A stretch of DNA of 64,000 nucleotides. It comes from Gammaproteobacteria bacterium. Its GTDB lineage: Bacteria > Pseudomonadota > Gammaproteobacteria > UBA4575. A program made the translations under genes and the position numbers. Location: NCBI GenBank assembly GCA_011523795.1, contig WTFY01000010.1, positions 371,479-435,478 on the forward strand. Reading direction: 5' to 3'. Below are positions 1 through 64,000 of the stretch, piece by piece (the first letter of the stretch is position 1; each line of letters opens with the position of its first letter). The notes below the pieces were generated by a model, which ran no database searches, had not been told where the DNA came from, and was given only the letters and a program-made list of their open reading frames with translations.

Positions 1-1144
1 GGAGGTGACCGATGCCACGGCCATTCATCCGGGATACGGATTTCTTTCGGAGAATGCGGAGTTTGCCGAAATTGTCGAGTCCAGCGGGTTTGTGTTCATC
101 GGGCCCAGCGCGGATACCATCCGGCAGATGGGAGACAAGATCACGGCCAAGAAAGTCATGCAGGCCGCCGGGGTTCCCTGTGTGCCGGGTACTACGGATC
201 CGATCGGTGATGACACGGATGAAACATTGCGCCTGGCCCGGGACATCGGGTATCCCGTAATCGTGAAGGCGGCAGGCGGTGGTGGCGGGCGCGGCATGCG
301 GATCGTGCCCGAGGAAGACAAGCTGATCGAGTCTGTGATGCTCACCCGTGCGGAGGCCAAGGCCGCGTTCAATGATGACCGCCTGTATATCGAGAAATTT
401 CTGCTGTCTCCACGACACGTTGAATTCCAGGTGCTGGCGGATACGCACGGCAATGCGATACATCTGTGTGAGCGGGACTGCTCCATGCAGCGGCGCAACC
501 AGAAGGTCATCGAGGAAGCCCCTGCCTTCGGCATCAGCGAGGAACAGCGCCAGGCGATTGGAGACTGCGTGACGCAGGCCTGCCGTGAAATCGGCTACCG
601 GGGCGCCGGCACTTTTGAATTCCTGTATGAAGACGGAAAGTTCTATTTCATCGAAATCAACACGCGCATCCAGGTCGAGCACCCGGTTACGGAAATGATT
701 ACGGGCATCGATATCGTCAAGCAGCAACTGCTGATCGCCTCGGGGGAGCCTCTGTCGTTCGTCCAGAGCGACATCCGTATTCGAGGACATGCCATAGAGT
801 GCCGCATCAATGCCGAGGATCCCTATACCTTCATCCCCAGCCCGGGCAAGATCACCCACTTTCACTGCCCCGGGGGGCCCGGCATCCGGGTTGACACCCA
901 CCTGTACAACGGCTACACCGTGCCCCCCTACTATGACTCGATGATCGGCAAGCTGCTCGCTCTCGGGCACAGCCGTGAAGGGGCATTGACGAGAATGGCA
1001 GGGGCTTTGCATGAGATCGTGATTGACGGCATCAAGACGAACGTGCCCCTGTTACAGGACCTGATGCGCGACGAGGCGTTCAGAAAAGCCAGGCACAACA
1101 TCCGCTATCTCGAAGACAAGCTGGACAACCGCTCACAGGCCTGA
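1..1144 (+). CDS. accC: Biotin carboxylase subunit of acetyl-CoA carboxylase (5' end outside window)
   Basis: AccC carries out the ATP-dependent carboxylation of biotin on the carrier protein AccB, the first half-reaction of acetyl-CoA carboxylase in fatty acid synthesis. The open frame runs off the left edge; about 380 of the roughly 450 residues usual for the family are visible. Seen: the [15 protein letters not shown] segment of the N-terminal domain, the ATP-grasp glycine-rich loop [13 protein letters not shown], the catalytic [14 protein letters not shown] segment, and the C-terminal domain ending 11 residues after [10 protein letters not shown]. The first in-window start-like codon (GTG at 5) is internal, not the real start. 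The stop is followed by about 425 bases without a convincing gene before fis. Confidence 0.96.
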
Positions 1145-1569
1145 ATCAGGCCGGGCCCCGGTCTACGCTGCCGGAGGAGGCACCGGCCCGCCGCGTGCCA
1201 TCTGAAAGATGTGCCGTATGTGAAAAGCCGTAAAAAAACTCTTGGAATTGATCGAGCCAAGTGCGATCATAATATGGAAAACAGCGCGGCAAAGATCGGG
1301 TGCGCGGCTGGACAGATTTCTCCAAAATAATAAGACGCTGCCTGCACGTTTTTGGACAATTAGCAAGTGCCACAAGTATAAAGAGACAGCTTGTATTCGT
1401 GCGTCCGGTATCTGCGAGCGTACACACTATTCGAGAACATCACGTCTGACACCTGAGCTTGGCCTTGTAGTTTGGAGCTGCCTTGGTGCGCAAGGAGAGT
1501 CTGCCGCATCAGCAGGTACAGGAAGCAAGAATGCCGGGTATCTACCGGCTTGGAACATGGAGCTAACGC
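1145..1569. other. Non-coding interval between accC and fis
   Basis: No open frame here looks like a real gene on either strand. In many gammaproteobacteria prmA and dusB lie between accC and fis; neither is present, nor a recognisable remnant. The right half is richer in A and T and holds a candidate promoter for fis. Short frames crossing this interval on both strands have no recognisable motifs and were left out. Confidence 0.6.
1353..1382 (+). promoter_or_regulatory. Candidate sigma-70 promoter upstream of fis
   Basis: A TGGACA hexamer (1353-1358) and a TATAAA hexamer (1377-1382) are separated by 18 bases, about 190 bases ahead of the fis start. The -35 match is modest, so this is a tentative call. 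Confidence 0.3.
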
Positions 1570-1851
1570 ATGAACTTATCTCCCTCTACCGTCCAACTGG
1601 CCGATCTGCACGTCGAAGAAAAAGAACTGTCCTTGCGTGACACGGTCACAAGTTGTCTCCACCTTTATTTCAGCCAGTTGAGTGACCATGAACCCGAAGG
1701 TCTTTACAAAATGTTCATCGAGGAGGTTGAACGCCCGCTTCTTGAAATGGTCATGCAGTACTGCAACGGCAATCAGACCAAGGCGGCAAGGTTTTTGGGA
1801 CTGAATCGAGGAACGCTACGCAAAAAGCTCGTGTTCTACGGGCTGAGCTGA
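1570..1851 (+). CDS. fis: Fis-family nucleoid/DNA-binding protein
   Basis: Fis is a small homodimeric nucleoid protein that bends DNA and modulates transcription, recombination and replication. The 93-residue product has the family length and the C-terminal helix-turn-helix: [20 protein letters not shown] followed by [14 protein letters not shown]. The N-terminal third is variable, as in other Fis proteins. It sits 26 bases ahead of purH and the fis-purH-purD order is common in gammaproteobacteria, so the three are probably cotranscribed. The dusB gene that usually precedes fis is absent. Confidence 0.93.
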
Positions 1852-1877
1852 CCGGCGGGCTGGACCGGGTTACTCCA

Positions 1878-3452
1878 TTGGCCAATTCCACATGGCAGCC
1901 TGTTTGCCGTGCCCTGATCAGCGTTTCCGATAAGGCGGGGGTGGTGGAGTTTGCCGGCGAACTGGCCAGCCTGGGCATAGAACTGCTTTCTACCGGCAAC
2001 ACTGCGAGGTTGCTGGCCGGGCAGGGGATCGAGGTCACGGAAGTTTCCAGCTACACGGGATTTCCGGAGATCATGGACGGCCGCGTCAAGACGCTGCACC
2101 CCAGGATTCACGGCGGAATCCTGGCACGCCGGGACCAGGATAATGCGGTCATGCAGCAGCACGGAATCGTGCCGATCGACCTGGTAGTGATAAACCTCTA
2201 CCCGTTTGCCGGGATCACGGCGAGGCAGGACTGCTCCCTGGAAGAAGCCATCGAGAACGTCGATGTCGGGGGGCCTGCGATGATCAGGGCAGCTGCCAAG
2301 AACTTCGAGCATGTGACGGTGATCGTCGATCCGGGTGATTATCCTGACGTCACGTCACGGCTGAAGAAGCATCAGGGTACGCTGGATGCTGCGCTGCGGT
2401 TTGATCTTGCAGTGAAGGCATTCGAGCATACCGCCCGCTATGACGGCATGATTGCGAATTATCTCGGACGGAAGCTTCCGGACGGAGACCCCGAGTTTCC
2501 GCGCACGCTCAACCTGCAATTCAGGCAGGTGCAAAGGCTTCGCTACGGTGAAAACCCCCATCAGCGCGGCGCATTTTACGTTGAACCGGAACTGGCTGAG
2601 CCCTGTGCAGCAGGCGCCAGGGTTGTTCAGGGCAAGAAACTTTCCTACAACAATCTGTCTGACACCAATGCAGCACTGGAATGCGTGAAGCAGTTTCCGG
2701 ATCCTGCCTGCGTGATTGTCAAGCATGCCAATCCTTGCGGGGTTGCCACGGATGTGGAGATCGCCCTGGCCTATGAACGGGCTTTTGAAACGGATCCGAC
2801 TTCTGCATTCGGCGGGGTGATCGCGTTCAACCGGGAACTGGACGGCAGGACTGCCGCGTCCATTCTCGAGAGGCAGTTTGTCGAAGTGCTGGTAGCACCC
2901 GTGGTGACCGGGGATGCCCGCAAGGTGCTGGAGGCCAAGGAAAAGGTTCGCGTCCTGGAATGCGGGGCATGGAAGCAGCCTGTCGCGGCACTGGACTACA
3001 AGCGCATCGTGGGCGGGCTGCTGGCACAGGACCGCGATCTGGGTACGGTAACGAGCGACGATTTGAAGGTGGTGTCCAGGCGCCCACCCGATCAGCGTGA
3101 ACTGGAGGACCTGCTGTTTGCCTGGAAAGTCGTAAAGTTTGTCAAGTCCAATGCCATTGTGTACGCTCGCAATGGCCAGACTGTGGGCATCGGCGCCGGC
3201 CAGATGAGCCGTGTGTATTCGGCCAGGATTGCCGCGATCAAGGCGCAGGATGAGAAGCTGGCAACAGAGGGCTCTGTGATGGCTTCCGATGCGTTTTTCC
3301 CGTTCAGCGATGCCGTACACACAGCACATGAGCACGGCGTTACCGCGATCATCCAGCCGGGAGGTTCCATGCGTGACGGGGAAGTGGTCGAAGCGGCCAA
3401 TGCACTGGACATTGCAATGGTGCACACAGGCATGCGCCATTTCAGTCATTAG
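1878..3452 (+). CDS. purH: Bifunctional AICAR transformylase / IMP cyclohydrolase
   Basis: PurH catalyses the last two steps of de novo IMP synthesis: formylation of AICAR with 10-formyl-tetrahydrofolate, then ring closure. The 524-residue length is normal. The N-terminal MGS-like cyclohydrolase domain starts at [15 protein letters not shown] with the STGNTARLL loop; the C-terminal transformylase domain shows [17 protein letters not shown] and the catalytic Lys-His in [12 protein letters not shown]. Translation appears to begin at TTG 1878, since no ATG or GTG fits ahead of the conserved domain start and the frame closes upstream; the ribosome site is weak. It lies between fis and purD in an apparent operon. 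Confidence 0.95.
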
Positions 3453-3570
3453 GGTATTTGAGCATGTGGCATGCATGGCATTCTGCAGCGGGCAGCCTGG
3501 CTTCGGACGGTCAGGGATTCGCGTGGCTTGACAGGATAGCGGGGTGCCTGATGTCGTGGAGGCCGCTGCC

Positions 3571-4860
3571 ATGAAAGTTCTCGTGGTTGGAGGGGGAGGG
3601 CGTGAACACGCGCTGACCTGGAAGCTGGGCCATTCCGAAAGGGTCTCCAGGATATTTGTCGCCCCCGGCAACGGAGGCACGGCGACCGAGCCCAAGGCAA
3701 CCAACATACCGATCAGCGCCGAGGATCTGCCGGCACTGCTTGACTTCGCCAGGCAGGAGCAAGTTGACCTGACCCTGGTCGGGCCGGAGGCTCCGCTGGT
3801 GGCGGGCATCGTCGACCGGTTCAGCGAAGAGCAGCTGCCGGTTTTCGGTCCGTGCGCCGCTGCAGCCCGGCTGGAGGGATCCAAGGCATTCGCCAAAAGG
3901 TTCATGCAACAGCACCGGATCCCGACGGCCCGTTACGAAGTGTTTTCGGATTTTCGGGATGCGAGGGACTATATCGAGTCCATGCCCGTGCCGATGGTGA
4001 TCAAGGCCGACGGGCTTGCTGGCGGCAAGGGTGTGCTGATCGTCGGCGATCACGAGCAGGCCGCGTGCTGTGCAAGGGAAATGCTGAGCGGTGAACGCTT
4101 CGGTGATGCGGGCAGGCAGGTCGTGTTCGAGGAGTTCCTCCGGGGGGAAGAAGCCAGTTTCATCTGCATGGTCGATGGCAGGCATGTCTTGCCCTTGGCA
4201 ACCTCACAGGACCACAAGAGGCGGGACGCCGGGGATGAAGGTCCCAATACCGGCGGCATGGGGGCCTATTCGCCGGCGCCGGTCGTGGATGCCGTCCTGC
4301 ACCGGCGTATACTGGACGAAGTCATCTACCCGACCGTCAACGGGCTTGCCGAACAGGGTACACCCTATGTCGGCTTCCTGTATGCGGGCCTGATGATCGA
4401 TTCGCAGAAAAACCCGCATGTACTCGAATTCAACTGCCGCTTCGGTGATCCCGAGGCCCAGCCGATTCTCATGCGCATGCACTCGGACCTGGCAGAACTG
4501 TGCATGGCGGCCCTGGCCGGCAGGCTCGACGAGCATGCCATCCAGTGGGATTTGCGCACGGCGCTGGGAGTGGTGCTGGCCGCAGGGGGATATCCACTGG
4601 AGGCCTGTAAATCCGGAGCGGTGATCAAGGGACTGCCGGCGGCTGAAACGGGTTCCTCGAGAAAAGTGTTTCATGCAGGGACCCGGCTGGGCGACGGTGC
4701 GGTGCTGACGCAGGGTGGACGGGTGCTGTGCGTTACGGCCCTGGGGGACACGGTCCGGGACGCCCGCCGGGACGCCTACGATCTCGTGCGGCAGATCTCG
4801 TGGCCGCAAATGTTTTACCGTGAGGACATCGGTCACCGGGCGGTGTCTGAAAACGCCTGA
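3571..4860 (+). CDS. purD: Phosphoribosylamine-glycine ligase (GARS)
   Basis: PurD is the ATP-grasp ligase joining glycine to phosphoribosylamine, the second committed step of purine synthesis. The chosen ATG at 3571 starts the conserved MKVLVVGGGGREHALTWKL and has GGAGG about 8 bases upstream; a GTG at 3544 in the same frame would add nine non-conserved residues. From 3571 the product is 429 residues, the normal size. ATP-grasp features include VIKADGLAGGKGV and the metal-binding segment EFNCRFGDPEAQ. It is 118 bases downstream of purH on the same strand and probably in the same transcript. Confidence 0.96.
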   Translation: MKVLVVGGGGREHALTWKLGHSERVSRIFVAPGNGGTATEPKATNIPISAEDLPALLDFARQEQVDLTLVGPEAPLVAGIVDRFSEEQLPVFGPCAAAARLEGSKAFAKRFMQQHRIPTARYEVFSDFRDARDYIESMPVPMVIKADGLAGGKGVLIVGDHEQAACCAREMLSGERFGDAGRQVVFEEFLRGEEASFICMVDGRHVLPLATSQDHKRRDAGDEGPNTGGMGAYSPAPVVDAVLHRRILDEVIYPTVNGLAEQGTPYVGFLYAGLMIDSQKNPHVLEFNCRFGDPEAQPILMRMHSDLAELCMAALAGRLDEHAIQWDLRTALGVVLAAGGYPLEACKSGAVIKGLPAAETGSSRKVFHAGTRLGDGAVLTQGGRVLCVTALGDTVRDARRDAYDLVRQISWPQMFYREDIGHRAVSENA

Positions 4861-4861
4861 A

Positions 4862-4880
4862 AACAGGTCATGGTCCTGTT
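4862..4880 (+). terminator. Weak hairpin after purD
   Basis: AACAGG and CCTGTT form a six-pair stem with a seven-base loop immediately after the purD stop. There is no clear T tract, so termination here is uncertain. Confidence 0.3.
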
Positions 4881-4928
4881 GCCCGAGAGTCTGATTGTGC
4901 CCGGTACCCGTCAGGCGACTGATCCCGC

Positions 4929-5861
4929 ATGAAAGCCTTAACGGTCTGTGTACTGGGCGGAACCGGTTTTGTTGGCAGCCACTTGTGTGCGGAGCTCGAC
5001 CGACGTGGTCATCGACTCAGGATCGCATCCCGCAGGCGTGAACGTTCCCGGAAATTGCTGGTGTTGCCGGGTGCGCAAGTCATCCAGGCCGACGTGCATG
5101 ATGTGGCCCAGCTTCATGCATGTGTCCAAGGCTGTGATGCGGTGATCAACCTTGTTGGCATCCTCAACGAGAAAGGCCGCCGAGGCAGGGAATTCCACGC
5201 CGTTCATGTAGAACTGGTTCAAAAGCTCATCAACGCATGCGTTCAGTGCAACATCACCAGGCTGCTTCACATGAGTGCGCTCAACGCGAGTCCGGATGCT
5301 CCAAGTCATTACCTGCGCTCGAAGGGAGAGGCCGAGAATCATGTGCATTCCGCAGGCGGGAAAGTAGCGGTTACCAGTTTCAGGCCTTCTGTGATTTTTG
5401 GCCCGGAGGACGATTTCCTGAACCGCTTCGCATCCCTGCTTGCATGGAGCCCCGGGATCTTCCTGCTGCCTTGTCCCCATGCCAGGCTGGCACCCGTGTA
5501 TGTGGGCGATATTGCGGGGGTCATGGCAGATGCCCTTGACGACCCCGCGGCCTGCGGTTCCAGGCTGGACCTGTGTGGTCCCAGGCAGTATACCCTCAGG
5601 CAGCTGGTGAGCTACACCGCTGCTGTGTGCGGGCTCAGGAGAAGAGTACTGGGTTTGCCGAACTGGATGTCCAGGCTGCAAGCGCATCTTTTGGGGTTTG
5701 CGCCGGGCAAACCGTTTACCCTGGACAACTACCTGTCCTTCCAGGTTGACAGCATTTGCCAGGGGCCAGGTCATTGCCCGACGACTCTTGAGTCCGTCGC
5801 ACCGGGGTACCTGCGCAAGCAGTCAGATTATGACACCTTTCGCAGCAAGCACGCCGGTTAA
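4929..5861 (+). CDS. NAD(P)-binding protein, NDUFA9-like (complex I 39 kDa / atypical SDR family)
   Basis: An atypical short-chain dehydrogenase of the group that includes the mitochondrial complex I subunit NDUFA9. The Rossmann dinucleotide site GGTGFVGSHL lies at residues 10-19 and a Tyr-x3-Lys pair occurs in HYLRSKGEAE, so the catalytic pair of the SDR fold may be present. The length of 310 residues is normal. Bacterial members are often annotated as complex I NDUFA9 subunit family proteins, but their substrate is not settled and no complex I genes are nearby. The 3' end overlaps the convergent aminopeptidase gene by four bases. Confidence 0.85.
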   Translation: MKALTVCVLGGTGFVGSHLCAELDRRGHRLRIASRRRERSRKLLVLPGAQVIQADVHDVAQLHACVQGCDAVINLVGILNEKGRRGREFHAVHVELVQKLINACVQCNITRLLHMSALNASPDAPSHYLRSKGEAENHVHSAGGKVAVTSFRPSVIFGPEDDFLNRFASLLAWSPGIFLLPCPHARLAPVYVGDIAGVMADALDDPAACGSRLDLCGPRQYTLRQLVSYTAAVCGLRRRVLGLPNWMSRLQAHLLGFAPGKPFTLDNYLSFQVDSICQGPGHCPTTLESVAPGYLRKQSDYDTFRSKHAG

Positions 5862-6910
5862 CATTCCAGGTGCGAGCGGAACAAGCGTGTGCGTTCTTCC
5901 TGTGACCGCCTGGAGATTTCCTTCACACGCCGGTAGAAGACACTGAAGTCGCGGCCGCATGCCACGAACAGCTGTTTGAACGCAGGAGTCAGGTCCCGGT
6001 ACAGGGCAAGGGCACCGAGCTGTGCGTTGTTCAGGGGCCCGGCCATCCATTTGCGGTATCGGGTCAACTGGTCATTCGTCCGCACCAGGCCTTCGTACTG
6101 CTGACGGAGTTCAGCAATCATTTTCCGCTTTTCGTCGCGCATGGCATCGGCAGGCAGGTCCGTGGAATACAGTTGCCTGAATTCACGCCGGGCCTGCCCG
6201 ATGAAGTCGGAAAACACCTTTTTCTGGGCAATCCAGTTCTCGTACCTGTCCTGTTCGACCTGGCGTGCACCGTGTTCAAACCACAGGCTTACACCGAGTT
6301 CCTCAACGGCCGTGGCGAAGGCCTCGTTGAAGCCGGTGTCCCCTTTCAGGTAAAGCTGCTGGTGTGCGAGCTCGTGAAAGATGTAGGAGGCCGTGACAAT
6401 TTCGCCCCGGTTGAGCATGCTGCTCAGCAAGGGATCATCGAACCAGCCCAGGGTGGAATATGCGGTCACCCCGGAGACGTGGACGTCCAGCCCCAGACCG
6501 GACAGTTTCCTGGCATAGGCCCTGGCGTCATTCTTGTCGAAAAAACCCCGGTATTTCAGGCAGCCTACTATCGGGAAGCACCATTTGCGCAGTGACACGG
6601 AAAATTCAGGTGCGGCAAAAACGCTCCAGACCACGTAGGGCCTGTCCAGCTGGACATAGCTGCGGTAACTGTCATTTTCAGGCAGTTTGAGATGCGAGCT
6701 TGCGAAGGATCGCAGTTCCTGGGCGAGCATCAGCTGATCTATCAGTTTCTTGTCCAGCCCGGAATCGTTTACGATATCGGCAATGGGCTTGCGTTTGGAA
6801 ATCAAGGACAAGTGGCCGCTGACGGATTGATGGTAATACCCGATCGTCGTGCATCCTGTGCATAAGCTGGCAAGCAATACCAGACTCAATACCCGGGTAC
6901 AGTTTTTCAT
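5858..6910 (-). CDS. Predicted lipoprotein aminopeptidase (HExxH zinc peptidase family)
   Basis: The 350-residue product matches the bacterial 'predicted aminopeptidase' family, a membrane-anchored metallopeptidase group with a HELAHQQLY motif (HExxH zinc site). The N terminus is a lipoprotein signal: a hydrophobic segment followed by a TGC site with the lipidated Cys at residue 20. It probably acts in the periplasm. It is read divergently from cca, with only 36 bases between the two starts, so their promoters must overlap; the 3' end overlaps the NDUFA9-like gene. Substrates are unknown. Confidence 0.83.
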   Translation of the reverse strand: MKNCTRVLSLVLLASLCTGCTTIGYYHQSVSGHLSLISKRKPIADIVNDSGLDKKLIDQLMLAQELRSFASSHLKLPENDSYRSYVQLDRPYVVWSVFAAPEFSVSLRKWCFPIVGCLKYRGFFDKNDARAYARKLSGLGLDVHVSGVTAYSTLGWFDDPLLSSMLNRGEIVTASYIFHELAHQQLYLKGDTGFNEAFATAVEELGVSLWFEHGARQVEQDRYENWIAQKKVFSDFIGQARREFRQLYSTDLPADAMRDEKRKMIAELRQQYEGLVRTNDQLTRYRKWMAGPLNNAQLGALALYRDLTPAFKQLFVACGRDFSVFYRRVKEISRRSQEERTRLFRSHLEC

Positions 6911-6946
6911 GATATTTTCAAGTTACCATATTTCCACGGTGTGACA

Positions 6947-8113
6947 ATGGAAGTTTATCTGGTTGGCGGTGCGGTTCGCGATGAGCTTCTGGGTTTGCCC
7001 GTCGGCGAACGCGACTGGGTCGTGGTGGGTTCCAGCCCCGGGGAAATGCTGCGTCTGGGTTACCGCCAGGTCGGCAGGGATTTCCCGGTATTCCTGCATC
7101 CGGACACGGGCGAGGAGTATGCGCTGGCCCGGACCGAACGGAAACAGGGCCGCGGTTACCGCGGGTTCGAGGTGCATGCATCGCCGGAAGTCAGTTTGCA
7201 GGAAGACCTGAAACGGCGCGACCTGACCATCAATGCCATGGCGAAAAGCCTGTCAGGAGAAGTGATTGACCCCTATGGCGGCCAGCGGGACCTCGGGGCC
7301 GGGCATTTGCGGCATGTCTCGGCCACCTTCGTCGAGGATCCTCTTCGTATCCTGCGGGCGGCCCGGTTTGCGGCCAGGTTTTCCGCCCTGGGATTCAGGA
7401 TCGCAGACGAGACGATGCGGCTGCTGCGTGACATGGTCGGGGCCGGAGAACTGGAGGATGTTCCCCGGGAACGCATCTGGGAGGAAACACGTCGTGCCCT
7501 GGCCACACCCTCACCCGGTGTGTTTTTCGATGTGCTGCATCGCCTGAATGCAACCGGGCAGGTGTATTCCGGAATGGCGGATGTATTGTTCAGTGAGCCG
7601 GCACGCAGGCTGGCACAGGCAGCACTGGCCAGCATCGTACCTCTGGACGATGAGCCGTGCGTGCGGTTTGCAGTGCTGGTCGGGGGTCTTTGTTTTCACC
7701 GGGATGAATCTGTGACGCGGGGTGCCCTTGAGGTTGCCCTGCAGCCGGGCATTCCGGGACAGTGCAGGGAGTTGCTTGAACTCACGGTGAATTTTCAGCA
7801 TGCATGTCATGGTGCACTTGAGCTTGACGCCGCTGCGCTGCTGAAACTGTTGCACAGGCTCGACGGGAAGCGGCGCCCGGAACGGTTTGCCAGACTGCTG
7901 AGGATATGTTCTGCCGTGTATGCTGCCGCGAAAGGACAGGACGAATACCCGCAGGCAGACTGGCTGCGCAACACCTCCGGACGGATCGAGGCCCTCGACA
8001 CACGTCGGTATATCGGGAACCTGACCGACGGACAGGAAGTCGCCGACAGGCTGGAGCAGGCCCGGCTGCAACTGCTGGAGGAAATGATAGGAGAGCGAGG
8101 CTCTCCTGGATGA
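6947..8113 (+). CDS. cca: CCA tRNA nucleotidyltransferase (class II, long form with degenerate HD domain)
   Basis: Cca adds or repairs the 3'-terminal CCA of tRNAs without a template. The N-terminal class II nucleotidyltransferase head is very well conserved: VYLVGGAVRDELLGLPV, ERDWVVVGS, EDLKRRDLTINAMA and the RNA-binding EDPLRILRAARFAAR. The length fits the multifunctional gammaproteobacterial form, but the HD metal motif expected in the C-terminal half is not found; the aligned stretch reads LVGGLCFHRD. The phosphatase and phosphodiesterase activities of that domain are therefore probably lost. ATG 6947 is preferred; GTG 6941 in frame would add two residues. Confidence 0.92.
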   Translation: MEVYLVGGAVRDELLGLPVGERDWVVVGSSPGEMLRLGYRQVGRDFPVFLHPDTGEEYALARTERKQGRGYRGFEVHASPEVSLQEDLKRRDLTINAMAKSLSGEVIDPYGGQRDLGAGHLRHVSATFVEDPLRILRAARFAARFSALGFRIADETMRLLRDMVGAGELEDVPRERIWEETRRALATPSPGVFFDVLHRLNATGQVYSGMADVLFSEPARRLAQAALASIVPLDDEPCVRFAVLVGGLCFHRDESVTRGALEVALQPGIPGQCRELLELTVNFQHACHGALELDAAALLKLLHRLDGKRRPERFARLLRICSAVYAAAKGQDEYPQADWLRNTSGRIEALDTRRYIGNLTDGQEVADRLEQARLQLLEEMIGERGSPG

Positions 8114-8128
8114 CCGCAGGAAGCCGCC

Positions 8129-8920
8129 TCACCCGTAGGCAAGCAGCAGCACGCCTCCAAGCAGAATCCTGTAAATCACGAACGGCAGGATCCCGATCCG
8201 GTTCACAAATTTTATGAACCAGTGTATGCAAAGGTAGGTCACTCCAGCCGAACACGCGAACACCCCGAGTCCGAAACTCCATCGTATCACCGAAGCGTCC
8301 TGCCAGACCTGGTATCCCCCGTACAGGGAGGTTGCCAGAATGGTCGGGATGGCAAGCAGGAAGGAAAATCGTGCGGCCTCTGACCGTTTCAGGCCGAGCC
8401 ACATTGCTGCCGTCATGGTGACCCCCGAGCGGGACGCCCCGGGAATGAGGGCCAGGGCCTGTGCCAGGCCGACCAGCACTGCATCCAGGGTCGTCAACTG
8501 CCGTGTCCCCCGCGTGTGACTTCCTCGCCAGTCGGCCAGCCATAACAGCAGGGCAAACCCTATGGAGGCCCAGGCGATCACGATCGCATTCCGGCTGTAC
8601 TGCTCGACATGGGTGTGAAAAACGAAGGCCACGACCAGTATGGGAAGCGTGGCCCACAGGAGCAGCCAGGCTAGGTTTCTTTCCCCGCTTTCCTGCCCGG
8701 CGGAAGCGGATTCCCTGCCGGTGATCGAACGCAGGTCATCACGAAAATAAACCATTACTGCCAGCAGGCTGCCAAGATGGGCTGCAACATCCATCACCAG
8801 GCCCTGGTCCTGCCAGTGCATGATAATGGGCAGCAACACCAGGTGTGCCGAGCTTGAGATAGGCAGAAACTCGGTCAGCCCCTGTATCACTGCCAGCAGG
8901 AACGCGTGCAGTGCTTCCAT
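8129..8920 (-). CDS. uppP: Undecaprenyl-diphosphatase
   Basis: UppP (BacA) is an integral membrane phosphatase that recycles undecaprenyl pyrophosphate for peptidoglycan and other surface polymers. The 263-residue product carries both family signatures: the N-terminal QGLTEFLPISSSAHL segment with its acidic residues and the later PGASRSGVT motif, spread over several hydrophobic membrane segments. It converges on cca with 15 bases between the stops. Upstream on the same strand, 14 bases away, is the MidA-type methyltransferase gene, so the two are likely transcribed together. Confidence 0.95.
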   Translation of the reverse strand: MEALHAFLLAVIQGLTEFLPISSSAHLVLLPIIMHWQDQGLVMDVAAHLGSLLAVMVYFRDDLRSITGRESASAGQESGERNLAWLLLWATLPILVVAFVFHTHVEQYSRNAIVIAWASIGFALLLWLADWRGSHTRGTRQLTTLDAVLVGLAQALALIPGASRSGVTMTAAMWLGLKRSEAARFSFLLAIPTILATSLYGGYQVWQDASVIRWSFGLGVFACSAGVTYLCIHWFIKFVNRIGILPFVIYRILLGGVLLLAYG

Positions 8921-8934
8921 TCTACCTTGGCTGC

Positions 8935-10110
8935 CTACAGCCGCGCGCGCATGTCGCGCATCGTGAACCGGTCCGCTTCATAGTCTGCCTCTTTCCCCAG
9001 CACCATGACCTGGAAACGTTCGCCCAGGGCCGAGCCCAGGGTCAGTTGCTTGAGCCTTGCCGTCTCTGCCGCGCACGCGGCCGGGTCTTTGCCGGAGGGC
9101 CGCCAGTCGAGCAGGCCGTTGGCCAGCATGAAGTTGCGCAGGGAGCCAAAGGAGAGTACCTGTATCGCCTGCCTGCCCGCTGCCCGCGCCAGCGATGAGA
9201 AATCGACGTCCACCGTGATGTCTTGCAATCCCGGAAAGTCAAAAGGGTTGCTGGACACCTGGTGCTTGAGGTAGCTGCGCAAGGTTCCCATGCTGCGCTG
9301 GGGGTGGTAGTACTCGCTGCACGGGTAGCCGTAATCGATCAGAAACATGACGCATTGTCGGCAACATCCGGACCAGTTCGCAAGTACGTTTTCCAGGACA
9401 AGGCAGATTTCGCTGCAATACGGTCCGGCGAGCGGCTCAGGCAAACTTGCCATGAGGGATTCCAGCGCCGTGTCCAGTTCGCTGCACGGGGCTTGCAGGC
9501 ACCAGTCCAGCTTGCCGTCCCCGGTTGTGGTCACGCACCTCTCCTGCAGCTGGCAGGGGTCGACAGCAAAACATTTCACGGGCAGTGCATCCAGCACTTC
9601 GTTGGCGATCACGATGGCGCAGTCCAGTTCTGCAGGCATTTCCGGCAGCCATTCTACAACCGGAATGATCTCGGGAGCCTGGCTTTCGAACCGCATGCGC
9701 TGTGCAGACCTCATGGTTTCGCTGGTCTCGTGAATGCAGTACTTGCGTGGAAGCTGCTCCCAGGCGAGCAGGTACCGGATCATGTCCAGAGCGAGCTGCC
9801 CGGTTCCTGCACCGATTTCCAGGATACTGTGTCCGGGGTTGTCCCGGATGAGTCCTGCACAGGCATGAGCCAGGCAATATGCCAGGTGGTCGGACGTCTC
9901 CGGTACCGTGACAAAATCACCCTCCTTTCCGATCACCGCGTGATCGCCGTGGTAATAGCCCACTGCCGGGTCATGGAGTGCCAGCTGCATGTACCGGTCA
10001 AATCCCATACTGCCGCCATGGCGGAGAATTTCCTGCCGGATGCGTTCGGAGCACGATGCCGTGCGCTGCAGCTGGTCTGCAGTCGGATTGTAGAAAGGCG
10101 GACGGGGCAT
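8935..10110 (-). CDS. SAM-dependent methyltransferase, MidA/NDUFAF7 family
   Basis: This 391-residue protein belongs to the family of mitochondrial NDUFAF7, a protein arginine methyltransferase needed for complex I assembly. Seen: the N-terminal substrate region with MGFDRYMQLALHDPAVGYY, the glycine-rich SAM site ILEIGAGTGQLALDM and the conserved ANEVLDALPVK. The bacterial target is not established. It is probably in one transcript with uppP and is divergent from the pteridine reductase gene 60 bases away. Confidence 0.87.
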   Translation of the reverse strand: MPRPPFYNPTADQLQRTASCSERIRQEILRHGGSMGFDRYMQLALHDPAVGYYHGDHAVIGKEGDFVTVPETSDHLAYCLAHACAGLIRDNPGHSILEIGAGTGQLALDMIRYLLAWEQLPRKYCIHETSETMRSAQRMRFESQAPEIIPVVEWLPEMPAELDCAIVIANEVLDALPVKCFAVDPCQLQERCVTTTGDGKLDWCLQAPCSELDTALESLMASLPEPLAGPYCSEICLVLENVLANWSGCCRQCVMFLIDYGYPCSEYYHPQRSMGTLRSYLKHQVSSNPFDFPGLQDITVDVDFSSLARAAGRQAIQVLSFGSLRNFMLANGLLDWRPSGKDPAACAAETARLKQLTLGSALGERFQVMVLGKEADYEADRFTMRDMRARL

Positions 10111-10170
10111 TCAGTCTGTCGTTATGAAGTGTTAGAGTCTGGAAAATCGAAAGTTGTCGCAAGTGTCGAT

Positions 10171-10908
10171 ATGGAAAACTCCAAGGTGGTCATGATAACA
10201 GGTGGTGCAAGGCGAATCGGCGCGGAGCTTGTCCGGCATCTGCATCGACACGAAATGCGTGTCATCCTGCATTACCGCAACTCAGAGAGTGATGCCCGCA
10301 GTCTGGCTGATGAACTGAATGCAAGGCGCAGCAATTCGGTCAGGCTGCTTCAGGGAGACCTGACGGAGTATGCCAAGATCCCGGCCCTGATGGGACGGGC
10401 CTTCAGTTTCTTTGAGCGTCTGGATGCCCTCGTCAACAACGCATCGACCTTTTTCCCTACGGCTATCGAGAATATCAACGAGGCTGCATGGGAAAGGCTC
10501 GTAGGAACCAATCTCAAGGCCCCGCTCTACCTGATACAGGCTGCGGTGCCCTACCTGGAATCCACGAGGGGTTGCGTGGTCAATATCGTTGATATCCATG
10601 CCGGCCGGCCGCTCAAGGGGTACCCGTTATACTCCATATCCAAGGCGGGGCTTGCAATGCTGACCCGGTCCATGGCGCGGGAGCTCGCACCCGGGATTCG
10701 TGTAAACGGCATTGCACCCGGCGCAATCATGTGGCCGGAAGCCGAGCATTACGAAGCCATGCACGAGGAGATCATCTCGCGTACGGCCCTGAAGCGGGAA
10801 GGCAGCCCGTGCGACATTGCCGATGCAGCCCTGTTCTTGATTCGTCACGCGAATTACGTGACCGGGCAAGTCATCGCGGTGGACGGGGGACGCACACTGA
10901 GCAATTGA
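10171..10908 (+). CDS. folM: Pteridine reductase / FolM-like short-chain dehydrogenase
   Basis: An NADPH-dependent SDR that reduces dihydrobiopterin- or dihydrofolate-type pteridines. The TGGARRIG cofactor loop with its Arg-Arg pair is typical of pteridine reductases rather than general SDRs; other signatures are the LVNNASTFFPT segment, the YSISKAGLAML catalytic Tyr-x3-Lys and the C-terminal GQVIAVDGG. The same frame stays open far upstream, but that part is antisense to the methyltransferase gene; ATG 10171, just before the Rossmann strand, gives the family length of 245 residues. It is divergent from the methyltransferase gene and convergent with fpr. Confidence 0.88.
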   Translation: MENSKVVMITGGARRIGAELVRHLHRHEMRVILHYRNSESDARSLADELNARRSNSVRLLQGDLTEYAKIPALMGRAFSFFERLDALVNNASTFFPTAIENINEAAWERLVGTNLKAPLYLIQAAVPYLESTRGCVVNIVDIHAGRPLKGYPLYSISKAGLAMLTRSMARELAPGIRVNGIAPGAIMWPEAEHYEAMHEEIISRTALKREGSPCDIADAALFLIRHANYVTGQVIAVDGGRTLSN

Positions 10909-10917
10909 GGTGTCGTC

Positions 10918-11661
10918 TTACCAGTAGCTTTCCGTAGTGATCTGACCCGGGCTTCTGCGAAGGTTTTTCTTGAGCCCCTTCTCCTTCAGCGCGCTGCGGG
11001 TATCGGCCACCATATCCGGATTTCCGCAAAGCATGGCTTGCGAACAGGCCGGGTCAAGTTCAATACCTGTCTTTTCCTCCAGCCTGCCGCTCAGGATGGC
11101 TGCGGGAATCCGGCCTGGCATGGCGAAGCCGGCGGGTTCGCGGCTTACGAAAGGGATCATCTGGAATCTTTCGGGATGACGGTTTTCGAAGGTCCGGATC
11201 GTATCCCGGTAGCTCAACTCCCGGGCGTGGCGCACCGCATGGACCAGTACGATATTTTCAAACCGGCTCCACACTTCCCCGGATTTCAGAATGGACAGGA
11301 AAGGTCCCAGGGCGGTGCCTGTGGCAAACATCCAGATGTCCCGTCCGTCGGGAACCTCGTTCAGCGTGAAAAACCCGTTCACCCGCCTGTCGATCCAGAC
11401 CGGGTCGGATTCACGCAGCTCGTACAGGCGGGGAGACAGGGGTCCGTCCTGAACCGTGATGGAATAAAACTCGTGGGTGCTTTCATGGGGGGCGTTTACA
11501 AAGGAATAGGGCCGTCCCACGATCTGGTCACCTATGTTCAGGCCAAGACGCCCGTACTGTCCGGCAATGAACGGGTCGATGTCTGCCTCGATGGACAGTG
11601 AGTACAGCATCTCTGTCCAGTGTCTGTTCCTGACGACTTTGCCCTCGATCCAGTTGCTCAT
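10918..11661 (-). CDS. fpr: Ferredoxin-NADP reductase
   Basis: A bacterial Fpr-type flavoprotein that moves electrons between NADP(H) and ferredoxin or flavodoxin. The FAD-binding RPYSFVNAP (RxYS motif) and the NADP-binding FATGTALGPFLSIL are clear, and the chain ends in Tyr-Trp, typical of bacterial Fpr proteins. The start is placed at ATG 11661 (MSNWIEG...), giving 247 residues; an upstream ATG at 11706 would add 15 non-conserved residues. It lies 62 bases downstream of the Rieske ferredoxin gene on the same strand, which may be its electron partner. Confidence 0.92.
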   Translation of the reverse strand: MSNWIEGKVVRNRHWTEMLYSLSIEADIDPFIAGQYGRLGLNIGDQIVGRPYSFVNAPHESTHEFYSITVQDGPLSPRLYELRESDPVWIDRRVNGFFTLNEVPDGRDIWMFATGTALGPFLSILKSGEVWSRFENIVLVHAVRHARELSYRDTIRTFENRHPERFQMIPFVSREPAGFAMPGRIPAAILSGRLEEKTGIELDPACSQAMLCGNPDMVADTRSALKEKGLKKNLRRSPGQITTESYW

Positions 11662-11723
11662 TGGGTATTGCAGGTGTAGCCTGAATTCATACTGAAATAG
11701 GGGCAAGATTCGCAGAAATCAAC

Positions 11724-12059
11724 TCAAGTGTCCTGGAAATCGCCCGGACAAACCTCGATCCGGCCGTCCCTGATTCGAACCGGATAGCAGCGCAGGGCTT
11801 CCGTGGCAGGTTCTTCCATGGGTTGTCCGGTGACCACGCTGAAACGGCTTCCGTGCAGGGTACAACTGACCAGTTCCCCCTTCAGGCAACCGAGTGCGAG
11901 AGAGGAATCTTCATGTGTGCACATATCATCAACGGCATATACTTTGCCGTCTACATTGGCAAGTAGAATATCCCCATGGGCCATCTTCACTTTCAGGGTA
12001 TTTCCAGGCGGCAGCTGGTCCTGCGAGGCGACGTCAAAAAATCTTTCCTGTGCGTCCAT
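11724..12059 (-). CDS. Rieske [2Fe-2S] ferredoxin (NirD/BphF-like)
   Basis: A free-standing Rieske protein of 111 residues. Ligands are visible in CTHEDSSL (Cys-x-His) and CTLHGSRF (Cys-x2-His), with the usual spacing between them. Such proteins act as small electron carriers for oxygenases or as nitrite reductase small subunits; no oxygenase or nitrite reductase is adjacent, so the role is unknown. The following fpr gene could reduce it. Confidence 0.88.
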   Translation of the reverse strand: MDAQERFFDVASQDQLPPGNTLKVKMAHGDILLANVDGKVYAVDDMCTHEDSSLALGCLKGELVSCTLHGSRFSVVTGQPMEEPATEALRCYPVRIRDGRIEVCPGDFQDT

Positions 12060-12114
12060 GGGTTTCGGAACCGGGAATAACGGTTAGACCGTACAAGTAC
12101 ATTCGGGGCCAATC

Positions 12115-12354
12115 ATGCCTTACTTTATCTATAAAATCACATCCGGGTCTTCAGGTGCCATCAAGGCGCTTGAATGCATTGACAGGTACGACGGGTTCAA
12201 ACAGGCCAAGAAGTTCATCCGTGAGCTGCGCGAACAGACCGTCCATGACAGCAGGACCGTGATCAAGATGATTTTTGCTGACGACGAACTGGAAGCTGAA
12301 CAGAGACTGCGTGAGCCGCGCCAGGCGCCCATACTCAGGGAATGGGAGAAGTAA
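12115..12354 (+). CDS. Small conserved hypothetical protein
   Basis: A 79-residue soluble protein starting MPYFIYKI, with a charged, probably helical centre rich in Lys, Arg and Glu and a C terminus ending in REWEK. There is no signal peptide, membrane segment or metal motif. The start is divergent from the Rieske gene 55 bases away. The product looks like a real small protein because of its balanced composition and intact reading frame, but I assign no function. Confidence 0.65.
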   Translation: MPYFIYKITSGSSGAIKALECIDRYDGFKQAKKFIRELREQTVHDSRTVIKMIFADDELEAEQRLREPRQAPILREWEK

Positions 12355-12400
12355 CCTGCCGTGACCCGTTCCCGTCCGGCAATCAGGGTTTCACCCGCCA

Positions 12401-12877
12401 ATGCACATTCGAGACATGGATGAGCACCAGTATAAAACCACATACCATTTCGTCAATCCGAACCGGTGCGTGTTTGAAAAAGCACTGAACTCACGGGTCT
12501 GCAACTGCAGCCGGGCCAAACGTTTCAATCTTGCTGACCGCGAGGGCGTTGCATGCACTTCCTTGCCCAGGCTGGAGCGCTGCAGCGTTCTGCTTGGCAA
12601 GCTCCGTGAGAACGCGAGGTTTGCATTGCAACGCCTGAAGGTCAGCCAGACCCTGGGGCACGGCGATGAGATCAAGATCCAGAATGGAAGCATGCTGGGG
12701 CTGCAGGCGCTCGTCGAGGAAAGCCAGGACACCACGGTCCGGGACATCGATTCACTTGTCATCCAGGCGGAACGCAGGTTCGACGGCATCGACGGCTTCC
12801 CGTATTCACGACTCATGCAGGGGGTCATCGCCTATCGGTCTCGCAATCGTCGCAAGAAATCCAGGACCGGCAAGTAG
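12401..12877 (+). CDS. Conserved hypothetical protein with four spaced cysteines (paralogue of 55578-55985)
   Basis: An unrecognised protein of 158 residues, or 153 if ATG 12416 is used. Features shared with the product of 55578-55985 are a Cys-x-Phe near the N terminus, a Cys-rich CNCSRAKR region, a later Ala-Cys, the string RCSVLL, a KIQNGSMLGLQ segment and the C-terminal FDGIDGFPYS followed by a basic tail. The cysteine spacing suggests a metal or redox site, but this is inference. It is followed after six bases by the uracil-DNA glycosylase-like gene and probably cotranscribed with it. Confidence 0.72.
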   Translation: MHIRDMDEHQYKTTYHFVNPNRCVFEKALNSRVCNCSRAKRFNLADREGVACTSLPRLERCSVLLGKLRENARFALQRLKVSQTLGHGDEIKIQNGSMLGLQALVEESQDTTVRDIDSLVIQAERRFDGIDGFPYSRLMQGVIAYRSRNRRKKSRTGK

Positions 12878-12883
12878 AGATCA

Positions 12884-13486
12884 ATGCAAACGGTTACCAG
12901 GCTGGACCGCTTGTTGGCCGAGGCACGGGCTTGCCGTGTATGTGAGCACGAGTTGCCGCTCGGGGCCAATCCGGTCTTGCGTGCAGGGCATGGTGCCAGG
13001 ATACTGATCGTGGGCCAGGCTCCGGGAATCAGGGTGCACAGGACCGGCGTTCCCTGGAATGATCCGAGTGGCAAACGCCTGCGCGAATGGATGGATCTTG
13101 AAGATTGCGTGTTCTATGACGAGCGACGGGTTGCAATCATCCCGATGGGGTTCTGCTACCCGGGCAAGGGTCCCTCGGGCGACCTGCCGCCACGAAAGGA
13201 ATGCGCACCACTGTGGCACAAGAGACTGTTGGACATGCTTCCAGAAGTCCAGCTTGTACTGCTTGTCGGGCAGTATGCCCAGAAGTACTACCTGGCAAAT
13301 CCCGGCACCACGCTTGCAGATACGGTGCGACGGTGGAAACAGTATGGCCCGAGGTATTTCCCGCTCCCACACCCTTCACCGAGAAACATCGGCTGGCTGA
13401 AAAAAAACAGCTGGTTCGAATCCGAAACCGTACCCCAGTTGCGCCAGAGAATTCATGCGGTATTGCACGGGCACCCGTTCAGCTAG
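12884..13486 (+). CDS. Uracil-DNA glycosylase family protein
   Basis: A 200-residue member of the UDG superfamily. Motif A is ILIVGQAPGIR, in which Gly-Gln-Ala-Pro-Gly replaces the more common GEAPG, and motif B is LPHPSPRN. An N-terminal CRVC pair and a later Cys resemble the iron-sulfur ligands of family 4 enzymes, but a complete four-cysteine set is not obvious. Many proteins of this subgroup are annotated only by domain, and whether it excises uracil is untested. It directly follows the cysteine-containing hypothetical gene. Confidence 0.82.
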   Translation: MQTVTRLDRLLAEARACRVCEHELPLGANPVLRAGHGARILIVGQAPGIRVHRTGVPWNDPSGKRLREWMDLEDCVFYDERRVAIIPMGFCYPGKGPSGDLPPRKECAPLWHKRLLDMLPEVQLVLLVGQYAQKYYLANPGTTLADTVRRWKQYGPRYFPLPHPSPRNIGWLKKNSWFESETVPQLRQRIHAVLHGHPFS

Positions 13487-13664
13487 GCCGGGATGAGACC
13501 CGGGAATCCCGGGCAGCGTACGGGCCTGCCCCGGTACGGCATTTGTCAAGGCAATTGATGGTCAGGTTCCTGGAATATTTCAGGGACAGGGCCTGCTGCA
13601 CAGGAACGCGGATGCGGCCATTTAAAAAAGCAATAGGTACTCCAGATTATCTCGCAACTATCTA

Positions 13665-13701
13665 TATAGGAATATTAACATATACTAATATATATCCTAT
13701 A
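13665..13701. promoter_or_regulatory. Inverted repeat overlapping a promoter (candidate operator)
   Basis: TATAGGA at 13665-13671 is mirrored by TCCTATA at 13695-13701, with the arms extended by ATATTA (13672-13677) and TAATAT (13686-13691). It lies in a markedly AT-rich stretch of an otherwise GC-rich region and covers the -35 and spacer of the promoter ahead of the 37-residue membrane peptide gene, as expected of a repressor site. The symmetry is seen; the regulatory role is inferred. Confidence 0.5.
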
Positions 13702-13703
13702 CT
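13675..13703 (+). promoter_or_regulatory. Sigma-70-like promoter for the small membrane peptide
   Basis: TTAACA (13675-13680) and TATACT (13698-13703) are exactly 17 bases apart, each one base off consensus. Transcription would start near 13710, followed by a GAGGA ribosome site at 13728-13732 and the ATG at 13740. Confidence 0.5.
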
Positions 13704-13739
13704 GCCCTCAACAAATTTAACCAGTTCGAGGACAGTAAC

Positions 13740-13853
13740 ATGGATAGAATCTTCTCAAAAATTAACGATCTGAACACCGTACTCTGGGTGGAGACGGCAG
13801 TGTTTATTGCAGCTGCAGGCCTCATCTTCGGCCTTGTTGTGGGGGTTTTGTAG
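13740..13853 (+). CDS. 37-residue single-pass membrane peptide
   Basis: An intact short frame begins MDRIFSKINDLNTVLW and ends with a stretch of about 18 apolar residues (Ala, Ile, Leu, Val, Gly, Phe), predicting a soluble N terminus of about 16 residues and one membrane span reaching the C terminus. It has a good GAGGA ribosome site seven bases ahead of the ATG and a near-consensus promoter overlapped by an inverted repeat. No family is recognised; a regulatory membrane peptide or a type I toxin-like peptide are possibilities, without direct support for either. It sits alone between the glycosylase-like gene and the AlkB fusion. Confidence 0.6.
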   Translation: MDRIFSKINDLNTVLWVETAVFIAAAGLIFGLVVGVL

Positions 13854-14132
13854 CCGGTAACGATCCGGGTTCAGTATCCCGGGCATCACTTCATGCATCG
13901 GTTTTGGCCGGCCGGGTCACGACCGGTGCATGCCTGGATTCATGCGTATTGGCTGCATGTGACCTGCACCATCCCAACACCTTCTGAAGGTACACGGCAG
14001 TCCCTGCCGAACGGCTGCCCGTATCGTTGACCACGTACTCGGAGCTGCCCGGAGCAAGACAGCTTGACAAGGCAGTCCAGTTGCTGACAATAAGCTTATC
14101 AGGGTGTAAATCTGAATAGGCTGGAGGTCGCG
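13854..14132. other. Intergenic region ahead of the AlkB fusion
   Basis: No gene was recognised in this stretch. Its right end contains a candidate promoter (14064-14091) and a GGAGG ribosome site just before ATG 14133. Confidence 0.5.
14064..14091 (+). promoter_or_regulatory. Candidate sigma-70 promoter for the AlkB fusion and downstream genes
   Basis: A perfect TTGACA (14064-14069) is followed after 16 bases by GACAAT (14086-14091), a four-of-six -10 match. It lies about 40 bases upstream of ATG 14133. Confidence 0.45.
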
Positions 14133-16577
14133 ATGGCGGAGTATATGGCAGAACCGGGCGGCCTGGATCCCGGTATATCTGGAAGAGGTATGGTCGAGCC
14201 GTCGGTTCTGAATGCTCTCCCGCACTTTTTGTCCCTTACAGTTTTTCCACTTTTAATCTGTGCCGTGGTATACGGTGGCTGGTGGATCATCGGGCCGTTT
14301 GTCTACTTCGGGCTCGCAAACTGGTTTGACTCGCTGTTTGGCATGGAAAAGCGAAACATGGACCCGGGCAATACGCTCGAAAGCCAGTTATTCCTGTACA
14401 AGCTGGCTGTCTGGATGTGGGCTGTGATGTGGCCCGCCACACTCGTGCTCTCGCTTTGGCTGATGCTTGTCGCTGACCATTTGGCCGTTTGGGAATCTGC
14501 ACTGATCACCATCACCTTGTTTTTTACAGCCCAGTCAATCTTCATCGTTGGACATGAGCTTGTGCACAGGACCTCGTGGCTGGAAAGACGGTTTGGTGAA
14601 TTCCTCTTGGCGTCGTCTTCCTATCCGCATTACGCTACTGAACATATTTATGTCCATCATTCTCTGGCCTGCACGCCTGCTGATCCCGGGTCTGCGAGAA
14701 AGGGCCAGAGTTTCTGGCAGTACTTTCCCAGGGATTTGAGGCGAAGTCTGATCGAGTCCTGGCGTTTTGAGCGCGACCGGCTTGCACGACGGCACTTGCC
14801 TGTGTGGCACTATACGAATCCTTTCTGGCGCTACTCCCTGGAAACCGCTGCGTGGTATGCGCTGGTGTACTGGATGGGAGGGATATGGATAGCGCTGGTC
14901 TTCGCCGTATTGTGTTTCTTCCTTGTCCTGTCGATGAAAATCATCAACTATGTCCAGCACTATGGGCTGGAGCGCATCCGCCTTCCCGGCGGCCGGTATG
15001 AGCCGGTTCTGGTGCGGCACTCCTGGAGTGCTGCCAGCCGGTTCACCAACTGGCTCTATTACAATATGCAACGCCATTCGGACCATCACACCGAGGCCAC
15101 CCGGTACTACCCGCTGTTGCAGTATCACGGTGGGGACGAGTCGCCACAGTTACCGGAAGGTTACTCCGCGATGGCTAATTACGCGATGGTCCCTCGTGTC
15201 TGGTTCCGAAAGATGGATCCGCTGGTTGATCGCTGGCGTGCACACTTTTATCCACAGATTGAGGACTGGAGCGCCTATGACAGCGCTGCATATGCTGCCT
15301 GCCCGGACGAGTTCGAAGCCATTTCGGAGATCTATGATGCCGCACCACGCATGGCCGAATGGATAAACCGGGCTCCGGAACTGCTTGAGAGCCTGCGGGA
15401 CAGGGAGTTCACCGCTCTTGACCTCCCGGATGGCTTCGCCCCGGATCCGGAATTCGAAATGGTTGCACGGCGAGGGCTGGCGCGTGTGTACTGGACCCGC
15501 GAGTTTGATGTTTCTGAAATGAAGGAGCAACTTGCCGCGATACCGGCCCAGGGCGTAAAGGAAGTGGTAGAGACTGCAAGAAACTGGCTCAACGACAAGG
15601 TCTTTCAGATCAGCATGCACATGATCCGCGGTAATCTGCAGCCGACCGAGGCAGGGAAAGTCCTGTCCAACCTTGCCGAGGCCTCGGTCTGCATCCTGCT
15701 GTCGGCGGTTGAGGTGGAATTTGCCAACCGGCGTCGCCGACGCGGCGAAGGTGCCGTCACAGCTGTACTTCTGGGTGAAAGTGCCAGCGGAGAGGCAGCA
15801 CCCGGTACAAGGCTCGATGTCATGTTCGCGTACGAGGGCGGCCCTGTAGAATATTATCAAGCCCTGTGCAGACGGTTCCTTGAAGAACTGCGTACATTTT
15901 CGCATGAAAACCTGCTTTTTCAGCCACTTCCACGTGGCGGGAAGGGAAGGGGTGTCTGGTCCGTGGCCGAATTTGCCGAACATTACCGGGGAGACACGGT
16001 GAACGGTCTGCCGGACCTCATTCAGTCACGGTGTGTCTTTGAATCCGGAAATCCCGGAATTTGGACCCGGCTGGACACGGTGCGACACGAAGTCCTGTCC
16101 TCTGGTGCTTCCCGCATCGCACAGGCAGATGCGTTGCGTGAAGCTCTGGGAGCCGGTACGGCCGAACCGGGCCTGCAGTCGATCGAAGAAATGCGTGGTG
16201 GCCTTCGGGAGCTCGTGCATGCAGCCAGGCTGGTACAACTGGCCCATGCCGGTGAGGCTCCTGAAATTCTGGTTCCTGATACGGCTTCCGCATTCCGGAC
16301 TGCAGGCAGTCTCGGGCTGATTGCCGGGGATGCCTCCAGGCGGCTGGCCGATGCAGCAGAGATGTGGTTGAACCTGCATGGCATTTCGCGACTGGTGGTC
16401 AAGGATGGCTTTGCCATCGAGAAGGCAACACCGAAAGTCCAAGCCGTCATTGCCCGTTCCTGCGGGATGAAGGATTTCAGTGCGCTGACCGATGCAATAC
16501 ATGAAACGGCGGACCGTACCGCTGCAGACATCGATGCGCTGGACAGCACAGTCCTGAAATCAACCCAGATATCCTGA
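14133..16577 (+). CDS. AlkB-type membrane hydroxylase fused to a degenerate GlnE-like adenylyltransferase domain
   Basis: An 814-residue fusion. Residues about 25-370 form an integral membrane diiron hydroxylase of the alkane 1-monooxygenase family, with all histidine boxes: HELVH (141), EHIYVHH (170-176), the NYVQHYGL HYG motif (272-279) and MQRHSDHH (312-319). Residues about 425-790 resemble the adenylyltransferase half of GlnE: the LARVYWTREF entry, a degraded catalytic segment TRLDVMFAYE where active enzymes have SDLDLIF, and MRGGLRELVHAARLVQLAH matching the GG-I-DIEF helix region. The first catalytic Asp is replaced by Arg and the second acidic motif is also lost, so catalysis is unlikely. 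ATG 14133 has a good GGAGG. The fusion is 107 bases ahead of the cyclodehydratase gene on the same strand. Confidence 0.85.
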   Translation: MAEYMAEPGGLDPGISGRGMVEPSVLNALPHFLSLTVFPLLICAVVYGGWWIIGPFVYFGLANWFDSLFGMEKRNMDPGNTLESQLFLYKLAVWMWAVMWPATLVLSLWLMLVADHLAVWESALITITLFFTAQSIFIVGHELVHRTSWLERRFGEFLLASSSYPHYATEHIYVHHSLACTPADPGSARKGQSFWQYFPRDLRRSLIESWRFERDRLARRHLPVWHYTNPFWRYSLETAAWYALVYWMGGIWIALVFAVLCFFLVLSMKIINYVQHYGLERIRLPGGRYEPVLVRHSWSAASRFTNWLYYNMQRHSDHHTEATRYYPLLQYHGGDESPQLPEGYSAMANYAMVPRVWFRKMDPLVDRWRAHFYPQIEDWSAYDSAAYAACPDEFEAISEIYDAAPRMAEWINRAPELLESLRDREFTALDLPDGFAPDPEFEMVARRGLARVYWTREFDVSEMKEQLAAIPAQGVKEVVETARNWLNDKVFQISMHMIRGNLQPTEAGKVLSNLAEASVCILLSAVEVEFANRRRRRGEGAVTAVLLGESASGEAAPGTRLDVMFAYEGGPVEYYQALCRRFLEELRTFSHENLLFQPLPRGGKGRGVWSVAEFAEHYRGDTVNGLPDLIQSRCVFESGNPGIWTRLDTVRHEVLSSGASRIAQADALREALGAGTAEPGLQSIEEMRGGLRELVHAARLVQLAHAGEAPEILVPDTASAFRTAGSLGLIAGDASRRLADAAEMWLNLHGISRLVVKDGFAIEKATPKVQAVIARSCGMKDFSALTDAIHETADRTAADIDALDSTVLKSTQIS

Positions 16578-16684
16578 GCTTGCACACAGTACGGGCAGGC
16601 AGGTTACAAGAGCCCATGATTGAATGGTGCCGACTGGCATGATCGGTCTGGCAGGCACTCCCCCGGAGTCGGAGAATTTCTAGC

Positions 16685-19033
16685 TTGGAGAAAAGTACGG
16701 ACAGGAAGGCATCACCTAACGCTGGTTCATCCCGCAGTATTCTGAAGAAAACCACCGAAGCTGACTGCGGTTTCATCGAGAAACCCGTACTTGTCCCGCA
16801 CCTGGAATTCAGGTTGCTGGGCGGGCGGCAAGCGCTGCTGGTTTCTGAAACCTTCAACACGCTGCTCCATGGGCAGCTGGTTTGCGATATTCTGCCGCTT
16901 CTTGATGGCCGCCGCACACGCCGGGACATCATGGCATCCCTGACCGGCAAGCATCTGGGGCCCGATATCCTGACCGCGCTCACCTTCCTGACAACCAAGG
17001 GGTATATTGTCTCGGGGGAGTACAGAATGGAACAGGGGCAGGCGGCATACTGGTCTTCACAGGGTGTCACCCCTCGATATGCCGAGGAGCGGCTGAAGGC
17101 ATTGCAGGTAGATATAGCCGGCGATGAAGGTCGCCACCTTGCCCGGCGGCTTGAAGCCATGGGTGTGTACCTGGACAGGAGCCATCCGGCCCTTTCCATT
17201 ATCATTTGTGCCGATTTTCTTGATGAGCGGAATGCGGCCTTCAACCGGCGCCATGTCAGCTCTGGCGTACCCTGGTTGCTGGTCAGGCCAAAGGGCGTGA
17301 TTCCACTGCTTGGCCCGGTTTTCCGGCCTGCGGAGCAGGGGCCTTGCTGGGCCTGCCTGGCCTATCGCCTGCAAGGCCAGCAGGAGGTCCATAACTTCCT
17401 GCGCAATCGTGCCGGCACTGAGGCCGCCTTTCAGCCCTTTGCGGCGGAACCCATGGTACTGGAGACGGTGTACGGGCTGTTTGCGGCGGAGATTGCCAAG
17501 TGGCTGGTCTTCGGCGAGCTGGCGCCAATACATGAGCATGCAATCACGCTGGATGTCGCTGCACTGAAAACGGCGAGACATCCGGTGCGCAGGCGGCCAC
17601 AGTGCGTGGTGTGCGGCGAGGAAAGGCACTTCAGCCCTGATCGCCCGGCCAGCCCGGTGCACCTCAAGTCCAGCCCCAAAAACGTTCAAAACAGTGGTGG
17701 TGTGCGCTCGGTGTCTCCCGAAGAGACCCTGGCCAAGTACCGCCATCTCATCAGCCCAGTCAGCGGGGTGGTGACCTGGATCGAACGTACCACGGACGTG
17801 CACGATCACTGGCTTCATGTCTATTGGGCCGGTAGCAATCTGGCCCTTCGCGTCAAAAACCTGAGCTCACTGAGACGCAGCCTGCGAAGCAAGAGTGCAG
17901 GCAAGGGAAGCACACCCGAACAGTCCGAGGCGAGTGCGCTTTGCGAGGCGGTTGAGCGCTATTCGGGCGCATTCCACGGGGATGAGATCCGTACTTGCAA
18001 ACGGTTTTCAGAATTTTCTGACAAGGAACAGGAGTTCGACGCCATCCACCCGAACCAGGTCCAGTTGTTCAGTGATCACCAGTTCGACCATGCGCGCGAG
18101 ATCAATGCGAGACAGCATCCCTACAATTTTGTTCCTGGCCGGCTCGACCCGGAGGCTGCGATCGAATGGTCGCCGGTCTGGTCGCTCACGCGAGATCGGC
18201 ACTGTTACCTTCCGACCTCCATGCTCTACAGCATGACGCCGGAGCAGCGAGGCACTTCGGACTTGATTGCGGATTCGAACGGCTGTGCGGCCGGCAATAC
18301 GCTGGAGGAAGCCATCCTGCAGGGATTTTTCGAACTGGTGGAACGTGACGCGTTCGCCATCTGGTGGTACAACCGGCTGCGCTTTCCCGCGGTCGACCTG
18401 GAGAGTTTTGGCGACGTCTACCTTGCGGGTGCGCAGGACTACTACCGAAAGCTCCACCGCGAGATGTGGCTGCTGGATATCACGGGTGATTTTGGCATTC
18501 CGGCCTTTATTTCCGTCTCGCGGCGAACCGATTCACAACCCGAAGACATCCTGTACGGGGCCGGTGCGCACACCGATCCGCATATCGCGGCCTTGCGTGC
18601 AGTATGCGAAATGAACCAGTGCCTGACCTGGGTTCCCCGCCCGGAAACCGGCCATACCGGGTACGGAGTGGATGACCCGATGTGCCTGTCATGGTGGAAG
18701 AACGCCACGCTTGAGGAATATCCCTACCTGGCCCCCGATCCCGGGGCCGCACCGCGGGGCCGCCCGGATTATTTCGTGCCCGAAACTTCGGATGTGAAAG
18801 AGGATGTCGAGCGGTGCGGTGCACTGGTCAAGGCCAAGGGCCTGGAGATGCTTGTGCTTGACCAGACCCGTCCCGATATCGGCATGCCGGTAGCCCGGGT
18901 GATCGTGCCGGGATTGCGTCACTTCTGGGAAAGATACGCACCGGGGCGCCTGTACGACGTGCCGGTCAACATGGGCTGGCGGGAAAAACCGTTGGCTGAG
19001 GCCGACCTCAACCCCGTCCCGGTCATCGCCTGA
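16685..19033 (+). CDS. TOMM cyclodehydratase: ThiF-like leader-binding domain fused to YcaO
   Basis: A 782-residue fused azoline synthetase that turns Cys, Ser or Thr of a leader-bearing peptide into thiazoline or oxazoline using ATP. The N-terminal half is the E1/ThiF-like partner with a Cys4 zinc site (CWAC at 221-224, CVVC at 307-310). The C-terminal YcaO half has the ATP-site motifs SEASALCEAVERYSG (414-428) and SNGCAAGNTLEEA with ELVERDA (531-556). It ends in a short proline pattern, NPVPVIA, as in peptide-cyclising YcaO proteins. The start is TTG 16685; no ATG or GTG fits ahead of the conserved region. The likely substrate is the NHLP precursor at 22068-22319. No flavin dehydrogenase to oxidise the azolines is in the window. 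Confidence 0.92.
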   Translation: MEKSTDRKASPNAGSSRSILKKTTEADCGFIEKPVLVPHLEFRLLGGRQALLVSETFNTLLHGQLVCDILPLLDGRRTRRDIMASLTGKHLGPDILTALTFLTTKGYIVSGEYRMEQGQAAYWSSQGVTPRYAEERLKALQVDIAGDEGRHLARRLEAMGVYLDRSHPALSIIICADFLDERNAAFNRRHVSSGVPWLLVRPKGVIPLLGPVFRPAEQGPCWACLAYRLQGQQEVHNFLRNRAGTEAAFQPFAAEPMVLETVYGLFAAEIAKWLVFGELAPIHEHAITLDVAALKTARHPVRRRPQCVVCGEERHFSPDRPASPVHLKSSPKNVQNSGGVRSVSPEETLAKYRHLISPVSGVVTWIERTTDVHDHWLHVYWAGSNLALRVKNLSSLRRSLRSKSAGKGSTPEQSEASALCEAVERYSGAFHGDEIRTCKRFSEFSDKEQEFDAIHPNQVQLFSDHQFDHAREINARQHPYNFVPGRLDPEAAIEWSPVWSLTRDRHCYLPTSMLYSMTPEQRGTSDLIADSNGCAAGNTLEEAILQGFFELVERDAFAIWWYNRLRFPAVDLESFGDVYLAGAQDYYRKLHREMWLLDITGDFGIPAFISVSRRTDSQPEDILYGAGAHTDPHIAALRAVCEMNQCLTWVPRPETGHTGYGVDDPMCLSWWKNATLEEYPYLAPDPGAAPRGRPDYFVPETSDVKEDVERCGALVKAKGLEMLVLDQTRPDIGMPVARVIVPGLRHFWERYAPGRLYDVPVNMGWREKPLAEADLNPVPVIA

Positions 19034-19173
19034 GGAGCCAGCCTGTTTAGGGAGCATCTCCATGCCGTGGAAATGAGCCCCATCCTGTAGGGGGGTGTTG
19101 CCCAGGTCTGCTGGGCCTTGAGCGTACAACCTGGGTCAGTGTGCATGGGCACTGCAGGACCTGTACAAATTCG

Positions 19174-19201
19174 TTGACATTCCGTCCCGGCGGACTATAT
19201 T
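19174..19201 (+). promoter_or_regulatory. Near-consensus sigma-70 promoter
   Basis: TTGACA (19174-19179, perfect) and TATATT (19196-19201) are separated by 16 bases. This is the best promoter match in the window. It would transcribe the candidate small peptide frame and the RND transporter gene, with a long leader of about 240 bases before the transporter start. Confidence 0.58.
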
Positions 19202-19237
19202 CTCCATCGCATTGACCTTCAGTCTGTGTTGCCGCGG

Positions 19238-19378
19238 ATGGTAAATACCTTGATCAACCTTGGTTTGGACTCAGTGGATTCGGAGCACTGGTCTGAGTTG
19301 GACTGCTCTCGGAGTAATAGGATTGCAGGCTGCGAAATGGCATGTGTATTACTTGGCATGAGGCTTCCGTTGCAATGA
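19238..19378 (+). CDS. Possible 46-residue peptide (tentative)
   Basis: A short frame beginning MVNTLINLGLDSVDSEHW lies about 30 bases downstream of the expected start of transcription from the 19174-19201 promoter. Its C-terminal third reads RIAGCEMACVLLGM, an Ala-Gly followed by two cysteines, which in this setting could resemble a leader/core junction. Against it: no Shine-Dalgarno sequence is visible, it is short enough to arise by chance, and it has no family resemblance. It may instead be part of the transporter's 5' leader. Confidence 0.25.
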   Translation: MVNTLINLGLDSVDSEHWSELDCSRSNRIAGCEMACVLLGMRLPLQ

Positions 19379-19447
19379 AGCTTGCTGCGCGACTTGCCGC
19401 CAAGGCCGTTCGCAGCTAGTCGCGTCATTCCTGTGAGCAAGCGCGGC

Positions 19448-21778
19448 ATGAAAAAAGGGCAATTTGCCAGGCGATTTGCCGAACAGGTGCTCACGGCCCG
19501 CTGGCTGGTCATCGTGGCCACGCTGTTACTGGTTGCGGGCGCATCAAGCGGCATCGCCCTGCTTGAATTCTCAGCCAACTACCGAATCTTCTTCGACGAA
19601 GACAATCCGCAGCTTCTGGCATTGGAAGCACTGGAGAATACTTACGGGAAGAACGAGAACATCGTGTTCCTGATTGCCCCGGACGATGGTGACGCCACGT
19701 CACAAAACGCACTGTCGGCCGCCGTCTGGCTCACGGAAGCCGCCTGGTTGACGCCCTATTCAAGGCGAGTCGACTCACTCGCCAATTTTCAGTACACGAC
19801 TGCCGATGGCGACGATCTGTATGTGCGGGACCTTGTTGATCCGCAGGAACTGGCCCAGGCCGAGGTGCGGTCACGAATTCGTGACGTTGCCCTGTCCGAC
19901 CCGCGGATAGCAGGCACCATTCTAGCCCGGAATGCTGATGTCAGCGTTGTAAACATCACGGTCGAGATGCCCGAGGAGGGCCTGCTGGAGGCTGTGGCCG
20001 AAGTCGCCGAATATGCCAGGTCGGTTGCCGCGGAGGCTGAAGAACGGTTTCCCGGCATAGACCTTCGCATCGTCGGCACGGTCATGATCAACCAAACCTT
20101 CCTGGAAGCCTCGATCAACAGCCAGAAGGTTTTCCTGCCCGCGAGCCTGCTGCTCATGGCCTTGATCCTTGGTGTTCTCACACGGGGCTGGGCAGGGGTG
20201 GCGGCGACCGGAATTGTCATAGTCTTTTCCATTTTCACGTCAGTGGGCCTGGGTGTGTGGGTCGGTTTACCCTTTTCCCCGCCCGTCTCGCCAGCACCGA
20301 CCATCGTGCTGATGATCGTCGTGGCAAACTGCGTGCACTTGCTGGTGGCCGTGCAGCAGCATTTGCGTGCGGGGGATTCCAAGCACGACGCCATCGTTGA
20401 AGCTGTCAGGCTCAACTTGCACCCGGTATTTCTGGCGAGCCTCACAACGGCGATCGGATTCTTGAGCATGAACTTTTCCGAAGTGCCGCCCTATCGTCAT
20501 CTCGGAAACTTCGTCGCATTCGGGATCGTCGCCTCTTTCGTTCTCTCCGTCACCTTTCTTCCGGCCCTGCTTTCGCTTCTTCCTATCCGTGCGGCAAAGG
20601 ACCGTCGGCTGTTCCGCGGACTCACAATGCACCGCTTGGCGGATGTTGTGTTGCGCCATAGAAAGCCGCTGTTTTGGGGATGGCTGGTGGTTGTGCTTGC
20701 AATGATTCTGTCCATTCCGCGAAACGAGCTCAATGATGTTCTGGTCCATTTTTTCGATGAGGGCGTTGAATTCCGGCAAGACGTGGACTTCATGGACGAG
20801 CACCTGAGCGGCAACACCCTGCTTGAGTACTCGCTGCACGCATCTGCTGAGGGAGGTGTCACCGATCCACTTTTCCTCGCCGAGGTTTCGAGCTTCGCCG
20901 GCTGGTACCGTGACCAGCCCCCTGTACGCCACGTGTCGGTCATTACTGATACCTTTCAGCAACTTAACAAGAGCATGCACGGAGACGACCCGGCTGCTTA
21001 CCGAATACCGGAAAGCCAGGAACTGGCGGCACAATACCTGCTGCTTTACGAGCTCTCGCTTCCGCAGGGTCTGGACCTGAACAATCAGATTGACAGGTCC
21101 AGGTCAGCCACGAGAGTGACGGTCTCGGCGGAAACACTTTCTTCGCAAGAAGTGCTTGAGCTGAATGCGCATGCCGAGGCATGGCTAAAGGAAAATGCAC
21201 CGCATGTTGCCGGCGTCAACAGCACCGGCCCCGCCGCGTTGTTCGCCTACATCGGGCATCGCAACATTCGGGCCATGCTGGTCGGGACAATGGTTGTTCT
21301 CTTGGCAATTTCTGTCATTCTGCTCGTCGCGTTGCAATCACTGCGACTGGGCTTGATAAGCATCGTCCCCAATTTGATTCCTGCAGTGCTGGGCTTCGGT
21401 GTCTGGGGATTGATGGTCGGACAGGTTGGACTCTCGCTATCTGTCGTGGTGGCCATGACCGTTGGCATCGTCGTGGATGACACTGTGCATTTTCTCAGCA
21501 AGTACCAGCGGGCGCGAAATGAATACGGCCAGAGTCCCGAGGAAGCGGTACGCTACGCCTTTGACACGGCAGGCCGGGCCCTGTTTACAACGACGGTCGT
21601 GCTGGTGGCCGGTTTTTTGATTTTTATATTTTCACCCTTCGTTCCCACCGCACAGGTGGGTGTCCTCACCGGGATGATTATTGCCTTTGCATTCATCGCC
21701 GACCTGACACTCCTGCCTGCGTTGCTGACAGCGGTGGACCGGAGTGCTGCAAAGCGGACTGCGCTTGCACCCGACTGA
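19448..21778 (+). CDS. RND superfamily (MMPL/HAE3-type) lipid or small-molecule exporter
   Basis: A 776-residue inner-membrane RND protein with two repeats, each with one membrane span, a periplasmic domain opening EFSANYRIFFDEDNPQL in the first, and a cluster of spans. The intramembrane acidic signature GIVVDDTVHFLSKYQRA marks it as an MMPL/hopanoid-exporter-like RND rather than a drug-efflux AcrB type. Such proteins commonly pair with a LolA-like lipoprotein-sorting protein and an outer-membrane protein; those partners occur at 31692-33739, on the other side of the NHLM genes. ATG 19448 is the preferred start; the frame stays open to TTG 19382 and includes a GTG at 19433. Confidence 0.88.
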   Translation: MKKGQFARRFAEQVLTARWLVIVATLLLVAGASSGIALLEFSANYRIFFDEDNPQLLALEALENTYGKNENIVFLIAPDDGDATSQNALSAAVWLTEAAWLTPYSRRVDSLANFQYTTADGDDLYVRDLVDPQELAQAEVRSRIRDVALSDPRIAGTILARNADVSVVNITVEMPEEGLLEAVAEVAEYARSVAAEAEERFPGIDLRIVGTVMINQTFLEASINSQKVFLPASLLLMALILGVLTRGWAGVAATGIVIVFSIFTSVGLGVWVGLPFSPPVSPAPTIVLMIVVANCVHLLVAVQQHLRAGDSKHDAIVEAVRLNLHPVFLASLTTAIGFLSMNFSEVPPYRHLGNFVAFGIVASFVLSVTFLPALLSLLPIRAAKDRRLFRGLTMHRLADVVLRHRKPLFWGWLVVVLAMILSIPRNELNDVLVHFFDEGVEFRQDVDFMDEHLSGNTLLEYSLHASAEGGVTDPLFLAEVSSFAGWYRDQPPVRHVSVITDTFQQLNKSMHGDDPAAYRIPESQELAAQYLLLYELSLPQGLDLNNQIDRSRSATRVTVSAETLSSQEVLELNAHAEAWLKENAPHVAGVNSTGPAALFAYIGHRNIRAMLVGTMVVLLAISVILLVALQSLRLGLISIVPNLIPAVLGFGVWGLMVGQVGLSLSVVVAMTVGIVVDDTVHFLSKYQRARNEYGQSPEEAVRYAFDTAGRALFTTTVVLVAGFLIFIFSPFVPTAQVGVLTGMIIAFAFIADLTLLPALLTAVDRSAAKRTALAPD

Positions 21779-22028
21779 AGTTCATTCCGAACGCCTTCTT
21801 GAGCAGGAAGCACGCCCTCAGGCTCGTTTCCGGACCCATGCACTCCTGCGAACCATGGCGTGCGATCAAGGCTGTTGGCTTCATACACCTTCAGGCAGGA
21901 GCCCTGGGGAGGGAACTTGATCAGGAAAACGAGACTGAAAGCGGCTTGGCCCCCAAGCCTGCGCACTGAACCGGAAATTCACGGTCTTGACTGCTTGAAA
22001 TAGCCATGTTAACGTCATATCACGAACG
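21779..22028. other. Intergenic region upstream of the NHLP precursor
   Basis: No gene is seen. A possible weak promoter occurs at the right end (TTGACT at 21987-21992 with TTAACG 16 bases later), leading into the repeat elements at 22007-22045. Confidence 0.4.
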
Positions 22029-22045
22029 TGTTAATGTCATTAACA
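22007..22045 (+). promoter_or_regulatory. Palindrome and direct repeat ahead of the RiPP precursor (candidate operator)
   Basis: TGTTAATGTCATTAACA at 22029-22045 is a perfect palindrome around one central base. Its left part recurs as TGTTAACGTCAT at 22007-22018, exactly 22 bases (about two helical turns) upstream. The spacing suggests a dimeric regulator binding the same DNA face twice, just before the precursor's ribosome site. The repeat structure is seen; the regulator is unknown. Confidence 0.5.
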
Positions 22046-22067
22046 ATCTGAATACAGGAGAATCATC

Positions 22068-22319
22068 ATGAGAAGCGGAGATGATATGCTGAAGCAGATT
22101 GTTGAGAAGTCTGCCTTGGATGCGGAGTTCAGGCAACAGCTTCTTGATGATCCAAAATCTACCATCAGTGGGGAGCTGGGTATTACAATTCCCGATTCGA
22201 TGAATGTCGTGGTCCATGAGAGCGACATGCAGACGGTGCATCTTGCACTGCCACCGGACCCGAACATCACTGAGGAGCAGCTTGAGGCGATTTCAGCCGG
22301 CCTTTGCTGTTGCTGGTAG
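22068..22319 (+). CDS. NHLP-type RiPP precursor with five-residue Leu-Cys-Cys-Cys-Trp core
   Basis: An 83-residue precursor whose first 78 residues form a nitrile hydratase alpha-subunit-like leader: an acidic helical start (DAEFRQQLLDDPKSTI), the VVVHESD...TVHLALPP strand segment and the helix NITEEQLEAISAG. Cleavage by C39-type peptidases after Ala-Gly (77-78) would leave only Leu79-Cys80-Cys81-Cys82-Trp83. Three consecutive cysteines are ideal substrates for the YcaO cyclodehydratase at 16685-19033, and the leader matches the NHLM exporter at 25493-31197. The ribosome site AGGAGA (22056-22061) is strong and a hairpin follows the stop. A core this short is unusual for the family; the cleavage site and product are inferred. 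Confidence 0.9.
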   Translation: MRSGDDMLKQIVEKSALDAEFRQQLLDDPKSTISGELGITIPDSMNVVVHESDMQTVHLALPPDPNITEEQLEAISAGLCCCW

Positions 22320-22326
22320 TTCTGAC

Positions 22327-22345
22327 AACCGGCGAGTAGCCGGTT
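22327..22345 (+). terminator. Hairpin just after the precursor gene
   Basis: AACCGGC and GCCGGTT form a perfect seven-pair GC-rich stem with a GAGTA loop, seven bases after the precursor stop. No T tract follows; it may be a weak terminator or protect the short transcript's 3' end. Confidence 0.45.
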
Positions 22346-22442
22346 AGGACGCGAAACCCTCTGCATTCGTGCCTGGTTTGCAGTGCCACGCTGTGCGCCA
22401 TGCGGACACAGGGCGGTTCGGTGTGGCCGTTCAAGGCTGATA

Positions 22443-23501
22443 TCAGGTGGAAACCGCTCCGGAAAGTACCATGAACACGTAGGCTTTCGCTTTTCGGAGT
22501 TGATTTTCAGAGATGACCAGTTTGATGTGGTGAATGCCACGTAGCATGACAAAACGCCCGGACTTTGCAAAGAGCGTTGTCGGTTTCGAAACCCAGTCAG
22601 CAAGTGCCGTCAGCTTCTCCGTGGCTACAAGGTCCTCATGACCGAGGGCATCCAAAAACGGGTCCCAATCGGTCAGGCCATCGAGCCAATAACGTGAATC
22701 CTTTGTATATCTCTGCTTGACGATAAGCGTAAGGCCGAGCGTCGGGCCAACACCTTCTTCCTGCACGTCAATATTCACCCCGGTCCTGACGATGTTCACG
22801 CGTTTCTTGAAGCGTGCAATCACGGAATCGACCGCAGAGACCTGGCCCGGCCAACCCGTGTTTTCGAGATAGCCACATATTTCCTGCTGCGATTTGAAAC
22901 CCATGATTGCCAAGCGGATTGCACGTGAGCGAGACGGGAATATGCCGAACGAATCCATGCGCGTATCGCCTGGCTGCGCCAGGTAGGCTCGTTCGACATT
23001 CTTCCGCTTGGTGTCGTGCATCCCCCAGCCTACACTGGAAACTAGCGCTTCAACCACCAGGCCGATATCGTTCACCTGACCACGGGCTCCAATGATTGGC
23101 CGTTCCCCGGGCCGAAGGAACATTCCCGGAAGCGAACAGCCGCTTTCCTGCGCCGAGCCAATGTCATATTCCAGCATCAGCTTGCGGCCTACGATTTCAC
23201 GCAGGGGCGAGTTTTCGGCATCCATTTGTGTACACAACCGCGCGATCGCTTTTGCAGTCTCATCTGTCCTGTCAGTCCGTGCGCGCTCCATGAAAAACCC
23301 TGCCGTCCTGGTTCCGCTTGCCAGGGAAACGCCGAAATCCGCTTCAGGCCTGTGCGTATGCAACGGCAGTTCAAAGCCGAACGGAAGGGCGCCCATGGTA
23401 ATGGGATGTTTCCTGGCACATTCGAGTATGCGCTCCCATTCCGGGACTCCGATAAGAATCGGCGAAATCCTGTTTCGAAAGTGCTCAAGCAATTCACCCA
23501 T
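22443..23501 (-). CDS. Unrecognised 352-residue protein of the NHLM cluster
   Basis: I do not recognise this family. The product appears soluble, with no signal peptide or membrane segment. It has an N-terminal helical region, a His-containing FELPLHTHRPEADFG segment, and a C-terminal half of alternating strands ending in the RGIHHIKLVI segment. Rough resemblance in size and pattern to two-domain biosynthetic enzymes is possible but not demonstrable. It is the last gene of the minus-strand series that starts at the HlyD-like gene, and converges on the precursor gene. ATG 23501 has GAGGG seven bases upstream, but the frame stays open about 24 codons further (to about 23573) with protein-like composition and an AGGAG, so a rare-start longer form cannot be excluded. 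Confidence 0.6.
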   Translation of the reverse strand: MGELLEHFRNRISPILIGVPEWERILECARKHPITMGALPFGFELPLHTHRPEADFGVSLASGTRTAGFFMERARTDRTDETAKAIARLCTQMDAENSPLREIVGRKLMLEYDIGSAQESGCSLPGMFLRPGERPIIGARGQVNDIGLVVEALVSSVGWGMHDTKRKNVERAYLAQPGDTRMDSFGIFPSRSRAIRLAIMGFKSQQEICGYLENTGWPGQVSAVDSVIARFKKRVNIVRTGVNIDVQEEGVGPTLGLTLIVKQRYTKDSRYWLDGLTDWDPFLDALGHEDLVATEKLTALADWVSKPTTLFAKSGRFVMLRGIHHIKLVISENQLRKAKAYVFMVLSGAVST

Positions 23502-23776
23502 GGTACCGCCCTCTTCGGCAAGACGGTCCTGGGTAAGTGTGACTGCCTCGTCAATATCTATAACCGTCTCCTCATGCTACACAAATCATTTCGTACAGAA
23601 GCCCAGGCGCGAGGCCTGGCCAGAAGTCACACATGCCCGGCGCGCCGGTCCTGGGCATGCTGGCGTCTGACGGGTTTGATTGCATGCCCTGGCGCCCTGT
23701 CAACCGGCCTCAAGCGGCATAGAAAGGGAAGTACCGGCAGCCAAGCAACCACCGCCATAAAGCGAGGCGACAAGAA
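23502..23776. other. Intergenic region inside the minus-strand cluster
   Basis: Together with the stretch up to 23966 this leaves about 465 bases between the toroid fusion gene and the 352-residue protein gene. Nothing firm is seen apart from the possible upstream extension of the latter and the tentative 52-residue frame at 23777-23935. Confidence 0.4.
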
Positions 23777-23935
23777 TTAACGAGAAACTACCCAATGGAA
23801 AATGTGCGAAAGGGCATTAAGATTCATCGGCTTCATGGGCTGCGTGATGCCTGCCCTGTTCAGGCCTGGGCCATATCCTGCGGTTGTATCTCGCAGCATG
23901 GCGGCTCCCTGATAGACCCTTGCATCAAGTTTCAT
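23777..23935 (-). CDS. Possible 52-residue peptide (tentative)
   Basis: A short frame on the same strand as, and 31 bases beyond, the toroid fusion gene. It begins MKLDARVYQGAAMLRD, has a Gly/Pro-rich middle and ends with a hydrophobic-aromatic stretch and Ser-Arg. It has no cysteine and only a weak ribosome site. Its position between two cluster genes makes it worth noting as a candidate small peptide or precursor, but it may be a chance frame. Confidence 0.22.
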   Translation of the reverse strand: MKLDARVYQGAAMLRDTTAGYGPGLNRAGITQPMKPMNLNALSHIFHWVVSR

Positions 23936-23966
23936 GTTACCTGCGAGGCACCTTACCTGAAATCCT

Positions 23967-25268
23967 TCAGGCCCTCAAGATTTCTACGAGACGCTCCAGG
24001 GCCTCGATACAAAAAGCAGAGGTAACGGCTTCAGAGCCATGCCCTATCTGCCCTACAGCGCCCCACTTCAGCGACTGGTCACCAAACGCGAGAAGCTCCG
24101 GCCAACTGCCGTCCTCATGTTGCGAGCTTAGGAGCCTTTCCACCTGACGTTTCGCATCGATGCTTTCAAGGCTGCCGGTATTGTAGAGCGCTGACACGGC
24201 CTGGGCGGTCTGGAGGATGTTGCCGAATTCTCCCTGCTCATCACGCAAGCCCAGGATACGGTCTGCAAGTAGCGGGCGCAGTTGATCCAGGGCAGGTTGC
24301 ACACGAATCATGGCACGGGTGATTGCATAGCAGATTGTGACTGTGTCGGGGTACCATTTGGACGAGCCCTCGAGGCTCCCGTCGGCAATCAGGGATTTCA
24401 GCCATCGTTGGGCAGCCTTGGTTTCGGGGTTGTCACCGAGGTAAGCGATGACGTTTGCATTGACTACGGGGTCCGCTTCGATACGAAATCTCGACACGAC
24501 ATTGGGCTCGTCTTCCTCCAGTACCCAGGTCATGAAACGACCCTCCTCGTCACGGTTCGCCAAGATTCGCGGAACGTTCCTTCCCAGCAAGATCCAGGGA
24601 TGAGTCCCGATGACAAGGGAGCAGGTGGTGGTACTGTCAAGATCCTGGGGCAGATGCCGGTAGTAGCGCCACAATCCGGGGTATTCAATGGTGTTGGCAA
24701 GATACGTCTTGGTGGCGGTGCATAGGGCCTTGGCCTTCGCTTCATCGCAGCATTCCAGGGCCAGTACGCAAAGAGCCGAGATAAAAGGAGGTCTTTCGAA
24801 ATGCCGTGGGATGTCCGGGTCGGCTATGTTGAACCGGATGCAGTGCCAGGCACCATTTTCGTCAATTGTGGATTCCAGGAAATCGAGGCCGCGGCGGATA
24901 CTTTTCCTGCCCGCTTTTACAAGCTCCCTGGTGGTGGCTGCGTGCTGTCGGACGTACTCACTTTCAGGGGCAGGGGAACGAAGAGCCGGTGCGGGGTCAT
25001 GAAGTGTCTTGCGAAGATACTCAAGTGAAGCAACGCCTGTTTTAGCCGCCTCCCGTTCGGCCTCACTGAGTTTGCTACACGGCGGCAGCACCAAGTGAGT
25101 CGAGGTATAGGTTTCTTCGTGCACGTGAATTTCATGATCCTCGGCCAGCGTCACGCCGAGTTCCTTTTCGATTGTTTCTTTGGGCTTCCCGAGCAGGCGT
25201 TCGCGAAAGTCACTGTCTTCGCCCGCTCTCGACACGAGAAATTCTTCTGCGTTATTCGGCTTTTTCAT
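23967..25268 (-). CDS. NHLP leader domain fused to a terpene-cyclase-like alpha-toroid protein
   Basis: A 433-residue protein in two parts. Residues 1-75 are an NHLP-type leader: AEEFLVSRAGEDSDFRERLL, KETIEKELGVTLAEDHEI, then HVHEETYTSTHLVLPPCSKL, closely parallel to the 22068-22319 precursor (HVxE...TxHLxLPP). A Lys-Thr-Gly stands where the precursor has its Ser-Ala-Gly cleavage site. The rest is an alpha-toroid of the squalene-cyclase/prenyltransferase fold, with repeated QW-like segments (DENGAWH, DEQGEFGN, QHEDGSWPE). QDLDSTTTCSL resembles the DxDD acid motif of class II terpene cyclases with the last Asp replaced by Ser. GGAAAA-like ribosome site before ATG 25268. It may be leader-guided for export or recruitment; catalytic function is inferred only. 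Confidence 0.82.
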   Translation of the reverse strand: MKKPNNAEEFLVSRAGEDSDFRERLLGKPKETIEKELGVTLAEDHEIHVHEETYTSTHLVLPPCSKLSEAEREAAKTGVASLEYLRKTLHDPAPALRSPAPESEYVRQHAATTRELVKAGRKSIRRGLDFLESTIDENGAWHCIRFNIADPDIPRHFERPPFISALCVLALECCDEAKAKALCTATKTYLANTIEYPGLWRYYRHLPQDLDSTTTCSLVIGTHPWILLGRNVPRILANRDEEGRFMTWVLEEDEPNVVSRFRIEADPVVNANVIAYLGDNPETKAAQRWLKSLIADGSLEGSSKWYPDTVTICYAITRAMIRVQPALDQLRPLLADRILGLRDEQGEFGNILQTAQAVSALYNTGSLESIDAKRQVERLLSSQHEDGSWPELLAFGDQSLKWGAVGQIGHGSEAVTSAFCIEALERLVEILRA

Positions 25269-25492
25269 CGATGTTTTCCATTTTCGGGGTCATGGTCGAA
25301 CGTGAATGCTCAGCGGTTAACATACATGACGATTGGCGTGATTTCAGCAGGGAGGCGGTGTCGTAGAAACCTGTTACCACGATGCAGTCAAAACGGGTTT
25401 GTAGGCAACGACTGCTGAGGATGAAGTCGAACGGGGAATACCTTGTGGATGATCCTGCAACGCTCGTCCGCCAGCCGGTCTGCCTGCCCGGA
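25269..25492. other. Gap between the toroid fusion gene and the NHLM ABC gene
   Basis: This 224-base gap could hold a secondary promoter for the toroid fusion gene. On the minus strand it contains ATGTTAAC (25315-25322), the same eight bases found at 22006-22013 ahead of the precursor. No gene is seen. Confidence 0.35.
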
Positions 25493-28435
25493 TCAGGCGA
25501 TCTGTCTTTTGACCAGTTTTCTGAATACCCCTTCAGCCTCCATGAGTTCCTTGAAGGAGCCGCTTTGCACAACTTTTCCGGCCTGTAACACGTAGATGCG
25601 ATCAGCCTGTTGCAGCGTGGACAGGCGATGGGCGATGACAACCCGGGTGGAGGTCAGGGCAGTGAGGTTCTGCATGACCTTGGCCTGGTTTTCGTTATCC
25701 AGCCAGTTGGTTGCCTCATCAAACAGCATGATTCGCGGACTGCCGATCACCGAGCGGGCGATTGTGACGCGCTGACTTTCACCCCCTGACAAAACCGCTC
25801 CGCCGGACCCGACCATGGTCATCATGCCCATGGGCATGCCCTTGATTTCGTTTTCGACTTCTGCAACCCTGGTCGCTGTCCAGACATCCTCAGTCACCAC
25901 TTCCTCGTGATGACTGACCAGATTGTCCCAGATATCCATGGGATGGAGCCCGACAGATTGTGGCACTGCGCCGATTTTCCGGCGCACCTGTTTCAGGTTC
26001 AGGTGCCTCAGGTCCCGCCCGTCGTAATACACTGCGCCAGCAGTCGGGCGGTCGACTCCAAGCGCGAGCCGGAACAGGGTGCTCTTGCCTGCACCGGACT
26101 CGCCGGTGATCGCGACAAATTCGCCAGGACGGGCGTGAATCGTCACATCATCGAGAATTAACGGGCCATCAGGATCGTAACGAAAGGAAACCCGGTCGAA
26201 CAGAATTTCGCCACCCAGATATTCAACCGGCTCTCCTTCGGTCTCGGTTTCAGGAACTGCCGCGAGCAGCGGACGCATCTGGTCGAATGCAGGCAGCATG
26301 GCGGCAATGGTGCCGAAGGACTCGCCCAGCCGGGCGATTGCGGACTGGAAAACGATGAAGACCAGGTAGACGACGAGAAAATCGCCGATCAGGATGTCCC
26401 GGTCGCTCACCGCTGCCACCGCGAATAGCAGTACCCCACCCGCGAGAAAGGGAAGCGCGGCACCAAATGCCCGTGCATGCCCCTCAAATGCCCCCAGTTC
26501 GAGTTCTGCGCGTTTCTGCTCGCGGTAATCCTGTGCCCAGATGGCGAATGCCGAACCTTCCGCGTTTTCCACGCGCAGTTTGGTGAAACCGCCCACGATC
26601 TGGAACAGCCTGCCGGTGACACGACGCGTTGCACGGATCATCCGCCCGTATGGTGAAATCTGGAGCAGGCCAAGGGCTACCGTGATCAGCAGCGAAGCCA
26701 GACTGAAGGCGAGGGTAATGACCCCGAGGGTGGTGTTGTAGAAGAAGATGATGCCAAATACCGGAAGCAGGAAAATAATCGACAGTAAGCTGTCGGCGAC
26801 GACTCCCTGCAGGCCATCGCGAAGATTCTGGAATGTCATCCCCGACATGGCCAGGTCACCGGTTGAATGGCGGTGCAGAATGCTTGCCGGAAGGCGCATG
26901 AGGCGGTCCCAAAAGGCAGCTTCGGCCCGCGATGCGGAACGACCCTCAAGCCGCATCATTGCCGTGCTTTGAAACAGGTGCAGCAGTGCACCGAGCAGAC
27001 CAAATACCGCCAGCGCCACGGCCACTGAATAGATCACTCCGGCACTTCCGCCTGCAGTTATTTCATTTGCAGCGTAGCCTAGGGCGAGGGCTGGCAACAG
27101 TTTGATCAGGCCGCCCGGAAGCCCGGAAATCACCAGCCGCACCAGATCCGCGGCTGACCCATGCAGGGCGATTCCCAGCAGGTCAGACGGTTTCACGTTC
27201 TCCGAAGGCAAGGGGCGATAGAACATCCAGGCTTCTTCCCCCAGCGTGTTGGCGCGACCTGCTGCAATCCGTACGCTGCGCTTGCTGACTGGGTCGATTT
27301 CCCGATAGCGCCCAAATTTTCCCGGCAGCAGCGCTACGGGCTGGCCATCCTCTGCCCGAAATCCCAGCATCGCGTTACTGTCGCCGCGCCACCAGTGGTC
27401 TTCGGCTTTCAATCGTACGCGCCGGGCGCGTACGGCTGATGCATCAAGCACTTCAACGAGGCTGACCGGAGTATCGGAAGGTTCCGAGCGCGTGGGAATC
27501 TTGAAATCGATACCTTCATGGCGGCCGATGATTTGCAAGGCATCTGTCAGGGCCGTGTCTTCGACACGGGCATCCTGGCCTGTCGGCAAGTCATAGATAT
27601 TGAAAAGCCGCTGTCGTGCAGTTTTTTCAGCCGTACGTCGGCTGGTCGTCCGCGCACGTTCGAGATTCACTTCGTCGACCACGGCCAGTTGGCGGTTAAG
27701 GCGTTCCAGGGCGAATGCAACCGCGTGAAAGGATGCGAGCGCGGGCAGCAACATGTCTTGCTGCGCCAGTGTTTCCGTTGATTTGCCCAACAATGTGGCC
27801 CTGTCAAACAAGGTGAGCCAGCTTGTCCGCGTCAGCGGTATCATGGTTTCATGTGAGCCGCTTGCTTCGGCAAGCTCTGCTTGGTCGACGATGTCCATGA
27901 ACAGGAATTCGCCGCGCAGTGGCTTGGATACCCATACCACATTGCGATGTACGGACAGTGTGCAAGGTGGAAAGGTCCGTGCCATACCGGGATCGGCCAG
28001 CGCAGTAGCACGCGGAATGGGGCTTGCAAACCGAGAAAGTGTGTCCGTAATGGCGGTCAGCCAGGTATCCGTCTGTTCCGCCAGTTCTGCCGGATGAACC
28101 TCGGACAGCAAGGATGCCGGGAGGCGCTTCAGAAGGGTACCTGGCGATCCTTTTGCAATCAGGCTGAGGGTGGTATCTTTATTGTTGTCCCGTTCGTCGG
28201 GTGCCACCCCCGGCAGTATCCAGCCCGCTTCGCGACGCAGCAGATGCTGCGGCGCTGCCTGTTCCACCCCGTCCTTGAATTCAACCAGGAACAGATTGAC
28301 GGAACCCTGGTCAATGAACCAGACACTGCCTGGGTCGTCGAGTTTCACCGGCAAGTTGCCGGCACAGGGTACGGTTGTGCCGGAACGAGCTACGAGTTCG
28401 GCAATCGATGTGCAGTTCGGGCTTTTGTCCAGCAT
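25493..28435 (-). CDS. NHLM-type ABC transporter, permease/ATPase partner without peptidase domain
   Basis: A 980-residue protein matching the second ABC component of NHLM bacteriocin export systems. The first 400 or so residues are a soluble region typical of this subfamily, followed by a membrane domain (about 430-720) and an ABC ATPase with Walker A GESGAGKSTLF, signature LSGGESQRV and Walker B RIMLFDEATNWLD. It overlaps the start side of the preceding peptidase-ABC gene by one base, so the two are translationally coupled and probably assemble together. Its partner provides leader cleavage; this one probably completes the pump. Confidence 0.9.
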   Translation of the reverse strand: MLDKSPNCTSIAELVARSGTTVPCAGNLPVKLDDPGSVWFIDQGSVNLFLVEFKDGVEQAAPQHLLRREAGWILPGVAPDERDNNKDTTLSLIAKGSPGTLLKRLPASLLSEVHPAELAEQTDTWLTAITDTLSRFASPIPRATALADPGMARTFPPCTLSVHRNVVWVSKPLRGEFLFMDIVDQAELAEASGSHETMIPLTRTSWLTLFDRATLLGKSTETLAQQDMLLPALASFHAVAFALERLNRQLAVVDEVNLERARTTSRRTAEKTARQRLFNIYDLPTGQDARVEDTALTDALQIIGRHEGIDFKIPTRSEPSDTPVSLVEVLDASAVRARRVRLKAEDHWWRGDSNAMLGFRAEDGQPVALLPGKFGRYREIDPVSKRSVRIAAGRANTLGEEAWMFYRPLPSENVKPSDLLGIALHGSAADLVRLVISGLPGGLIKLLPALALGYAANEITAGGSAGVIYSVAVALAVFGLLGALLHLFQSTAMMRLEGRSASRAEAAFWDRLMRLPASILHRHSTGDLAMSGMTFQNLRDGLQGVVADSLLSIIFLLPVFGIIFFYNTTLGVITLAFSLASLLITVALGLLQISPYGRMIRATRRVTGRLFQIVGGFTKLRVENAEGSAFAIWAQDYREQKRAELELGAFEGHARAFGAALPFLAGGVLLFAVAAVSDRDILIGDFLVVYLVFIVFQSAIARLGESFGTIAAMLPAFDQMRPLLAAVPETETEGEPVEYLGGEILFDRVSFRYDPDGPLILDDVTIHARPGEFVAITGESGAGKSTLFRLALGVDRPTAGAVYYDGRDLRHLNLKQVRRKIGAVPQSVGLHPMDIWDNLVSHHEEVVTEDVWTATRVAEVENEIKGMPMGMMTMVGSGGAVLSGGESQRVTIARSVIGSPRIMLFDEATNWLDNENQAKVMQNLTALTSTRVVIAHRLSTLQQADRIYVLQAGKVVQSGSFKELMEAEGVFRKLVKRQIA

Positions 28436-30645
28436 CAGCCCGACTTGACCAGTTTGTAATACATGCCACCCTGGTCCGCAATCAACTCATCGTGCGTACC
28501 GCGCTGTACTGTGACGCCCTTGTCAAGCACGATAATTTCGTCGCAATCCCGCACGGTACTCAGCCGGTGCGCCACGATCAGGCAGGTGACACCGCGACGC
28601 CGCAAGGCATCATCAACGTATTCCTCTGTCGCTGCATCGAGCGCGCTGGTCGCCTCGTCCAGAATGAGCACTGTCGGATTGCCCACCAGCGCACGGGCGA
28701 TTTCCAGCCGTTGTCGCTGGCCTCCACTGAAATTCACCCCGCCTTCCTCGACGACGGTTGAATATCCTTGTGGCCTGAGCAGGATTTCGTCATGAATCTG
28801 GGCATCCCGCGAGGCGGCGAAGATGACTTCATCCGGTATGGCGGAGTTCCACAAGGTGATATTGTCGCGCAGCGACGCGGAAAAGAGCACGATTTCCTGA
28901 TCCACCATGGAAATGGACTGCCGGAGCACTTCCTCGGGAATCTCATCCCGCAGATGCCCATCAAACAGGATTTCGCCTGACCATGGCTGGTAGACACCCG
29001 AAACCAGACGTGCCAGGGTCGACTTGCCAGAACCACTGGGACCGACTACGGCGACCCGCTGTCCTGGCTTGATCATGAGGCTGAAGTCCTGTATCAAAGG
29101 CGGTCGGCTCTTGTTGAAACCGAAGGTGACGTTTTGCAGTTCAAGCTGGCCGGCAAGTTGGAGCCGACCATTGAATGTGGGGATTGACTCCGATTCCGGA
29201 CTTCGGCGGCTGTAAATGGGGTCTTCTGCGGTCTTGGAGATATCCTCAAGCCGTTGCAGATCGGTTTCGAGCGCCTGGCGTTTGTCGACGAACTCCAAAA
29301 AACGGCCAACAGGTGCCAGGAACATCTCTGCCAGGATATAGAACCCAACCAGTGCTCCCAGGGTCATTTCGCCGGTCATGACCAGGCTTCCCCCTATGCC
29401 GATGATCACGGCACTGCGAAGCACGGCAACCAGGCCCGGGAGCGCAGTATTGACCGAGCCCAGTTCGGAATAGAGCTGGCGCGCATGCAGTTCGCGCGCT
29501 TGGTGACCGCTCCAGCGGGAAAAAAACCGGTCATCCGATCCTGTCATGCGCAGGTTGTCTGCATGGCTCAACATCTGCATGCCGACGCCTATCAACAATC
29601 CTTGTTCTCGCCGCATGGCCTGGCTGCGAACCCCCCGAAGCGCGTTGAGAAAGTGGAGCAACATTCCATGTGCAAGGGCCAGCAACAGTACCATCAGTGT
29701 GAGCAGGACATCGTAGGCAAGCATCGCGGCCAGTAACACCGCGCTCATTGCCATGTCGATAATGAGTACAAGAAACTGGTCGGTCAGATTCTTCGCAATC
29801 CTGTCGATGGACGAGACCCGGTCAGTCAAATCACCAGCCAGCCTGTGTTCAAAAAACTCCACCGGCAATCGCAGTAACCGCGACACGCCCCGGTTGTAGC
29901 CAATCACCGATATCCGGACTTCGAGTCGCTTCAGGAACCGGTGCTTGAGCAGGGACAAGATGTATACTAGGACACCGCCGCCGAGCAGGGCTGCCACCAG
30001 TCCACCCCAGGGACCATGGTTTTCCAGAACATCGTCCACGAAAAAACTGAGAGCTACGGGCACGACAAGTGCCAGTAACGTCAACATGAATCCGCAAGCA
30101 ATCACTACGGCAAGCACACTCCATGATCCGGCAAGCAAGGTGGTCAATTGACTGAGCAAGTCGGGACGCTCGCCGCCGGGTTTGAAATCGCCACTGCGCT
30201 TGAATCGCAGCGCAATTCCACTGTAGTCCTTGCTGAATTCCTCGGCAGTGACCCTGCGCCGCCCCGTGGACGGGTCATTGAGGTAGAAATAGCCGTCATC
30301 AAAACCCTCAAGGACAACGAAATGGCTGAATTGCCAGAACAAAATCAGAGGCAACTGCAGTTTTTTCAGTTGCTCGGCGCGTATACTGAGTCCATTGCAT
30401 TCAAGACCATAGTGTCTGGAAGCGCGCGCGAGGCTCGCAGCACTGCTGCCGTCTCGACTCACCTCGCATTTTTCACGCAATTCCGTAAGCGGCACCCAGC
30501 GTCCGAAGTATGCCAATATGCTGCCAAGGCAGGCGGCACCACATTCTGATGCGTGCATCTGCAGCAGGATTGGCGTGGTGATCTTTTGTTTCAGGGAGTC
30601 CGAGGCAGTGTTGTCTCCAGCCCCTTTAGAGGCGCTTGGCGGCAT
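28435..30645 (-). CDS. NHLM-type peptidase-containing ABC transporter (C39 peptidase + ABC)
   Basis: A 736-residue exporter that removes the leader and moves the mature peptide across the inner membrane. The C39 peptidase domain (residues about 20-155) has the catalytic Cys in QMHASECGAACLGS, His in FSHFVVLEGF and Asp in YLNDPSTGRR, so it should be active, cutting after Gly-Gly or Ala-Gly. Membrane spans follow, then the ATPase with GPSGSGKSTLA, FSGGQRQRLE and VLILDEATSALD. The gene begins directly at the stop of the HlyD-like gene and overlaps the next ABC gene by one base. The natural target is the AISAG site of the 22068-22319 precursor. Confidence 0.94.
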   Translation of the reverse strand: MPPSASKGAGDNTASDSLKQKITTPILLQMHASECGAACLGSILAYFGRWVPLTELREKCEVSRDGSSAASLARASRHYGLECNGLSIRAEQLKKLQLPLILFWQFSHFVVLEGFDDGYFYLNDPSTGRRRVTAEEFSKDYSGIALRFKRSGDFKPGGERPDLLSQLTTLLAGSWSVLAVVIACGFMLTLLALVVPVALSFFVDDVLENHGPWGGLVAALLGGGVLVYILSLLKHRFLKRLEVRISVIGYNRGVSRLLRLPVEFFEHRLAGDLTDRVSSIDRIAKNLTDQFLVLIIDMAMSAVLLAAMLAYDVLLTLMVLLLALAHGMLLHFLNALRGVRSQAMRREQGLLIGVGMQMLSHADNLRMTGSDDRFFSRWSGHQARELHARQLYSELGSVNTALPGLVAVLRSAVIIGIGGSLVMTGEMTLGALVGFYILAEMFLAPVGRFLEFVDKRQALETDLQRLEDISKTAEDPIYSRRSPESESIPTFNGRLQLAGQLELQNVTFGFNKSRPPLIQDFSLMIKPGQRVAVVGPSGSGKSTLARLVSGVYQPWSGEILFDGHLRDEIPEEVLRQSISMVDQEIVLFSASLRDNITLWNSAIPDEVIFAASRDAQIHDEILLRPQGYSTVVEEGGVNFSGGQRQRLEIARALVGNPTVLILDEATSALDAATEEYVDDALRRRGVTCLIVAHRLSTVRDCDEIIVLDKGVTVQRGTHDELIADQGGMYYKLVKSG

Positions 30646-31197
30646 TTATGACCGCCTCATTCGCAATAGTGTGACCGGGGCTTGCCTGCCAATTTTGATG
30701 ACAACTTGGCATTCCCTGCTCGCAAGGGAAGCAAAATAAAGGCTTTCGTCGAGTGTGATGTTTACCCGGTGTAAGGACACCGGCGCTGCAGGGTCGAACA
30801 CTGCCAGCTCCTCGGATAGGGGTATGGCGGTGATTTTTGCAACCTTCCCGTCGAGTGAGTCGGCTTGTCCATCTGACTTTTCCAGCTCTATCACCGCTGG
30901 CATCCCGGCCTTGATATGCGGTGCGACGTCGCTCCGGGCCCAGACGAGTACTTGCACGGTCCTGTTGCCCTCAAGCAGGTTTTCACCAGGTTCGACCAGC
31001 ACGCCATCCACCGCGAGACTACGGGCCATGCTCCCGAAGAAGAGCCACACGGCAAGGATGAACAGTAAAAGAGCGATGACAGCAACAAGAAGCCGCTCCC
31101 GCGGTGTGGAAATCGTCAGCAGCCGGTCAAGTTGTTCCCGTTCTTCCTTTGCTTCGGCAACAGTATTGTGGAATGAGTCAAATGGATTATTGAACAC
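30646..31197 (-). CDS. Shortened HlyD-like NHLM secretion protein
   Basis: The adaptor position in the NHLM export operon is filled by a 183-residue protein, far below the roughly 400 residues usual for NHLM HlyD-type adaptors. It keeps a cytoplasmic N terminus, one membrane span (about 36-57, LLVAVIALLLFILAVWLFFG), a first lipoyl-like strand SLAVDGVLVEPGENL and a C-terminal barrel ending VTLLRMRRS. The coiled-coil hairpin that reaches the outer-membrane tunnel is missing. The ends look natural, with no frameshift seen. Start at GTG 31197 is preceded by GGGGAG. Export may stop in the periplasm or use another outer-membrane route. Confidence 0.78.
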   Translation of the reverse strand: MFNNPFDSFHNTVAEAKEEREQLDRLLTISTPRERLLVAVIALLLFILAVWLFFGSMARSLAVDGVLVEPGENLLEGNRTVQVLVWARSDVAPHIKAGMPAVIELEKSDGQADSLDGKVAKITAIPLSEELAVFDPAAPVSLHRVNITLDESLYFASLASRECQVVIKIGRQAPVTLLRMRRS

Positions 31198-31268
31198 GGC
31201 CGTGAATCTCCCCAGGAAAAATCAGGCAAGGGCAAAAATCTGGTCCAGCTTGAGTATGATTTTTAGAG

Positions 31269-31293
31269 ATTATATGCAAATATCGATTGTGAA
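31269..31293 (-). promoter_or_regulatory. Candidate promoter of the minus-strand NHLM operon
   Basis: A perfect TATAAT is read on the minus strand at 31274-31269, preceded by TGCA and a very AT-rich tract. No good -35 hexamer is present at the right distance. It is about 70 bases upstream of the HlyD-like start. Confidence 0.4.
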
Positions 31294-31577
31294 ATATAAA
31301 ATTTTCATGGTTCTGGAAATTTTGTGTGGTGTGTATCGGCGGAGGGCTTTCAGGCCAGGTCGTTTTCAGCTTCTTTATTTTGGTCAAGCCCCGTTTCTGG
31401 TCTTCCATCCGGTGGCAGTGGAGTCAGTAACCTGTGATCGCGGCGGGAAGGGCATGGTACAGGTCGCCGGCAATCCCATGCCGTGGTTGCCTCCTCGTCG
31501 ATGCCGGTGATCACCGCCATCGTGTCATGAATCCTCTGCCGAGTGCGCCCTTTTGGAATTTCCAGCCGGCCCATGGC

Positions 31578-31608
31578 TTCACCCTTTGCAGGGAATTCAC
31601 GGTATAAT
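31578..31608 (+). promoter_or_regulatory. Candidate promoter for the LolA-like gene
   Basis: A perfect TATAAT (31603-31608) lies about 85 bases ahead of the preferred start at 31692. The best -35 (TTCACC, 31578-31583) is 19 bases away and weak. Confidence 0.38.
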
Positions 31609-31691
31609 GCCACTCGTTCGTCACGGTACCTGTGTAGATGTTTCCTGACTACGAAACTGCCGAAATCCGGCTTGTTGGCCGAGACTGGACA

Positions 31692-32510
31692 ATGGGCTTC
31701 CCGTGTACACAGGGTGCTTCGTTCAGTGTTCTGATTCTGTTACTGGCGTGCTTCTGCCTGCTGCATACGCACGTCCTCGCCCGGGAAGAAACGCCGGAGG
31801 AGAAGGGTCTGAGAATTGCGCGTGAAGCAAGCGCCCGCAACGACGGATTCAATGATTTCACTGCTGGAATGACGATGGTGCTGCGCGACCGGCAAGGTCG
31901 GGAGAGCATCCGTCAGATGCGCTTCAAGGTGCTCGAGGTGCCGGGTGATGGCGATAAGAGCCTGTTTGTGTTCGATCAGCCGCGAGACGTACAGGGGACC
32001 GCCCTGTTGACCCATGGCCACATTAACTCCCAGGACGACCAGTGGCTGTATCTGCCGGCCCTGAAAAGAGTGAAGCGCATCAGTGCCACGGCGCGTTCCG
32101 GGTCATTCATGGGAAGCGAGTTTTCCTACGAGGACATGAGCTCTCCGGAGGTGGAGGAATACACGTACAAATACCTTCGCGACGAGCCCTGTGGCGAACT
32201 CACTTGTACAGTGACCGAGCAAGTCCCCCTGGAGAAAAAATCCGGATACAGCCGCAAGGTCATTTGGCAAGACACAGGCGAACTTCGCGTCTGGAAGATG
32301 GAGCTCTATGACCGAAGGAACTCGCATCTGAAAACGCTCACTTTTGAAAGCTACAAGCAGTACCTGGGTCGGTACTGGCGGGCAGGCGAACAGACGATGG
32401 TGAATCACTTGACCGGGGCGAGCACTGTGCTTAAATGGACCGATTACCGGTTTCGCACCAATCTTGAAGACAGCGAATTCACCAAACCGGCACTTCGGCG
32501 CGTGCGCTGA
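31692..32510 (+). CDS. Outer membrane lipoprotein-sorting protein (LolA-like)
   Basis: A periplasmic LolA/LolB-fold protein of the type regularly found beside MMPL-like RND transporters. ATG 31692 gives a clear signal peptide (MGFPCTQG then a run of Leu, Ile, Cys, Phe and an Ala cut site before REETPEE) and a 272-residue product; ATG 31638 in frame would bury this segment. Characteristic segments include DDQWLYLPALKRVKRI and GSFMGSEFSYEDM, typical of this family. It probably ferries a lipid-like molecule between the RND protein and the outer membrane. It overlaps the barrel protein gene by one base (TGATG). Confidence 0.87.
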   Translation: MGFPCTQGASFSVLILLLACFCLLHTHVLAREETPEEKGLRIAREASARNDGFNDFTAGMTMVLRDRQGRESIRQMRFKVLEVPGDGDKSLFVFDQPRDVQGTALLTHGHINSQDDQWLYLPALKRVKRISATARSGSFMGSEFSYEDMSSPEVEEYTYKYLRDEPCGELTCTVTEQVPLEKKSGYSRKVIWQDTGELRVWKMELYDRRNSHLKTLTFESYKQYLGRYWRAGEQTMVNHLTGASTVLKWTDYRFRTNLEDSEFTKPALRRVR

Positions 32511-33739
32511 TGCGATTCGGTGTCGCAATTTCAGCCCTCGTGTTCATGGCTGCCGCAGGCGCCGAAGTTCAGGCCCTTGACGTTTCGGGGGACCTGAGCT
32601 TACAGGCACGATGGTATCCGCAGTCGCCGGCTTTCCCGGGACAGCATTCAAGTACCGTCGGGATGGTTTTCAAGCCGACGCTTTACTGGGATTTTACAGA
32701 AAGCACCAGCTTCACCTTTACCCCGCTTTATCGACACGACAGTGCCGATTCACGGCGGACGCATGCGGACCTGCGGGAGGCCTACCTGTTGACATATGGA
32801 GACTGGGGCGAGAATTCCTGGGAGCTTCGGCTGGGGCTTGACCGTGTATTCTGGGGTGTGGCCGAGATTCATAACCTCGTGGATATCATCAACCAACTGG
32901 ACCGTGTCGAGCACCCGCGCGACCGACCCAAGCTGGGTCAGCCTATGGCACACCTGACGATTTCCGGTGACTGGGGTCTCGCTGAATTGTTTCTGCTGCC
33001 GTACCATCGCAAGCTCACGTTTCCGGGGCGTTCCGGGCGTCTCCGCTCGGAACGCCTGATCGAAGATGATGGCCTGTACGAGAGCGGTGCCAAGGAACGC
33101 CATGTGGATTTTGCGTTCCGCTATAGCCATGGCGTGGGGTTGCTTGATTTTGGCTTGAGTACCTTTGTTGGAACGAGCCGGGACCCCTTGTTTCTTGCTG
33201 GCGACCCATCCGGACCATTGCCGGGAATTGACACGCCCCTGATCCCGTACTACGAGCAGATTCGGCAATTCGGGCTCGAAGCCCAGTTCACGACCGAGTC
33301 CTGGCTTTACAAGATGGAAGCCATTCGCCGTAGCGGAGCGCGCAATCTCCTGGGCCAAGAGGAGGATTACAACGCCTTCATCCTGGGCCTGGAGCGCACT
33401 CTCTATGCGTTGTTTGATTCCACTGCGGACATGACCCTCCTTGGTGAGTGGTTCTACGATGATCGTGGAAGCCGTGCTACAAGTGTCTGGCAGAACGACC
33501 TGTTTATCGCGGGCTTCCTTGCACTCAACGACGTACAGGGTACAGAGCTCGTGGCTGGCATCCTGACGGACCTCCGCCATGAATCCAGTACGCTGAACAT
33601 GGAACTGAAACGCCGGCTGTCGGATAGCTGGTCGATGCGCCTGGAAGCGTTCGCGAACATACGCGCGAACCCGAAGGATTTGACCTACGGTGGGCGGCGC
33701 GACAGCTTCGTCGGTGTTGATTTCACGCTCAGTTTCTGA
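32510..33739 (+). CDS. Outer-membrane beta-barrel protein, partner of RND/LolA-like system
   Basis: A 409-residue protein with a cleavable signal peptide (VAISALVFMAAAGAEVQA then LDVSGDL) and a chain of alternating aromatic/polar strands typical of outer-membrane barrels, ending in Phe (DFTLSF), the usual C-terminal signal for barrel insertion. I do not recognise a named family; in several bacteria a barrel protein of this type follows the LolA-like gene. Start and preceding stop overlap (TGATG), so the two are translationally coupled. It may be the outer-membrane exit for what the RND/LolA-like pair moves. Confidence 0.78.
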   Translation: MRFGVAISALVFMAAAGAEVQALDVSGDLSLQARWYPQSPAFPGQHSSTVGMVFKPTLYWDFTESTSFTFTPLYRHDSADSRRTHADLREAYLLTYGDWGENSWELRLGLDRVFWGVAEIHNLVDIINQLDRVEHPRDRPKLGQPMAHLTISGDWGLAELFLLPYHRKLTFPGRSGRLRSERLIEDDGLYESGAKERHVDFAFRYSHGVGLLDFGLSTFVGTSRDPLFLAGDPSGPLPGIDTPLIPYYEQIRQFGLEAQFTTESWLYKMEAIRRSGARNLLGQEEDYNAFILGLERTLYALFDSTADMTLLGEWFYDDRGSRATSVWQNDLFIAGFLALNDVQGTELVAGILTDLRHESSTLNMELKRRLSDSWSMRLEAFANIRANPKDLTYGGRRDSFVGVDFTLSF

Positions 33740-33908
33740 TGATGCACGTGGCGGGTGCCTGACGGGTTGCCTTCAGCAACGGACACCCAGCAGATGATGA
33801 ACAGCAGGGCAAGACGGGCCTTGCTGCTGCAAGCCAGTGTCCTTCCTGGAGACCATGAATTACCTGCAGGGCCGCAGCCGGGCTGACCCATGAAAAAGTT
33901 TGTGAACC

Positions 33909-33937
33909 GTGACAATGACAGGTGACGATGCTAGGAT
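33909..33937 (+). promoter_or_regulatory. Extended -10 promoter for the halogenase gene
   Basis: GTGACA (33909-33914) and TAGGAT (33932-33937) are 17 bases apart, and TG one base before the -10 (TGCTAGGAT) makes it an extended -10. Transcription would start around 33944, which argues against the GTG at 33947 as start codon and for GTG 34019. Confidence 0.42.
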
Positions 33938-34018
33938 TTTGCGGGAGTGTTGTGTACACGACACATCCAAATATCCCGAGAAGGTGTTATCGACCGACAT
34001 CTGTGGAAGTCATGTAGG

Positions 34019-35293
34019 GTGATTCAGCCGGGCAGTAAAACATTACGGAAGATTGCGGTTGTCGGGCGGGGGACCGCAGGGTCCTTGGCGGCCGCAAGCA
34101 TAGCGCGACTTCACCCCGACAGCGACTACGAGCTGCACCACATATATGACTCGCGCATCCCGGTCATTGGAGTGGGTGAAGGCAGTTGGCCGAGCCTGGT
34201 TCAGCAATTGCAGCAACTGACAAGTTTGCCCCATGACACCGTCCAGCAGCACTTGAGGGGAACCCGCAAGTACGGGGTTGCATTCGAGGGATGGGGTCGA
34301 CGCAATCGAAACTTCACGCACTACTTTACACCGCGAAAGGTGTCCTACGCCTACCACCTGTCCGCCGACTTGATGGCGGATTTGCTGCACGAAAACACGC
34401 GCGCGCGCCACATCGATGCGAAAGTGCGCGATATCACCAGGATAGAGGGTGGTGCACAGGTGGAGTTCGAGGGCCTGGCGCCGGAGCACTACGATTTAGT
34501 CTTTGATGCCCGCGGGTTTCCCAGGAAACTCCATCCAGACCAGCACATCGATATTTCTTTCATTCCCACCAATACAGCCGTCATCCGCCGCTGTCCGGCG
34601 ATTATCAAGGAAGAGCAGGATGGACCCGTGCTGCAACATACCTATACCCGTGCCGTTGCACGTCCGCACGGGTGGATATTCGTTATCCCGCTTACAGTCC
34701 ATACATCTTACGGGTACATCTTCAACCGCGATGTGTCCAGCCTTGCCGAAGTCGAATCAGACTTTGATGTTTTCCTTGACACCGATGGCGTATCGGAATT
34801 TGAGCAACGTGCTGTCATACCGTTTCCCAATTTTGTCCACCGCCAGATTTATGATGGTGCGGTGGCTCGCATAGGCAATGCAGCGGCCTTCATGGAGCCC
34901 CTTGAAGCAACGGCCATTGTATCGGCCCAGATACAGATTGGGATGGTACTCCACATGCGTCTCAACCGTTCGATAGAGTATCTTGAACGTGACGTGCCGA
35001 TGGTCAATCAATTTCTTGTCAACAACATCCTCTGCTACGGCCTGTTCGTCGGTTGGCACTATTCCTGTGGCTCCAAGTATGACAGTGGATTTTGGCGCCA
35101 TGCTCGTGACCGGGTTTGGCCACGGTACCGTGAGGCAACAGATCCTGAAGTCGTGGGCTGTGCCGCACTCCGCAAATTCGACGAAATGTTCGAATTGATG
35201 AGCCAGTCGAGCATCGACAAGGCAGACTGGACTCGAATGTGCGCGGTCCCGCTCACTAGTTATGTGCAGGTGTCCGAGGGTCTTGGCTGCTAG
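34019..35293 (+). CDS. Flavin-dependent tryptophan halogenase family protein
   Basis: An FADH2-dependent halogenase of 424 residues from GTG 34019. It shows the FAD site VVGRGTAGSLAAA, the GVGEGSWPS loop, a Lys in TRKYGVAFEGW at the position of the catalytic Lys of tryptophan halogenases, HGWIFVIPL (the WxWxIP motif with Phe in place of the second Trp) and GNAAAFMEPLEATAI. These motifs separate halogenases from monooxygenases, though some relatives are uncharacterised. The frame stays open to GTG 33947, but that lies at the predicted transcription start. It is the right-hand gene of the island; the Trp that ends the RiPP core is an attractive substrate. A flavin reductase partner was not found next to it. 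Confidence 0.87.
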   Translation: MIQPGSKTLRKIAVVGRGTAGSLAAASIARLHPDSDYELHHIYDSRIPVIGVGEGSWPSLVQQLQQLTSLPHDTVQQHLRGTRKYGVAFEGWGRRNRNFTHYFTPRKVSYAYHLSADLMADLLHENTRARHIDAKVRDITRIEGGAQVEFEGLAPEHYDLVFDARGFPRKLHPDQHIDISFIPTNTAVIRRCPAIIKEEQDGPVLQHTYTRAVARPHGWIFVIPLTVHTSYGYIFNRDVSSLAEVESDFDVFLDTDGVSEFEQRAVIPFPNFVHRQIYDGAVARIGNAAAFMEPLEATAIVSAQIQIGMVLHMRLNRSIEYLERDVPMVNQFLVNNILCYGLFVGWHYSCGSKYDSGFWRHARDRVWPRYREATDPEVVGCAALRKFDEMFELMSQSSIDKADWTRMCAVPLTSYVQVSEGLGC

Positions 35294-35385
35294 TACAGGA
35301 CGGTCTTCATCAATTCAGCAAGACGAGCGCAGTTCACGATCGCGGCAAGACCACCTGGTGTTGGCCGTCTTGGTCCTGTGATAAC

Positions 35386-35414
35386 TTGACCAGGAGCCAG
35401 GCAGGAACTTTAGT
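35386..35414 (+). promoter_or_regulatory. Candidate promoter for gcvT-gcvP
   Basis: TTGACC (35386-35391) and TTTAGT (35409-35414) are 17 bases apart, about 57 bases ahead of the gcvT start. I saw no glycine riboswitch fold in the short interval. Confidence 0.35.
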
Positions 35415-35470
35415 TGTGATAGTCTTTTGTTGATTCCAGTGCTGCAAATCAAAGGCCAGGTTTCTGATCC

Positions 35471-36586
35471 ATGACACCTATTCTGAAGACAACGGCGTTG
35501 CACGACCTGCATGTAAAACAGGGTGCGAGGTTCGTGAACTTTGCAGGTTATGAAATGCCTTTGCAGTACCGAAGGGGCATCCGGGAAGAACATCTGCATA
35601 CGCGCAGTCATGCAGGCTTGTTTGATGTTTCGCATATGGGTCAGATTCGCCTGTCCGGTGAAAATATCGAGACCGCTATGGAAAGACTGGCAACTGGTGA
35701 CATCTGTGGCCTGGAGCCATTCAGGCAGTGCTATACCTTGCTTACCAACCAGCAAGGCGGAATCATTGACGATCTGATCCTGACCAGGACGCCGGACAGC
35801 CTTTTGATCGTTGTCAATGCATCCTGTCGGGCATCGGATTTCAGCTACCTGAGGGACACCTTGGGACCACGGTATCAGGTGGAAATGCTACGCGACCGTT
35901 CTTTGCTTGCCCTGCAGGGGCCGAAAGCGGCCGGCATATTGAGCTGTCTGCATTCCGAATGCGAAACGCTGCCCTTTTTTGCAGCCTGCGAGGTCGAGCT
36001 TGACGGGGTAGACTGCTGGGTCAGCCGCTGCGGTTACACGGGCGAAGATGGTTTTGAAATTTCAGTTCCGTCCGAACAAGCTGGCCATCTGGTCGAATTG
36101 TTGCTGGAAGACCATGCCGTGGAACTTGTCGGATTGGGTGCAAGGGATTCATTGCGCCTGGAAGCGGGTTTGTGTCTTTATGGCCATGACATCAATGCCA
36201 CAACCACTCCGGTGGAAGCAGATTTGTGCCAGGTGATTGCCCGGAAATACCGTGACGGCACGGTACAGCAGGCACTGTTTCCGGGGGCCGACGAGATCTT
36301 CAGGCAGATGAACACCGGGGTTGAGCAAATCAGGCGTGGTTTCCGGATACAAGGTAGAATTCCCGTGCGGGAAGGTGCTGTCATACTGGATGCGCAAAAA
36401 CGGGCAGTTGGCAGGATTACCAGCGGCGGATTTGGCCCCAGCGTCGGTCATCCCGTTGCCATGGGGTATGTCGATATGGATTGTGCTGAACCAGGCACCG
36501 TGCTGCAAGTAGAAATACGCCAAAGATTTCATGCCGTCCACGTGACCGAGTTGCCGTTTGTAAAGCCCCATTATTTACGAAAATGA
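35471..36586 (+). CDS. gcvT: Aminomethyltransferase (glycine cleavage T-protein)
   Basis: T-protein transfers the methylene of the aminomethyl-lipoyl arm on H-protein to tetrahydrofolate, releasing ammonia. The 371-residue length is normal. Seen: NFAGYEMPLQY, RSHAGLFDVSHMGQIRLSG, the folate-site YTLLTNQQGGIIDDLIL, RCGYTGEDGFEIS and the C-terminal RGFRIQGRIPVREGA with GRITSGGFGPSV. Its stop overlaps the gcvP start by four bases (ATGA), so the pair is translationally coupled. The gcvH gene that usually sits with them is not in the window. Confidence 0.96.
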   Translation: MTPILKTTALHDLHVKQGARFVNFAGYEMPLQYRRGIREEHLHTRSHAGLFDVSHMGQIRLSGENIETAMERLATGDICGLEPFRQCYTLLTNQQGGIIDDLILTRTPDSLLIVVNASCRASDFSYLRDTLGPRYQVEMLRDRSLLALQGPKAAGILSCLHSECETLPFFAACEVELDGVDCWVSRCGYTGEDGFEISVPSEQAGHLVELLLEDHAVELVGLGARDSLRLEAGLCLYGHDINATTTPVEADLCQVIARKYRDGTVQQALFPGADEIFRQMNTGVEQIRRGFRIQGRIPVREGAVILDAQKRAVGRITSGGFGPSVGHPVAMGYVDMDCAEPGTVLQVEIRQRFHAVHVTELPFVKPHYLRK

Positions 36587-39474
36587 GCGTGCTGGAACAA
36601 CTTGAAATGCGCGGTGGCTTCACGCATCGCCACATCGGCGTGGGCAGAAACCAGATCCACGAGATGCTGTCCTACCTGGGTGTAAATGAGCTGGAAGACA
36701 TCGTCAGCAAGGCCGTACCCGAATCCATCATTTCAAAGCAGCCTCTCTCCCTGTCCAAAACCATCAGTGAACGCGAAGTGAGCGATCGCTTGCGCAGGAT
36801 GCGCAGGAGAAATCGTGTGTTGACCTCCATGATTGGCATGGGCTATCACGACACCATCATGCCTGCAGTCATCAAGCGCAATGTGCTGGAGAATCCGGCA
36901 TGGTACACCGCCTACACACCCTATCAGGCTGAAATCAGCCAGGGCAGGCTGGAGGCATTGTTGAATTTCCAGCAGATGATCACAGATTTAACCGGGATGG
37001 ACATTGCCAATGCTTCCCTGCTGGATGAGTCCACGGCCGCGGCGGAAGGCATGAGCATGGCAAAACGAGTGGGCGGGAAAGACAGCCGGCAGTATTTCGT
37101 TGATCATGATTGTCATCCGCAGACCATTTCGGTCGTGCAGACGCGGGCACGCCACTTTGGTTTCGAAACCATCGTCGGGGACCCGTTTACCGAGCTCGGG
37201 GACAAGGATGTATTCGGTGTACTGCTTCAGCATCCAGGCAGCAGCGGAGACGTGAGAGATTTACGCAAACCGATCGAAATGGCGCATCAACAGGCGGCCA
37301 TCGTTACCGTTGCTGCAGATATCCTTGCCCTGGTACTGCTGACCCCGCCCGGAGAAATGGGGGCGGATATTGTAGTGGGCAATTCACAGCGTTTTGGTGT
37401 GCCGATGGGTTACGGTGGGCCCCATGCTGCCTATTTTGCTTCCAGGGAAAAGTATATCCGGTCCATGCCCGGTCGCATCATCGGTGTATCCCTTGACAAC
37501 CATGGTGACAAGGCATTGCGAATGGCACTGCAAACCCGCGAACAGCACATACGTCGGGAGAGGGCTACCAGCAATATCTGCACCTCGCAGGTGTTGCCTG
37601 CAGTGATTGCAGGCTTTTATGCGATCTACTATGGGCCTAGGGAGCTGCGCCTGATCGCACAGAGGGTGCATCGACTGGCACAGGTGATGGTCGCCGGTCT
37701 GGAACAGCTGGGAGTCAGGGTAGTGAACGAGCAATACTTTGACACGGTGAAGCTCAGGGTGCCCAGTCGTGCCCGGCGCATCGCGGCAAAGGCGAGAGAA
37801 GCAAGGATCAACTTTCGAGTTTACGATGCGGATTATCTCGGCATCGCACTGGACGAGACTACGACGCGTGAGAACCTGCTGGCTGTATGGGAGGTTTTCG
37901 CGTCTGCTGCAGGGCGAAGACTGGATATCGACGCGCTGGATGCCACGGTGCAGGAATGTATTCCTGATGGACTGTTGCGCACCTCGTCAATACTGCAGCA
38001 TCCGGTCTTCGAGTTATATCATAGTGAAACCGAGATGATGCGCTACATGCGCTGGCTCGCGCGCCGTGACATGGCGCTGGACCGTACGATGATCCCGCTG
38101 GGTTCCTGCACCATGAAGCTGAATGCTGCTACGGAACTTGAGGCACTGTCTTACCGGGATTTCAACGCCATTCACCCCTTCGTTGCGCTCGATCAGGCAC
38201 AGGGTTACATGCAATTGTTCGAGGAACTCGAAGACATGCTGTGTGACCTCACCGGATTTGATGCTTTTTCCTTGCAGCCGAATGCCGGTTCGCAGGGTGA
38301 GTACACGGGCCTGTTGGTGATCCGCAAGTATCATGAAGTGCAGGGTCAGGGACAGCGAAACGTCTGCCTGATCCCGGCGTCTGCTCACGGCACCAACCCT
38401 GCCAGTGCTGTCATGGCAGGTCTTGAGGTTGTCGTGATTGCCTGTGACAGGGACGGCAATGTTGACATGAGCGACCTGCAGGCCAAGGTAGAGCGGCATT
38501 CGCAGCATCTGTCAGCACTCATGATCACCTACCCATCCACGCACGGGGTCTATGAGCCAGGCTTTCAGGACATCTGTTCCCTGGTACATGATCACGGAGG
38601 TCAGGTATACCTGGACGGCGCGAACATGAATGCACTGGTGGGCATTGCCCGCCCTGCAGAAATGGGTGCCGATGTGATGCATATCAACTTGCATAAGACT
38701 TTTGCCATTCCGCACGGTGGTGGAGGGCCTGGTATGGGGCCCATCGGCGTGAAGGTACATCTTGCGCCTTTCCTCCCCGGGCATCCCCTGGTGGAAGGTG
38801 TAAACCCGGCTGCTGGCCAGAAAGGCACTGTAGGCACCGTGTCTGCCGCTCCCTGGGGTTCTGCGAGCATACTGACGATATCGTGGGCATATATCGCGAT
38901 GATGGGGGCGGACGGCTTGCGGCGCGCGACGCTGGTGGCCATCCTCAACGCCAACTACATTGCTGCGCGTTTGCGGGAACACTACCCGGTTTTATACACG
39001 GGCAGGAACGGAATGGTTGCGCATGAATGCATTCTCGACCTGCGACCCATCAAGCAGCGCAGCAACATCACCGTGGATGACATTGCCAAACGACTGGTGG
39101 ACTACGGCTTTCATGCGCCCACCATGTCTTTCCCGGTTGCAGACACGCTGATGATTGAGCCGACAGAAAGTGAAAACAAGCGGGAACTGGACCGGTTCTG
39201 TGACGCCATGATATCTATCCGCAAGGAAATCGAACGGGTCGAACAGGGCGAGTCAGACCGGGAAAACAATCCCTTGAAGAATGCGCCCCACACTCATCGC
39301 CTGCTCTTGGAGCCCGAATGGAAGATGCCTTACAGCAAACAGGAGGCGTTCTATCCCCTGCATACGATCAGGGACGACAAGTACTGGCCGCCGGTGGGCA
39401 GGGTGGACAACCTGCATGGGGACAGGAATTTGTTTTGCAGTTGTCCGCCGATTGAAGACTATTCGGAGGCTTGA
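36583..39474 (+). CDS. gcvP: Glycine dehydrogenase (decarboxylating), glycine cleavage P-protein
   Basis: P-protein is the PLP enzyme that decarboxylates glycine and loads the aminomethyl group on H-protein lipoamide. This is the single-chain form of 963 residues with both homologous halves. The PLP lysine is in HINLHKTFAIPHGGGGPG, and the conserved FTHRHIG start, GSCTMKLNAATE and IPASAHGTNPASA segments are present. ATG 36583 overlaps the gcvT stop. Together with GcvT it supplies one-carbon units from glycine, including for the purine genes in this window. Confidence 0.96.
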   Translation: MSVLEQLEMRGGFTHRHIGVGRNQIHEMLSYLGVNELEDIVSKAVPESIISKQPLSLSKTISEREVSDRLRRMRRRNRVLTSMIGMGYHDTIMPAVIKRNVLENPAWYTAYTPYQAEISQGRLEALLNFQQMITDLTGMDIANASLLDESTAAAEGMSMAKRVGGKDSRQYFVDHDCHPQTISVVQTRARHFGFETIVGDPFTELGDKDVFGVLLQHPGSSGDVRDLRKPIEMAHQQAAIVTVAADILALVLLTPPGEMGADIVVGNSQRFGVPMGYGGPHAAYFASREKYIRSMPGRIIGVSLDNHGDKALRMALQTREQHIRRERATSNICTSQVLPAVIAGFYAIYYGPRELRLIAQRVHRLAQVMVAGLEQLGVRVVNEQYFDTVKLRVPSRARRIAAKAREARINFRVYDADYLGIALDETTTRENLLAVWEVFASAAGRRLDIDALDATVQECIPDGLLRTSSILQHPVFELYHSETEMMRYMRWLARRDMALDRTMIPLGSCTMKLNAATELEALSYRDFNAIHPFVALDQAQGYMQLFEELEDMLCDLTGFDAFSLQPNAGSQGEYTGLLVIRKYHEVQGQGQRNVCLIPASAHGTNPASAVMAGLEVVVIACDRDGNVDMSDLQAKVERHSQHLSALMITYPSTHGVYEPGFQDICSLVHDHGGQVYLDGANMNALVGIARPAEMGADVMHINLHKTFAIPHGGGGPGMGPIGVKVHLAPFLPGHPLVEGVNPAAGQKGTVGTVSAAPWGSASILTISWAYIAMMGADGLRRATLVAILNANYIAARLREHYPVLYTGRNGMVAHECILDLRPIKQRSNITVDDIAKRLVDYGFHAPTMSFPVADTLMIEPTESENKRELDRFCDAMISIRKEIERVEQGESDRENNPLKNAPHTHRLLLEPEWKMPYSKQEAFYPLHTIRDDKYWPPVGRVDNLHGDRNLFCSCPPIEDYSEA

Positions 39475-39631
39475 TCACCTGTCTGGCCGCACTCGAGACC
39501 ACGCAGCCTTGGCCCTGGTCGGAACTCTGAAATAGATCTTGAGAGTACCGAGGACACGAGTGGTACGATCTTTCAACAGGCTTGCATATACAGGGAAATG
39601 GTAATCAGGGAAACTTGAGCTGTCGACCCAT

Positions 39632-40444
39632 TCAGAAAACTGAGGCACTCAGCTCATTTACTGCAGCCAGCATTTCAGGATCGTCAGTCAGTGCCTGGGA
39701 TATGGAACTGGCACAAGCCGTTACCGGATCAACACCGGCTACGATCAGTTTTGCTGCGTGTACCAGGAGACGCGTGCTGGCACCCTCATCCAGGCCATTC
39801 CCTTTCAGGTTGCGCGTCATTCGTGCAAATTTCACAAGCTGCTTTGCAGTGTCCCCGTCCACGCCGGTTTCCTTTCCCACAATTTTCTGTTCAATTGCAG
39901 TGTCGGGGTAATCGAATTCCAGCGCGACAAAACGCTGGCGTGTACTTTGCTTTAAATCCTTGAGTACGCTTTGGTAGCCCGGGTTATACGAAATGGCCAT
40001 ACAGAATTCTGGAGGTGCTTCCAGCAACTCGCCCAGTTTTTCCATTGGCAACACGCGACGGTCATCACACAGGGGATGAATCACTACGGTCGTGTCCTTT
40101 CTTGCCTCGACAATCTCATCGAGGTAGCAAATGCTGCCCGCGCGTACAGCCCGGGCAAGAGGCCCGTCGACCCAAACCGTTTCGCCCCCGGTTACCAGGT
40201 ATCGGCCTACCAGGTCGGACGCGGTCAAATCATCATGACATGATACGGTGAGGAGCGAACGCTTGATCCGCCAGCTCATGTACTCCATGAACCGGGTTTT
40301 GCCACAGCCTGTCGGTCCCTTGAGCAGAACCGGAAGTTGGTTGTTATAGGCGGCTTCAAATACCTCGATTTCTTTACCGACTGGCTCGTAATAAGGTTCA
40401 CTCTCGATGAAATATTCTTCTGGTTTAAAGGATTTAGCTTTCAT
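39632..40444 (-). CDS. cbbQ: CbbQ/NirQ/NorQ-family MoxR-type AAA+ ATPase
   Basis: A 270-residue AAA+ chaperone of the type that, with a VWA-domain partner (CbbO or NorD), activates Rubisco or nitric oxide reductase. Seen: Walker [15 protein letters not shown], Walker [16 protein letters not shown], the arginine-finger region [15 protein letters not shown] and the C-terminal [14 protein letters not shown]. Neither a VWA partner nor Rubisco or norCB genes are adjacent, so the specific target is uncertain; the gene symbol reflects the closest family group. It is convergent with gcvP and divergent from the acetolactate synthase gene. Confidence 0.82.
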
Positions 40445-40778
40445 TGCCGTAAGTAGGTCTGATCCAGCGGGAGGGGATGACCCTACCGTTTATCTGGCAG
40501 ACACGCAAGCACCTGATGATGTTCTGCACTGTTACATCCGTACAACTCTTGCCGGATTGCGAAGTGGACGGCATCGAGAGGGTGCGGGGTGCTGCTTGTA
40601 CGTTAAGTCTCCGGTTTGACGATTCAGGTTATGCAGCCCGAAAGATTGAATCAGGGCAGCCAGCAGCAGTTTCATGCCGGCAATGCCTGCCCGTTGATCA
40701 AATACGTATTGGCAGCGTCATCGGTTTAGCGATATAGTCAATTGCCAAGCTTTCTACCTCTAAATCCGCAAGGATACG
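40445..40778. other. Divergent intergenic region between cbbQ-like and acetolactate synthase genes
   Basis: A 334-base interval with the promoter of the acetolactate synthase gene at its right end. Short frames in it have no recognisable content. Confidence 0.45.
40709..40738 (+). promoter_or_regulatory. Sigma-70-like promoter for acetolactate synthase gene
   Basis: TTGGCA (40709-40714) and TATAGT (40733-40738) are separated by 18 bases; each hexamer is one base from consensus. The start codon at 40779 has AAGGA five bases upstream. Confidence 0.48.
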
Positions 40779-42635
40779 ATGCAACCATCCTGGCTCATTG
40801 AAGAAGATGACGGGAGTGTCCCCCATCCTTTAGCAGGGACCGTGATGCCCGGTTCCGATATCATCATGCATGTCTTGGCTCAGGAGGGAACCGAAGTAAT
40901 TTTTGGCTACAGTGGTGGCGCCATCCTTCCCACTTATGATGCGGTGTTTCGTTACAATGCCGCAACGGATGAGTCCATGCCGCTGATAGTTCCTGCCAAT
41001 GAGCAAGGTGCAGGATTCATGGCTTCCGGGTATGCGCGTGCCAGTGGAAAGGTTGGTGTCGTGATGGTGACTTCAGGTCCAGGTGCCACCAATACGGTTA
41101 CCCCGGTTCGCGACTGCATGGCGGATTCCATCCCTATCGTAGTGATCAGTGGCCAGGTGCCGACGCCTGCCATCGGCAGCGACGGGTTTCAGGAAGCTCC
41201 AATTGCCAACATCATGGGTGCAGTAGCCAAACACATCTTTCTGGTTACTGATCCTGAAAAACTCGAGGCGACGGTACGTACCGCATTCGAAATTGCACGC
41301 ACAGGCCGACCCGGGCCCGTTGTAATTGATATCCCTAAAGATGTCCAGAACTGGGAGGGGGTGTTTCAGGGCAAGGGAAAATTGCTTGTCCGCGGGTACC
41401 GTGAACGAATCGCTGAAGTCGCTGAAAATGTATTGACGGATGAGAAATGCAGGCTCTTTTTTGATGCCCTGGAGAAATCCACCCGCCCGCTGGTTTATGC
41501 AGGCGGAGGCGTGATTAACGGGAATGCGGCCAGCGAAGTCAGTGCGCTGGCAGACCGGTTCGAAATTCCTGTTGTTACGACGCTCATGGGTATTGGAACG
41601 TATGACACCACCCGGGAACGCTCGTTGCACATGCTGGGCATGCACGGAACGGCTTTTGCCAACTATGCAGTGGACGATTGTGACTTCTTGATTGCCATAG
41701 GCGCACGATTCGATGACCGTGTGGCTGCCGTGCCGGAGAAATTTGCCCCCCAGGCAAGGTTCATTGCCCATCTGGATGTGGACCCTTCGGAGATCCACAA
41801 AGTCAAGGCAGTCGACTGGAATCATGTCGGCCTGTTGCCGCAAGCCATGAAGAAACTGCTGGATTATGGAATTCACACCAAAAAGTTCAACAAGGACTTC
41901 ACGCCGTGGAATGCGCACATCGCGGAGTTGAAAAGCACGTATGCCATGAACTATGACAGGCAAAGTGATCTTATCCAGCCCTATGCAGTGATCGAAGAGA
42001 TCAACCGGTACACGAATGGCGAAGCGGTCATCAGCACGGGTGTCGGGCAACACCAAATGTGGGCGGCACAGTATTTTGACTTCAGATCGCCGCGGCTCTG
42101 GTTGACTTCAGGCAGCATGGGCACGATGGGCTTTGGCTTGCCGGCTGCGATTGGTGCCCATTTTGCAAGGCCTGACCTGGTGGTCGTGGATATAGATGGG
42201 GATGCCAGCATTCGCATGAATCTGGGCGAACTTGAAACGGTGACCACGTACAAGCTTCCCATAAAGATTGTTGTGCTGAACAACCTTGGGGACGGAATGG
42301 TCAAGCAGTGGCAAAAGCTTTTTTTCAAAGGCCGGTTATCTGCGAGTGACAAGTCCTTGCACAAGAAAGATTTCATCAGGGCCGCACAAGCAGATGGATA
42401 TGAGTATGCCGTTCGACTGGAAAAAAGCACGGAGATGAAGCAGGTTATCCGGGAATTCATGCAATTCAACGGCCCGGCTTTCCTGGAAGTCATGATTGAT
42501 CCAGATGCAGGAGTCTATCCCATGGTCGGTCCGGGCATGAGCTATGATCAAATGATCACAGGGGATCACATCCCCACGCGCAATCTTGAGGAAGAGGGGT
42601 CACAGGTGGAAGTCGATTCATCAGAAATGTTCTAG
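40779..42635 (+). CDS. ilvB: Acetolactate synthase large subunit
   Basis: A ThDP-dependent enzyme of 618 residues that condenses two pyruvates to acetolactate (valine/leucine) or pyruvate with 2-oxobutyrate (isoleucine). The catalytic Glu is in PANEQGAGFMASGYARASGK, the ThDP/Mg motif runs from DIDGDASIRMN to VVLNN, and VTSGPGATNTVTPVRD is typical of the large subunit. Relative to common IlvB proteins it has a short N-terminal extension. No ilvN regulatory subunit gene follows; the next gene codes for a lipoprotein. Other ThDP decarboxylases such as sulfoacetaldehyde acetyltransferase are less likely by motif. Confidence 0.86.
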   Translation: MQPSWLIEEDDGSVPHPLAGTVMPGSDIIMHVLAQEGTEVIFGYSGGAILPTYDAVFRYNAATDESMPLIVPANEQGAGFMASGYARASGKVGVVMVTSGPGATNTVTPVRDCMADSIPIVVISGQVPTPAIGSDGFQEAPIANIMGAVAKHIFLVTDPEKLEATVRTAFEIARTGRPGPVVIDIPKDVQNWEGVFQGKGKLLVRGYRERIAEVAENVLTDEKCRLFFDALEKSTRPLVYAGGGVINGNAASEVSALADRFEIPVVTTLMGIGTYDTTRERSLHMLGMHGTAFANYAVDDCDFLIAIGARFDDRVAAVPEKFAPQARFIAHLDVDPSEIHKVKAVDWNHVGLLPQAMKKLLDYGIHTKKFNKDFTPWNAHIAELKSTYAMNYDRQSDLIQPYAVIEEINRYTNGEAVISTGVGQHQMWAAQYFDFRSPRLWLTSGSMGTMGFGLPAAIGAHFARPDLVVVDIDGDASIRMNLGELETVTTYKLPIKIVVLNNLGDGMVKQWQKLFFKGRLSASDKSLHKKDFIRAAQADGYEYAVRLEKSTEMKQVIREFMQFNGPAFLEVMIDPDAGVYPMVGPGMSYDQMITGDHIPTRNLEEEGSQVEVDSSEMF

Positions 42636-42845
42636 CCGGGACATTCAGCCGTTACGAATCGAGGTGCTGAGAATGTTTGCTGAAATACTTTCCCGCACTG
42701 ATCCGGCATGCATGGGCTTTCATGTCCCACGCATGTGCAGATCGGGCCAGAAAGTTTGGAGGAATGCGCTCTTACCCGTATCAAATCCCGGGAAGCGACC
42801 CAATTGCTTCAAGACATGAAGTCCGGAAGTTTTTTTGCCCGATGG

Positions 42846-43439
42846 ACCGTGAATGAATCTGTGGCAACAGTTCGTTTCCTGCTGGGCCTGACTTGCATGG
42901 TATTACTCTCTTCTTGTGTAGTGCTCCTGACGCATGGACGATTGAGTCATGGGCATTACGTCTCGCAAAGTGAAACTTTCAGCTGCAGGTTGCCGGGGGG
43001 TGTTTTGAGCAGGCAACTGGATGTCTGGGACCAGAGAGGTGCAGTCGGGGAGTCTGTCACCTTCAAACTTGGCTCCCGCTTGTTGTGGCGTGTTGATCAT
43101 CTGCACCTGAGGCAACTCAAGCTTAAAGGGCTTGACAAGGTCCAGGCGAGGAGGGAGCAGCTTGAGCGGGGCAAGGATCATTACTTCAAGTACTATCTGT
43201 TACCGAAGCTGGGCGAGGCGGAAATCAAGTGGGAAATTTATAAACAGGTTGGCGGGACCGAAGTGCTGATCTCTTACACGTATCTGAAATCGGACGGTAT
43301 GGAAGGTATCCGGGAATTGCTTTTTTCGGTTGATGGAAACTATTTGAACGTACTGCACCATGCCCAGAATATTTCCGGCAATCTGGACAAAATCATTTTA
43401 GGGTCCCTGGGACTGTACAAGAGCTGTGAGTTCAAATGA
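42846..43439 (+). CDS. Putative lipoprotein of unknown function
   Basis: From GTG 42846 the product has 197 residues and a standard lipoprotein signal: a short polar start, the hydrophobic FLLGLTCMVLL and the lipobox Leu-Ser-Ser-Cys. The frame is open upstream with an ATG at 42816 and further to 42708, which would place extra charged residues before the signal. The mature part is basic and mixed alpha/beta with no family I recognise. It follows the acetolactate synthase gene by about 210 bases; no functional link is evident. Confidence 0.62.
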   Translation, partial: TVNESVATVRFLLGLTCMVLLSSCVVLLTHGRLSHGHYVSQSETFSCRLPGGVLSRQLDVWDQRGAVGESVTFKLGSRLLWRVDHLHLRQLKLKGLDKVQARREQLERGKDHYFKYYLLPKLGEAEIKWEIYKQVGGTEVLISYTYLKSDGMEGIRELLFSVDGNYLNVLHHAQNISGNLDKIILGSLGLYKSCEFK

Positions 43440-43525
43440 GACCTGCTTGCCTATGCAGCAGGATTCCCGAGTGTGCCGGCTGACCGGGTTCTGAAAGGCG
43501 GCGCAAGATATTCCAGGATCCAGGG

Positions 43526-44428
43526 TCATCCTTCCCGGTACTTGTCTTCTTCCTGTTGTTCACGCCATTCCCGGACAGCTTCCTTCTTGCGCAGGGTCCA
43601 GACTTCCTTGCGTTCGGATGTTCTTCGTTCGCGCGCTTTTTCTCTCACAGGAATGGTCGTCTCTCCGTATAGCACCTGCTTTAGAAATCGCATCGAAAAC
43701 TGCAGGAGTTTTTCTTCATCCTCCAGCAGCATCCTTGTCTCCTCCTCCGAGACAGCGAAAATTGACTGAAACCCGCTGCTTTGGATGAATTGGGCAAAGC
43801 TGTCCATGTCATAGCTGCACATGTCGAACATCTGCAGGCTGCGTTGGGACGGCGCTCCAACCGTGGGGCCACTGGATCGCTTCTTCAGTATGATTTCGTA
43901 CCATTCATGGTTCATTTCATCGTATTTTTCAATGCCTTGCTCATGACGGTAGTTTGCAACGGTCTGTTCTCTGGGCTCGAAATGGCCAAGACAGTGTTTT
44001 TCCTTCACTACGAAGTAAATGTTGTCCACGCGGGTTGATTCCTTTTTACGAATTGCCATGCTGCCCAGAGCGTAGTAACGGCATGCGGCCGGCCGGTCTT
44101 CGTAAACCCCGCAACCTTCTTCGGTCAGGTGGATGCATTCCGTCATGTTGGGTTTGGTCACCATTTTCAAACCGGGCAGGTTGTGATGGTCCATTGCAAA
44201 AGGTGCAGTGTAACGTCCTACAAACTCCTTTGAGTCCAGGCCCAGCCGGTTCTTGAGCCGGATGATGTCATAGGGAGTAAGCGTGATATCAATGTTTTTG
44301 CAGCAGGCATTGAAGCATGCAATGCCTTTGTGACAGTCAAACTGAAATGTACTGTCCGGTCTCAGTTCTTTCGGCAGGATAGGGCTTTGAACCGGGATGT
44401 TCCGCTTTATTTCGTATTCATCAGACAT
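43526..44428 (-). CDS. YkgJ-family cysteine cluster protein
   Basis: A 300-residue protein with the Fe/Zn-binding cysteine cluster of the YkgJ/CxxCxxCC family: CHKGIACFNACC near the N terminus, then CIHLTEEGCGVYEDRPAACRYY. The C-terminal 60 residues are highly charged and probably a long helix. The cluster is thought to coordinate a metal, but the function of this family is unsettled. It lies 105 bases downstream of aprA on the same strand, so may be part of the aprBA transcript; a role in sulfur metabolism is inference. Confidence 0.83.
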   Translation of the reverse strand: MSDEYEIKRNIPVQSPILPKELRPDSTFQFDCHKGIACFNACCKNIDITLTPYDIIRLKNRLGLDSKEFVGRYTAPFAMDHHNLPGLKMVTKPNMTECIHLTEEGCGVYEDRPAACRYYALGSMAIRKKESTRVDNIYFVVKEKHCLGHFEPREQTVANYRHEQGIEKYDEMNHEWYEIILKKRSSGPTVGAPSQRSLQMFDMCSYDMDSFAQFIQSSGFQSIFAVSEEETRMLLEDEEKLLQFSMRFLKQVLYGETTIPVREKARERRTSERKEVWTLRKKEAVREWREQQEEDKYREG

Positions 44429-44533
44429 GGCGAATCTGCCTGGGCCGGGGAATTCAGTCCACTGTGAAGATTGATGGAAGGTTTGCTGGCCATGGGTGCC
44501 TGGTTTGTTCGATGATCGATACCGGCCACTGGA

Positions 44534-46510
44534 TCAAGTGACCCTTGAAGGAGGTCGGGCAATCGCTTCGGGTTCGTCATCCGATTTCCTGATCAGCTGC
44601 ACATAAGGCACTTTCCAGAGCTTCCACTCGCCTGTGTGGCGGTTGAAAGTCGAGTTCGTGAAACACTTCCAGTGTTCGTCATCGATCTTCATGTAGTCCG
44701 TACGGTAGTAATATCCCGGATAACGGGATTCCTCCCTGAACTGGATATGCTTCATGTGTGCAAAGGCGGCAATCAGCCGGTGATAGTTCTCCCAGGCCCG
44801 CAGCAGTTCATGCAGGTCCTTGGCACGCATCTTGAGGGAGTCTTCCCTGAGCATTTCCAGTTTGCGCTCTGCCACTTCCAGCATGGTCTTGTTGGTCTGG
44901 TACAGGGTGGATATGCCTGCAACGTATTCATCCATGATTTTCTGCAGCCGGAACTGGAACATCTTTGGAGTGATGTAATGTGGATTGACGTTTATCGTCG
45001 TCGTGTAGTGCTTGTGTTTCAGGAATGTTTTCACGGGTGCATAGATCTCGGCAGTGATTTCATCGACTGAGCGAGCCATTTCCGGATTCCAATCCTTGTT
45101 GTCGATTGCAAACTTGACCATGGCTTTGGCGGCAATTCGGCCTTCTGCATGCGAACCGCTGGAGAACTTGTGACCGGATGCCCCGACCCCGTCACCCGCC
45201 GTGAACAGGCCTTTGACGGTCGTCATTCGGTTATATCCCCAGTGGTAGTGGTCAGGTGTGCCCGGGATGTCTTGTGGGCCGGATACCCAGATCCCCGCGC
45301 ATCCTGCGTGGGACCCCAGCAGATAAGGCTCGGTCGGCATGATTTCTGACATTTGTTTGTCGGGTTCTATATTTTCACCCGCCCACACACCGCACTGTGC
45401 AATGGTCATGTCGAGAAAATCCTCCCAGGCCTCGGCCTCAAGGTGCCTGATTTCCTGGGGTGTCATGTTCTGTGCCAGGTTGGACATGGCAGTCGGGGTA
45501 TCAATGAATAGCGGTCCCCGGCCGTCCTTCAATTCCTGCATCATCAGGTGATTTCTCAGGCAAGTGCCCATTTTCAAGCCCGTGGCATAGGCGTCATATC
45601 CGTGGTCCTTGAGGGACCCGTAGTTTTTTTTCTGATAATTTTCTCCAAAAGCGTTCAGGGCTCTTGCCTTGAACAGCAGGAACCATGCGCCGACCGGCCC
45701 GTAACCGTCTTTGAACCGCGCAGGTACGAAACGGTTTTCCATCAGGGTCAGTTCGGCCCCGCACTCGGCAGCCATGGAGTACGTAGAACCGGCATTCCAG
45801 ACCGGATACCAGGCGCGTCCGATCCCTTCCCCTACAGAGCGGGGCCGAAAAACGTTTACAGCCCCTCCTGCAGCAAGCAGGCAACACTTGAACTTGTAAA
45901 CATGCAGGGTGTTGTCCCGCACGCTGAAGCCGGCTGCACCGGCAATCCGTTTCGGGTCATTCCTGTCGGTTTCCAGACGCACGATGAAAACGTGTTCCGC
46001 AATATTTTCTGTCCCTATCGCATTTTTGGCGGCTTCCGCAACCACCCACTTGTAGGATTCGCCGTTAATCATGATTTGCCATTTGCCAGAACGCACTCCT
46101 TTGCCGCCTTCCGCGAGGGTCTTGCCTTCGTCGCCAGGTTGCTTCCATATCGGAAGACCCCATTTTTCAAAGTTGTGTACGGAGTCATCCACATGCCGGC
46201 CTACGTCATAGACCAGGTCTTCACGAGTTATGCCCATCAAGTCATCCCGGACATAGCGTACATAATCTGCCGGGTCATTCTCACCCATATACGTGTTGAT
46301 TGCAGACAACCCCTGTGCCACGGCACCCGAACGGCTCATCGCAGCCTTGTCAACCAGTTTTACCTTCAAGTTGATACCTTGTTCCATGGCCTTGTCGATC
46401 CACCGTTTGGCTTCAAATGCTGCCCCGCAGGCCGCCATGCCACCACCGATAATCAGGATATCAACTTCTTCTTCAATGATTTCGGGGTTCCCGAAACTGT
46501 ACTCGCTCAT
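44534..46510 (-). CDS. aprA: Adenylylsulfate reductase alpha subunit, first locus
   Basis: AprA is the FAD subunit that interconverts AMP plus sulfite with adenosine 5'-phosphosulfate; in sulfur oxidisers it runs in the oxidative direction in the cytoplasm. This 658-residue copy has the FAD site ILIIGGGMAACGAAFEAKRW, KAAMSRSGAVAQGLSAINTYMG, and the GDGVGASGHKFSSGSHAEGR flavin region. It pairs with aprB at 46578-47051, whose cluster motif looks like that of sulfate reducers, so this is probably the lineage without AprM. It differs clearly from the second copy at 47626-49470 (longer, different MAACG/MAGCG neighbourhood), so the two are not a recent duplication. Confidence 0.96.
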   Translation of the reverse strand: MSEYSFGNPEIIEEEVDILIIGGGMAACGAAFEAKRWIDKAMEQGINLKVKLVDKAAMSRSGAVAQGLSAINTYMGENDPADYVRYVRDDLMGITREDLVYDVGRHVDDSVHNFEKWGLPIWKQPGDEGKTLAEGGKGVRSGKWQIMINGESYKWVVAEAAKNAIGTENIAEHVFIVRLETDRNDPKRIAGAAGFSVRDNTLHVYKFKCCLLAAGGAVNVFRPRSVGEGIGRAWYPVWNAGSTYSMAAECGAELTLMENRFVPARFKDGYGPVGAWFLLFKARALNAFGENYQKKNYGSLKDHGYDAYATGLKMGTCLRNHLMMQELKDGRGPLFIDTPTAMSNLAQNMTPQEIRHLEAEAWEDFLDMTIAQCGVWAGENIEPDKQMSEIMPTEPYLLGSHAGCAGIWVSGPQDIPGTPDHYHWGYNRMTTVKGLFTAGDGVGASGHKFSSGSHAEGRIAAKAMVKFAIDNKDWNPEMARSVDEITAEIYAPVKTFLKHKHYTTTINVNPHYITPKMFQFRLQKIMDEYVAGISTLYQTNKTMLEVAERKLEMLREDSLKMRAKDLHELLRAWENYHRLIAAFAHMKHIQFREESRYPGYYYRTDYMKIDDEHWKCFTNSTFNRHTGEWKLWKVPYVQLIRKSDDEPEAIARPPSRVT

Positions 46511-46577
46511 TGGCTATTGACCTCAAATTGGGAAAGCCGGATCAACGGTGACTCGGTAGTTGTATCGGAATCCGTTG

Positions 46578-47051
46578 TCAGCTCTCGATAAACTGGTCCA
46601 AGTCGCAGTCATGCGTGCTCTTGGTAAACAAGGTGCCGTGATCAGCCAGCTCATCCATGTTGGCCTCAGGCTCGCCGCCATAGGGGTCGGCTGATCCCTC
46701 GGGCGTTGTGCGTACAGGGAACTGGAAACGCTTCGTGTTTCCGTTGCGGAATTTTATGGACCATATGATGGAATCCGTTTTCCGCAACGGCTGCACAGAT
46801 GCACCTAGCGGCACCACGTCAGCATAGTGGCGGCACTCGATGGCCTGTTTCGGGCAAGCCTTCACGCAAGCGTAGCATTCCCAGCACTGTTCCGGCTCCT
46901 GATTCAGGGCCTTCATGGCATGTCCGGTTTTTGAGCCGTCCTTGTCCAGGAGCATCAGGTCGTGAGGGCAGATATACATGCAGTAAACCTTGTCCTCGTC
47001 CTTGCATCCATCGCATTTGTCAGTACGTACGTATGTAGGCATTGTTCCCAC
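46578..47051 (-). CDS. aprB: Adenylylsulfate reductase beta subunit, first locus
   Basis: AprB is the iron-sulfur subunit bringing electrons to AprA. Two [4Fe-4S] motifs are visible: CDGCKDEDKVYCMYICP, with the extra residues between second and third Cys typical of sulfate-reducer-like AprB, and CWECYACVKACP. The 157-residue length fits. ATG 47051 has GGAGG eight bases upstream. It is 67 bases ahead of the first aprA on the same strand and probably opens that transcript from the TATAAT at 47096-47101. Confidence 0.95.
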   Translation of the reverse strand: MGTMPTYVRTDKCDGCKDEDKVYCMYICPHDLMLLDKDGSKTGHAMKALNQEPEQCWECYACVKACPKQAIECRHYADVVPLGASVQPLRKTDSIIWSIKFRNGNTKRFQFPVRTTPEGSADPYGGEPEANMDELADHGTLFTKSTHDCDLDQFIES

Positions 47052-47625
47052 CTCCGGGGATATTTCGAAATTCAGGCCAGCTTTGCCAAGGATGCATTAT
47101 AGTTCCCAAAAAAACGTAGCGACCAGCGTGTCGGTCCTCGATTATGCCAAGGGCCGGGTGCAAACCATCACTACCCAGCGTGTTCAGGCAGACGCTGCCG
47201 AGGGCATGGACAGCTATCATCCCCCGTCAAGCCGGGAGTGAAACGGATCTCGGGCAGGCTTGTGACCACTGCGATTCGGGGATGCGGGTGGCAAAGCCCC
47301 GGTACCGGGTCTGCCAGGGAATGCGATCGTCCATGCTGCAGAAGGGCCGACACTACCCTATGGAGTGACCTGATTCAGCATCACCATGGTATCAGTCTGG
47401 TTTTCAGGCTCACCGCCGGCAAGGTGATGCGCAGCATCAGCAGCTTCGTCAAATACAACCACCACGTAAGGATCCTCTGCCTGGACAGGTTTGGCGTGAC
47501 TCCAGCATAGTGTCCAAGTGCCGAACCGACGCATTGCAGACCGTATTGCGGGCATGTGTGCGGCACGCCGCCGTCAATACTGTCGCGACACGGTCGCAGA
47601 CAGGATGCCTGCTTGATCCTTGTAC
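47052..47625. other. Intergenic region between the two apr loci
   Basis: A 574-base interval separating the aprMBA and aprBA loci. Its left end holds a candidate promoter for the first aprB. A minus-strand frame (47358-47555) contains a protein-like stretch (VVVVFDEAADAAHHLAGG) but lacks a convincing start and family; it could be a remnant. Nothing else was identified. Confidence 0.4.
47096..47101 (-). promoter_or_regulatory. Candidate -10 element for aprBA (first locus)
   Basis: A perfect TATAAT is read on the minus strand about 45 bases ahead of the first aprB start, with a T-rich tract upstream but no clear -35. Confidence 0.38.
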
Positions 47626-49470
47626 CTAGTCTATGATGTGGTGAACGGGCGCTTTTTCCAGGTCCCAGCTATCGGACTCCCGGTCATAGCGGGACAGGGT
47701 GAAGCAGTGCCAGTCCTTGTCGTCAAGTTTCGGAAAATCGCCACGGTAGTAGTAGCCGGGCCAGCGCGTTTCCTTGCGGAACATCGTGTGGTGGGCAACA
47801 GACTGCGAGGCCAAAAAGCGATGGTGGAGTTCCCATGCCCTTTGCAGTTGATGGAAGTCTTCAGCCCCGATATGGTCAAGGTCTTCCTTCAGCATGTCCA
47901 GCAACTCCATACCACGCGTGAGCAAGGGTTCGTTCGTCATGTAGTTGGTGCTGATCCCGCCTACATACTCATCCATGATCTTTTCAAGACGCTGAAGACC
48001 GTGGATCGGCAGGATATAACTTGGTGATACGGTCCCGGCCACGATCTCGTTACGACCAACCTCGTAGTTTTCCAAGGGTTTGTAGATAACCGTTTTCAGG
48101 TCCTGATACTGTTTCTCACTTACCTGAAGCTTTTCGTTTTTCAGATCGTTTACGTAATTGACTGCCGCCTTGGCTGCAATTCTGCCCTCGGTATAAGACC
48201 CCGAAGAGAACTTGTGTGCGCTGCCGCCGATCGTGTCCCCCGCACCGAACAGTCCTTCAACAGTCATCATACGATTATAGCCCCACTGGTAATCAGAGGG
48301 CGCACAATCTGCAGGGCCACTTGCCCAGGCGCCCGAGCAGGTCGCATGAGATCCCATGACGTAGGGTTCGGAAGTGGTCAGTTCCGGGTTGATATGCTTG
48401 GGATCAATATTTTGCGATGCCCATACGACTGCTTGACCAATGGTCATGCCCAGAAAGTTCTCCCATCCCACGGTTTCTTTATGAGGATCCTGGAAGGCCT
48501 CCTTGGTGACCATGCGGATAGGGCCCCTGCCTGCTTTCAACTCTTCGAGAAAAGCATGGTTACGCAGGCAGGTCGGGGTTGGTTGACTATCGATGTAATC
48601 CCCAACGAGCTCCTTCGTTTGCTCATACCACTTGGACTCGTATTCCTCGCCATACGCGTTCTCTGTATACGTCTTGAGGTGCAGGAAGTAGGCACCTACC
48701 GGACCATATCCGTCCTTGAACCGAGCAAGAACGATCCGGTTCTCCATCTGTGTCATCTTGGCGCCGGCGAGGATCGGCAGCGCATAGGCCGAGGCACTGC
48801 TCCAGGGAGCATACCAGGTACGTCCCATGCCTTCTCCCACGGCACGCGGTTTGTAAATGTGCGATGCACCACCGGCACAAATGATCACGGCCTTGGCACG
48901 AAATACATAGAAATCCCCGGTACGGACATTGAAGCCGACGGCACCCGCTACTCGGTTTGATTTCGCCTCATCCATCAACAGGTGTGTCACCATGATCCGG
49001 TTATAGACTTCATCCGCAGCCTTGCGGGCAGCCTCGGCAACGATCGGCTTATAGCTTTCGCCGTGAATCATGATCTGCCATTTACCCTCGCGCTGATAAC
49101 GGCCCGTTTCCGGGTCCCGCATCATGGGAAGGCCCCACTCTTCAAACTTGTGCACGGCGGAGTCTACATGTCGGGCAATATCGTAGCCCAGGTCCTCTCG
49201 CACGAGCCCCATGAGGTCATTACGCGCATAGCGCACATGATCCTCCGGTTGGTTTTCTCCCCACTGCATGCCCATGTAACAGTTGATGGCATACAGGCCC
49301 TGTGCAACGGCTCCGCTGCGCTCGATATTGGCTTTCTCGACACAGACTACCTTCAGGTCGCGCCCCCAGTATTTGGATTCGTAGGTAGCACCACAGCCAG
49401 CCATGCCACCACCGACAACGAGCACGTCGCAATCTTCAAAAACCGTTTTTCTACGATTAAACCATCCCAC
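47626..49470 (-). CDS. aprA: Adenylylsulfate reductase alpha subunit, second locus (with AprM)
   Basis: A second AprA of 614 residues, shorter than the first. Seen: VLVVGGGMAGCGATYESKYW at the FAD site, KANIERSGAVAQGLYAINCYMG and GDTIGGSAHKFSSGSYTEGR. Its start overlaps the aprB stop by one base and the order is aprM-aprB-aprA, the layout described for many sulfur oxidisers in which AprM anchors the complex at the membrane. It probably carries oxidative APS reductase flux together with the first copy or under other conditions. Confidence 0.96.
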   Translation of the reverse strand: MGWFNRRKTVFEDCDVLVVGGGMAGCGATYESKYWGRDLKVVCVEKANIERSGAVAQGLYAINCYMGMQWGENQPEDHVRYARNDLMGLVREDLGYDIARHVDSAVHKFEEWGLPMMRDPETGRYQREGKWQIMIHGESYKPIVAEAARKAADEVYNRIMVTHLLMDEAKSNRVAGAVGFNVRTGDFYVFRAKAVIICAGGASHIYKPRAVGEGMGRTWYAPWSSASAYALPILAGAKMTQMENRIVLARFKDGYGPVGAYFLHLKTYTENAYGEEYESKWYEQTKELVGDYIDSQPTPTCLRNHAFLEELKAGRGPIRMVTKEAFQDPHKETVGWENFLGMTIGQAVVWASQNIDPKHINPELTTSEPYVMGSHATCSGAWASGPADCAPSDYQWGYNRMMTVEGLFGAGDTIGGSAHKFSSGSYTEGRIAAKAAVNYVNDLKNEKLQVSEKQYQDLKTVIYKPLENYEVGRNEIVAGTVSPSYILPIHGLQRLEKIMDEYVGGISTNYMTNEPLLTRGMELLDMLKEDLDHIGAEDFHQLQRAWELHHRFLASQSVAHHTMFRKETRWPGYYYRGDFPKLDDKDWHCFTLSRYDRESDSWDLEKAPVHHIID

Positions 49471-49916
49471 TAGACTGCTCCTTTCAACGAGGGCAGTCCA
49501 CCCTCGATGTTGAGCGCATCCGGCTCGTGTGCAAGCTCTTGAGACTGCATCGCTTCAGCACTGGGCTTTTCTAGATTGGTGGGTGAAGGAATGGTTCCCC
49601 AAGGAGTAGTCCGAATCGGCGATACAAAATTCTTTTCCCTGCCGTCACGGAACTTGAGCTTCCAGGATATCGTGCCTTTTTCTTCCTCGCGGAGCGCTCT
49701 CACACTGTGACCGAGGGGCGCAAAGTCAGCGTATCCGCGTGCATCAATCGCATTTTGTGGACAAGCCTTTACGCAGGAGTAACACTCCCAGCACATATTG
49801 GGTTCGATATTGTATGCACGGCGATAGGTCTTATCGATGTGCATGATGTCCGAGGGACAGACATCGACGCAGTGACCACAACCATCGCAGCGAGTCATGT
49901 AAACGAAAGTGGGCAT
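49470..49916 (-). CDS. aprB: Adenylylsulfate reductase beta subunit, second locus
   Basis: The iron-sulfur partner of the second AprA, 148 residues. Its first cluster motif is the compact CDGCGHCVDVCPSDIMHID, lacking the insertion seen in the 46578-47051 copy; the second is CWECYSCVKACPQNAI. The compact motif fits the AprM-associated lineage. It is 92 bases downstream of aprM and overlaps aprA by one base. Confidence 0.95.
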   Translation of the reverse strand: MPTFVYMTRCDGCGHCVDVCPSDIMHIDKTYRRAYNIEPNMCWECYSCVKACPQNAIDARGYADFAPLGHSVRALREEEKGTISWKLKFRDGREKNFVSPIRTTPWGTIPSPTNLEKPSAEAMQSQELAHEPDALNIEGGLPSLKGAV

Positions 49917-50008
49917 GCTATTCTGTCATCTCCTGTTGTTAGGTGAAAATTTATCCTTATCTTGAGGATCAAATTAGCCGCTTGACCAATAATAACCGGC
50001 GGGGCTGA

Positions 50009-50788
50009 CTAATAGTTTTGTGGCAGCCCGCGTGCCTTGCCGAATGATTCGGGCTTATCGGCGGGTGCCGGTAAATTGCTTCTCGAGCCGGATGCTTCAG
50101 CTACTCGCTTTTGCAGTGCGGCGGAAGGCTTGAAAAACATGTGCGCAAACTTGGACCAGGGTATAGACCCGAACAGTATGGTGGTCGCAAGCACATACAA
50201 CCCGAAAATCAGCCACCCGATTACCGACGTTGGTATCCATGACCATGCCAAGGCCAGTGTCGTGCTGGCAAGCAGTGAAAGTATGAACAGGTCGGCGCGA
50301 ATGATACGAAACGGCGAATAGCCCTCTGCCGTAACATCCACCCGGATGAAGAACCAGAACCAGTATCCGCCAACACAGACCATCAGCGCTCCAATGTGCC
50401 ACAGTATCGGCCAGACAACGGGTGTCGGACTGGAGGACGTCGGGTATCCGAATACCATGACTGCGGTGGCGACAACGTACGCGACAAAACCGTACATCGT
50501 TAGCAGATGGGCGATTCTTCTCCTGGCAGCGCAGAATTCCGAGGACGTCAATACCTCGCTTGCCAAGGTTTGTACCGCCATGGACACGACTTCACCGCCC
50601 CCGACGCGCTTCGTCCCCTCGCTGTTCGACTTTTGCCAGTCTTCGAAAAAATACTTGGCACTTTTTTTGTGTATGACGTCAATCAACGTGCCCGCCACGA
50701 CTAGGATAAACATGACCACTACGTAGGCCTGTGCCACGCCGCTTGCGATGTAAGCCGAAAGCTCAGCAAAGGGATTGCCGGTGAACAT
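50009..50788 (-). CDS. aprM: AprM, putative membrane anchor of adenylylsulfate reductase
   Basis: A 259-residue integral membrane protein with about six hydrophobic spans, for example YVVVMFILVVAGTLIDVI, YGFVAYVVATAVMVFGY and LWHIGALMVCVGGYWFWFFI. The layout resembles heme-less respiratory anchor subunits. It is the first gene of aprMBA; in sulfur oxidisers AprM is proposed to link AprBA to the quinone pool. The C-terminal 45 residues are polar and probably cytoplasmic. The assignment rests on size, membrane pattern and gene order. Confidence 0.9.
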   Translation of the reverse strand: MFTGNPFAELSAYIASGVAQAYVVVMFILVVAGTLIDVIHKKSAKYFFEDWQKSNSEGTKRVGGGEVVSMAVQTLASEVLTSSEFCAARRRIAHLLTMYGFVAYVVATAVMVFGYPTSSSPTPVVWPILWHIGALMVCVGGYWFWFFIRVDVTAEGYSPFRIIRADLFILSLLASTTLALAWSWIPTSVIGWLIFGLYVLATTILFGSIPWSKFAHMFFKPSAALQKRVAEASGSRSNLPAPADKPESFGKARGLPQNY

Positions 50789-50977
50789 ATCTGGGTCCAG
50801 AGTTATTATTCGAATGCGCTAGTGTGATAGCGATACAGAAACGATTCAACAAAAATAAAATTATGGCAGTTTAAAGTGACCTTATAGCAGAACATATGAG
50901 GCCGATTCCGGGAGCGTCCATCAGCTCAGGAATCGATACAATCATGCCCCATCCGCGAGCTGTCCGGTTGCCGGGCC

Positions 50978-52240
50978 TCAGACATCGAATTCGGAATCGA
51001 GTATTTTGGGCACCTGGACATTCTTGAGTTGGACATACTGTGGCAGGCCATTCTTGTAGGGGGGATACGCCTCCCCCCTGATCAGGGGGGAGAGGTAGGT
51101 ACGACAGCGCTTGGTGATGCCAAAGCCATCTTTCGTGATGTAGCTCCGAGGCATCATTCTTTCGACATTGGCCACCTTTTTCAGTGAGGTGCTGCCGATC
51201 TTCCATCGGTATGGCCTGTCGGATGTGCGGACAATGACAGGCAGGATTGCGGTTTTGCCCTGCAGGGCGAACCGGACCGCGGCTTTCCCCATGGCATAGG
51301 CCTGCTCAACGTCGGTCCTGGAGGCTATGTGGCGGGCCGAACGCTGCAGATAATCTGCAACCGCCCAGTGGAACTTGTATCCATGGGCTTGCTTGATCAT
51401 GTCGGCCACGACCGGTGCGACACCCCCTAGCTGCTTATGGCCAAATGCGTCAGTGGTGCCCGCATCGGCCAGAAACTTGCCGTCGGCAAGTCGTGCACCT
51501 TCCGAAACGCAGATCACGCAGTAGCCGTAACGGTCTACACAGAATTTCACACGCTTCAGAAACCGTTCCTGGTCGAAGGCAATTTCCGGGAACAGGATGA
51601 TATGCGGCGCGTCCCCTGCATTTTCGCCGGCCAATCCGCCGGCAGCAGCGATCCAGCCGGCATGTCGCCCCATGACCTCCATGATGAAAACCTTGGTTGA
51701 TGTCTGTGCCATGGACCTGACGTCATAGGCGGCCTCCCTGATGGATACCGCCACATATTTCGCGACTGATCCGAAGCCGGGACAGTTGTCCGTGACCGGC
51801 AGGTCATTGTCTACCGTTTTGGGAATGCCGATACAATGAATGGGGTAGCCCATTTTTCTGCTGAACTCGGAAACCTTGTGCGAGGTATCCTGGGAATCCC
51901 CTCCACCGTTGTAAAAGAAATAGCCGATGTCATGCGCCTTGAAGACTTCCAGAAGGCGCTCGTACTGTGCCCGGTTTTCCTGGATGCCCTTCAGTTTGTA
52001 GCGGCAGGAGCCAAATGCACCGGAAGGGGTATGCATCAATCCCGCAATCGAACGCGCAGATTCCTTCGAGGTGTCAATGAGTTCCTCCTTGAGGGCGCCG
52101 AGAATGCCGTTGTGTCCGGCATACACCTTGCCGACCCGGTCTTTGTGTTTGCGTGCAGTCTCTATGACACCGCAAGCCGTGGCATTGATCACTGCGGTTA
52201 CCCCACCTGATTGTGCATAGAATGCATTGCGTTTTTTCAT
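50978..52240 (-). CDS. pfp: PPi-dependent 6-phosphofructokinase (probable)
   Basis: A 420-residue phosphofructokinase of the large bacterial/plant-like group. The active site reads GIPKTVDNDLPVTD and GRHAGWIAAAGG, and the phosphate-donor loop is NGGGDSQDT, with Asp where ATP enzymes have Gly of GGDGS; an acidic residue there is linked to pyrophosphate use. PPi-PFK is reversible and in autotrophic sulfur oxidisers and methanotrophs has been proposed to work in a modified Calvin cycle. Downstream of, and probably cotranscribed with, the small gene at 52262-52633. Donor specificity is inferred. Confidence 0.87.
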   Translation of the reverse strand: MKKRNAFYAQSGGVTAVINATACGVIETARKHKDRVGKVYAGHNGILGALKEELIDTSKESARSIAGLMHTPSGAFGSCRYKLKGIQENRAQYERLLEVFKAHDIGYFFYNGGGDSQDTSHKVSEFSRKMGYPIHCIGIPKTVDNDLPVTDNCPGFGSVAKYVAVSIREAAYDVRSMAQTSTKVFIMEVMGRHAGWIAAAGGLAGENAGDAPHIILFPEIAFDQERFLKRVKFCVDRYGYCVICVSEGARLADGKFLADAGTTDAFGHKQLGGVAPVVADMIKQAHGYKFHWAVADYLQRSARHIASRTDVEQAYAMGKAAVRFALQGKTAILPVIVRTSDRPYRWKIGSTSLKKVANVERMMPRSYITKDGFGITKRCRTYLSPLIRGEAYPPYKNGLPQYVQLKNVQVPKILDSEFDV

Positions 52241-52261
52241 GCTGTCCCCGGTTTTGCTGTT

Positions 52262-52633
52262 TCAGAATCCTGAGCCGTTGTTTTCTGGGAAGGTGCCGTT
52301 GCGTACACTCTCGTAATCTGCCTGGGTCTGCAACAGTGTGAGTACGCATTGCTGAAGGTCATCATACTCTTCGATCCCGGTACCCATCTGTTCCAGTTCC
52401 TTGTAGAAGAAGCAGCTCCTGTAACGGTCCAATCCTGTTTTGATGATGACGAAACTGCAGTTGCCTGCCAGCCAGAACAGGGCAGGACATTCCGTTCGGC
52501 CAGGCTTCTCAGGATCCAGCTGAACCTCTACATCAGCCAGCTGGATATCCACGGGATCTTTCTTCCAGCGGGCATTCGCTGTGCCAAGGACGATGTTGCG
52601 CTCATCCTCTGTATAATCCGGAACGCGGGTCAT
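52262..52633 (-). CDS. Conserved hypothetical protein upstream of pfp
   Basis: A 123-residue soluble protein starting at ATG 52633 (MTRVPDYTEDERNI); an ATG at 52663 in frame would add ten residues. Acidic overall, with segments VDIQLADVEVQLD and CPALFWLAGNCSFVIIKTG and no known motif. It is 21 bases ahead of pfp and divergent from adk, an arrangement suggesting a link with energy or phosphate metabolism, but no function can be assigned. Confidence 0.68.
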   Translation of the reverse strand: MTRVPDYTEDERNIVLGTANARWKKDPVDIQLADVEVQLDPEKPGRTECPALFWLAGNCSFVIIKTGLDRYRSCFFYKELEQMGTGIEEYDDLQQCVLTLLQTQADYESVRNGTFPENNGSGF

Positions 52634-52672
52634 GCATCTATCCTGAATGTAGTGATCGGTCACTCGTACAGT

Positions 52673-53404
<732 letters not shown>

Positions 53405-53419
53405 GCGACCGGCAGGACA

Positions 53420-53758
53420 GTGGAAATCTGGCTTGCCATTCTTGCTCTCTTGGCTGGACTTTGGTACTGGTTTGACAGTCTGCGCAGTCGTGAACTGACA
53501 CTCAGGCAATGCCGCCAGTTTTGTGGCCAGAATCATGTACAGTTCCTGGACCAGTCAGTGCATGTTTCGAGAATCATGTTCGGCAGGACCGCCTCCGGCA
53601 GGTTGTGCATCAGGAGATTTTACCTGTTCGAATTCAGCATAGCGGGAACAGACCGGTATCACGGTGTCGCGGTAACGGCAGCCGGCCGGCTTGAATATCT
53701 TTCCCTGCTGCACCCTGACGGTGAGATCATCGAGGGTTGTCTGCCGTCCGGGGGTTGA
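53420..53758 (+). CDS. DUF3301-family protein
   Basis: A 112-residue protein with an N-terminal membrane anchor (WLAILALLAGLWYWF) followed by the DUF3301 pattern LRSRELTLRQCRQFC, QFLDQSVHVSR and the RFYLFEFS segment. Function unknown. It starts at GTG 53420 with GGCAGGA upstream and lies 15 bases after adk. Confidence 0.82.
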   Translation: MEIWLAILALLAGLWYWFDSLRSRELTLRQCRQFCGQNHVQFLDQSVHVSRIMFGRTASGRLCIRRFYLFEFSIAGTDRYHGVAVTAAGRLEYLSLLHPDGEIIEGCLPSGG

Positions 53759-53780
53759 CTGCGCAGCGAGGTTCGGCCAC

Positions 53781-54371
53781 TCAGCGTGACTTGCCGGGCG
53801 ACGGGTTGCTGGAGCGGAACTTGCTGACCTTCCATTGATGCCTGCCCGCTGAAACAAGCAGACAGGATGCGCCGCCTTGAGTGCGGGCCTTCCCTGCAGC
53901 CCCGGGGTTCAGAACCCAGGGCAATACCTCCTGGTCACAAACGAGCTCATGGCTGTGTCCGTACACGATGGCTGTGGTATCCGCAAAGTACCGGCGCAGC
54001 TTTTCATGACGGCTGGAGGGCGGATTGAACCTGTCGCCATGGGTCAGTGCAATGCTTCCTCCCGGAAGTTCCACTTTTGCAGTATCTCCTATGATTGCCA
54101 GTTCAGGGTGGTCCTGTTGCGGCCATTTCCCCGTGCAGTCGTTATTCCCGCGCACCGGGATCACGACAGGGCAAATGTCCCGGAGCTGATGCAATACATG
54201 GCTGGCACCGATGTCACCCGCATGCAGGATCAGATCGCATCCATGCAGCCTCTCCCGCACGGCTGTATCGAGATGCCCATGTGTATCGGAGACTATGCCG
54301 ACCGCCAGGTGTTCGAAGTGTGAGAGATCAAAGTGGTTCACGTAGCAGGCCGTGTTTTGTATGATCAGCAT
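53781..54371 (-). CDS. Metallophosphoesterase, YfcE/MJ0936-like
   Basis: A calcineurin-like phosphoesterase of 196 residues. All metal motifs are present: SDTHGHLD, HAGDIG, RGNNDC, THGDRF and YGHSHEL. Family members are phosphodiesterases acting on small model substrates; the natural substrate is unknown. Start at ATG 54371; an internal GTG would give a start closer to GIVSDTHG. Convergent with the DUF3301 gene. Confidence 0.88.
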   Translation of the reverse strand: MLIIQNTACYVNHFDLSHFEHLAVGIVSDTHGHLDTAVRERLHGCDLILHAGDIGASHVLHQLRDICPVVIPVRGNNDCTGKWPQQDHPELAIIGDTAKVELPGGSIALTHGDRFNPPSSRHEKLRRYFADTTAIVYGHSHELVCDQEVLPWVLNPGAAGKARTQGGASCLLVSAGRHQWKVSKFRSSNPSPGKSR

Positions 54372-54522
54372 TGCGCAAGTTCCACATTGTACAGCGGGTA
54401 GCCCGGAATACACAGGCTTGTCTGCACCCTACAGGCCAGCGGTTCGTGCGAACCTCTTTCAAGGTGGCGTTTGCGATGCTGTATGATTCATCGGATCAAC
54501 TGTCAAAATCTCTACTGCAGAC

Positions 54523-55581
54523 ATGTCTTTTGGTGTACAACTGGCATTATCCGGGAAGTCATTTCAAGCCGAACCGCATGAATCGATCCTGGATGCAGCC
54601 ATACGTGCTGGAGTGCCTCTTAACTACGGCTGCAGCAACGGCAACTGTGGCTTGTGCAAGGCGAGAATTGTAAGCGGGCAAACCAGGCAGCTTGGCCTGC
54701 ACGATTTTGTGATCCGCGAGGCAGAGAAAATCCAGGGCTATGCACTGATGTGTTCCACTGCCTGTCAGGGTGACGTTGTTATCGATGCGGAAGTGGCAGC
54801 GTGTCCCGAGGATATTCCGGCACAGAATCTGCGTGTGAAGGTTCGAAAAATTGATCGTATCGGTGATGAACTGGCGATCATAACCACACAGGTCCCGCGT
54901 ACTGTACGCCTGAGATTCATGGCGGGTCAGTACATGCATGTAAGCCACGAGCAAGGTTCACACGACTATGCCATTGCAAGCTGTCCATGCGATGAGAAAA
55001 GGCTTGAATTTCATGTGCGCAGACAGGAGGATGACCCATTTTCCAGCCTGGTGTTCCAAGGCATGGGCGTGGGCACCCGGCTCAATATCCGTGGTCCGTA
55101 CGGCAATTTCGTGATCGACGAAACCCGGGGTGATCCACTGGTCATGATTGCCTTTGACACCGGATTTGCAGCAGCGAAAAGCCTGCTGGAGCATGTTACG
55201 GCACAGGACAACGAACGTGCAGTCTACCTGTACTGGCTGGCCTGTGGGACCGATGGACTGTACCTGGACAATCTTTGCCGTTCGTGGGCCGATGCGCTGG
55301 ACCAGCTGGAGTATTTTCCGATCCTTCTGCCACATGGAGCCGGCGATATCCCTGGCAGTCAGAATGAAGGTCTGGCGATGATCGAGGAGAAACTGCATCA
55401 GTCCCTGCGTCATGTGGGGAATCTCGGTAATGCTGAGGTATATACTGTGGTGCCCGATCCAGTGGCCCGTCTGGTAGAGCAACTGCTTGTGCAGAAAGGG
55501 ATTGCGCGTCGGCAGTTTCATCATGAAGTCCTTCGCGGAAATCCAGACCTGAGATGCATCCGCGAAAGGTCAAAGACATGA
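54523..55581 (+). CDS. Ferredoxin-fused flavin reductase (2Fe-2S plus FNR-like)
   Basis: A 352-residue electron-transfer protein. The N-terminal plant-type [2Fe-2S] ferredoxin has CSNGNCGLCKARIVSG and a distal MCSTAC; an FNR-like FAD and NAD(P) module follows (FMAGQYMHV, NIRGPYGNF, MIAFDTGFAAAKSLL). Similar proteins serve CDP-6-deoxy-glucoseen reduction, oxygenases or hydroxylases. No partner oxygenase is adjacent; the AlkB-type hydroxylase at 14133 needs such a donor but lies 40 kb away. The stop overlaps the next gene's start by four bases. Confidence 0.85.
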   Translation: MSFGVQLALSGKSFQAEPHESILDAAIRAGVPLNYGCSNGNCGLCKARIVSGQTRQLGLHDFVIREAEKIQGYALMCSTACQGDVVIDAEVAACPEDIPAQNLRVKVRKIDRIGDELAIITTQVPRTVRLRFMAGQYMHVSHEQGSHDYAIASCPCDEKRLEFHVRRQEDDPFSSLVFQGMGVGTRLNIRGPYGNFVIDETRGDPLVMIAFDTGFAAAKSLLEHVTAQDNERAVYLYWLACGTDGLYLDNLCRSWADALDQLEYFPILLPHGAGDIPGSQNEGLAMIEEKLHQSLRHVGNLGNAEVYTVVPDPVARLVEQLLVQKGIARRQFHHEVLRGNPDLRCIRERSKT

Positions 55582-55985
55582 TAGATTGCAAGTGCAGCTT
55601 CGCATCGACCATGATCCGGGAAGATTATGCCTGCGAAAAGGCACGCATGGTTACCCGCCGGGCCGGGCCGGATATATCTTGTACATCCGGGCAGGCAAGC
55701 GACAGGTGTTCAGTACTCCTGGAGAAGTTCAAGGAGGCTGGGCTGGAGGCTTTTGATGCCAAGGATGACCTGCTGAAAACTCCGCACAGCGTGTATGTCA
55801 AGATCCAGTTCGGCGGCCTTCTAGGGCTGGCAAGGGATATTTTTCATCCCACTGCAGACAGTGTTGAAAACATATTTTTGTTGATCAACGAAGCCTTGGA
55901 ACACTATCAATCTCTGGATGCCGTACCCTGTCATGAATATGTACAGATCATGAAGAAATTTAAAGTTGGACGCAAAAGAAGATAA
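55578..55985 (+). CDS. Conserved hypothetical protein with spaced cysteines (paralogue of 12401-12877)
   Basis: A 135-residue protein from ATG 55578, overlapping the reductase stop (ATGA). Shared with the 12401-12877 product: an N-terminal Cys-x-Phe, a Cys ahead of a basic stretch, ISC, the DRCSVLLEKF string, VKIQFGGLLGLAR, ENIFLLINEALEHYQSLDAVP and a basic tail. Four Cys positions line up between the two. Coupling to a ferredoxin reductase suggests a redox or metal-handling role for the family, but this is inference. Confidence 0.72.
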   Translation: MIDCKCSFASTMIREDYACEKARMVTRRAGPDISCTSGQASDRCSVLLEKFKEAGLEAFDAKDDLLKTPHSVYVKIQFGGLLGLARDIFHPTADSVENIFLLINEALEHYQSLDAVPCHEYVQIMKKFKVGRKRR

Positions 55986-56018
55986 GATGTGCCTATCAAC
56001 AAGCCTTGAGGGATCAAG

Positions 56019-56867
56019 ATGCGTTACCAGACGATCGTATCAGCAGAAGACTTGAGCAGTAATCTGGAAGACAAGAACTGGTTTGTTTTTGACTGCAGGT
56101 ACTCACTGAAAGATCCGGAGGGTGGCCCAAGCAAGTTCAGGCAAGGCCACATTCCGGGAGCCCAGTTCGCGCACATGGACCTGGACCTGTCTTCACCCAT
56201 GACCCAAACTTCGGGTCGACACCCGTTGCCTGATGCCGAAGAATTTATTGAGAAACTGCGTGGATGGGGTGTAAGCAATGACTCCCAGGTGGTCTGTTAC
56301 GATGACATGTCAGGGGCGTTTGCCGCTCGCATGTGGTGGCTTCTGAACTGGGTGGGTCTTCGTGATGTTTGCGTCCTCGATGGAGGGATCCAGAAGTGGA
56401 CTGATGGTGGAAAGCCTCTGGAGACAGCAATCCATACCAGGGAGCGGGGCACGTTTTCCGGCAAGGCCGACCACGGGATGCATGTGGATATTGGTTTCGT
56501 GCAGGGGCGCCTTGATCAGGGGGATATCCGGCTGATGGATGCGAGGTCAGCCGAGAGGTTTTCTGCAAGAGACCAGAAAACCGATCCCGTGCCAGGGCAT
56601 GTGCCGGGTGCCGTCAGTTATCCGTTCGCAGGTAATCTGGGTCCGCAAAAAACTTTTTTGTCCGGCAGTGAATTGAAGCAGCGGTTTGAATCCGTGTTTG
56701 GCGAGTGCCAGTCGGAGCAGATCATAAATATGTGCGGGTCGGGCGTGACAGCCTGTCACAATATCCTTGCCACAAAAATTGCCGGACTCCCCTGGACACG
56801 CCTCTATGTTGGGTCGTGGAGTGAATGGTCCAGGAATCCGGCACGCCCTGTAGCCACCGGGGACTAG
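56019..56867 (+). CDS. sseA: 3-mercaptopyruvate / thiosulfate sulfurtransferase
   Basis: A two-domain rhodanese of 282 residues that moves sulfane sulfur from mercaptopyruvate or thiosulfate to cyanide or thiols. The catalytic loop MCGSGVTACHN carries the active Cys with the CGSGVT pattern characteristic of mercaptopyruvate sulfurtransferases; the inactive first domain holds FDCRYSLKDPEGG. In a sulfur oxidiser it could take part in sulfane sulfur traffic as well as cysteine catabolism. It starts about 30 bases after the preceding gene. Confidence 0.9.
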   Translation: MRYQTIVSAEDLSSNLEDKNWFVFDCRYSLKDPEGGPSKFRQGHIPGAQFAHMDLDLSSPMTQTSGRHPLPDAEEFIEKLRGWGVSNDSQVVCYDDMSGAFAARMWWLLNWVGLRDVCVLDGGIQKWTDGGKPLETAIHTRERGTFSGKADHGMHVDIGFVQGRLDQGDIRLMDARSAERFSARDQKTDPVPGHVPGAVSYPFAGNLGPQKTFLSGSELKQRFESVFGECQSEQIINMCGSGVTACHNILATKIAGLPWTRLYVGSWSEWSRNPARPVATGD

Positions 56868-56891
56868 CGGCACCATGGATGAGGTGATCGC

Positions 56892-57458
56892 TTGAATTTT
56901 TGCAGCAACTGCGGTTCTTCAGCGATCAGGTTGACAGTACCCCCAGGCGATAACAGACCCCGTTTCGTCTGTGCATCCTGCAACGAAATCTTTTACCACA
57001 ATCCCAAGATCGTAGCCGGTTGTATTGCAGAATGGCAGGACAAGATCCTGATGTGCAAGCGGGCTATTGAGCCGCGTTATGGCATGTGGACGTTTCCGGC
57101 AGGATTCATGGAAAACGAGGAATCCGTGTCCGAGGCTGCCGCGCGTGAGACGTATGAAGAAGCGATTGCGAAGGTTACTGGCCTTACGCTGTACAGCCTG
57201 TACAGCCTGCCGCATATCAATCAGGTCTATGTGGTATACCGGGCCGTGCTGGTTGAAGGCCGAGCCAGCCCGGGTGCTGAAAGCCTTGAGGTTGCGCTCA
57301 TGGGTGAAAAAGATGTTCCGTGGCAGGATATCGCCTTTCCCGTCATCAGGGAAAGCCTTGAACAGTACTTCGAGGACAAGCAGAAAAACCGCTTTTCTCT
57401 GCATCATGGGGACATGCGCAGACAGGCGGGCCATGACTATGAAATCATTCGTTACTGA
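56892..57458 (+). CDS. Nudix hydrolase with N-terminal zinc ribbon
   Basis: A 188-residue NADH-pyrophosphatase-like Nudix protein. The zinc ribbon is FCSNCGSS and VCASCNEIFYHNP; the Nudix box is GFMENEESVSEAAARETYEE with the REUxEE core. Related enzymes hydrolyse NADH or ADP-sugars. The start is TTG 56892, supported by GAGGTGA five bases upstream; no ATG suits the conserved N terminus. Confidence 0.88.
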   Translation: MNFCSNCGSSAIRLTVPPGDNRPRFVCASCNEIFYHNPKIVAGCIAEWQDKILMCKRAIEPRYGMWTFPAGFMENEESVSEAAARETYEEAIAKVTGLTLYSLYSLPHINQVYVVYRAVLVEGRASPGAESLEVALMGEKDVPWQDIAFPVIRESLEQYFEDKQKNRFSLHHGDMRRQAGHDYEIIRY

Positions 57459-57487
57459 GCATCCCTGCAACGGAATATCCGAGATCC

Positions 57488-57877
57488 GTGCCAGCTGAAA
57501 AATCACTGCTCTCGGTGATTGAGCTGGGAGGCTATCCTGATTTTGGTCCCCTCTACAGGCGTTATGGATATGTAAATCATGTCGTGTTCAGCATGCGCAA
57601 GGCCTTGAGCGCACTGAAAAAGCTCAAACCCCAGGTCGTGGTTGCAGAGTTTAACTACCAGTCAGATTTCAGGGACCGCACCAGCAGCCTGGAGTCCCTG
57701 ATTGCGGTGGCCCAGCAGAACCCGCAGATTCACATGATTGTCTTTTACGAGCAAGAATTTGCCCACCAGTTCGAGAAGCTGACTGTACGGTACGAATTTT
57801 CCGCAACATTCCCCTACCCCGTGGATGAGGTGCACATGGAAGCTGCACTGGATCGCATCCAGTTCGCAAAACAGTAA
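57488..57877 (+). CDS. Conserved hypothetical protein
   Basis: A 129-residue soluble protein from GTG 57488. It has an alternating strand/helix pattern (SLLSVIELGGYP, PQVVVAEFNY, IHMIVFYEQEF) resembling a receiver or Rossmann-type small domain, but no receiver phosphorylation Asp pattern is clear. Function unknown; it converges on bolA with a single base between the stops. Confidence 0.65.
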   Translation: MPAEKSLLSVIELGGYPDFGPLYRRYGYVNHVVFSMRKALSALKKLKPQVVVAEFNYQSDFRDRTSSLESLIAVAQQNPQIHMIVFYEQEFAHQFEKLTVRYEFSATFPYPVDEVHMEAALDRIQFAKQ

Positions 57878-57878
57878 G

Positions 57879-58196
57879 TCAACCGGGTTTTGATCCGCCC
57901 TGGCAGGGGGGAGAATTTCTAGTTTGGCCTTGCCTTTCCTGCCATTCTTCTGGAGTGAAGGTGTGCAGCGACAAGGCGTGTACCGGGCCTTCAAGTTCTT
58001 CCCTCAAAAGCTGGTTCAGCATGCGATGCCTGGCTACTGGAAGTTTCCCGTCAAACTCCGCACTGACAACCGTCACTTTGAAGTGCGACTCTGACCCGGC
58101 CGGGACATTGTGCATGTGGCTTTCATTAGCCACTTGAAGGAACACGGGACGCAGTGCGTCCTGGATTTTATGCTCGATTCCGGATTGAACTATCAT
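57879..58196 (-). CDS. bolA: BolA-family protein
   Basis: A 105-residue BolA/IbaG-type protein. The signature is VVSAEFDGKLPVARHRMLNQLL with a preceding HMHNVPAGSESHFKV, and the LSLHTFTPEEW helix. BolA proteins partner with monothiol glutaredoxins in iron-sulfur handling or regulate morphology genes. The C-terminal 15 residues are disordered and not conserved. It lies 56 bases downstream of tatD on the same strand. Confidence 0.9.
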   Translation of the reverse strand: MIVQSGIEHKIQDALRPVFLQVANESHMHNVPAGSESHFKVTVVSAEFDGKLPVARHRMLNQLLREELEGPVHALSLHTFTPEEWQERQGQTRNSPPCQGGSKPG

Positions 58197-58251
58197 GGGC
58201 TACGTATAGCAATACGCGTTGGCTTGGGCCATATCCAGTTTGAGGGAACCC

Positions 58252-59052
58252 TTAGTCGATTGAAAAGAATTCCTTGGCCGTAGAGGTGGTTTCCACTGCG
58301 GTCTGTTTGCGGGAAGTCATTCTGCAGGCTGCAACGGCCTGCAGGATGTGTGGCAGGTAGGAGGGTTCGTTTCGCCTCCCTTTGGGTTTGTGGAACGTCG
58401 GGCCTGCAGGCAGGTTTCTGGGCAGCAGGTAAGGTGCGTCGGTCTCGATCATCAGTCGGTTTGCAGGGATTCGATGGACTAATTCAAGCAAGTGCTGTCC
58501 CCTGCGTTCATCACAAATCCAGCCGGTGATGCCGATATGGCAGTCGAGGTCGATGTAGCGGTCGAGTTCCTCCGCGGTCCCGGTGAAACAGTGTACGACC
58601 ACATTGCCGAGCCGGTCACGGTTTCTGGCGAGGATGTCGTGGAAATCAGGGTGTGCATCACGCTGATGCAGGAAAACAGGCAATCCGAGCTCCGAGGCCA
58701 GTTCGAGTTGGGCCTGGAAAGCCTTTTTCTGCTTGGCAGGCGCCGAATAGTTGCGGTAGTAGTCCAGACCGGCCTCGCCGATGGCGACCACCTTCTCGTG
58801 TGTGGCTATGCTGTGCAGTTCGGTCAGGGACTGGTCCGTAAATTCATTCGCGAGATGCGGATGGATGCCTGCCGTGGCATAGGCTCCCTCATATTTCTTG
58901 CAAAGCTGTAAGGCCTGCCTGCTGTCCAGCACATTCGAGCCGGTCACGATGAAATTCCACACTCCCGCCCGTCGTGCGCGTTCGATGACCTGGGGTTCGT
59001 CGACCCGAAACACGCTGCTCGTGAAGTTGAAGCAGATGTCAACCAGTTCCAT
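58252..59052 (-). CDS. tatD: TatD-family 3'-5' exonuclease / deoxyribonuclease
   Basis: A metal-dependent TIM-barrel nuclease. The sequence follows E. coli TatD rather than YcfH: VDICFNFTSSVF at the start, AGIHPHLAN, IGEAGLDYYRN, HQRDAHPDF, HCFTGTAEEL, ITGWICDERRG and ETDAPYLLPRNL. The start is placed at ATG 59052 (MELVDICF), giving 266 residues; an upstream start would add 14. It overlaps trhO by 14 bases. Confidence 0.92.
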   Translation of the reverse strand: MELVDICFNFTSSVFRVDEPQVIERARRAGVWNFIVTGSNVLDSRQALQLCKKYEGAYATAGIHPHLANEFTDQSLTELHSIATHEKVVAIGEAGLDYYRNYSAPAKQKKAFQAQLELASELGLPVFLHQRDAHPDFHDILARNRDRLGNVVVHCFTGTAEELDRYIDLDCHIGITGWICDERRGQHLLELVHRIPANRLMIETDAPYLLPRNLPAGPTFHKPKGRRNEPSYLPHILQAVAACRMTSRKQTAVETTSTAKEFFSID

Positions 59053-59884
59053 TCGGATGCATGCCATCGGCCCCCGGCCGGGAACAGGCGGCACAGAATT
59101 GCGCTTCGTCGGTGTTCAGCATGCACTGGCAGCTGCTGCATAACCTGGAATAGGTCGGTTCGAGCCTGCTGTCCAGTGCGACCCTTTCGTCAAAGACAAA
59201 ACAGTCTCCATGCCAGCCGTAGTCGTTGAATTTTCCCAGATAATCCAATATCCCTCCTTTGAGCTTGTACACTTGCTCAAAGCCCTGGCGGGCTACATAC
59301 GGGGCGCCTTTTTCGCACCTTATTCCTCCTGTGCAGAATGTAACGACCGGCTTGTCCTTGGGCAGTTCTTCCAGTCGGCCACGTGCGCTTTCCAGCTGTC
59401 TGAAATGCCGCAATCCCAGGTGTATGGCATCATCAAAGGTGCCCAGTTCGCATTCAAAGCTGTTTCGCAGGTCCAGCAATACCATCTCCTGCTCCGTATC
59501 CAGCCACTGCTTGAGCCTTTCACTGGTGATGTATGCGGGTCGAGCGAAGTCCGAAAGGTCAGTACCCGGGGCTTCAAGCAGTGCCTTGGCCGGGACCAGT
59601 TCTTCACGTGTCTTGACCAGCAGGCGCCGGTAAGGGGCAGACCGGGTGTACGTGGTATTCAGCACAAGTTGACCAAAGCCGCAAGTGCTGTTCAACTGCT
59701 CCTGTATGAAATCGATATCTGTATGGGTCCCGGCAAGGCCCAGGTTGATGCCTTCCGGGCTGATGAGTACGGACCCCCTGATATGGGTCTGTGCACACAG
59801 GGTAAGGATTTGACCGCGCAGGGTGTCAACATCGGGCACGGCCTTGAACTGATATCCTGCGATGTGGGTAACCTGGCTTGTCAT
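59039..59884 (-). CDS. trhO: tRNA uridine(34) hydroxylase
   Basis: TrhO (YceA) hydroxylates uridine 34 of certain tRNAs, the first step towards cmo5U/mcmo5U. Seen: the N-terminal acylphosphatase-like domain (RGSVLISPEGINLGLAG) and a rhodanese domain with catalytic Cys in FCTGGIRCEKGAPY, then a Cys-rich tail SRLCSSCQCMLN...CAAC. ATG 59884 gives 281 residues; an upstream start at 59941 would add 19. It overlaps tatD and is divergent from pepN. Confidence 0.91.
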   Translation of the reverse strand: MTSQVTHIAGYQFKAVPDVDTLRGQILTLCAQTHIRGSVLISPEGINLGLAGTHTDIDFIQEQLNSTCGFGQLVLNTTYTRSAPYRRLLVKTREELVPAKALLEAPGTDLSDFARPAYITSERLKQWLDTEQEMVLLDLRNSFECELGTFDDAIHLGLRHFRQLESARGRLEELPKDKPVVTFCTGGIRCEKGAPYVARQGFEQVYKLKGGILDYLGKFNDYGWHGDCFVFDERVALDSRLEPTYSRLCSSCQCMLNTDEAQFCAACSRPGADGMHPNGTG

Positions 59885-59955
59885 GGATCTGTGAACGGCA
59901 TGAAATTCATTCAGGTTTTGCTTATCCTGTACCCAGGACATTGCGTGCAGGCATC

Positions 59956-62613
59956 ATGAAAAAGAGTTCCCGCAGAACAACTTACCTGAAAGATTATACA
60001 CCTCCTGCTTATCTGATCACTCATGTCTGCCTGGATTTCGTGCTGGGTGAGGAGGTCACGGTGGTTACATCCACACTGCAGCTCGTATGCAACCCCGGGG
60101 TGCGCAGGCAGAACACTATGCTTGAACTGGATGGGGAAGGACTGAAACTGAACTATGTCGAACTTGACGGACGTCGCCTGGGTTCCGGGGAGTTTTCACA
60201 GACCGGACAAGTCTTGCAGGTAATGGATGTACCGGAGCAGTTTGAACTGAACATCCAGACGGAAATATGCCCCCGTACCAACACCTCTCTGGAAGGCCTG
60301 TACATGTCCGGAGGAAATTTCTGTACGCAATGTGAGGCACAGGGATTCAGACATATAACCTACTTCCTGGACCGCCCTGATGTAATGTCCAGATACACGG
60401 TACGGATGCAGGCGGAAAAGGCACGCTACCCGGTGTTACTGTCCAATGGCAACCCAGTAGAGCAGGGCGAGTGCGGTGACCACCGGCATTATGCAGTATG
60501 GGAAGATCCTCATCCCAAGCCTTGCTATCTTTTTGCGCTTGTCGCTGCGGACCTGGTACATCTGGAAAGCAATCATCGAACTGCATCAGGGAAGGATATC
60601 GTGCTGCGTGTCTATTCGGAACGGCACAACATAGACAAGTGCGAGCATGCGATGCGTTCACTGCAGAAAGCGATGCGCTGGGACGAGCAACGTTTCGGGC
60701 TGGAGTGTGACCTGGATATCTACATGATCGTGGCAGTGGATGATTTCAACATGGGGGCTATGGAAAACAAAGGCCTGAACATATTCAATTCCAGCTGCGT
60801 GCTGGCGCGCCCTGACACGGCCACGGATTCCGATTTCCTGACCATTGAATCGGTGGTTGCACATGAATATTTCCATAACTGGACAGGGAACCGAGTGACC
60901 TGCCGCGACTGGTTCCAGCTCAGTCTCAAGGAGGGACTGACAGTTTTCAGGGATCAGGAATTCACCTCGGACGCCACCTCAAGAGCGGCTAAGCGGATCA
61001 GTGATGTCAGGTATTTGCGGGCATATCAGTTCGCAGAAGATGCGGGACCAATGGCGCATCCGGTCAGACCGGAATCTTATCTGGAAATCAATAATTTCTA
61101 CACGCTGACAGTGTATGAAAAAGGTGCCGAGATCGTTCGCATGTACCAGACCATGTTTGGTGCGGACGGGTTTTGCAAGGGTATGGAACTGTATTTTCAG
61201 CGCCATGACGGACAGGCCGTGACCACGGACGAATTTGCAGCGGCGATGGCCGATGCAAACGCTGCCGATCTGACCCAGTTCAGGCGCTGGTATGAACAGG
61301 CGGGCACACCAGAGTTACAGGTAGAAGGCACATGGGAACAGGAGACGGGCACTTACCGGCTCAAATTCAAGCAGTCCTGTTCATCTGCCTGCGGCACCGA
61401 GCATGACCAGCCGCTCGCGATACCTGTGAGCATCTCATTGCTGGACTCAAGCGGGGCACCCATGCATCTGGAGGGAGGACTGGATTGCCCGGCAAGTGCT
61501 GACAGCACGGTGTTGCTCGTCAAGGATCGACAACAAACCTTCGAGTTTGAGAACCTGGCTGAAAAGCCTTTGCCCGACATGTTGCAGAATTTTTCGGCAC
61601 CAGTAAGGATGCAATTTGACTACAGTAACGAGCAACTGGCCTTCCTGCTCGAACATTCACCGGATGCATTCAATCGCTGGAATGCGGGGAACCGCCTAGC
61701 CTTGAACGTTCTGCTGGAATGGATGGAAACAGGTGCTGTTTCGGACAAATCCGCTTCAATTTCGGTACTGGGCCAAGCTTTGGAGCATGTCATGCAATGT
61801 GGCTCAACGGACCGAAGCCTGCTTGCCGACCTGCTTGATTTGCCCGACGAGAAAGACTTGGAAGAGCATCTGGACCCCATCGATGTGCACAAAGCAATCT
61901 CGGTCTGCGACCACCTGTCAGTTTCTGTTGCCCGGCACTTGGAGCAGGAATTGCTGAGGGTCTACAGGGCGTGTCACCAGGCAGGAGCCGAATACCGATA
62001 CAATGCTCAGGATATGGCTCGCAGACGGGTGCAGAATGTATGCCTGCAGTTGCTGGCGGCCCTGGATACGGAGGAGTACCGTAAGCTGGCCCTGTACCAG
62101 TTTGACCATGCAGGGAATATGACCGAGCAGGCGGGTGCGGTCAAGGCCCTGTTACATAAGGAGAGCGTCGAGCGTGAACAGGCGCTGGCGTCATTTGAGA
62201 GACAGTGGAAACATGATGCACTGGTGATGGACAAGTGGCTGGCATTTCATGCGGTTTCCAGGGTTCCGGGTGTACTGGAGAATGTAAAACGCTTGATGGA
62301 GCATCCAGTGTTTAATGCCCAGAACCCCAATAGGGTGTATGCCCTGATCGGAGTATTTGCGGGACAGAATTCGCATGCGTATCATCAGCCCGATGGCAGT
62401 GGGTATGAATTTGTTGCTCTGCAGGTGATTAAACTTGACAGGATTAATCCCCAGGTGGCGGCGCGTTTGGCTCGAAAGCTTGTTCGCTGGCAGAAGTATA
62501 CGGCACCATTCAGGCAAAAAATGTACGAACAGTTACAGTTCATTGCCTCACACAGAGAGCTTTCCGGGGATGTGTATGAAATTGTTTCCAGGGGCCTGGA
62601 GGCTTCCGCCTAG
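59956..62613 (+). CDS. pepN: Aminopeptidase N
   Basis: An M1-family zinc aminopeptidase of 885 residues. The exopeptidase GAMENKGLN and zinc motif VVAHEYFHNWTGNRVTCRD plus the downstream Glu in LKEGLTVFRD are complete. ATG 59956 begins MKKSSRRTTYLKDYTPPAYL, matching the usual start; the frame continues upstream but without conservation. It functions in cytoplasmic peptide turnover. Divergent from trhO. Confidence 0.95.
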   Translation: MKKSSRRTTYLKDYTPPAYLITHVCLDFVLGEEVTVVTSTLQLVCNPGVRRQNTMLELDGEGLKLNYVELDGRRLGSGEFSQTGQVLQVMDVPEQFELNIQTEICPRTNTSLEGLYMSGGNFCTQCEAQGFRHITYFLDRPDVMSRYTVRMQAEKARYPVLLSNGNPVEQGECGDHRHYAVWEDPHPKPCYLFALVAADLVHLESNHRTASGKDIVLRVYSERHNIDKCEHAMRSLQKAMRWDEQRFGLECDLDIYMIVAVDDFNMGAMENKGLNIFNSSCVLARPDTATDSDFLTIESVVAHEYFHNWTGNRVTCRDWFQLSLKEGLTVFRDQEFTSDATSRAAKRISDVRYLRAYQFAEDAGPMAHPVRPESYLEINNFYTLTVYEKGAEIVRMYQTMFGADGFCKGMELYFQRHDGQAVTTDEFAAAMADANAADLTQFRRWYEQAGTPELQVEGTWEQETGTYRLKFKQSCSSACGTEHDQPLAIPVSISLLDSSGAPMHLEGGLDCPASADSTVLLVKDRQQTFEFENLAEKPLPDMLQNFSAPVRMQFDYSNEQLAFLLEHSPDAFNRWNAGNRLALNVLLEWMETGAVSDKSASISVLGQALEHVMQCGSTDRSLLADLLDLPDEKDLEEHLDPIDVHKAISVCDHLSVSVARHLEQELLRVYRACHQAGAEYRYNAQDMARRRVQNVCLQLLAALDTEEYRKLALYQFDHAGNMTEQAGAVKALLHKESVEREQALASFERQWKHDALVMDKWLAFHAVSRVPGVLENVKRLMEHPVFNAQNPNRVYALIGVFAGQNSHAYHQPDGSGYEFVALQVIKLDRINPQVAARLARKLVRWQKYTAPFRQKMYEQLQFIASHRELSGDVYEIVSRGLEASA

Positions 62614-62663
62614 GCCTGAACAAAAAACCGGGGTGCAGCGCTAGATTTTATCTGAATGCCGTC

Positions 62664-63083
62664 ATGGACAAGCAAAACAAGATCACTTCCATTCCGAATG
62701 GGCCCTTGCATATAACCGGGACACTTGAACTGGTCAGCAGTGAAGGGGAAGTGCTGGAAAAGACGGAGGAGTTGTACCTGTGCCGTTGCGGGAATTCCAA
62801 CAGCAAGCCTTACTGTGACGGGCAGCATAAGCAAACGGGATTTCTGGATGATGGAAAGTTTGTCAAACCTCCTGCGTCGCAGGAAGAGGTCGCCTGTGTA
62901 GGGGTGCTGGAAGTCAAGGTGCAGGCCAATGGCCCGTTGATTTTTCGTGGAGCGACATGCATTGAAGATACCTGCAGGCAAAGGATTCTTCGAAAGGTAG
63001 GTGGGCTGTGCCGGTGTCAGCACAGCGACAATCGCCCCTTTTGTGATGGCACACATTCCAAAATCGGATTTGTGGCCAAGTAA
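62664..63083 (+). CDS. CDGSH-type iron-sulfur protein with two motifs
   Basis: A 139-residue protein with two CDGSH [2Fe-2S] sites: CRCGNSNSKPYCDGQH and CRCQHSDNRPFCDGTH, each followed by a conserved Gly-Phe. An N-terminal beta segment (GPLHITGTLELVSSEGE) precedes the first. Such proteins act in redox or iron handling. It lies 50 bases after pepN and converges on fabA. Confidence 0.88.
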   Translation: MDKQNKITSIPNGPLHITGTLELVSSEGEVLEKTEELYLCRCGNSNSKPYCDGQHKQTGFLDDGKFVKPPASQEEVACVGVLEVKVQANGPLIFRGATCIEDTCRQRILRKVGGLCRCQHSDNRPFCDGTHSKIGFVAK

Positions 63084-63107
63084 GCCTCGTAAGAGAGTGA
63101 TCTGGCC

Positions 63108-63623
63108 TCAGAAGCCGCTTGTAGAAAGGAACAGGCCGACACGCAGGTCTTTTGCAGCGTAGATTTTCCTCCCGTCTACTGACATCGAGCCATCTGCTAT
63201 ACCCATCGTAGCCCCGCGTTTTACGATTCGTTTAATGTCCAACTGGTAATCCACTTTTTCGGCAGTAGGCAGTACCTGGCCCGTAAAGCGGACTTCATTG
63301 ACTCCAAGAGCACGTCCCCGGCCTGGTACACCCTTCCAGGCAATAAAAAACCCCAGCAGCTGCCACAGGGCATCCAGGCCCAAACAGCCCGGCATGACAG
63401 GATCACCTGGAAAGTGACAACTGAAAAACCATAGGTCCGGTTTGATATCGAGTTCTGCCTTGATTTCGCCACGTCCGTAAATACCTGAATCGTCAGTAAT
63501 CTTTGTGATTCTGTCCACCATAAGCATATTCGGCAAAGGCAGTTGTGCATTACCCGGCCCGAACATCTCTCCATGACTGCAGGTCAGTAATTCTTCATAT
63601 GAATAGGAACTTTTTCTTGACAC
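63108..63623 (-). CDS. fabA: 3-hydroxydecanoyl-[ACP] dehydratase/isomerase
   Basis: FabA dehydrates 3-hydroxyacyl-ACP and isomerises the C10 intermediate to start unsaturated fatty acid synthesis. The active site is intact: the catalytic His in [11 protein letters not shown] and the Asp in LGLDALWQ. The 171 residues fit the family. No fabB is adjacent in the window. It is convergent with the CDGSH gene. Confidence 0.94.
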
Positions 63624-63951
63624 GATATTGCGATACTCGAGCAGTAAAAAAGACCTTTAATCCATCTATAAATGGACTTGATCAGGGGGCCCAATGGTTC
63701 ATGCCGTGTATTCTCGGCAGCACAAACCCGCATCTTATCTGATCTGGAAACCGCAGTCATTGTTATTCGTGACTGCCTGTTTTGCCGCTCGCCTCCGGCA
63801 TCTGGGTGCAAATCCCTGGCAGGATAGGGAAGCAAGACGTTAAATCCGTGGGAATACTTTACTACCTTAGTGTGAAAATGGTATAAAAAGACTATCTGTT
63901 TTTTAACTATGTCTAGGTACAAACCTTAGTAAGTTTTTCGAGGAGTCCGAG
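63624..63951. other. Intergenic region ahead of the last partial gene
   Basis: A 328-base interval, AT-rich at its right end, divergent between fabA and the partial gene at 63952. It carries a candidate promoter at 63859-63888; no further gene was recognised. Confidence 0.4.
63859..63888 (+). promoter_or_regulatory. Candidate promoter for the terminal partial gene
   Basis: TTTACT (63859-63864) and TATAAA (63883-63888) are 18 bases apart, about 64 bases ahead of ATG 63952. Confidence 0.33.
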
Positions 63952-64000
63952 ATGAGTAAGTTTTTAATCAACACACGATATTTTTTGGCCCCGTTATTGA
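63952..64000 (+). CDS. Start of an unidentified protein (3' end outside window)
   Basis: ATG 63952 is preceded by AGGAG six bases upstream. The 16 visible residues, MSKFLINTRYFLAPLL, are basic then hydrophobic, as at the start of an exported or membrane protein. Too little is visible to name it. Confidence 0.6.
   Translation, partial: MSKFLINTRYFLAPLL

What the first reader, a model, noticed from the sequence alone, without database searches (positions are those of the whole stretch)
16685..31197. NHLM/TOMM peptide pathway whose predicted core is only Leu-Cys-Cys-Cys-Trp
Seen: a ThiF-YcaO cyclodehydratase, an NHLP leader peptide, and a C39 peptidase/ABC export operon within 15 kb. The precursor ends five residues after an Ala-Gly site in the place where NHLM leaders are cut. 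Known: YcaO azoline synthetases convert Cys to thiazolines and C39 peptidases cut after double-Gly-type sites. Inference: the product is a very small, thiazole/thiazoline-rich pentapeptide, possibly a metal chelator, rather than a long bacteriocin. NHLP cores are usually tens of residues, so this would be an unusual minimal RiPP.
Basis: partly seen in the sequence, partly recalled or inferred. Interest (0 to 1): 0.93.

Follow-up and report, generated by a model that had tools for sequence, protein, structure and literature searches.

The report
Tiny sponge-symbiont peptide with terpenoid tail
This bacterial gene cluster encodes a peptide whose active part is only five residues (Leu-Cys-Cys-Cys-Trp), like the published "srp" clusters of sponge bacteria, and two neighbouring genes are predicted to make enzymes that would attach a terpene to it and fold that terpene into rings, so its natural product may be larger and greasier than assumed so far.

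Summary
In detail: a ThiF-YcaO cyclodehydratase, an 83-residue NHLP precursor ending ...ISAG|LCCCW, and a C39/ABC exporter. It is no frameshift: 120 of 120 listed homologues end in LCCCW. The tiny core is already in print: SrpE (LCCCW), SrpC (three thiazolines) and SrpI (Trp-6-brominase) of sponge srp clusters; the window also holds an SrpI-type halogenase (33947-35293). What I did not find in print for srp: two further cluster genes look like peptide-terpenoid enzymes. ORF 22443-23501 is predicted to be an ABBA-fold prenyltransferase. ORF 23967-25268 is a predicted class II terpene cyclase (closest fold: drimenol synthase; motif Asp conserved) behind an NHLP-leader domain. In 77 genomes the cyclase and SrpI track the LCCCW core (47 and 48 of 49 with it; 4 and 5 of 28 without). 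I predict a brominated tri-thiazoline pentapeptide with a cyclised prenyl group, probably on Trp. [quoted passage not shown] Main weakness: the prenyltransferase also occurs in 23 of 23 sister loci whose cores do not end in Trp.

The parts
22068..22319 (+). SrpE-type NHLP precursor, 83 aa; leader 1-78 (...EEQLEAISAG), core LCCCW 79-83
   Evidence: TIGR03793 68.3 bits; 120 of 120 listed homologues end LCCCW; in those 120, position -7 is L in 120, -4 is I in 89 and V in 31, -2 A in 120, -1 G in 120
16685..19033 (+). SrpC-type ThiF-like/leader-binding + YcaO cyclodehydratase
   Evidence: TIGR03604 273 bits, TIGR03882 143 bits, PF02624 318 bits
33947..35293 (+). SrpI-type flavin-dependent Trp halogenase (predicted Trp-6-brominase by analogy with SrpI)
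   Evidence: PF04820 150.9 bits; genome search places it; tracks the LCCCW core in 77 genomes
22443..23501 (-). Predicted ABBA-fold aromatic prenyltransferase (no family hit)
23967..25268 (-). NHLP-leader domain (residues 1-78) fused to a predicted class II terpene cyclase (about 110-433), motif D209-L-D211-S212
28435..30645 (-). NHLM ABC transporter 1 with C39 peptidase (predicted to remove the leader and export)
   Evidence: PF03412 116.8 bits; TIGR03796 844.7 bits against a cut-off of 853.3
25493..28435 (-). NHLM ABC transporter 2
   Evidence: TIGR03797 669.7 bits against a cut-off of 709.4
30646..31197 (-). Short HlyD-like protein (183 aa)
   Evidence: weak TIGR03794, 23.1 bits (cut-off 156.2), 51 residues only; a match in 51 of the 80 related loci
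14133..16577 (+). Membrane fatty-acid-desaturase/hydroxylase-like domain fused to a GlnE-like domain; role unknown, possible oxidation of the product
   Evidence: PF00487 98.8 bits, PF03710 26.6 bits; a match, some partial, in 69 of 80 related loci
19382..21778 (+). MMPL/HAE3-type RND exporter
   Evidence: PF03176 120 bits
31638..32510 (+). LolA-like outer-membrane lipoprotein-sorting protein
   Evidence: PF17131 202 bits; in 13 of 45 Trp-core loci (window counted) and 0 of 23 others, as far as the held DNA reaches
32510..33739 (+). Possible outer-membrane barrel (DUF1302-like, just under cut-off)
   Evidence: PF06980 22.8 bits, cut-off 23.2

Best explanation
The cluster encodes an SrpE-type precursor whose core is LCCCW, and its product is predicted to be a three-thiazoline pentapeptide that is likely brominated on its C-terminal Trp and would also be prenylated and terpene-cyclised, probably on that same Trp, before the leader would be cut off and the product exported. 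Steps: (1) the NHLP leader docks the YcaO enzyme, which closes the three Cys to thiazolines (inferred from SrpC/SrpE and from the related NHLP enzyme MprC, in print); (2) the halogenase brominates the Trp indole (inferred from SrpI, in print); (3) the ABBA-fold enzyme adds a prenyl chain to the Trp indole (inferred from fold, genetic linkage and the analogues MppC and NctPC; donor length unknown); (4) the class II cyclase protonates the chain with D211 and closes ring(s) (inferred from fold and conserved Asp); (5) the C39 transporter cuts after Ala-Gly and exports, and the RND/LolA/barrel proteins may carry the greasy product across the outer envelope (inferred). The order of steps 2-4 is unknown. 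The NHLP domain of the cyclase has lost the hydrophobic -7 and -4 residues of the C39 site in 41 of 41 copies, so it is predicted to stay on the enzyme as a docking domain. The confidence given is for the terpenoid step on this peptide; Trp as acceptor is about even odds (see the second rival, which shares the rest).
Against: The prenyltransferase is present in 23 of 23 sister loci whose cores have no Trp or Tyr, so it may act on something else (thiazoline, Cys, C-terminus), and Trp as acceptor is unproven. No match of the prenyltransferase to a Pfam or NCBIfam family at E<=1e-3 or to a PDB sequence; its listed fold matches have query TM-scores of only 0.35-0.56. Co-occurrence is strongly structured by descent and transfer, and the tree-based test does not reach 0.05. 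Genome G056 (core LCCCGW) has the cyclase but no SrpI; G055 has LCCCW and cyclase but no SrpI; G053 and G069 have LCCCW and SrpI without a cyclase; G001, G015, G038, G044 and G048 have SrpI without the exact LCCCW pattern (mostly draft MAGs, possibly incomplete). 10 of the 53 counted SrpI matches run over one or two in-frame stops, though each has an open frame of 425-508 aa. No product has been seen. No prenyl-diphosphate synthase lies in the window (two elsewhere in the genome).
Confidence: 0.6

Rival explanations
1. Plain srp reading: the product is only the brominated tri-thiazoline LCCCW. The prenyltransferase-like and cyclase-like proteins do something else, for example make a separate terpenoid, or are worn-down enzymes that bind leaders.
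For: Published co-expression and in vitro work formed thiazoles and bromo-Trp on an LCCCW core without these two proteins, with MprC/MprD standing in for SrpC (PMC10286304). The motif is DLDS(T), not DXDD.
Against: The prenyltransferase sits on the same strand within 400 bp behind YcaO in 57 of 67 loci, and the cyclase is fused to an NHLP domain and tracks the Trp core. D211 is invariant in 41 of 41, so it is not decaying. Drimenol synthase, with DLDTT at the aligned place, is a working cyclase by its PDB titles.
Confidence: 0.2
2. The prenyl group goes onto a feature shared by all these mini-cores (a thiazoline or Cys, the C-terminal carboxylate, or the freed N-terminus); the Trp matters only as bromination site or as nucleophile that ends the ring closure by the cyclase. 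This rival shares the terpenoid step with the best explanation and differs only in the acceptor.
For: Prenyltransferase in 23 of 23 loci with cores such as RCCC, LCCCGI, LSCCL; Glu44 and 28 other residues invariant in the 61 aligned copies of both types.
Against: The prenyltransferase falls into two separate identity bands by core type, with position 243 Asn in 36 of 37 Trp-type copies and His in 24 of 24 others, two of the latter from loci without a visible precursor, as expected if acceptors differ. The closest analogues act on Trp (PMC13290415, PMC12715784, passages).
Confidence: 0.35
3. The NHLP-cyclase is itself an exported or matured cargo: a protein-sized NHLP precursor cut by the C39 transporter.
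For: TIGR03793 match 49.4 bits (cut-off 50.9) and invariant Gly78 at the -1 position.
Against: The C39 recognition positions are lost: -7 is Arg and -4 is Ala in 41 of 41, against Leu and Ile/Val in 120 of 120 SrpE sequences. The body has the fold of a class II cyclase.
Confidence: 0.05
4. One reading: a thiazole-rich pentapeptide metallophore.
For: Three adjacent azolines could bind a metal (chemical reasoning only).
Against: No metal receptor, metal regulator or reductase among the cluster parts annotated. Not tested directly.
Confidence: 0.1

Closest known systems
srp clusters of marine sponge microbiomes (SrpE, SrpC, SrpI; Nguyen et al. JACS 2021, not held; PMC10286304, PMC10858898)
   Same: NHLP precursor with core LCCCW, YcaO enzyme, SrpI-type Trp halogenase
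   Different: The passages that I read describe cyclodehydration and bromination only; I saw no mention there of the prenyltransferase or the NHLP-cyclase. The 2021 paper and all supplements were not readable, so it may list these genes.
mpp cluster of Moorena producens (MppE, MppI, MppC, MppD; PMC11791876, PMC12715784, passages)
   Same: SrpI-like brominase, ABBA prenyltransferase acting on Trp with a long leader, and a terpene synthase in one RiPP cluster
   Different: Nif11-type leader, lanthionine ring instead of thiazolines, 7-residue core; the passages say nothing of a leader domain on MppD
NctPC and ChrPC terpenoid-RiPP maturases (Hubrich et al. Chem 2024, not held; described in PMC13290415, passages)
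   Same: Peptide prenyltransferase plus terpene cyclase working on a Trp; NctPC pairs an ABBA fold with an MstE-like cyclase
   Different: There prenyltransferase and cyclase are one fused enzyme (ChrPC's prenyltransferase has another fold); here they are separate and the cyclase carries an NHLP domain; here the core also has three Cys and the cluster a halogenase
Drimenol synthase AsDMS and MstE (PDB 9mhs, 9m7d-f, 6sbb-g)
   Same: Best fold matches of the cyclase domain; DLDTT in drimenol synthase aligns with DLDST here
   Different: AsDMS carries a HAD-type domain and binds free farnesyl diphosphate; MstE binds prenylated dihydroxybenzoates; no NHLP domain is named for either

Membership tests
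srp (sponge-derived RiPP proteusin) cluster | NHLP precursor with core LCCCW | tested here: met
   core as printed in PMC10286304 and PMC10858898
srp (sponge-derived RiPP proteusin) cluster | YcaO cyclodehydratase and flavin-dependent Trp halogenase in the same cluster | tested here: met
srp (sponge-derived RiPP proteusin) cluster | Sequence orthology to the published SrpE/SrpC/SrpI letters | not tested
   published sequences not fetched; identity inferred from core and gene content
srp (sponge-derived RiPP proteusin) cluster | Three thiazolines and 6-bromo-Trp formed on the core | not testable with these tools
   needs biochemistry
NHLM (nitrile-hydratase-leader) RiPP system | TIGR03793 leader above cut-off | tested here: met
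   68.3 bits, cut-off 50.9
NHLM (nitrile-hydratase-leader) RiPP system | NHLM ABC1, ABC2 and HlyD models above cut-off | tested here: not met
   ABC1 844.7 of 853.3, ABC2 669.7 of 709.4 (both just under), HlyD 23.1 of 156.2 (short protein); a divergent variant
ABBA (DMATS-type) aromatic prenyltransferase | ABBA barrel fold | tested here: met
   predicted model
ABBA (DMATS-type) aromatic prenyltransferase | Sequence-family match | tested here: not met
   no Pfam or NCBIfam hit at E<=1e-3, no PDB sequence or profile hit
ABBA (DMATS-type) aromatic prenyltransferase | Prenyl transfer activity | not testable with these tools
   needs biochemistry
Class II terpene cyclase | alpha/alpha-barrel closest to class II cyclases | tested here: met
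Class II terpene cyclase | Catalytic Asp in DXDD/DxDTT-type motif | tested here: met
   D211 in DLDS, 41 of 41, aligned to the drimenol synthase Asp replaced in D333N; its catalytic role is recalled
Terpenoid RiPP (NctPC/ChrPC type) | Prenyltransferase and terpene cyclase in a RiPP cluster with Trp in the core | tested here: met
   by predicted fold and linkage
Terpenoid RiPP (NctPC/ChrPC type) | Prenyltransferase and cyclase fused in one protein | tested here: not met
   two separate ORFs; not filed as a NctPC/ChrPC homologue
Terpenoid RiPP (NctPC/ChrPC type) | Cyclised prenyl group on the peptide | not testable with these tools
   needs product

The most novel reading that the evidence does not exclude
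The srp clusters, spread over many bacterial phyla, make peptide-terpenoid hybrids: a five-residue brominated tri-thiazoline peptide bearing a polycyclic terpenoid on its C-terminal Trp, built by a prenyltransferase and by a terpene cyclase that carries its own leader-type domain. It would be one of the most widespread terpenoid-RiPP families, and its product would be missed by any search that uses masses without a prenyl group.
Probability: 0.5. Interest if true: 0.82.

Novelty: new variant of a known kind. Interest (0 to 1): 0.6.

Why it matters
srp clusters are widely distributed in sponge microbiomes (so the title of the 2021 paper, seen in reference lists), and I met no report of the mature product in what I read (that it is cryptic is recalled). 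A prenyl and ring-closing step would change the predicted mass by 136-272 Da and the polarity greatly, gives exact masses to look for in existing sponge data, and links a well-studied brominase system to the young class of terpenoid RiPPs. A leader domain built into a tailoring enzyme would be an unusual way to organise a RiPP assembly line. The sister loci (RCCC, LCCCGI, LSCCL and others) show that cores of four to six residues are the rule in this family (70 of 70).

Tried and rejected
Frameshift or truncated core: rejected, 120 of 120 listed homologues end at the same Trp. NHLP-cyclase as secreted cargo: disfavoured by loss of the C39 positions. Origin of the cyclase's NHLP domain by recent duplication of the neighbouring srpE: not supported; the 33 SrpE rows form one side of a branch (100/98) and the 17 cyclase domains lie on the other side with the three unfused-locus precursors (few columns, long branches, bootstrap not settled, so only a hint). 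In L086 precursor, cyclase and prenyltransferase lie in that order on one strand, which would fit an old precursor-cyclase fusion; left as an idea. Broader hunt for cyclase homologues: 2 of 369 genomes of the same class, the window's own and one other. LCCCW pattern in 38 relatives: 3, the window's genome and two of the same genus, so it is sporadic.

Paper searches: six phrases for terpenoid-RiPP hybrids gave 0 papers. Proteusin/terpene cyclase/prenyltransferase/RiPP/precursor peptide gave 17 papers, 15 listed, of which I opened passages of four; polycyclic isoprenoid/sponge/RiPP gave 558, 12 listed, none newly opened; srp/sponge/proteusin/prenyl gave 3, passages of all three seen; two earlier searches listed 18 and 20 of 90, one later 15 of 51. 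In what I saw no paper assigns these two genes in srp; unopened papers, supplements and subscription papers remain unchecked. PDB profile search with the prenyltransferase alignment found nothing.

Rows left out: A1 used 40 of 43 eligible loci plus the window (L023, L056, L061 dropped for odd length); A2 used 60 of 67 plus the window (L048, L059, L060, L061, L069, L072, L075 dropped to shorten it); A3 used 19 loci plus the window and three of the unfused loci (L086 and L089 not included). The NHLP tree used a sample: 14 SrpE rows with Trp, 19 without, 17 cyclase domains, 3 unfused-locus precursors. The YcaO trait test left out L027 (same genome as L080) and 13 loci without a visible precursor. 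The LCCCW pattern was exact, so LCCCGW does not count. In the 77-genome table partial cyclase hits (G038 and G044 at contig ends, G001 a shorter frame) were counted as present, only the cyclase body was searched there, and unfused about-40% homologues (second hits in G018, G031, G058, the only hit in G048) were not counted. L042 has both an LCCCW and a WCCCGN precursor and was counted as Trp type.
Full report
OBSERVATION. The 83-residue precursor at 22068-22319 matches the NHLP leader model from residue 6 to 78, the Ala-Gly, leaving LCCCW. A database search returned 700 homologues at E<=1e-3, of which the best 120 are listed; 115 of the 120 are 83 aa, and 120 of 120 end SAGLCCCW. The C39-site positions are uniform in those 120: -7 Leu 120, -4 Ile 89 or Val 31, -2 Ala 120, -1 Gly 120.

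ALREADY IN PRINT. PMC10286304 (first of three parts read) says that the SrpE core LCCCW has its three Cys made into thiazolines by SrpC and that SrpI brominates the C-terminal Trp at indole-6. PMC10858898 (passages) repeats this and gives an NHLP leader structure. PMC9426513 (passages and one section) reports srp-like clusters in two of three sponge species. The original paper (JACS 2021, PMC8780398) is not held. So the tiny core, its thiazolines and a brominase are known; the window is an srp-type cluster by content. I did not compare letters with the published genes. That the window's host lives in a sponge is inferred from this likeness; the genome itself is unnamed.

RELATED LOCI. A scan of named genomes with the YcaO protein found 177 relatives, of which the best 80 were kept as loci. 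In 67 of these 80 I found 70 NHLP precursors, all 70 with cores of 4-6 residues: 43 LCCCW, one LCCCGW and 26 others such as RCCC, LCCCGI, LCCCL, LSCCL, RCCCCA, LCCGG. I call the 44 loci with a Trp-ended core W and the 23 others B. W loci lie in six named phyla and B loci in six, with one B record unplaced.

LINKAGE AND COVARIATION. The prenyltransferase lies on the same strand within 400 bp behind YcaO in 34 of 44 W loci and 23 of 23 B loci. The full-length NHLP-cyclase is in 41 of 44 W loci and 0 of 23 B loci, and in 37 of the 41 it lies on the same strand less than 3 kb before YcaO. Whole genomes were then searched (77 genomes): the exact LCCCW-stop pattern occurs in 49. SrpI orthologues (E<=1e-100) are in 48 of these 49 and in 5 of the other 28; the cyclase is in 47 of 49 and 4 of 28. 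Of these four, three also have SrpI and one (G056) has the core LCCCGW. Ten of the 53 counted SrpI matches run over in-frame stops. Fisher p values (9e-14, 1e-13) ignore relatedness. On a quick YcaO tree the core type changes six times. In five starred independent pairs the cyclase changes with it in 4.9 on average and never against it (p 0.0625), SrpI in 4.5 (p 0.125); five pairs cannot reach 0.05. The prenyltransferase sequence type follows the core (60-82% identity to the window copy in W, 32-51% in B), while YcaO does not. The window is itself a mosaic: its YcaO is nearest to a B locus (L003, 72%), while its prenyltransferase, precursor and cyclase are W type.

INDEPENDENT CONTEXTS. Unfused cyclase homologues (34-40% identical in L083-L086; a more distant one in L089) sit next to prenyltransferase homologues in five loci. 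L083-L086 also match the NHLM ABC proteins (L083 only in part); L089 was not tested for them. Four of the five have an NHLP precursor (none was found in the 16 kb held of L085), and in 4 of 4 the core holds an aromatic residue...GGSNDDFDASGW...AGCDGSTDYAWDC...GGIAPTDDSY...GGVCWSNCSDMGP. This fits a prenyltransferase-cyclase pair that works on aromatic residues, but four cases are few and I have no background rate.

ANALOGUES. PMC13290415 (passages) describes NctPC, an ABBA prenyltransferase fused to an MstE-like cyclase that geranylgeranylates Trp and cyclises the chain, and ChrPC. [quoted passage not shown]

MECHANISM AND LIMITS. I infer that SrpE's core is cyclodehydrated, brominated, prenylated and ring-closed before C39 cleavage and export. 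Shown: genes, core, conservation, fold predictions, covariation. Inferred: every chemical step here, the acceptor, the donor length and the order. The strongest counter-evidence is the prenyltransferase in 23 of 23 B loci, whose cores have no Trp or Tyr; there it must act elsewhere or on another peptide, so Trp as acceptor stays at about even odds. The NHLP domain of the cyclase lacks the C39 hydrophobic positions (-7 Arg, -4 Ala in 41 of 41), so it is predicted to be a fixed docking domain, not a leader to be cut.

VERDICT. The new content is the predicted terpenoid half of the pathway and the leader-fused cyclase: a new variant of a known kind, of fairly high interest because it is directly testable.

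Noticed in passing
window 23501-23570 (-): Most of the 120 listed homologues of the prenyltransferase are about 20 residues longer; in L064 the frame starts upstream at a Met before DIDEAV. The window has the same reading frame there but the codon at that place is ATA, so its start may be the inner ATG at 23501.
   Followed up: partly
window 14133-25268: The cluster looks like a mosaic: YcaO is nearest to a locus with a different core (L003, 72%), while precursor, cyclase and prenyltransferase are of the Trp type.
   Followed up: partly
23 loci between L002 and L074: Sister clusters with other mini-cores (RCCC, LCCCGI, LCCCL, LSCCL, RCCCCA, LCCCG, LCCGG) have the prenyltransferase but no NHLP-cyclase in the locus; 10 of 23 carry a gene family whose L019 member (13561-14460) is a Methyltransf_11 protein.
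   Followed up: partly
L083, L084, L085, L086, L089: Loci pairing an unfused class II cyclase-like gene with an ABBA-like prenyltransferase; L083 also has a full-length Trp halogenase; L086 has precursor, cyclase and prenyltransferase in a row on one strand.
   Followed up: partly
window 14133-16577: Fatty-acid-desaturase-like membrane domain fused to a GlnE-like adenylyltransferase domain, with a match in 69 of 80 related loci; its role in the pathway is unknown.
   Followed up: no
window 19382-21778 and 31638-33739: A second possible export route (MMPL/HAE3 RND protein, LolA-like protein, DUF1302-like barrel) beside the NHLM ABC exporter.
   Followed up: no
window 30646-31197: The HlyD-like protein has 183 aa against 421 positions in the NHLM HlyD model, and homologues of similar length recur in related loci.
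   Followed up: no
L062:14240-15421: A Rieske ring-hydroxylating oxygenase-like gene (393 aa), beside the precursor in L062; its family recurs in six Trp-core loci.
   Followed up: no
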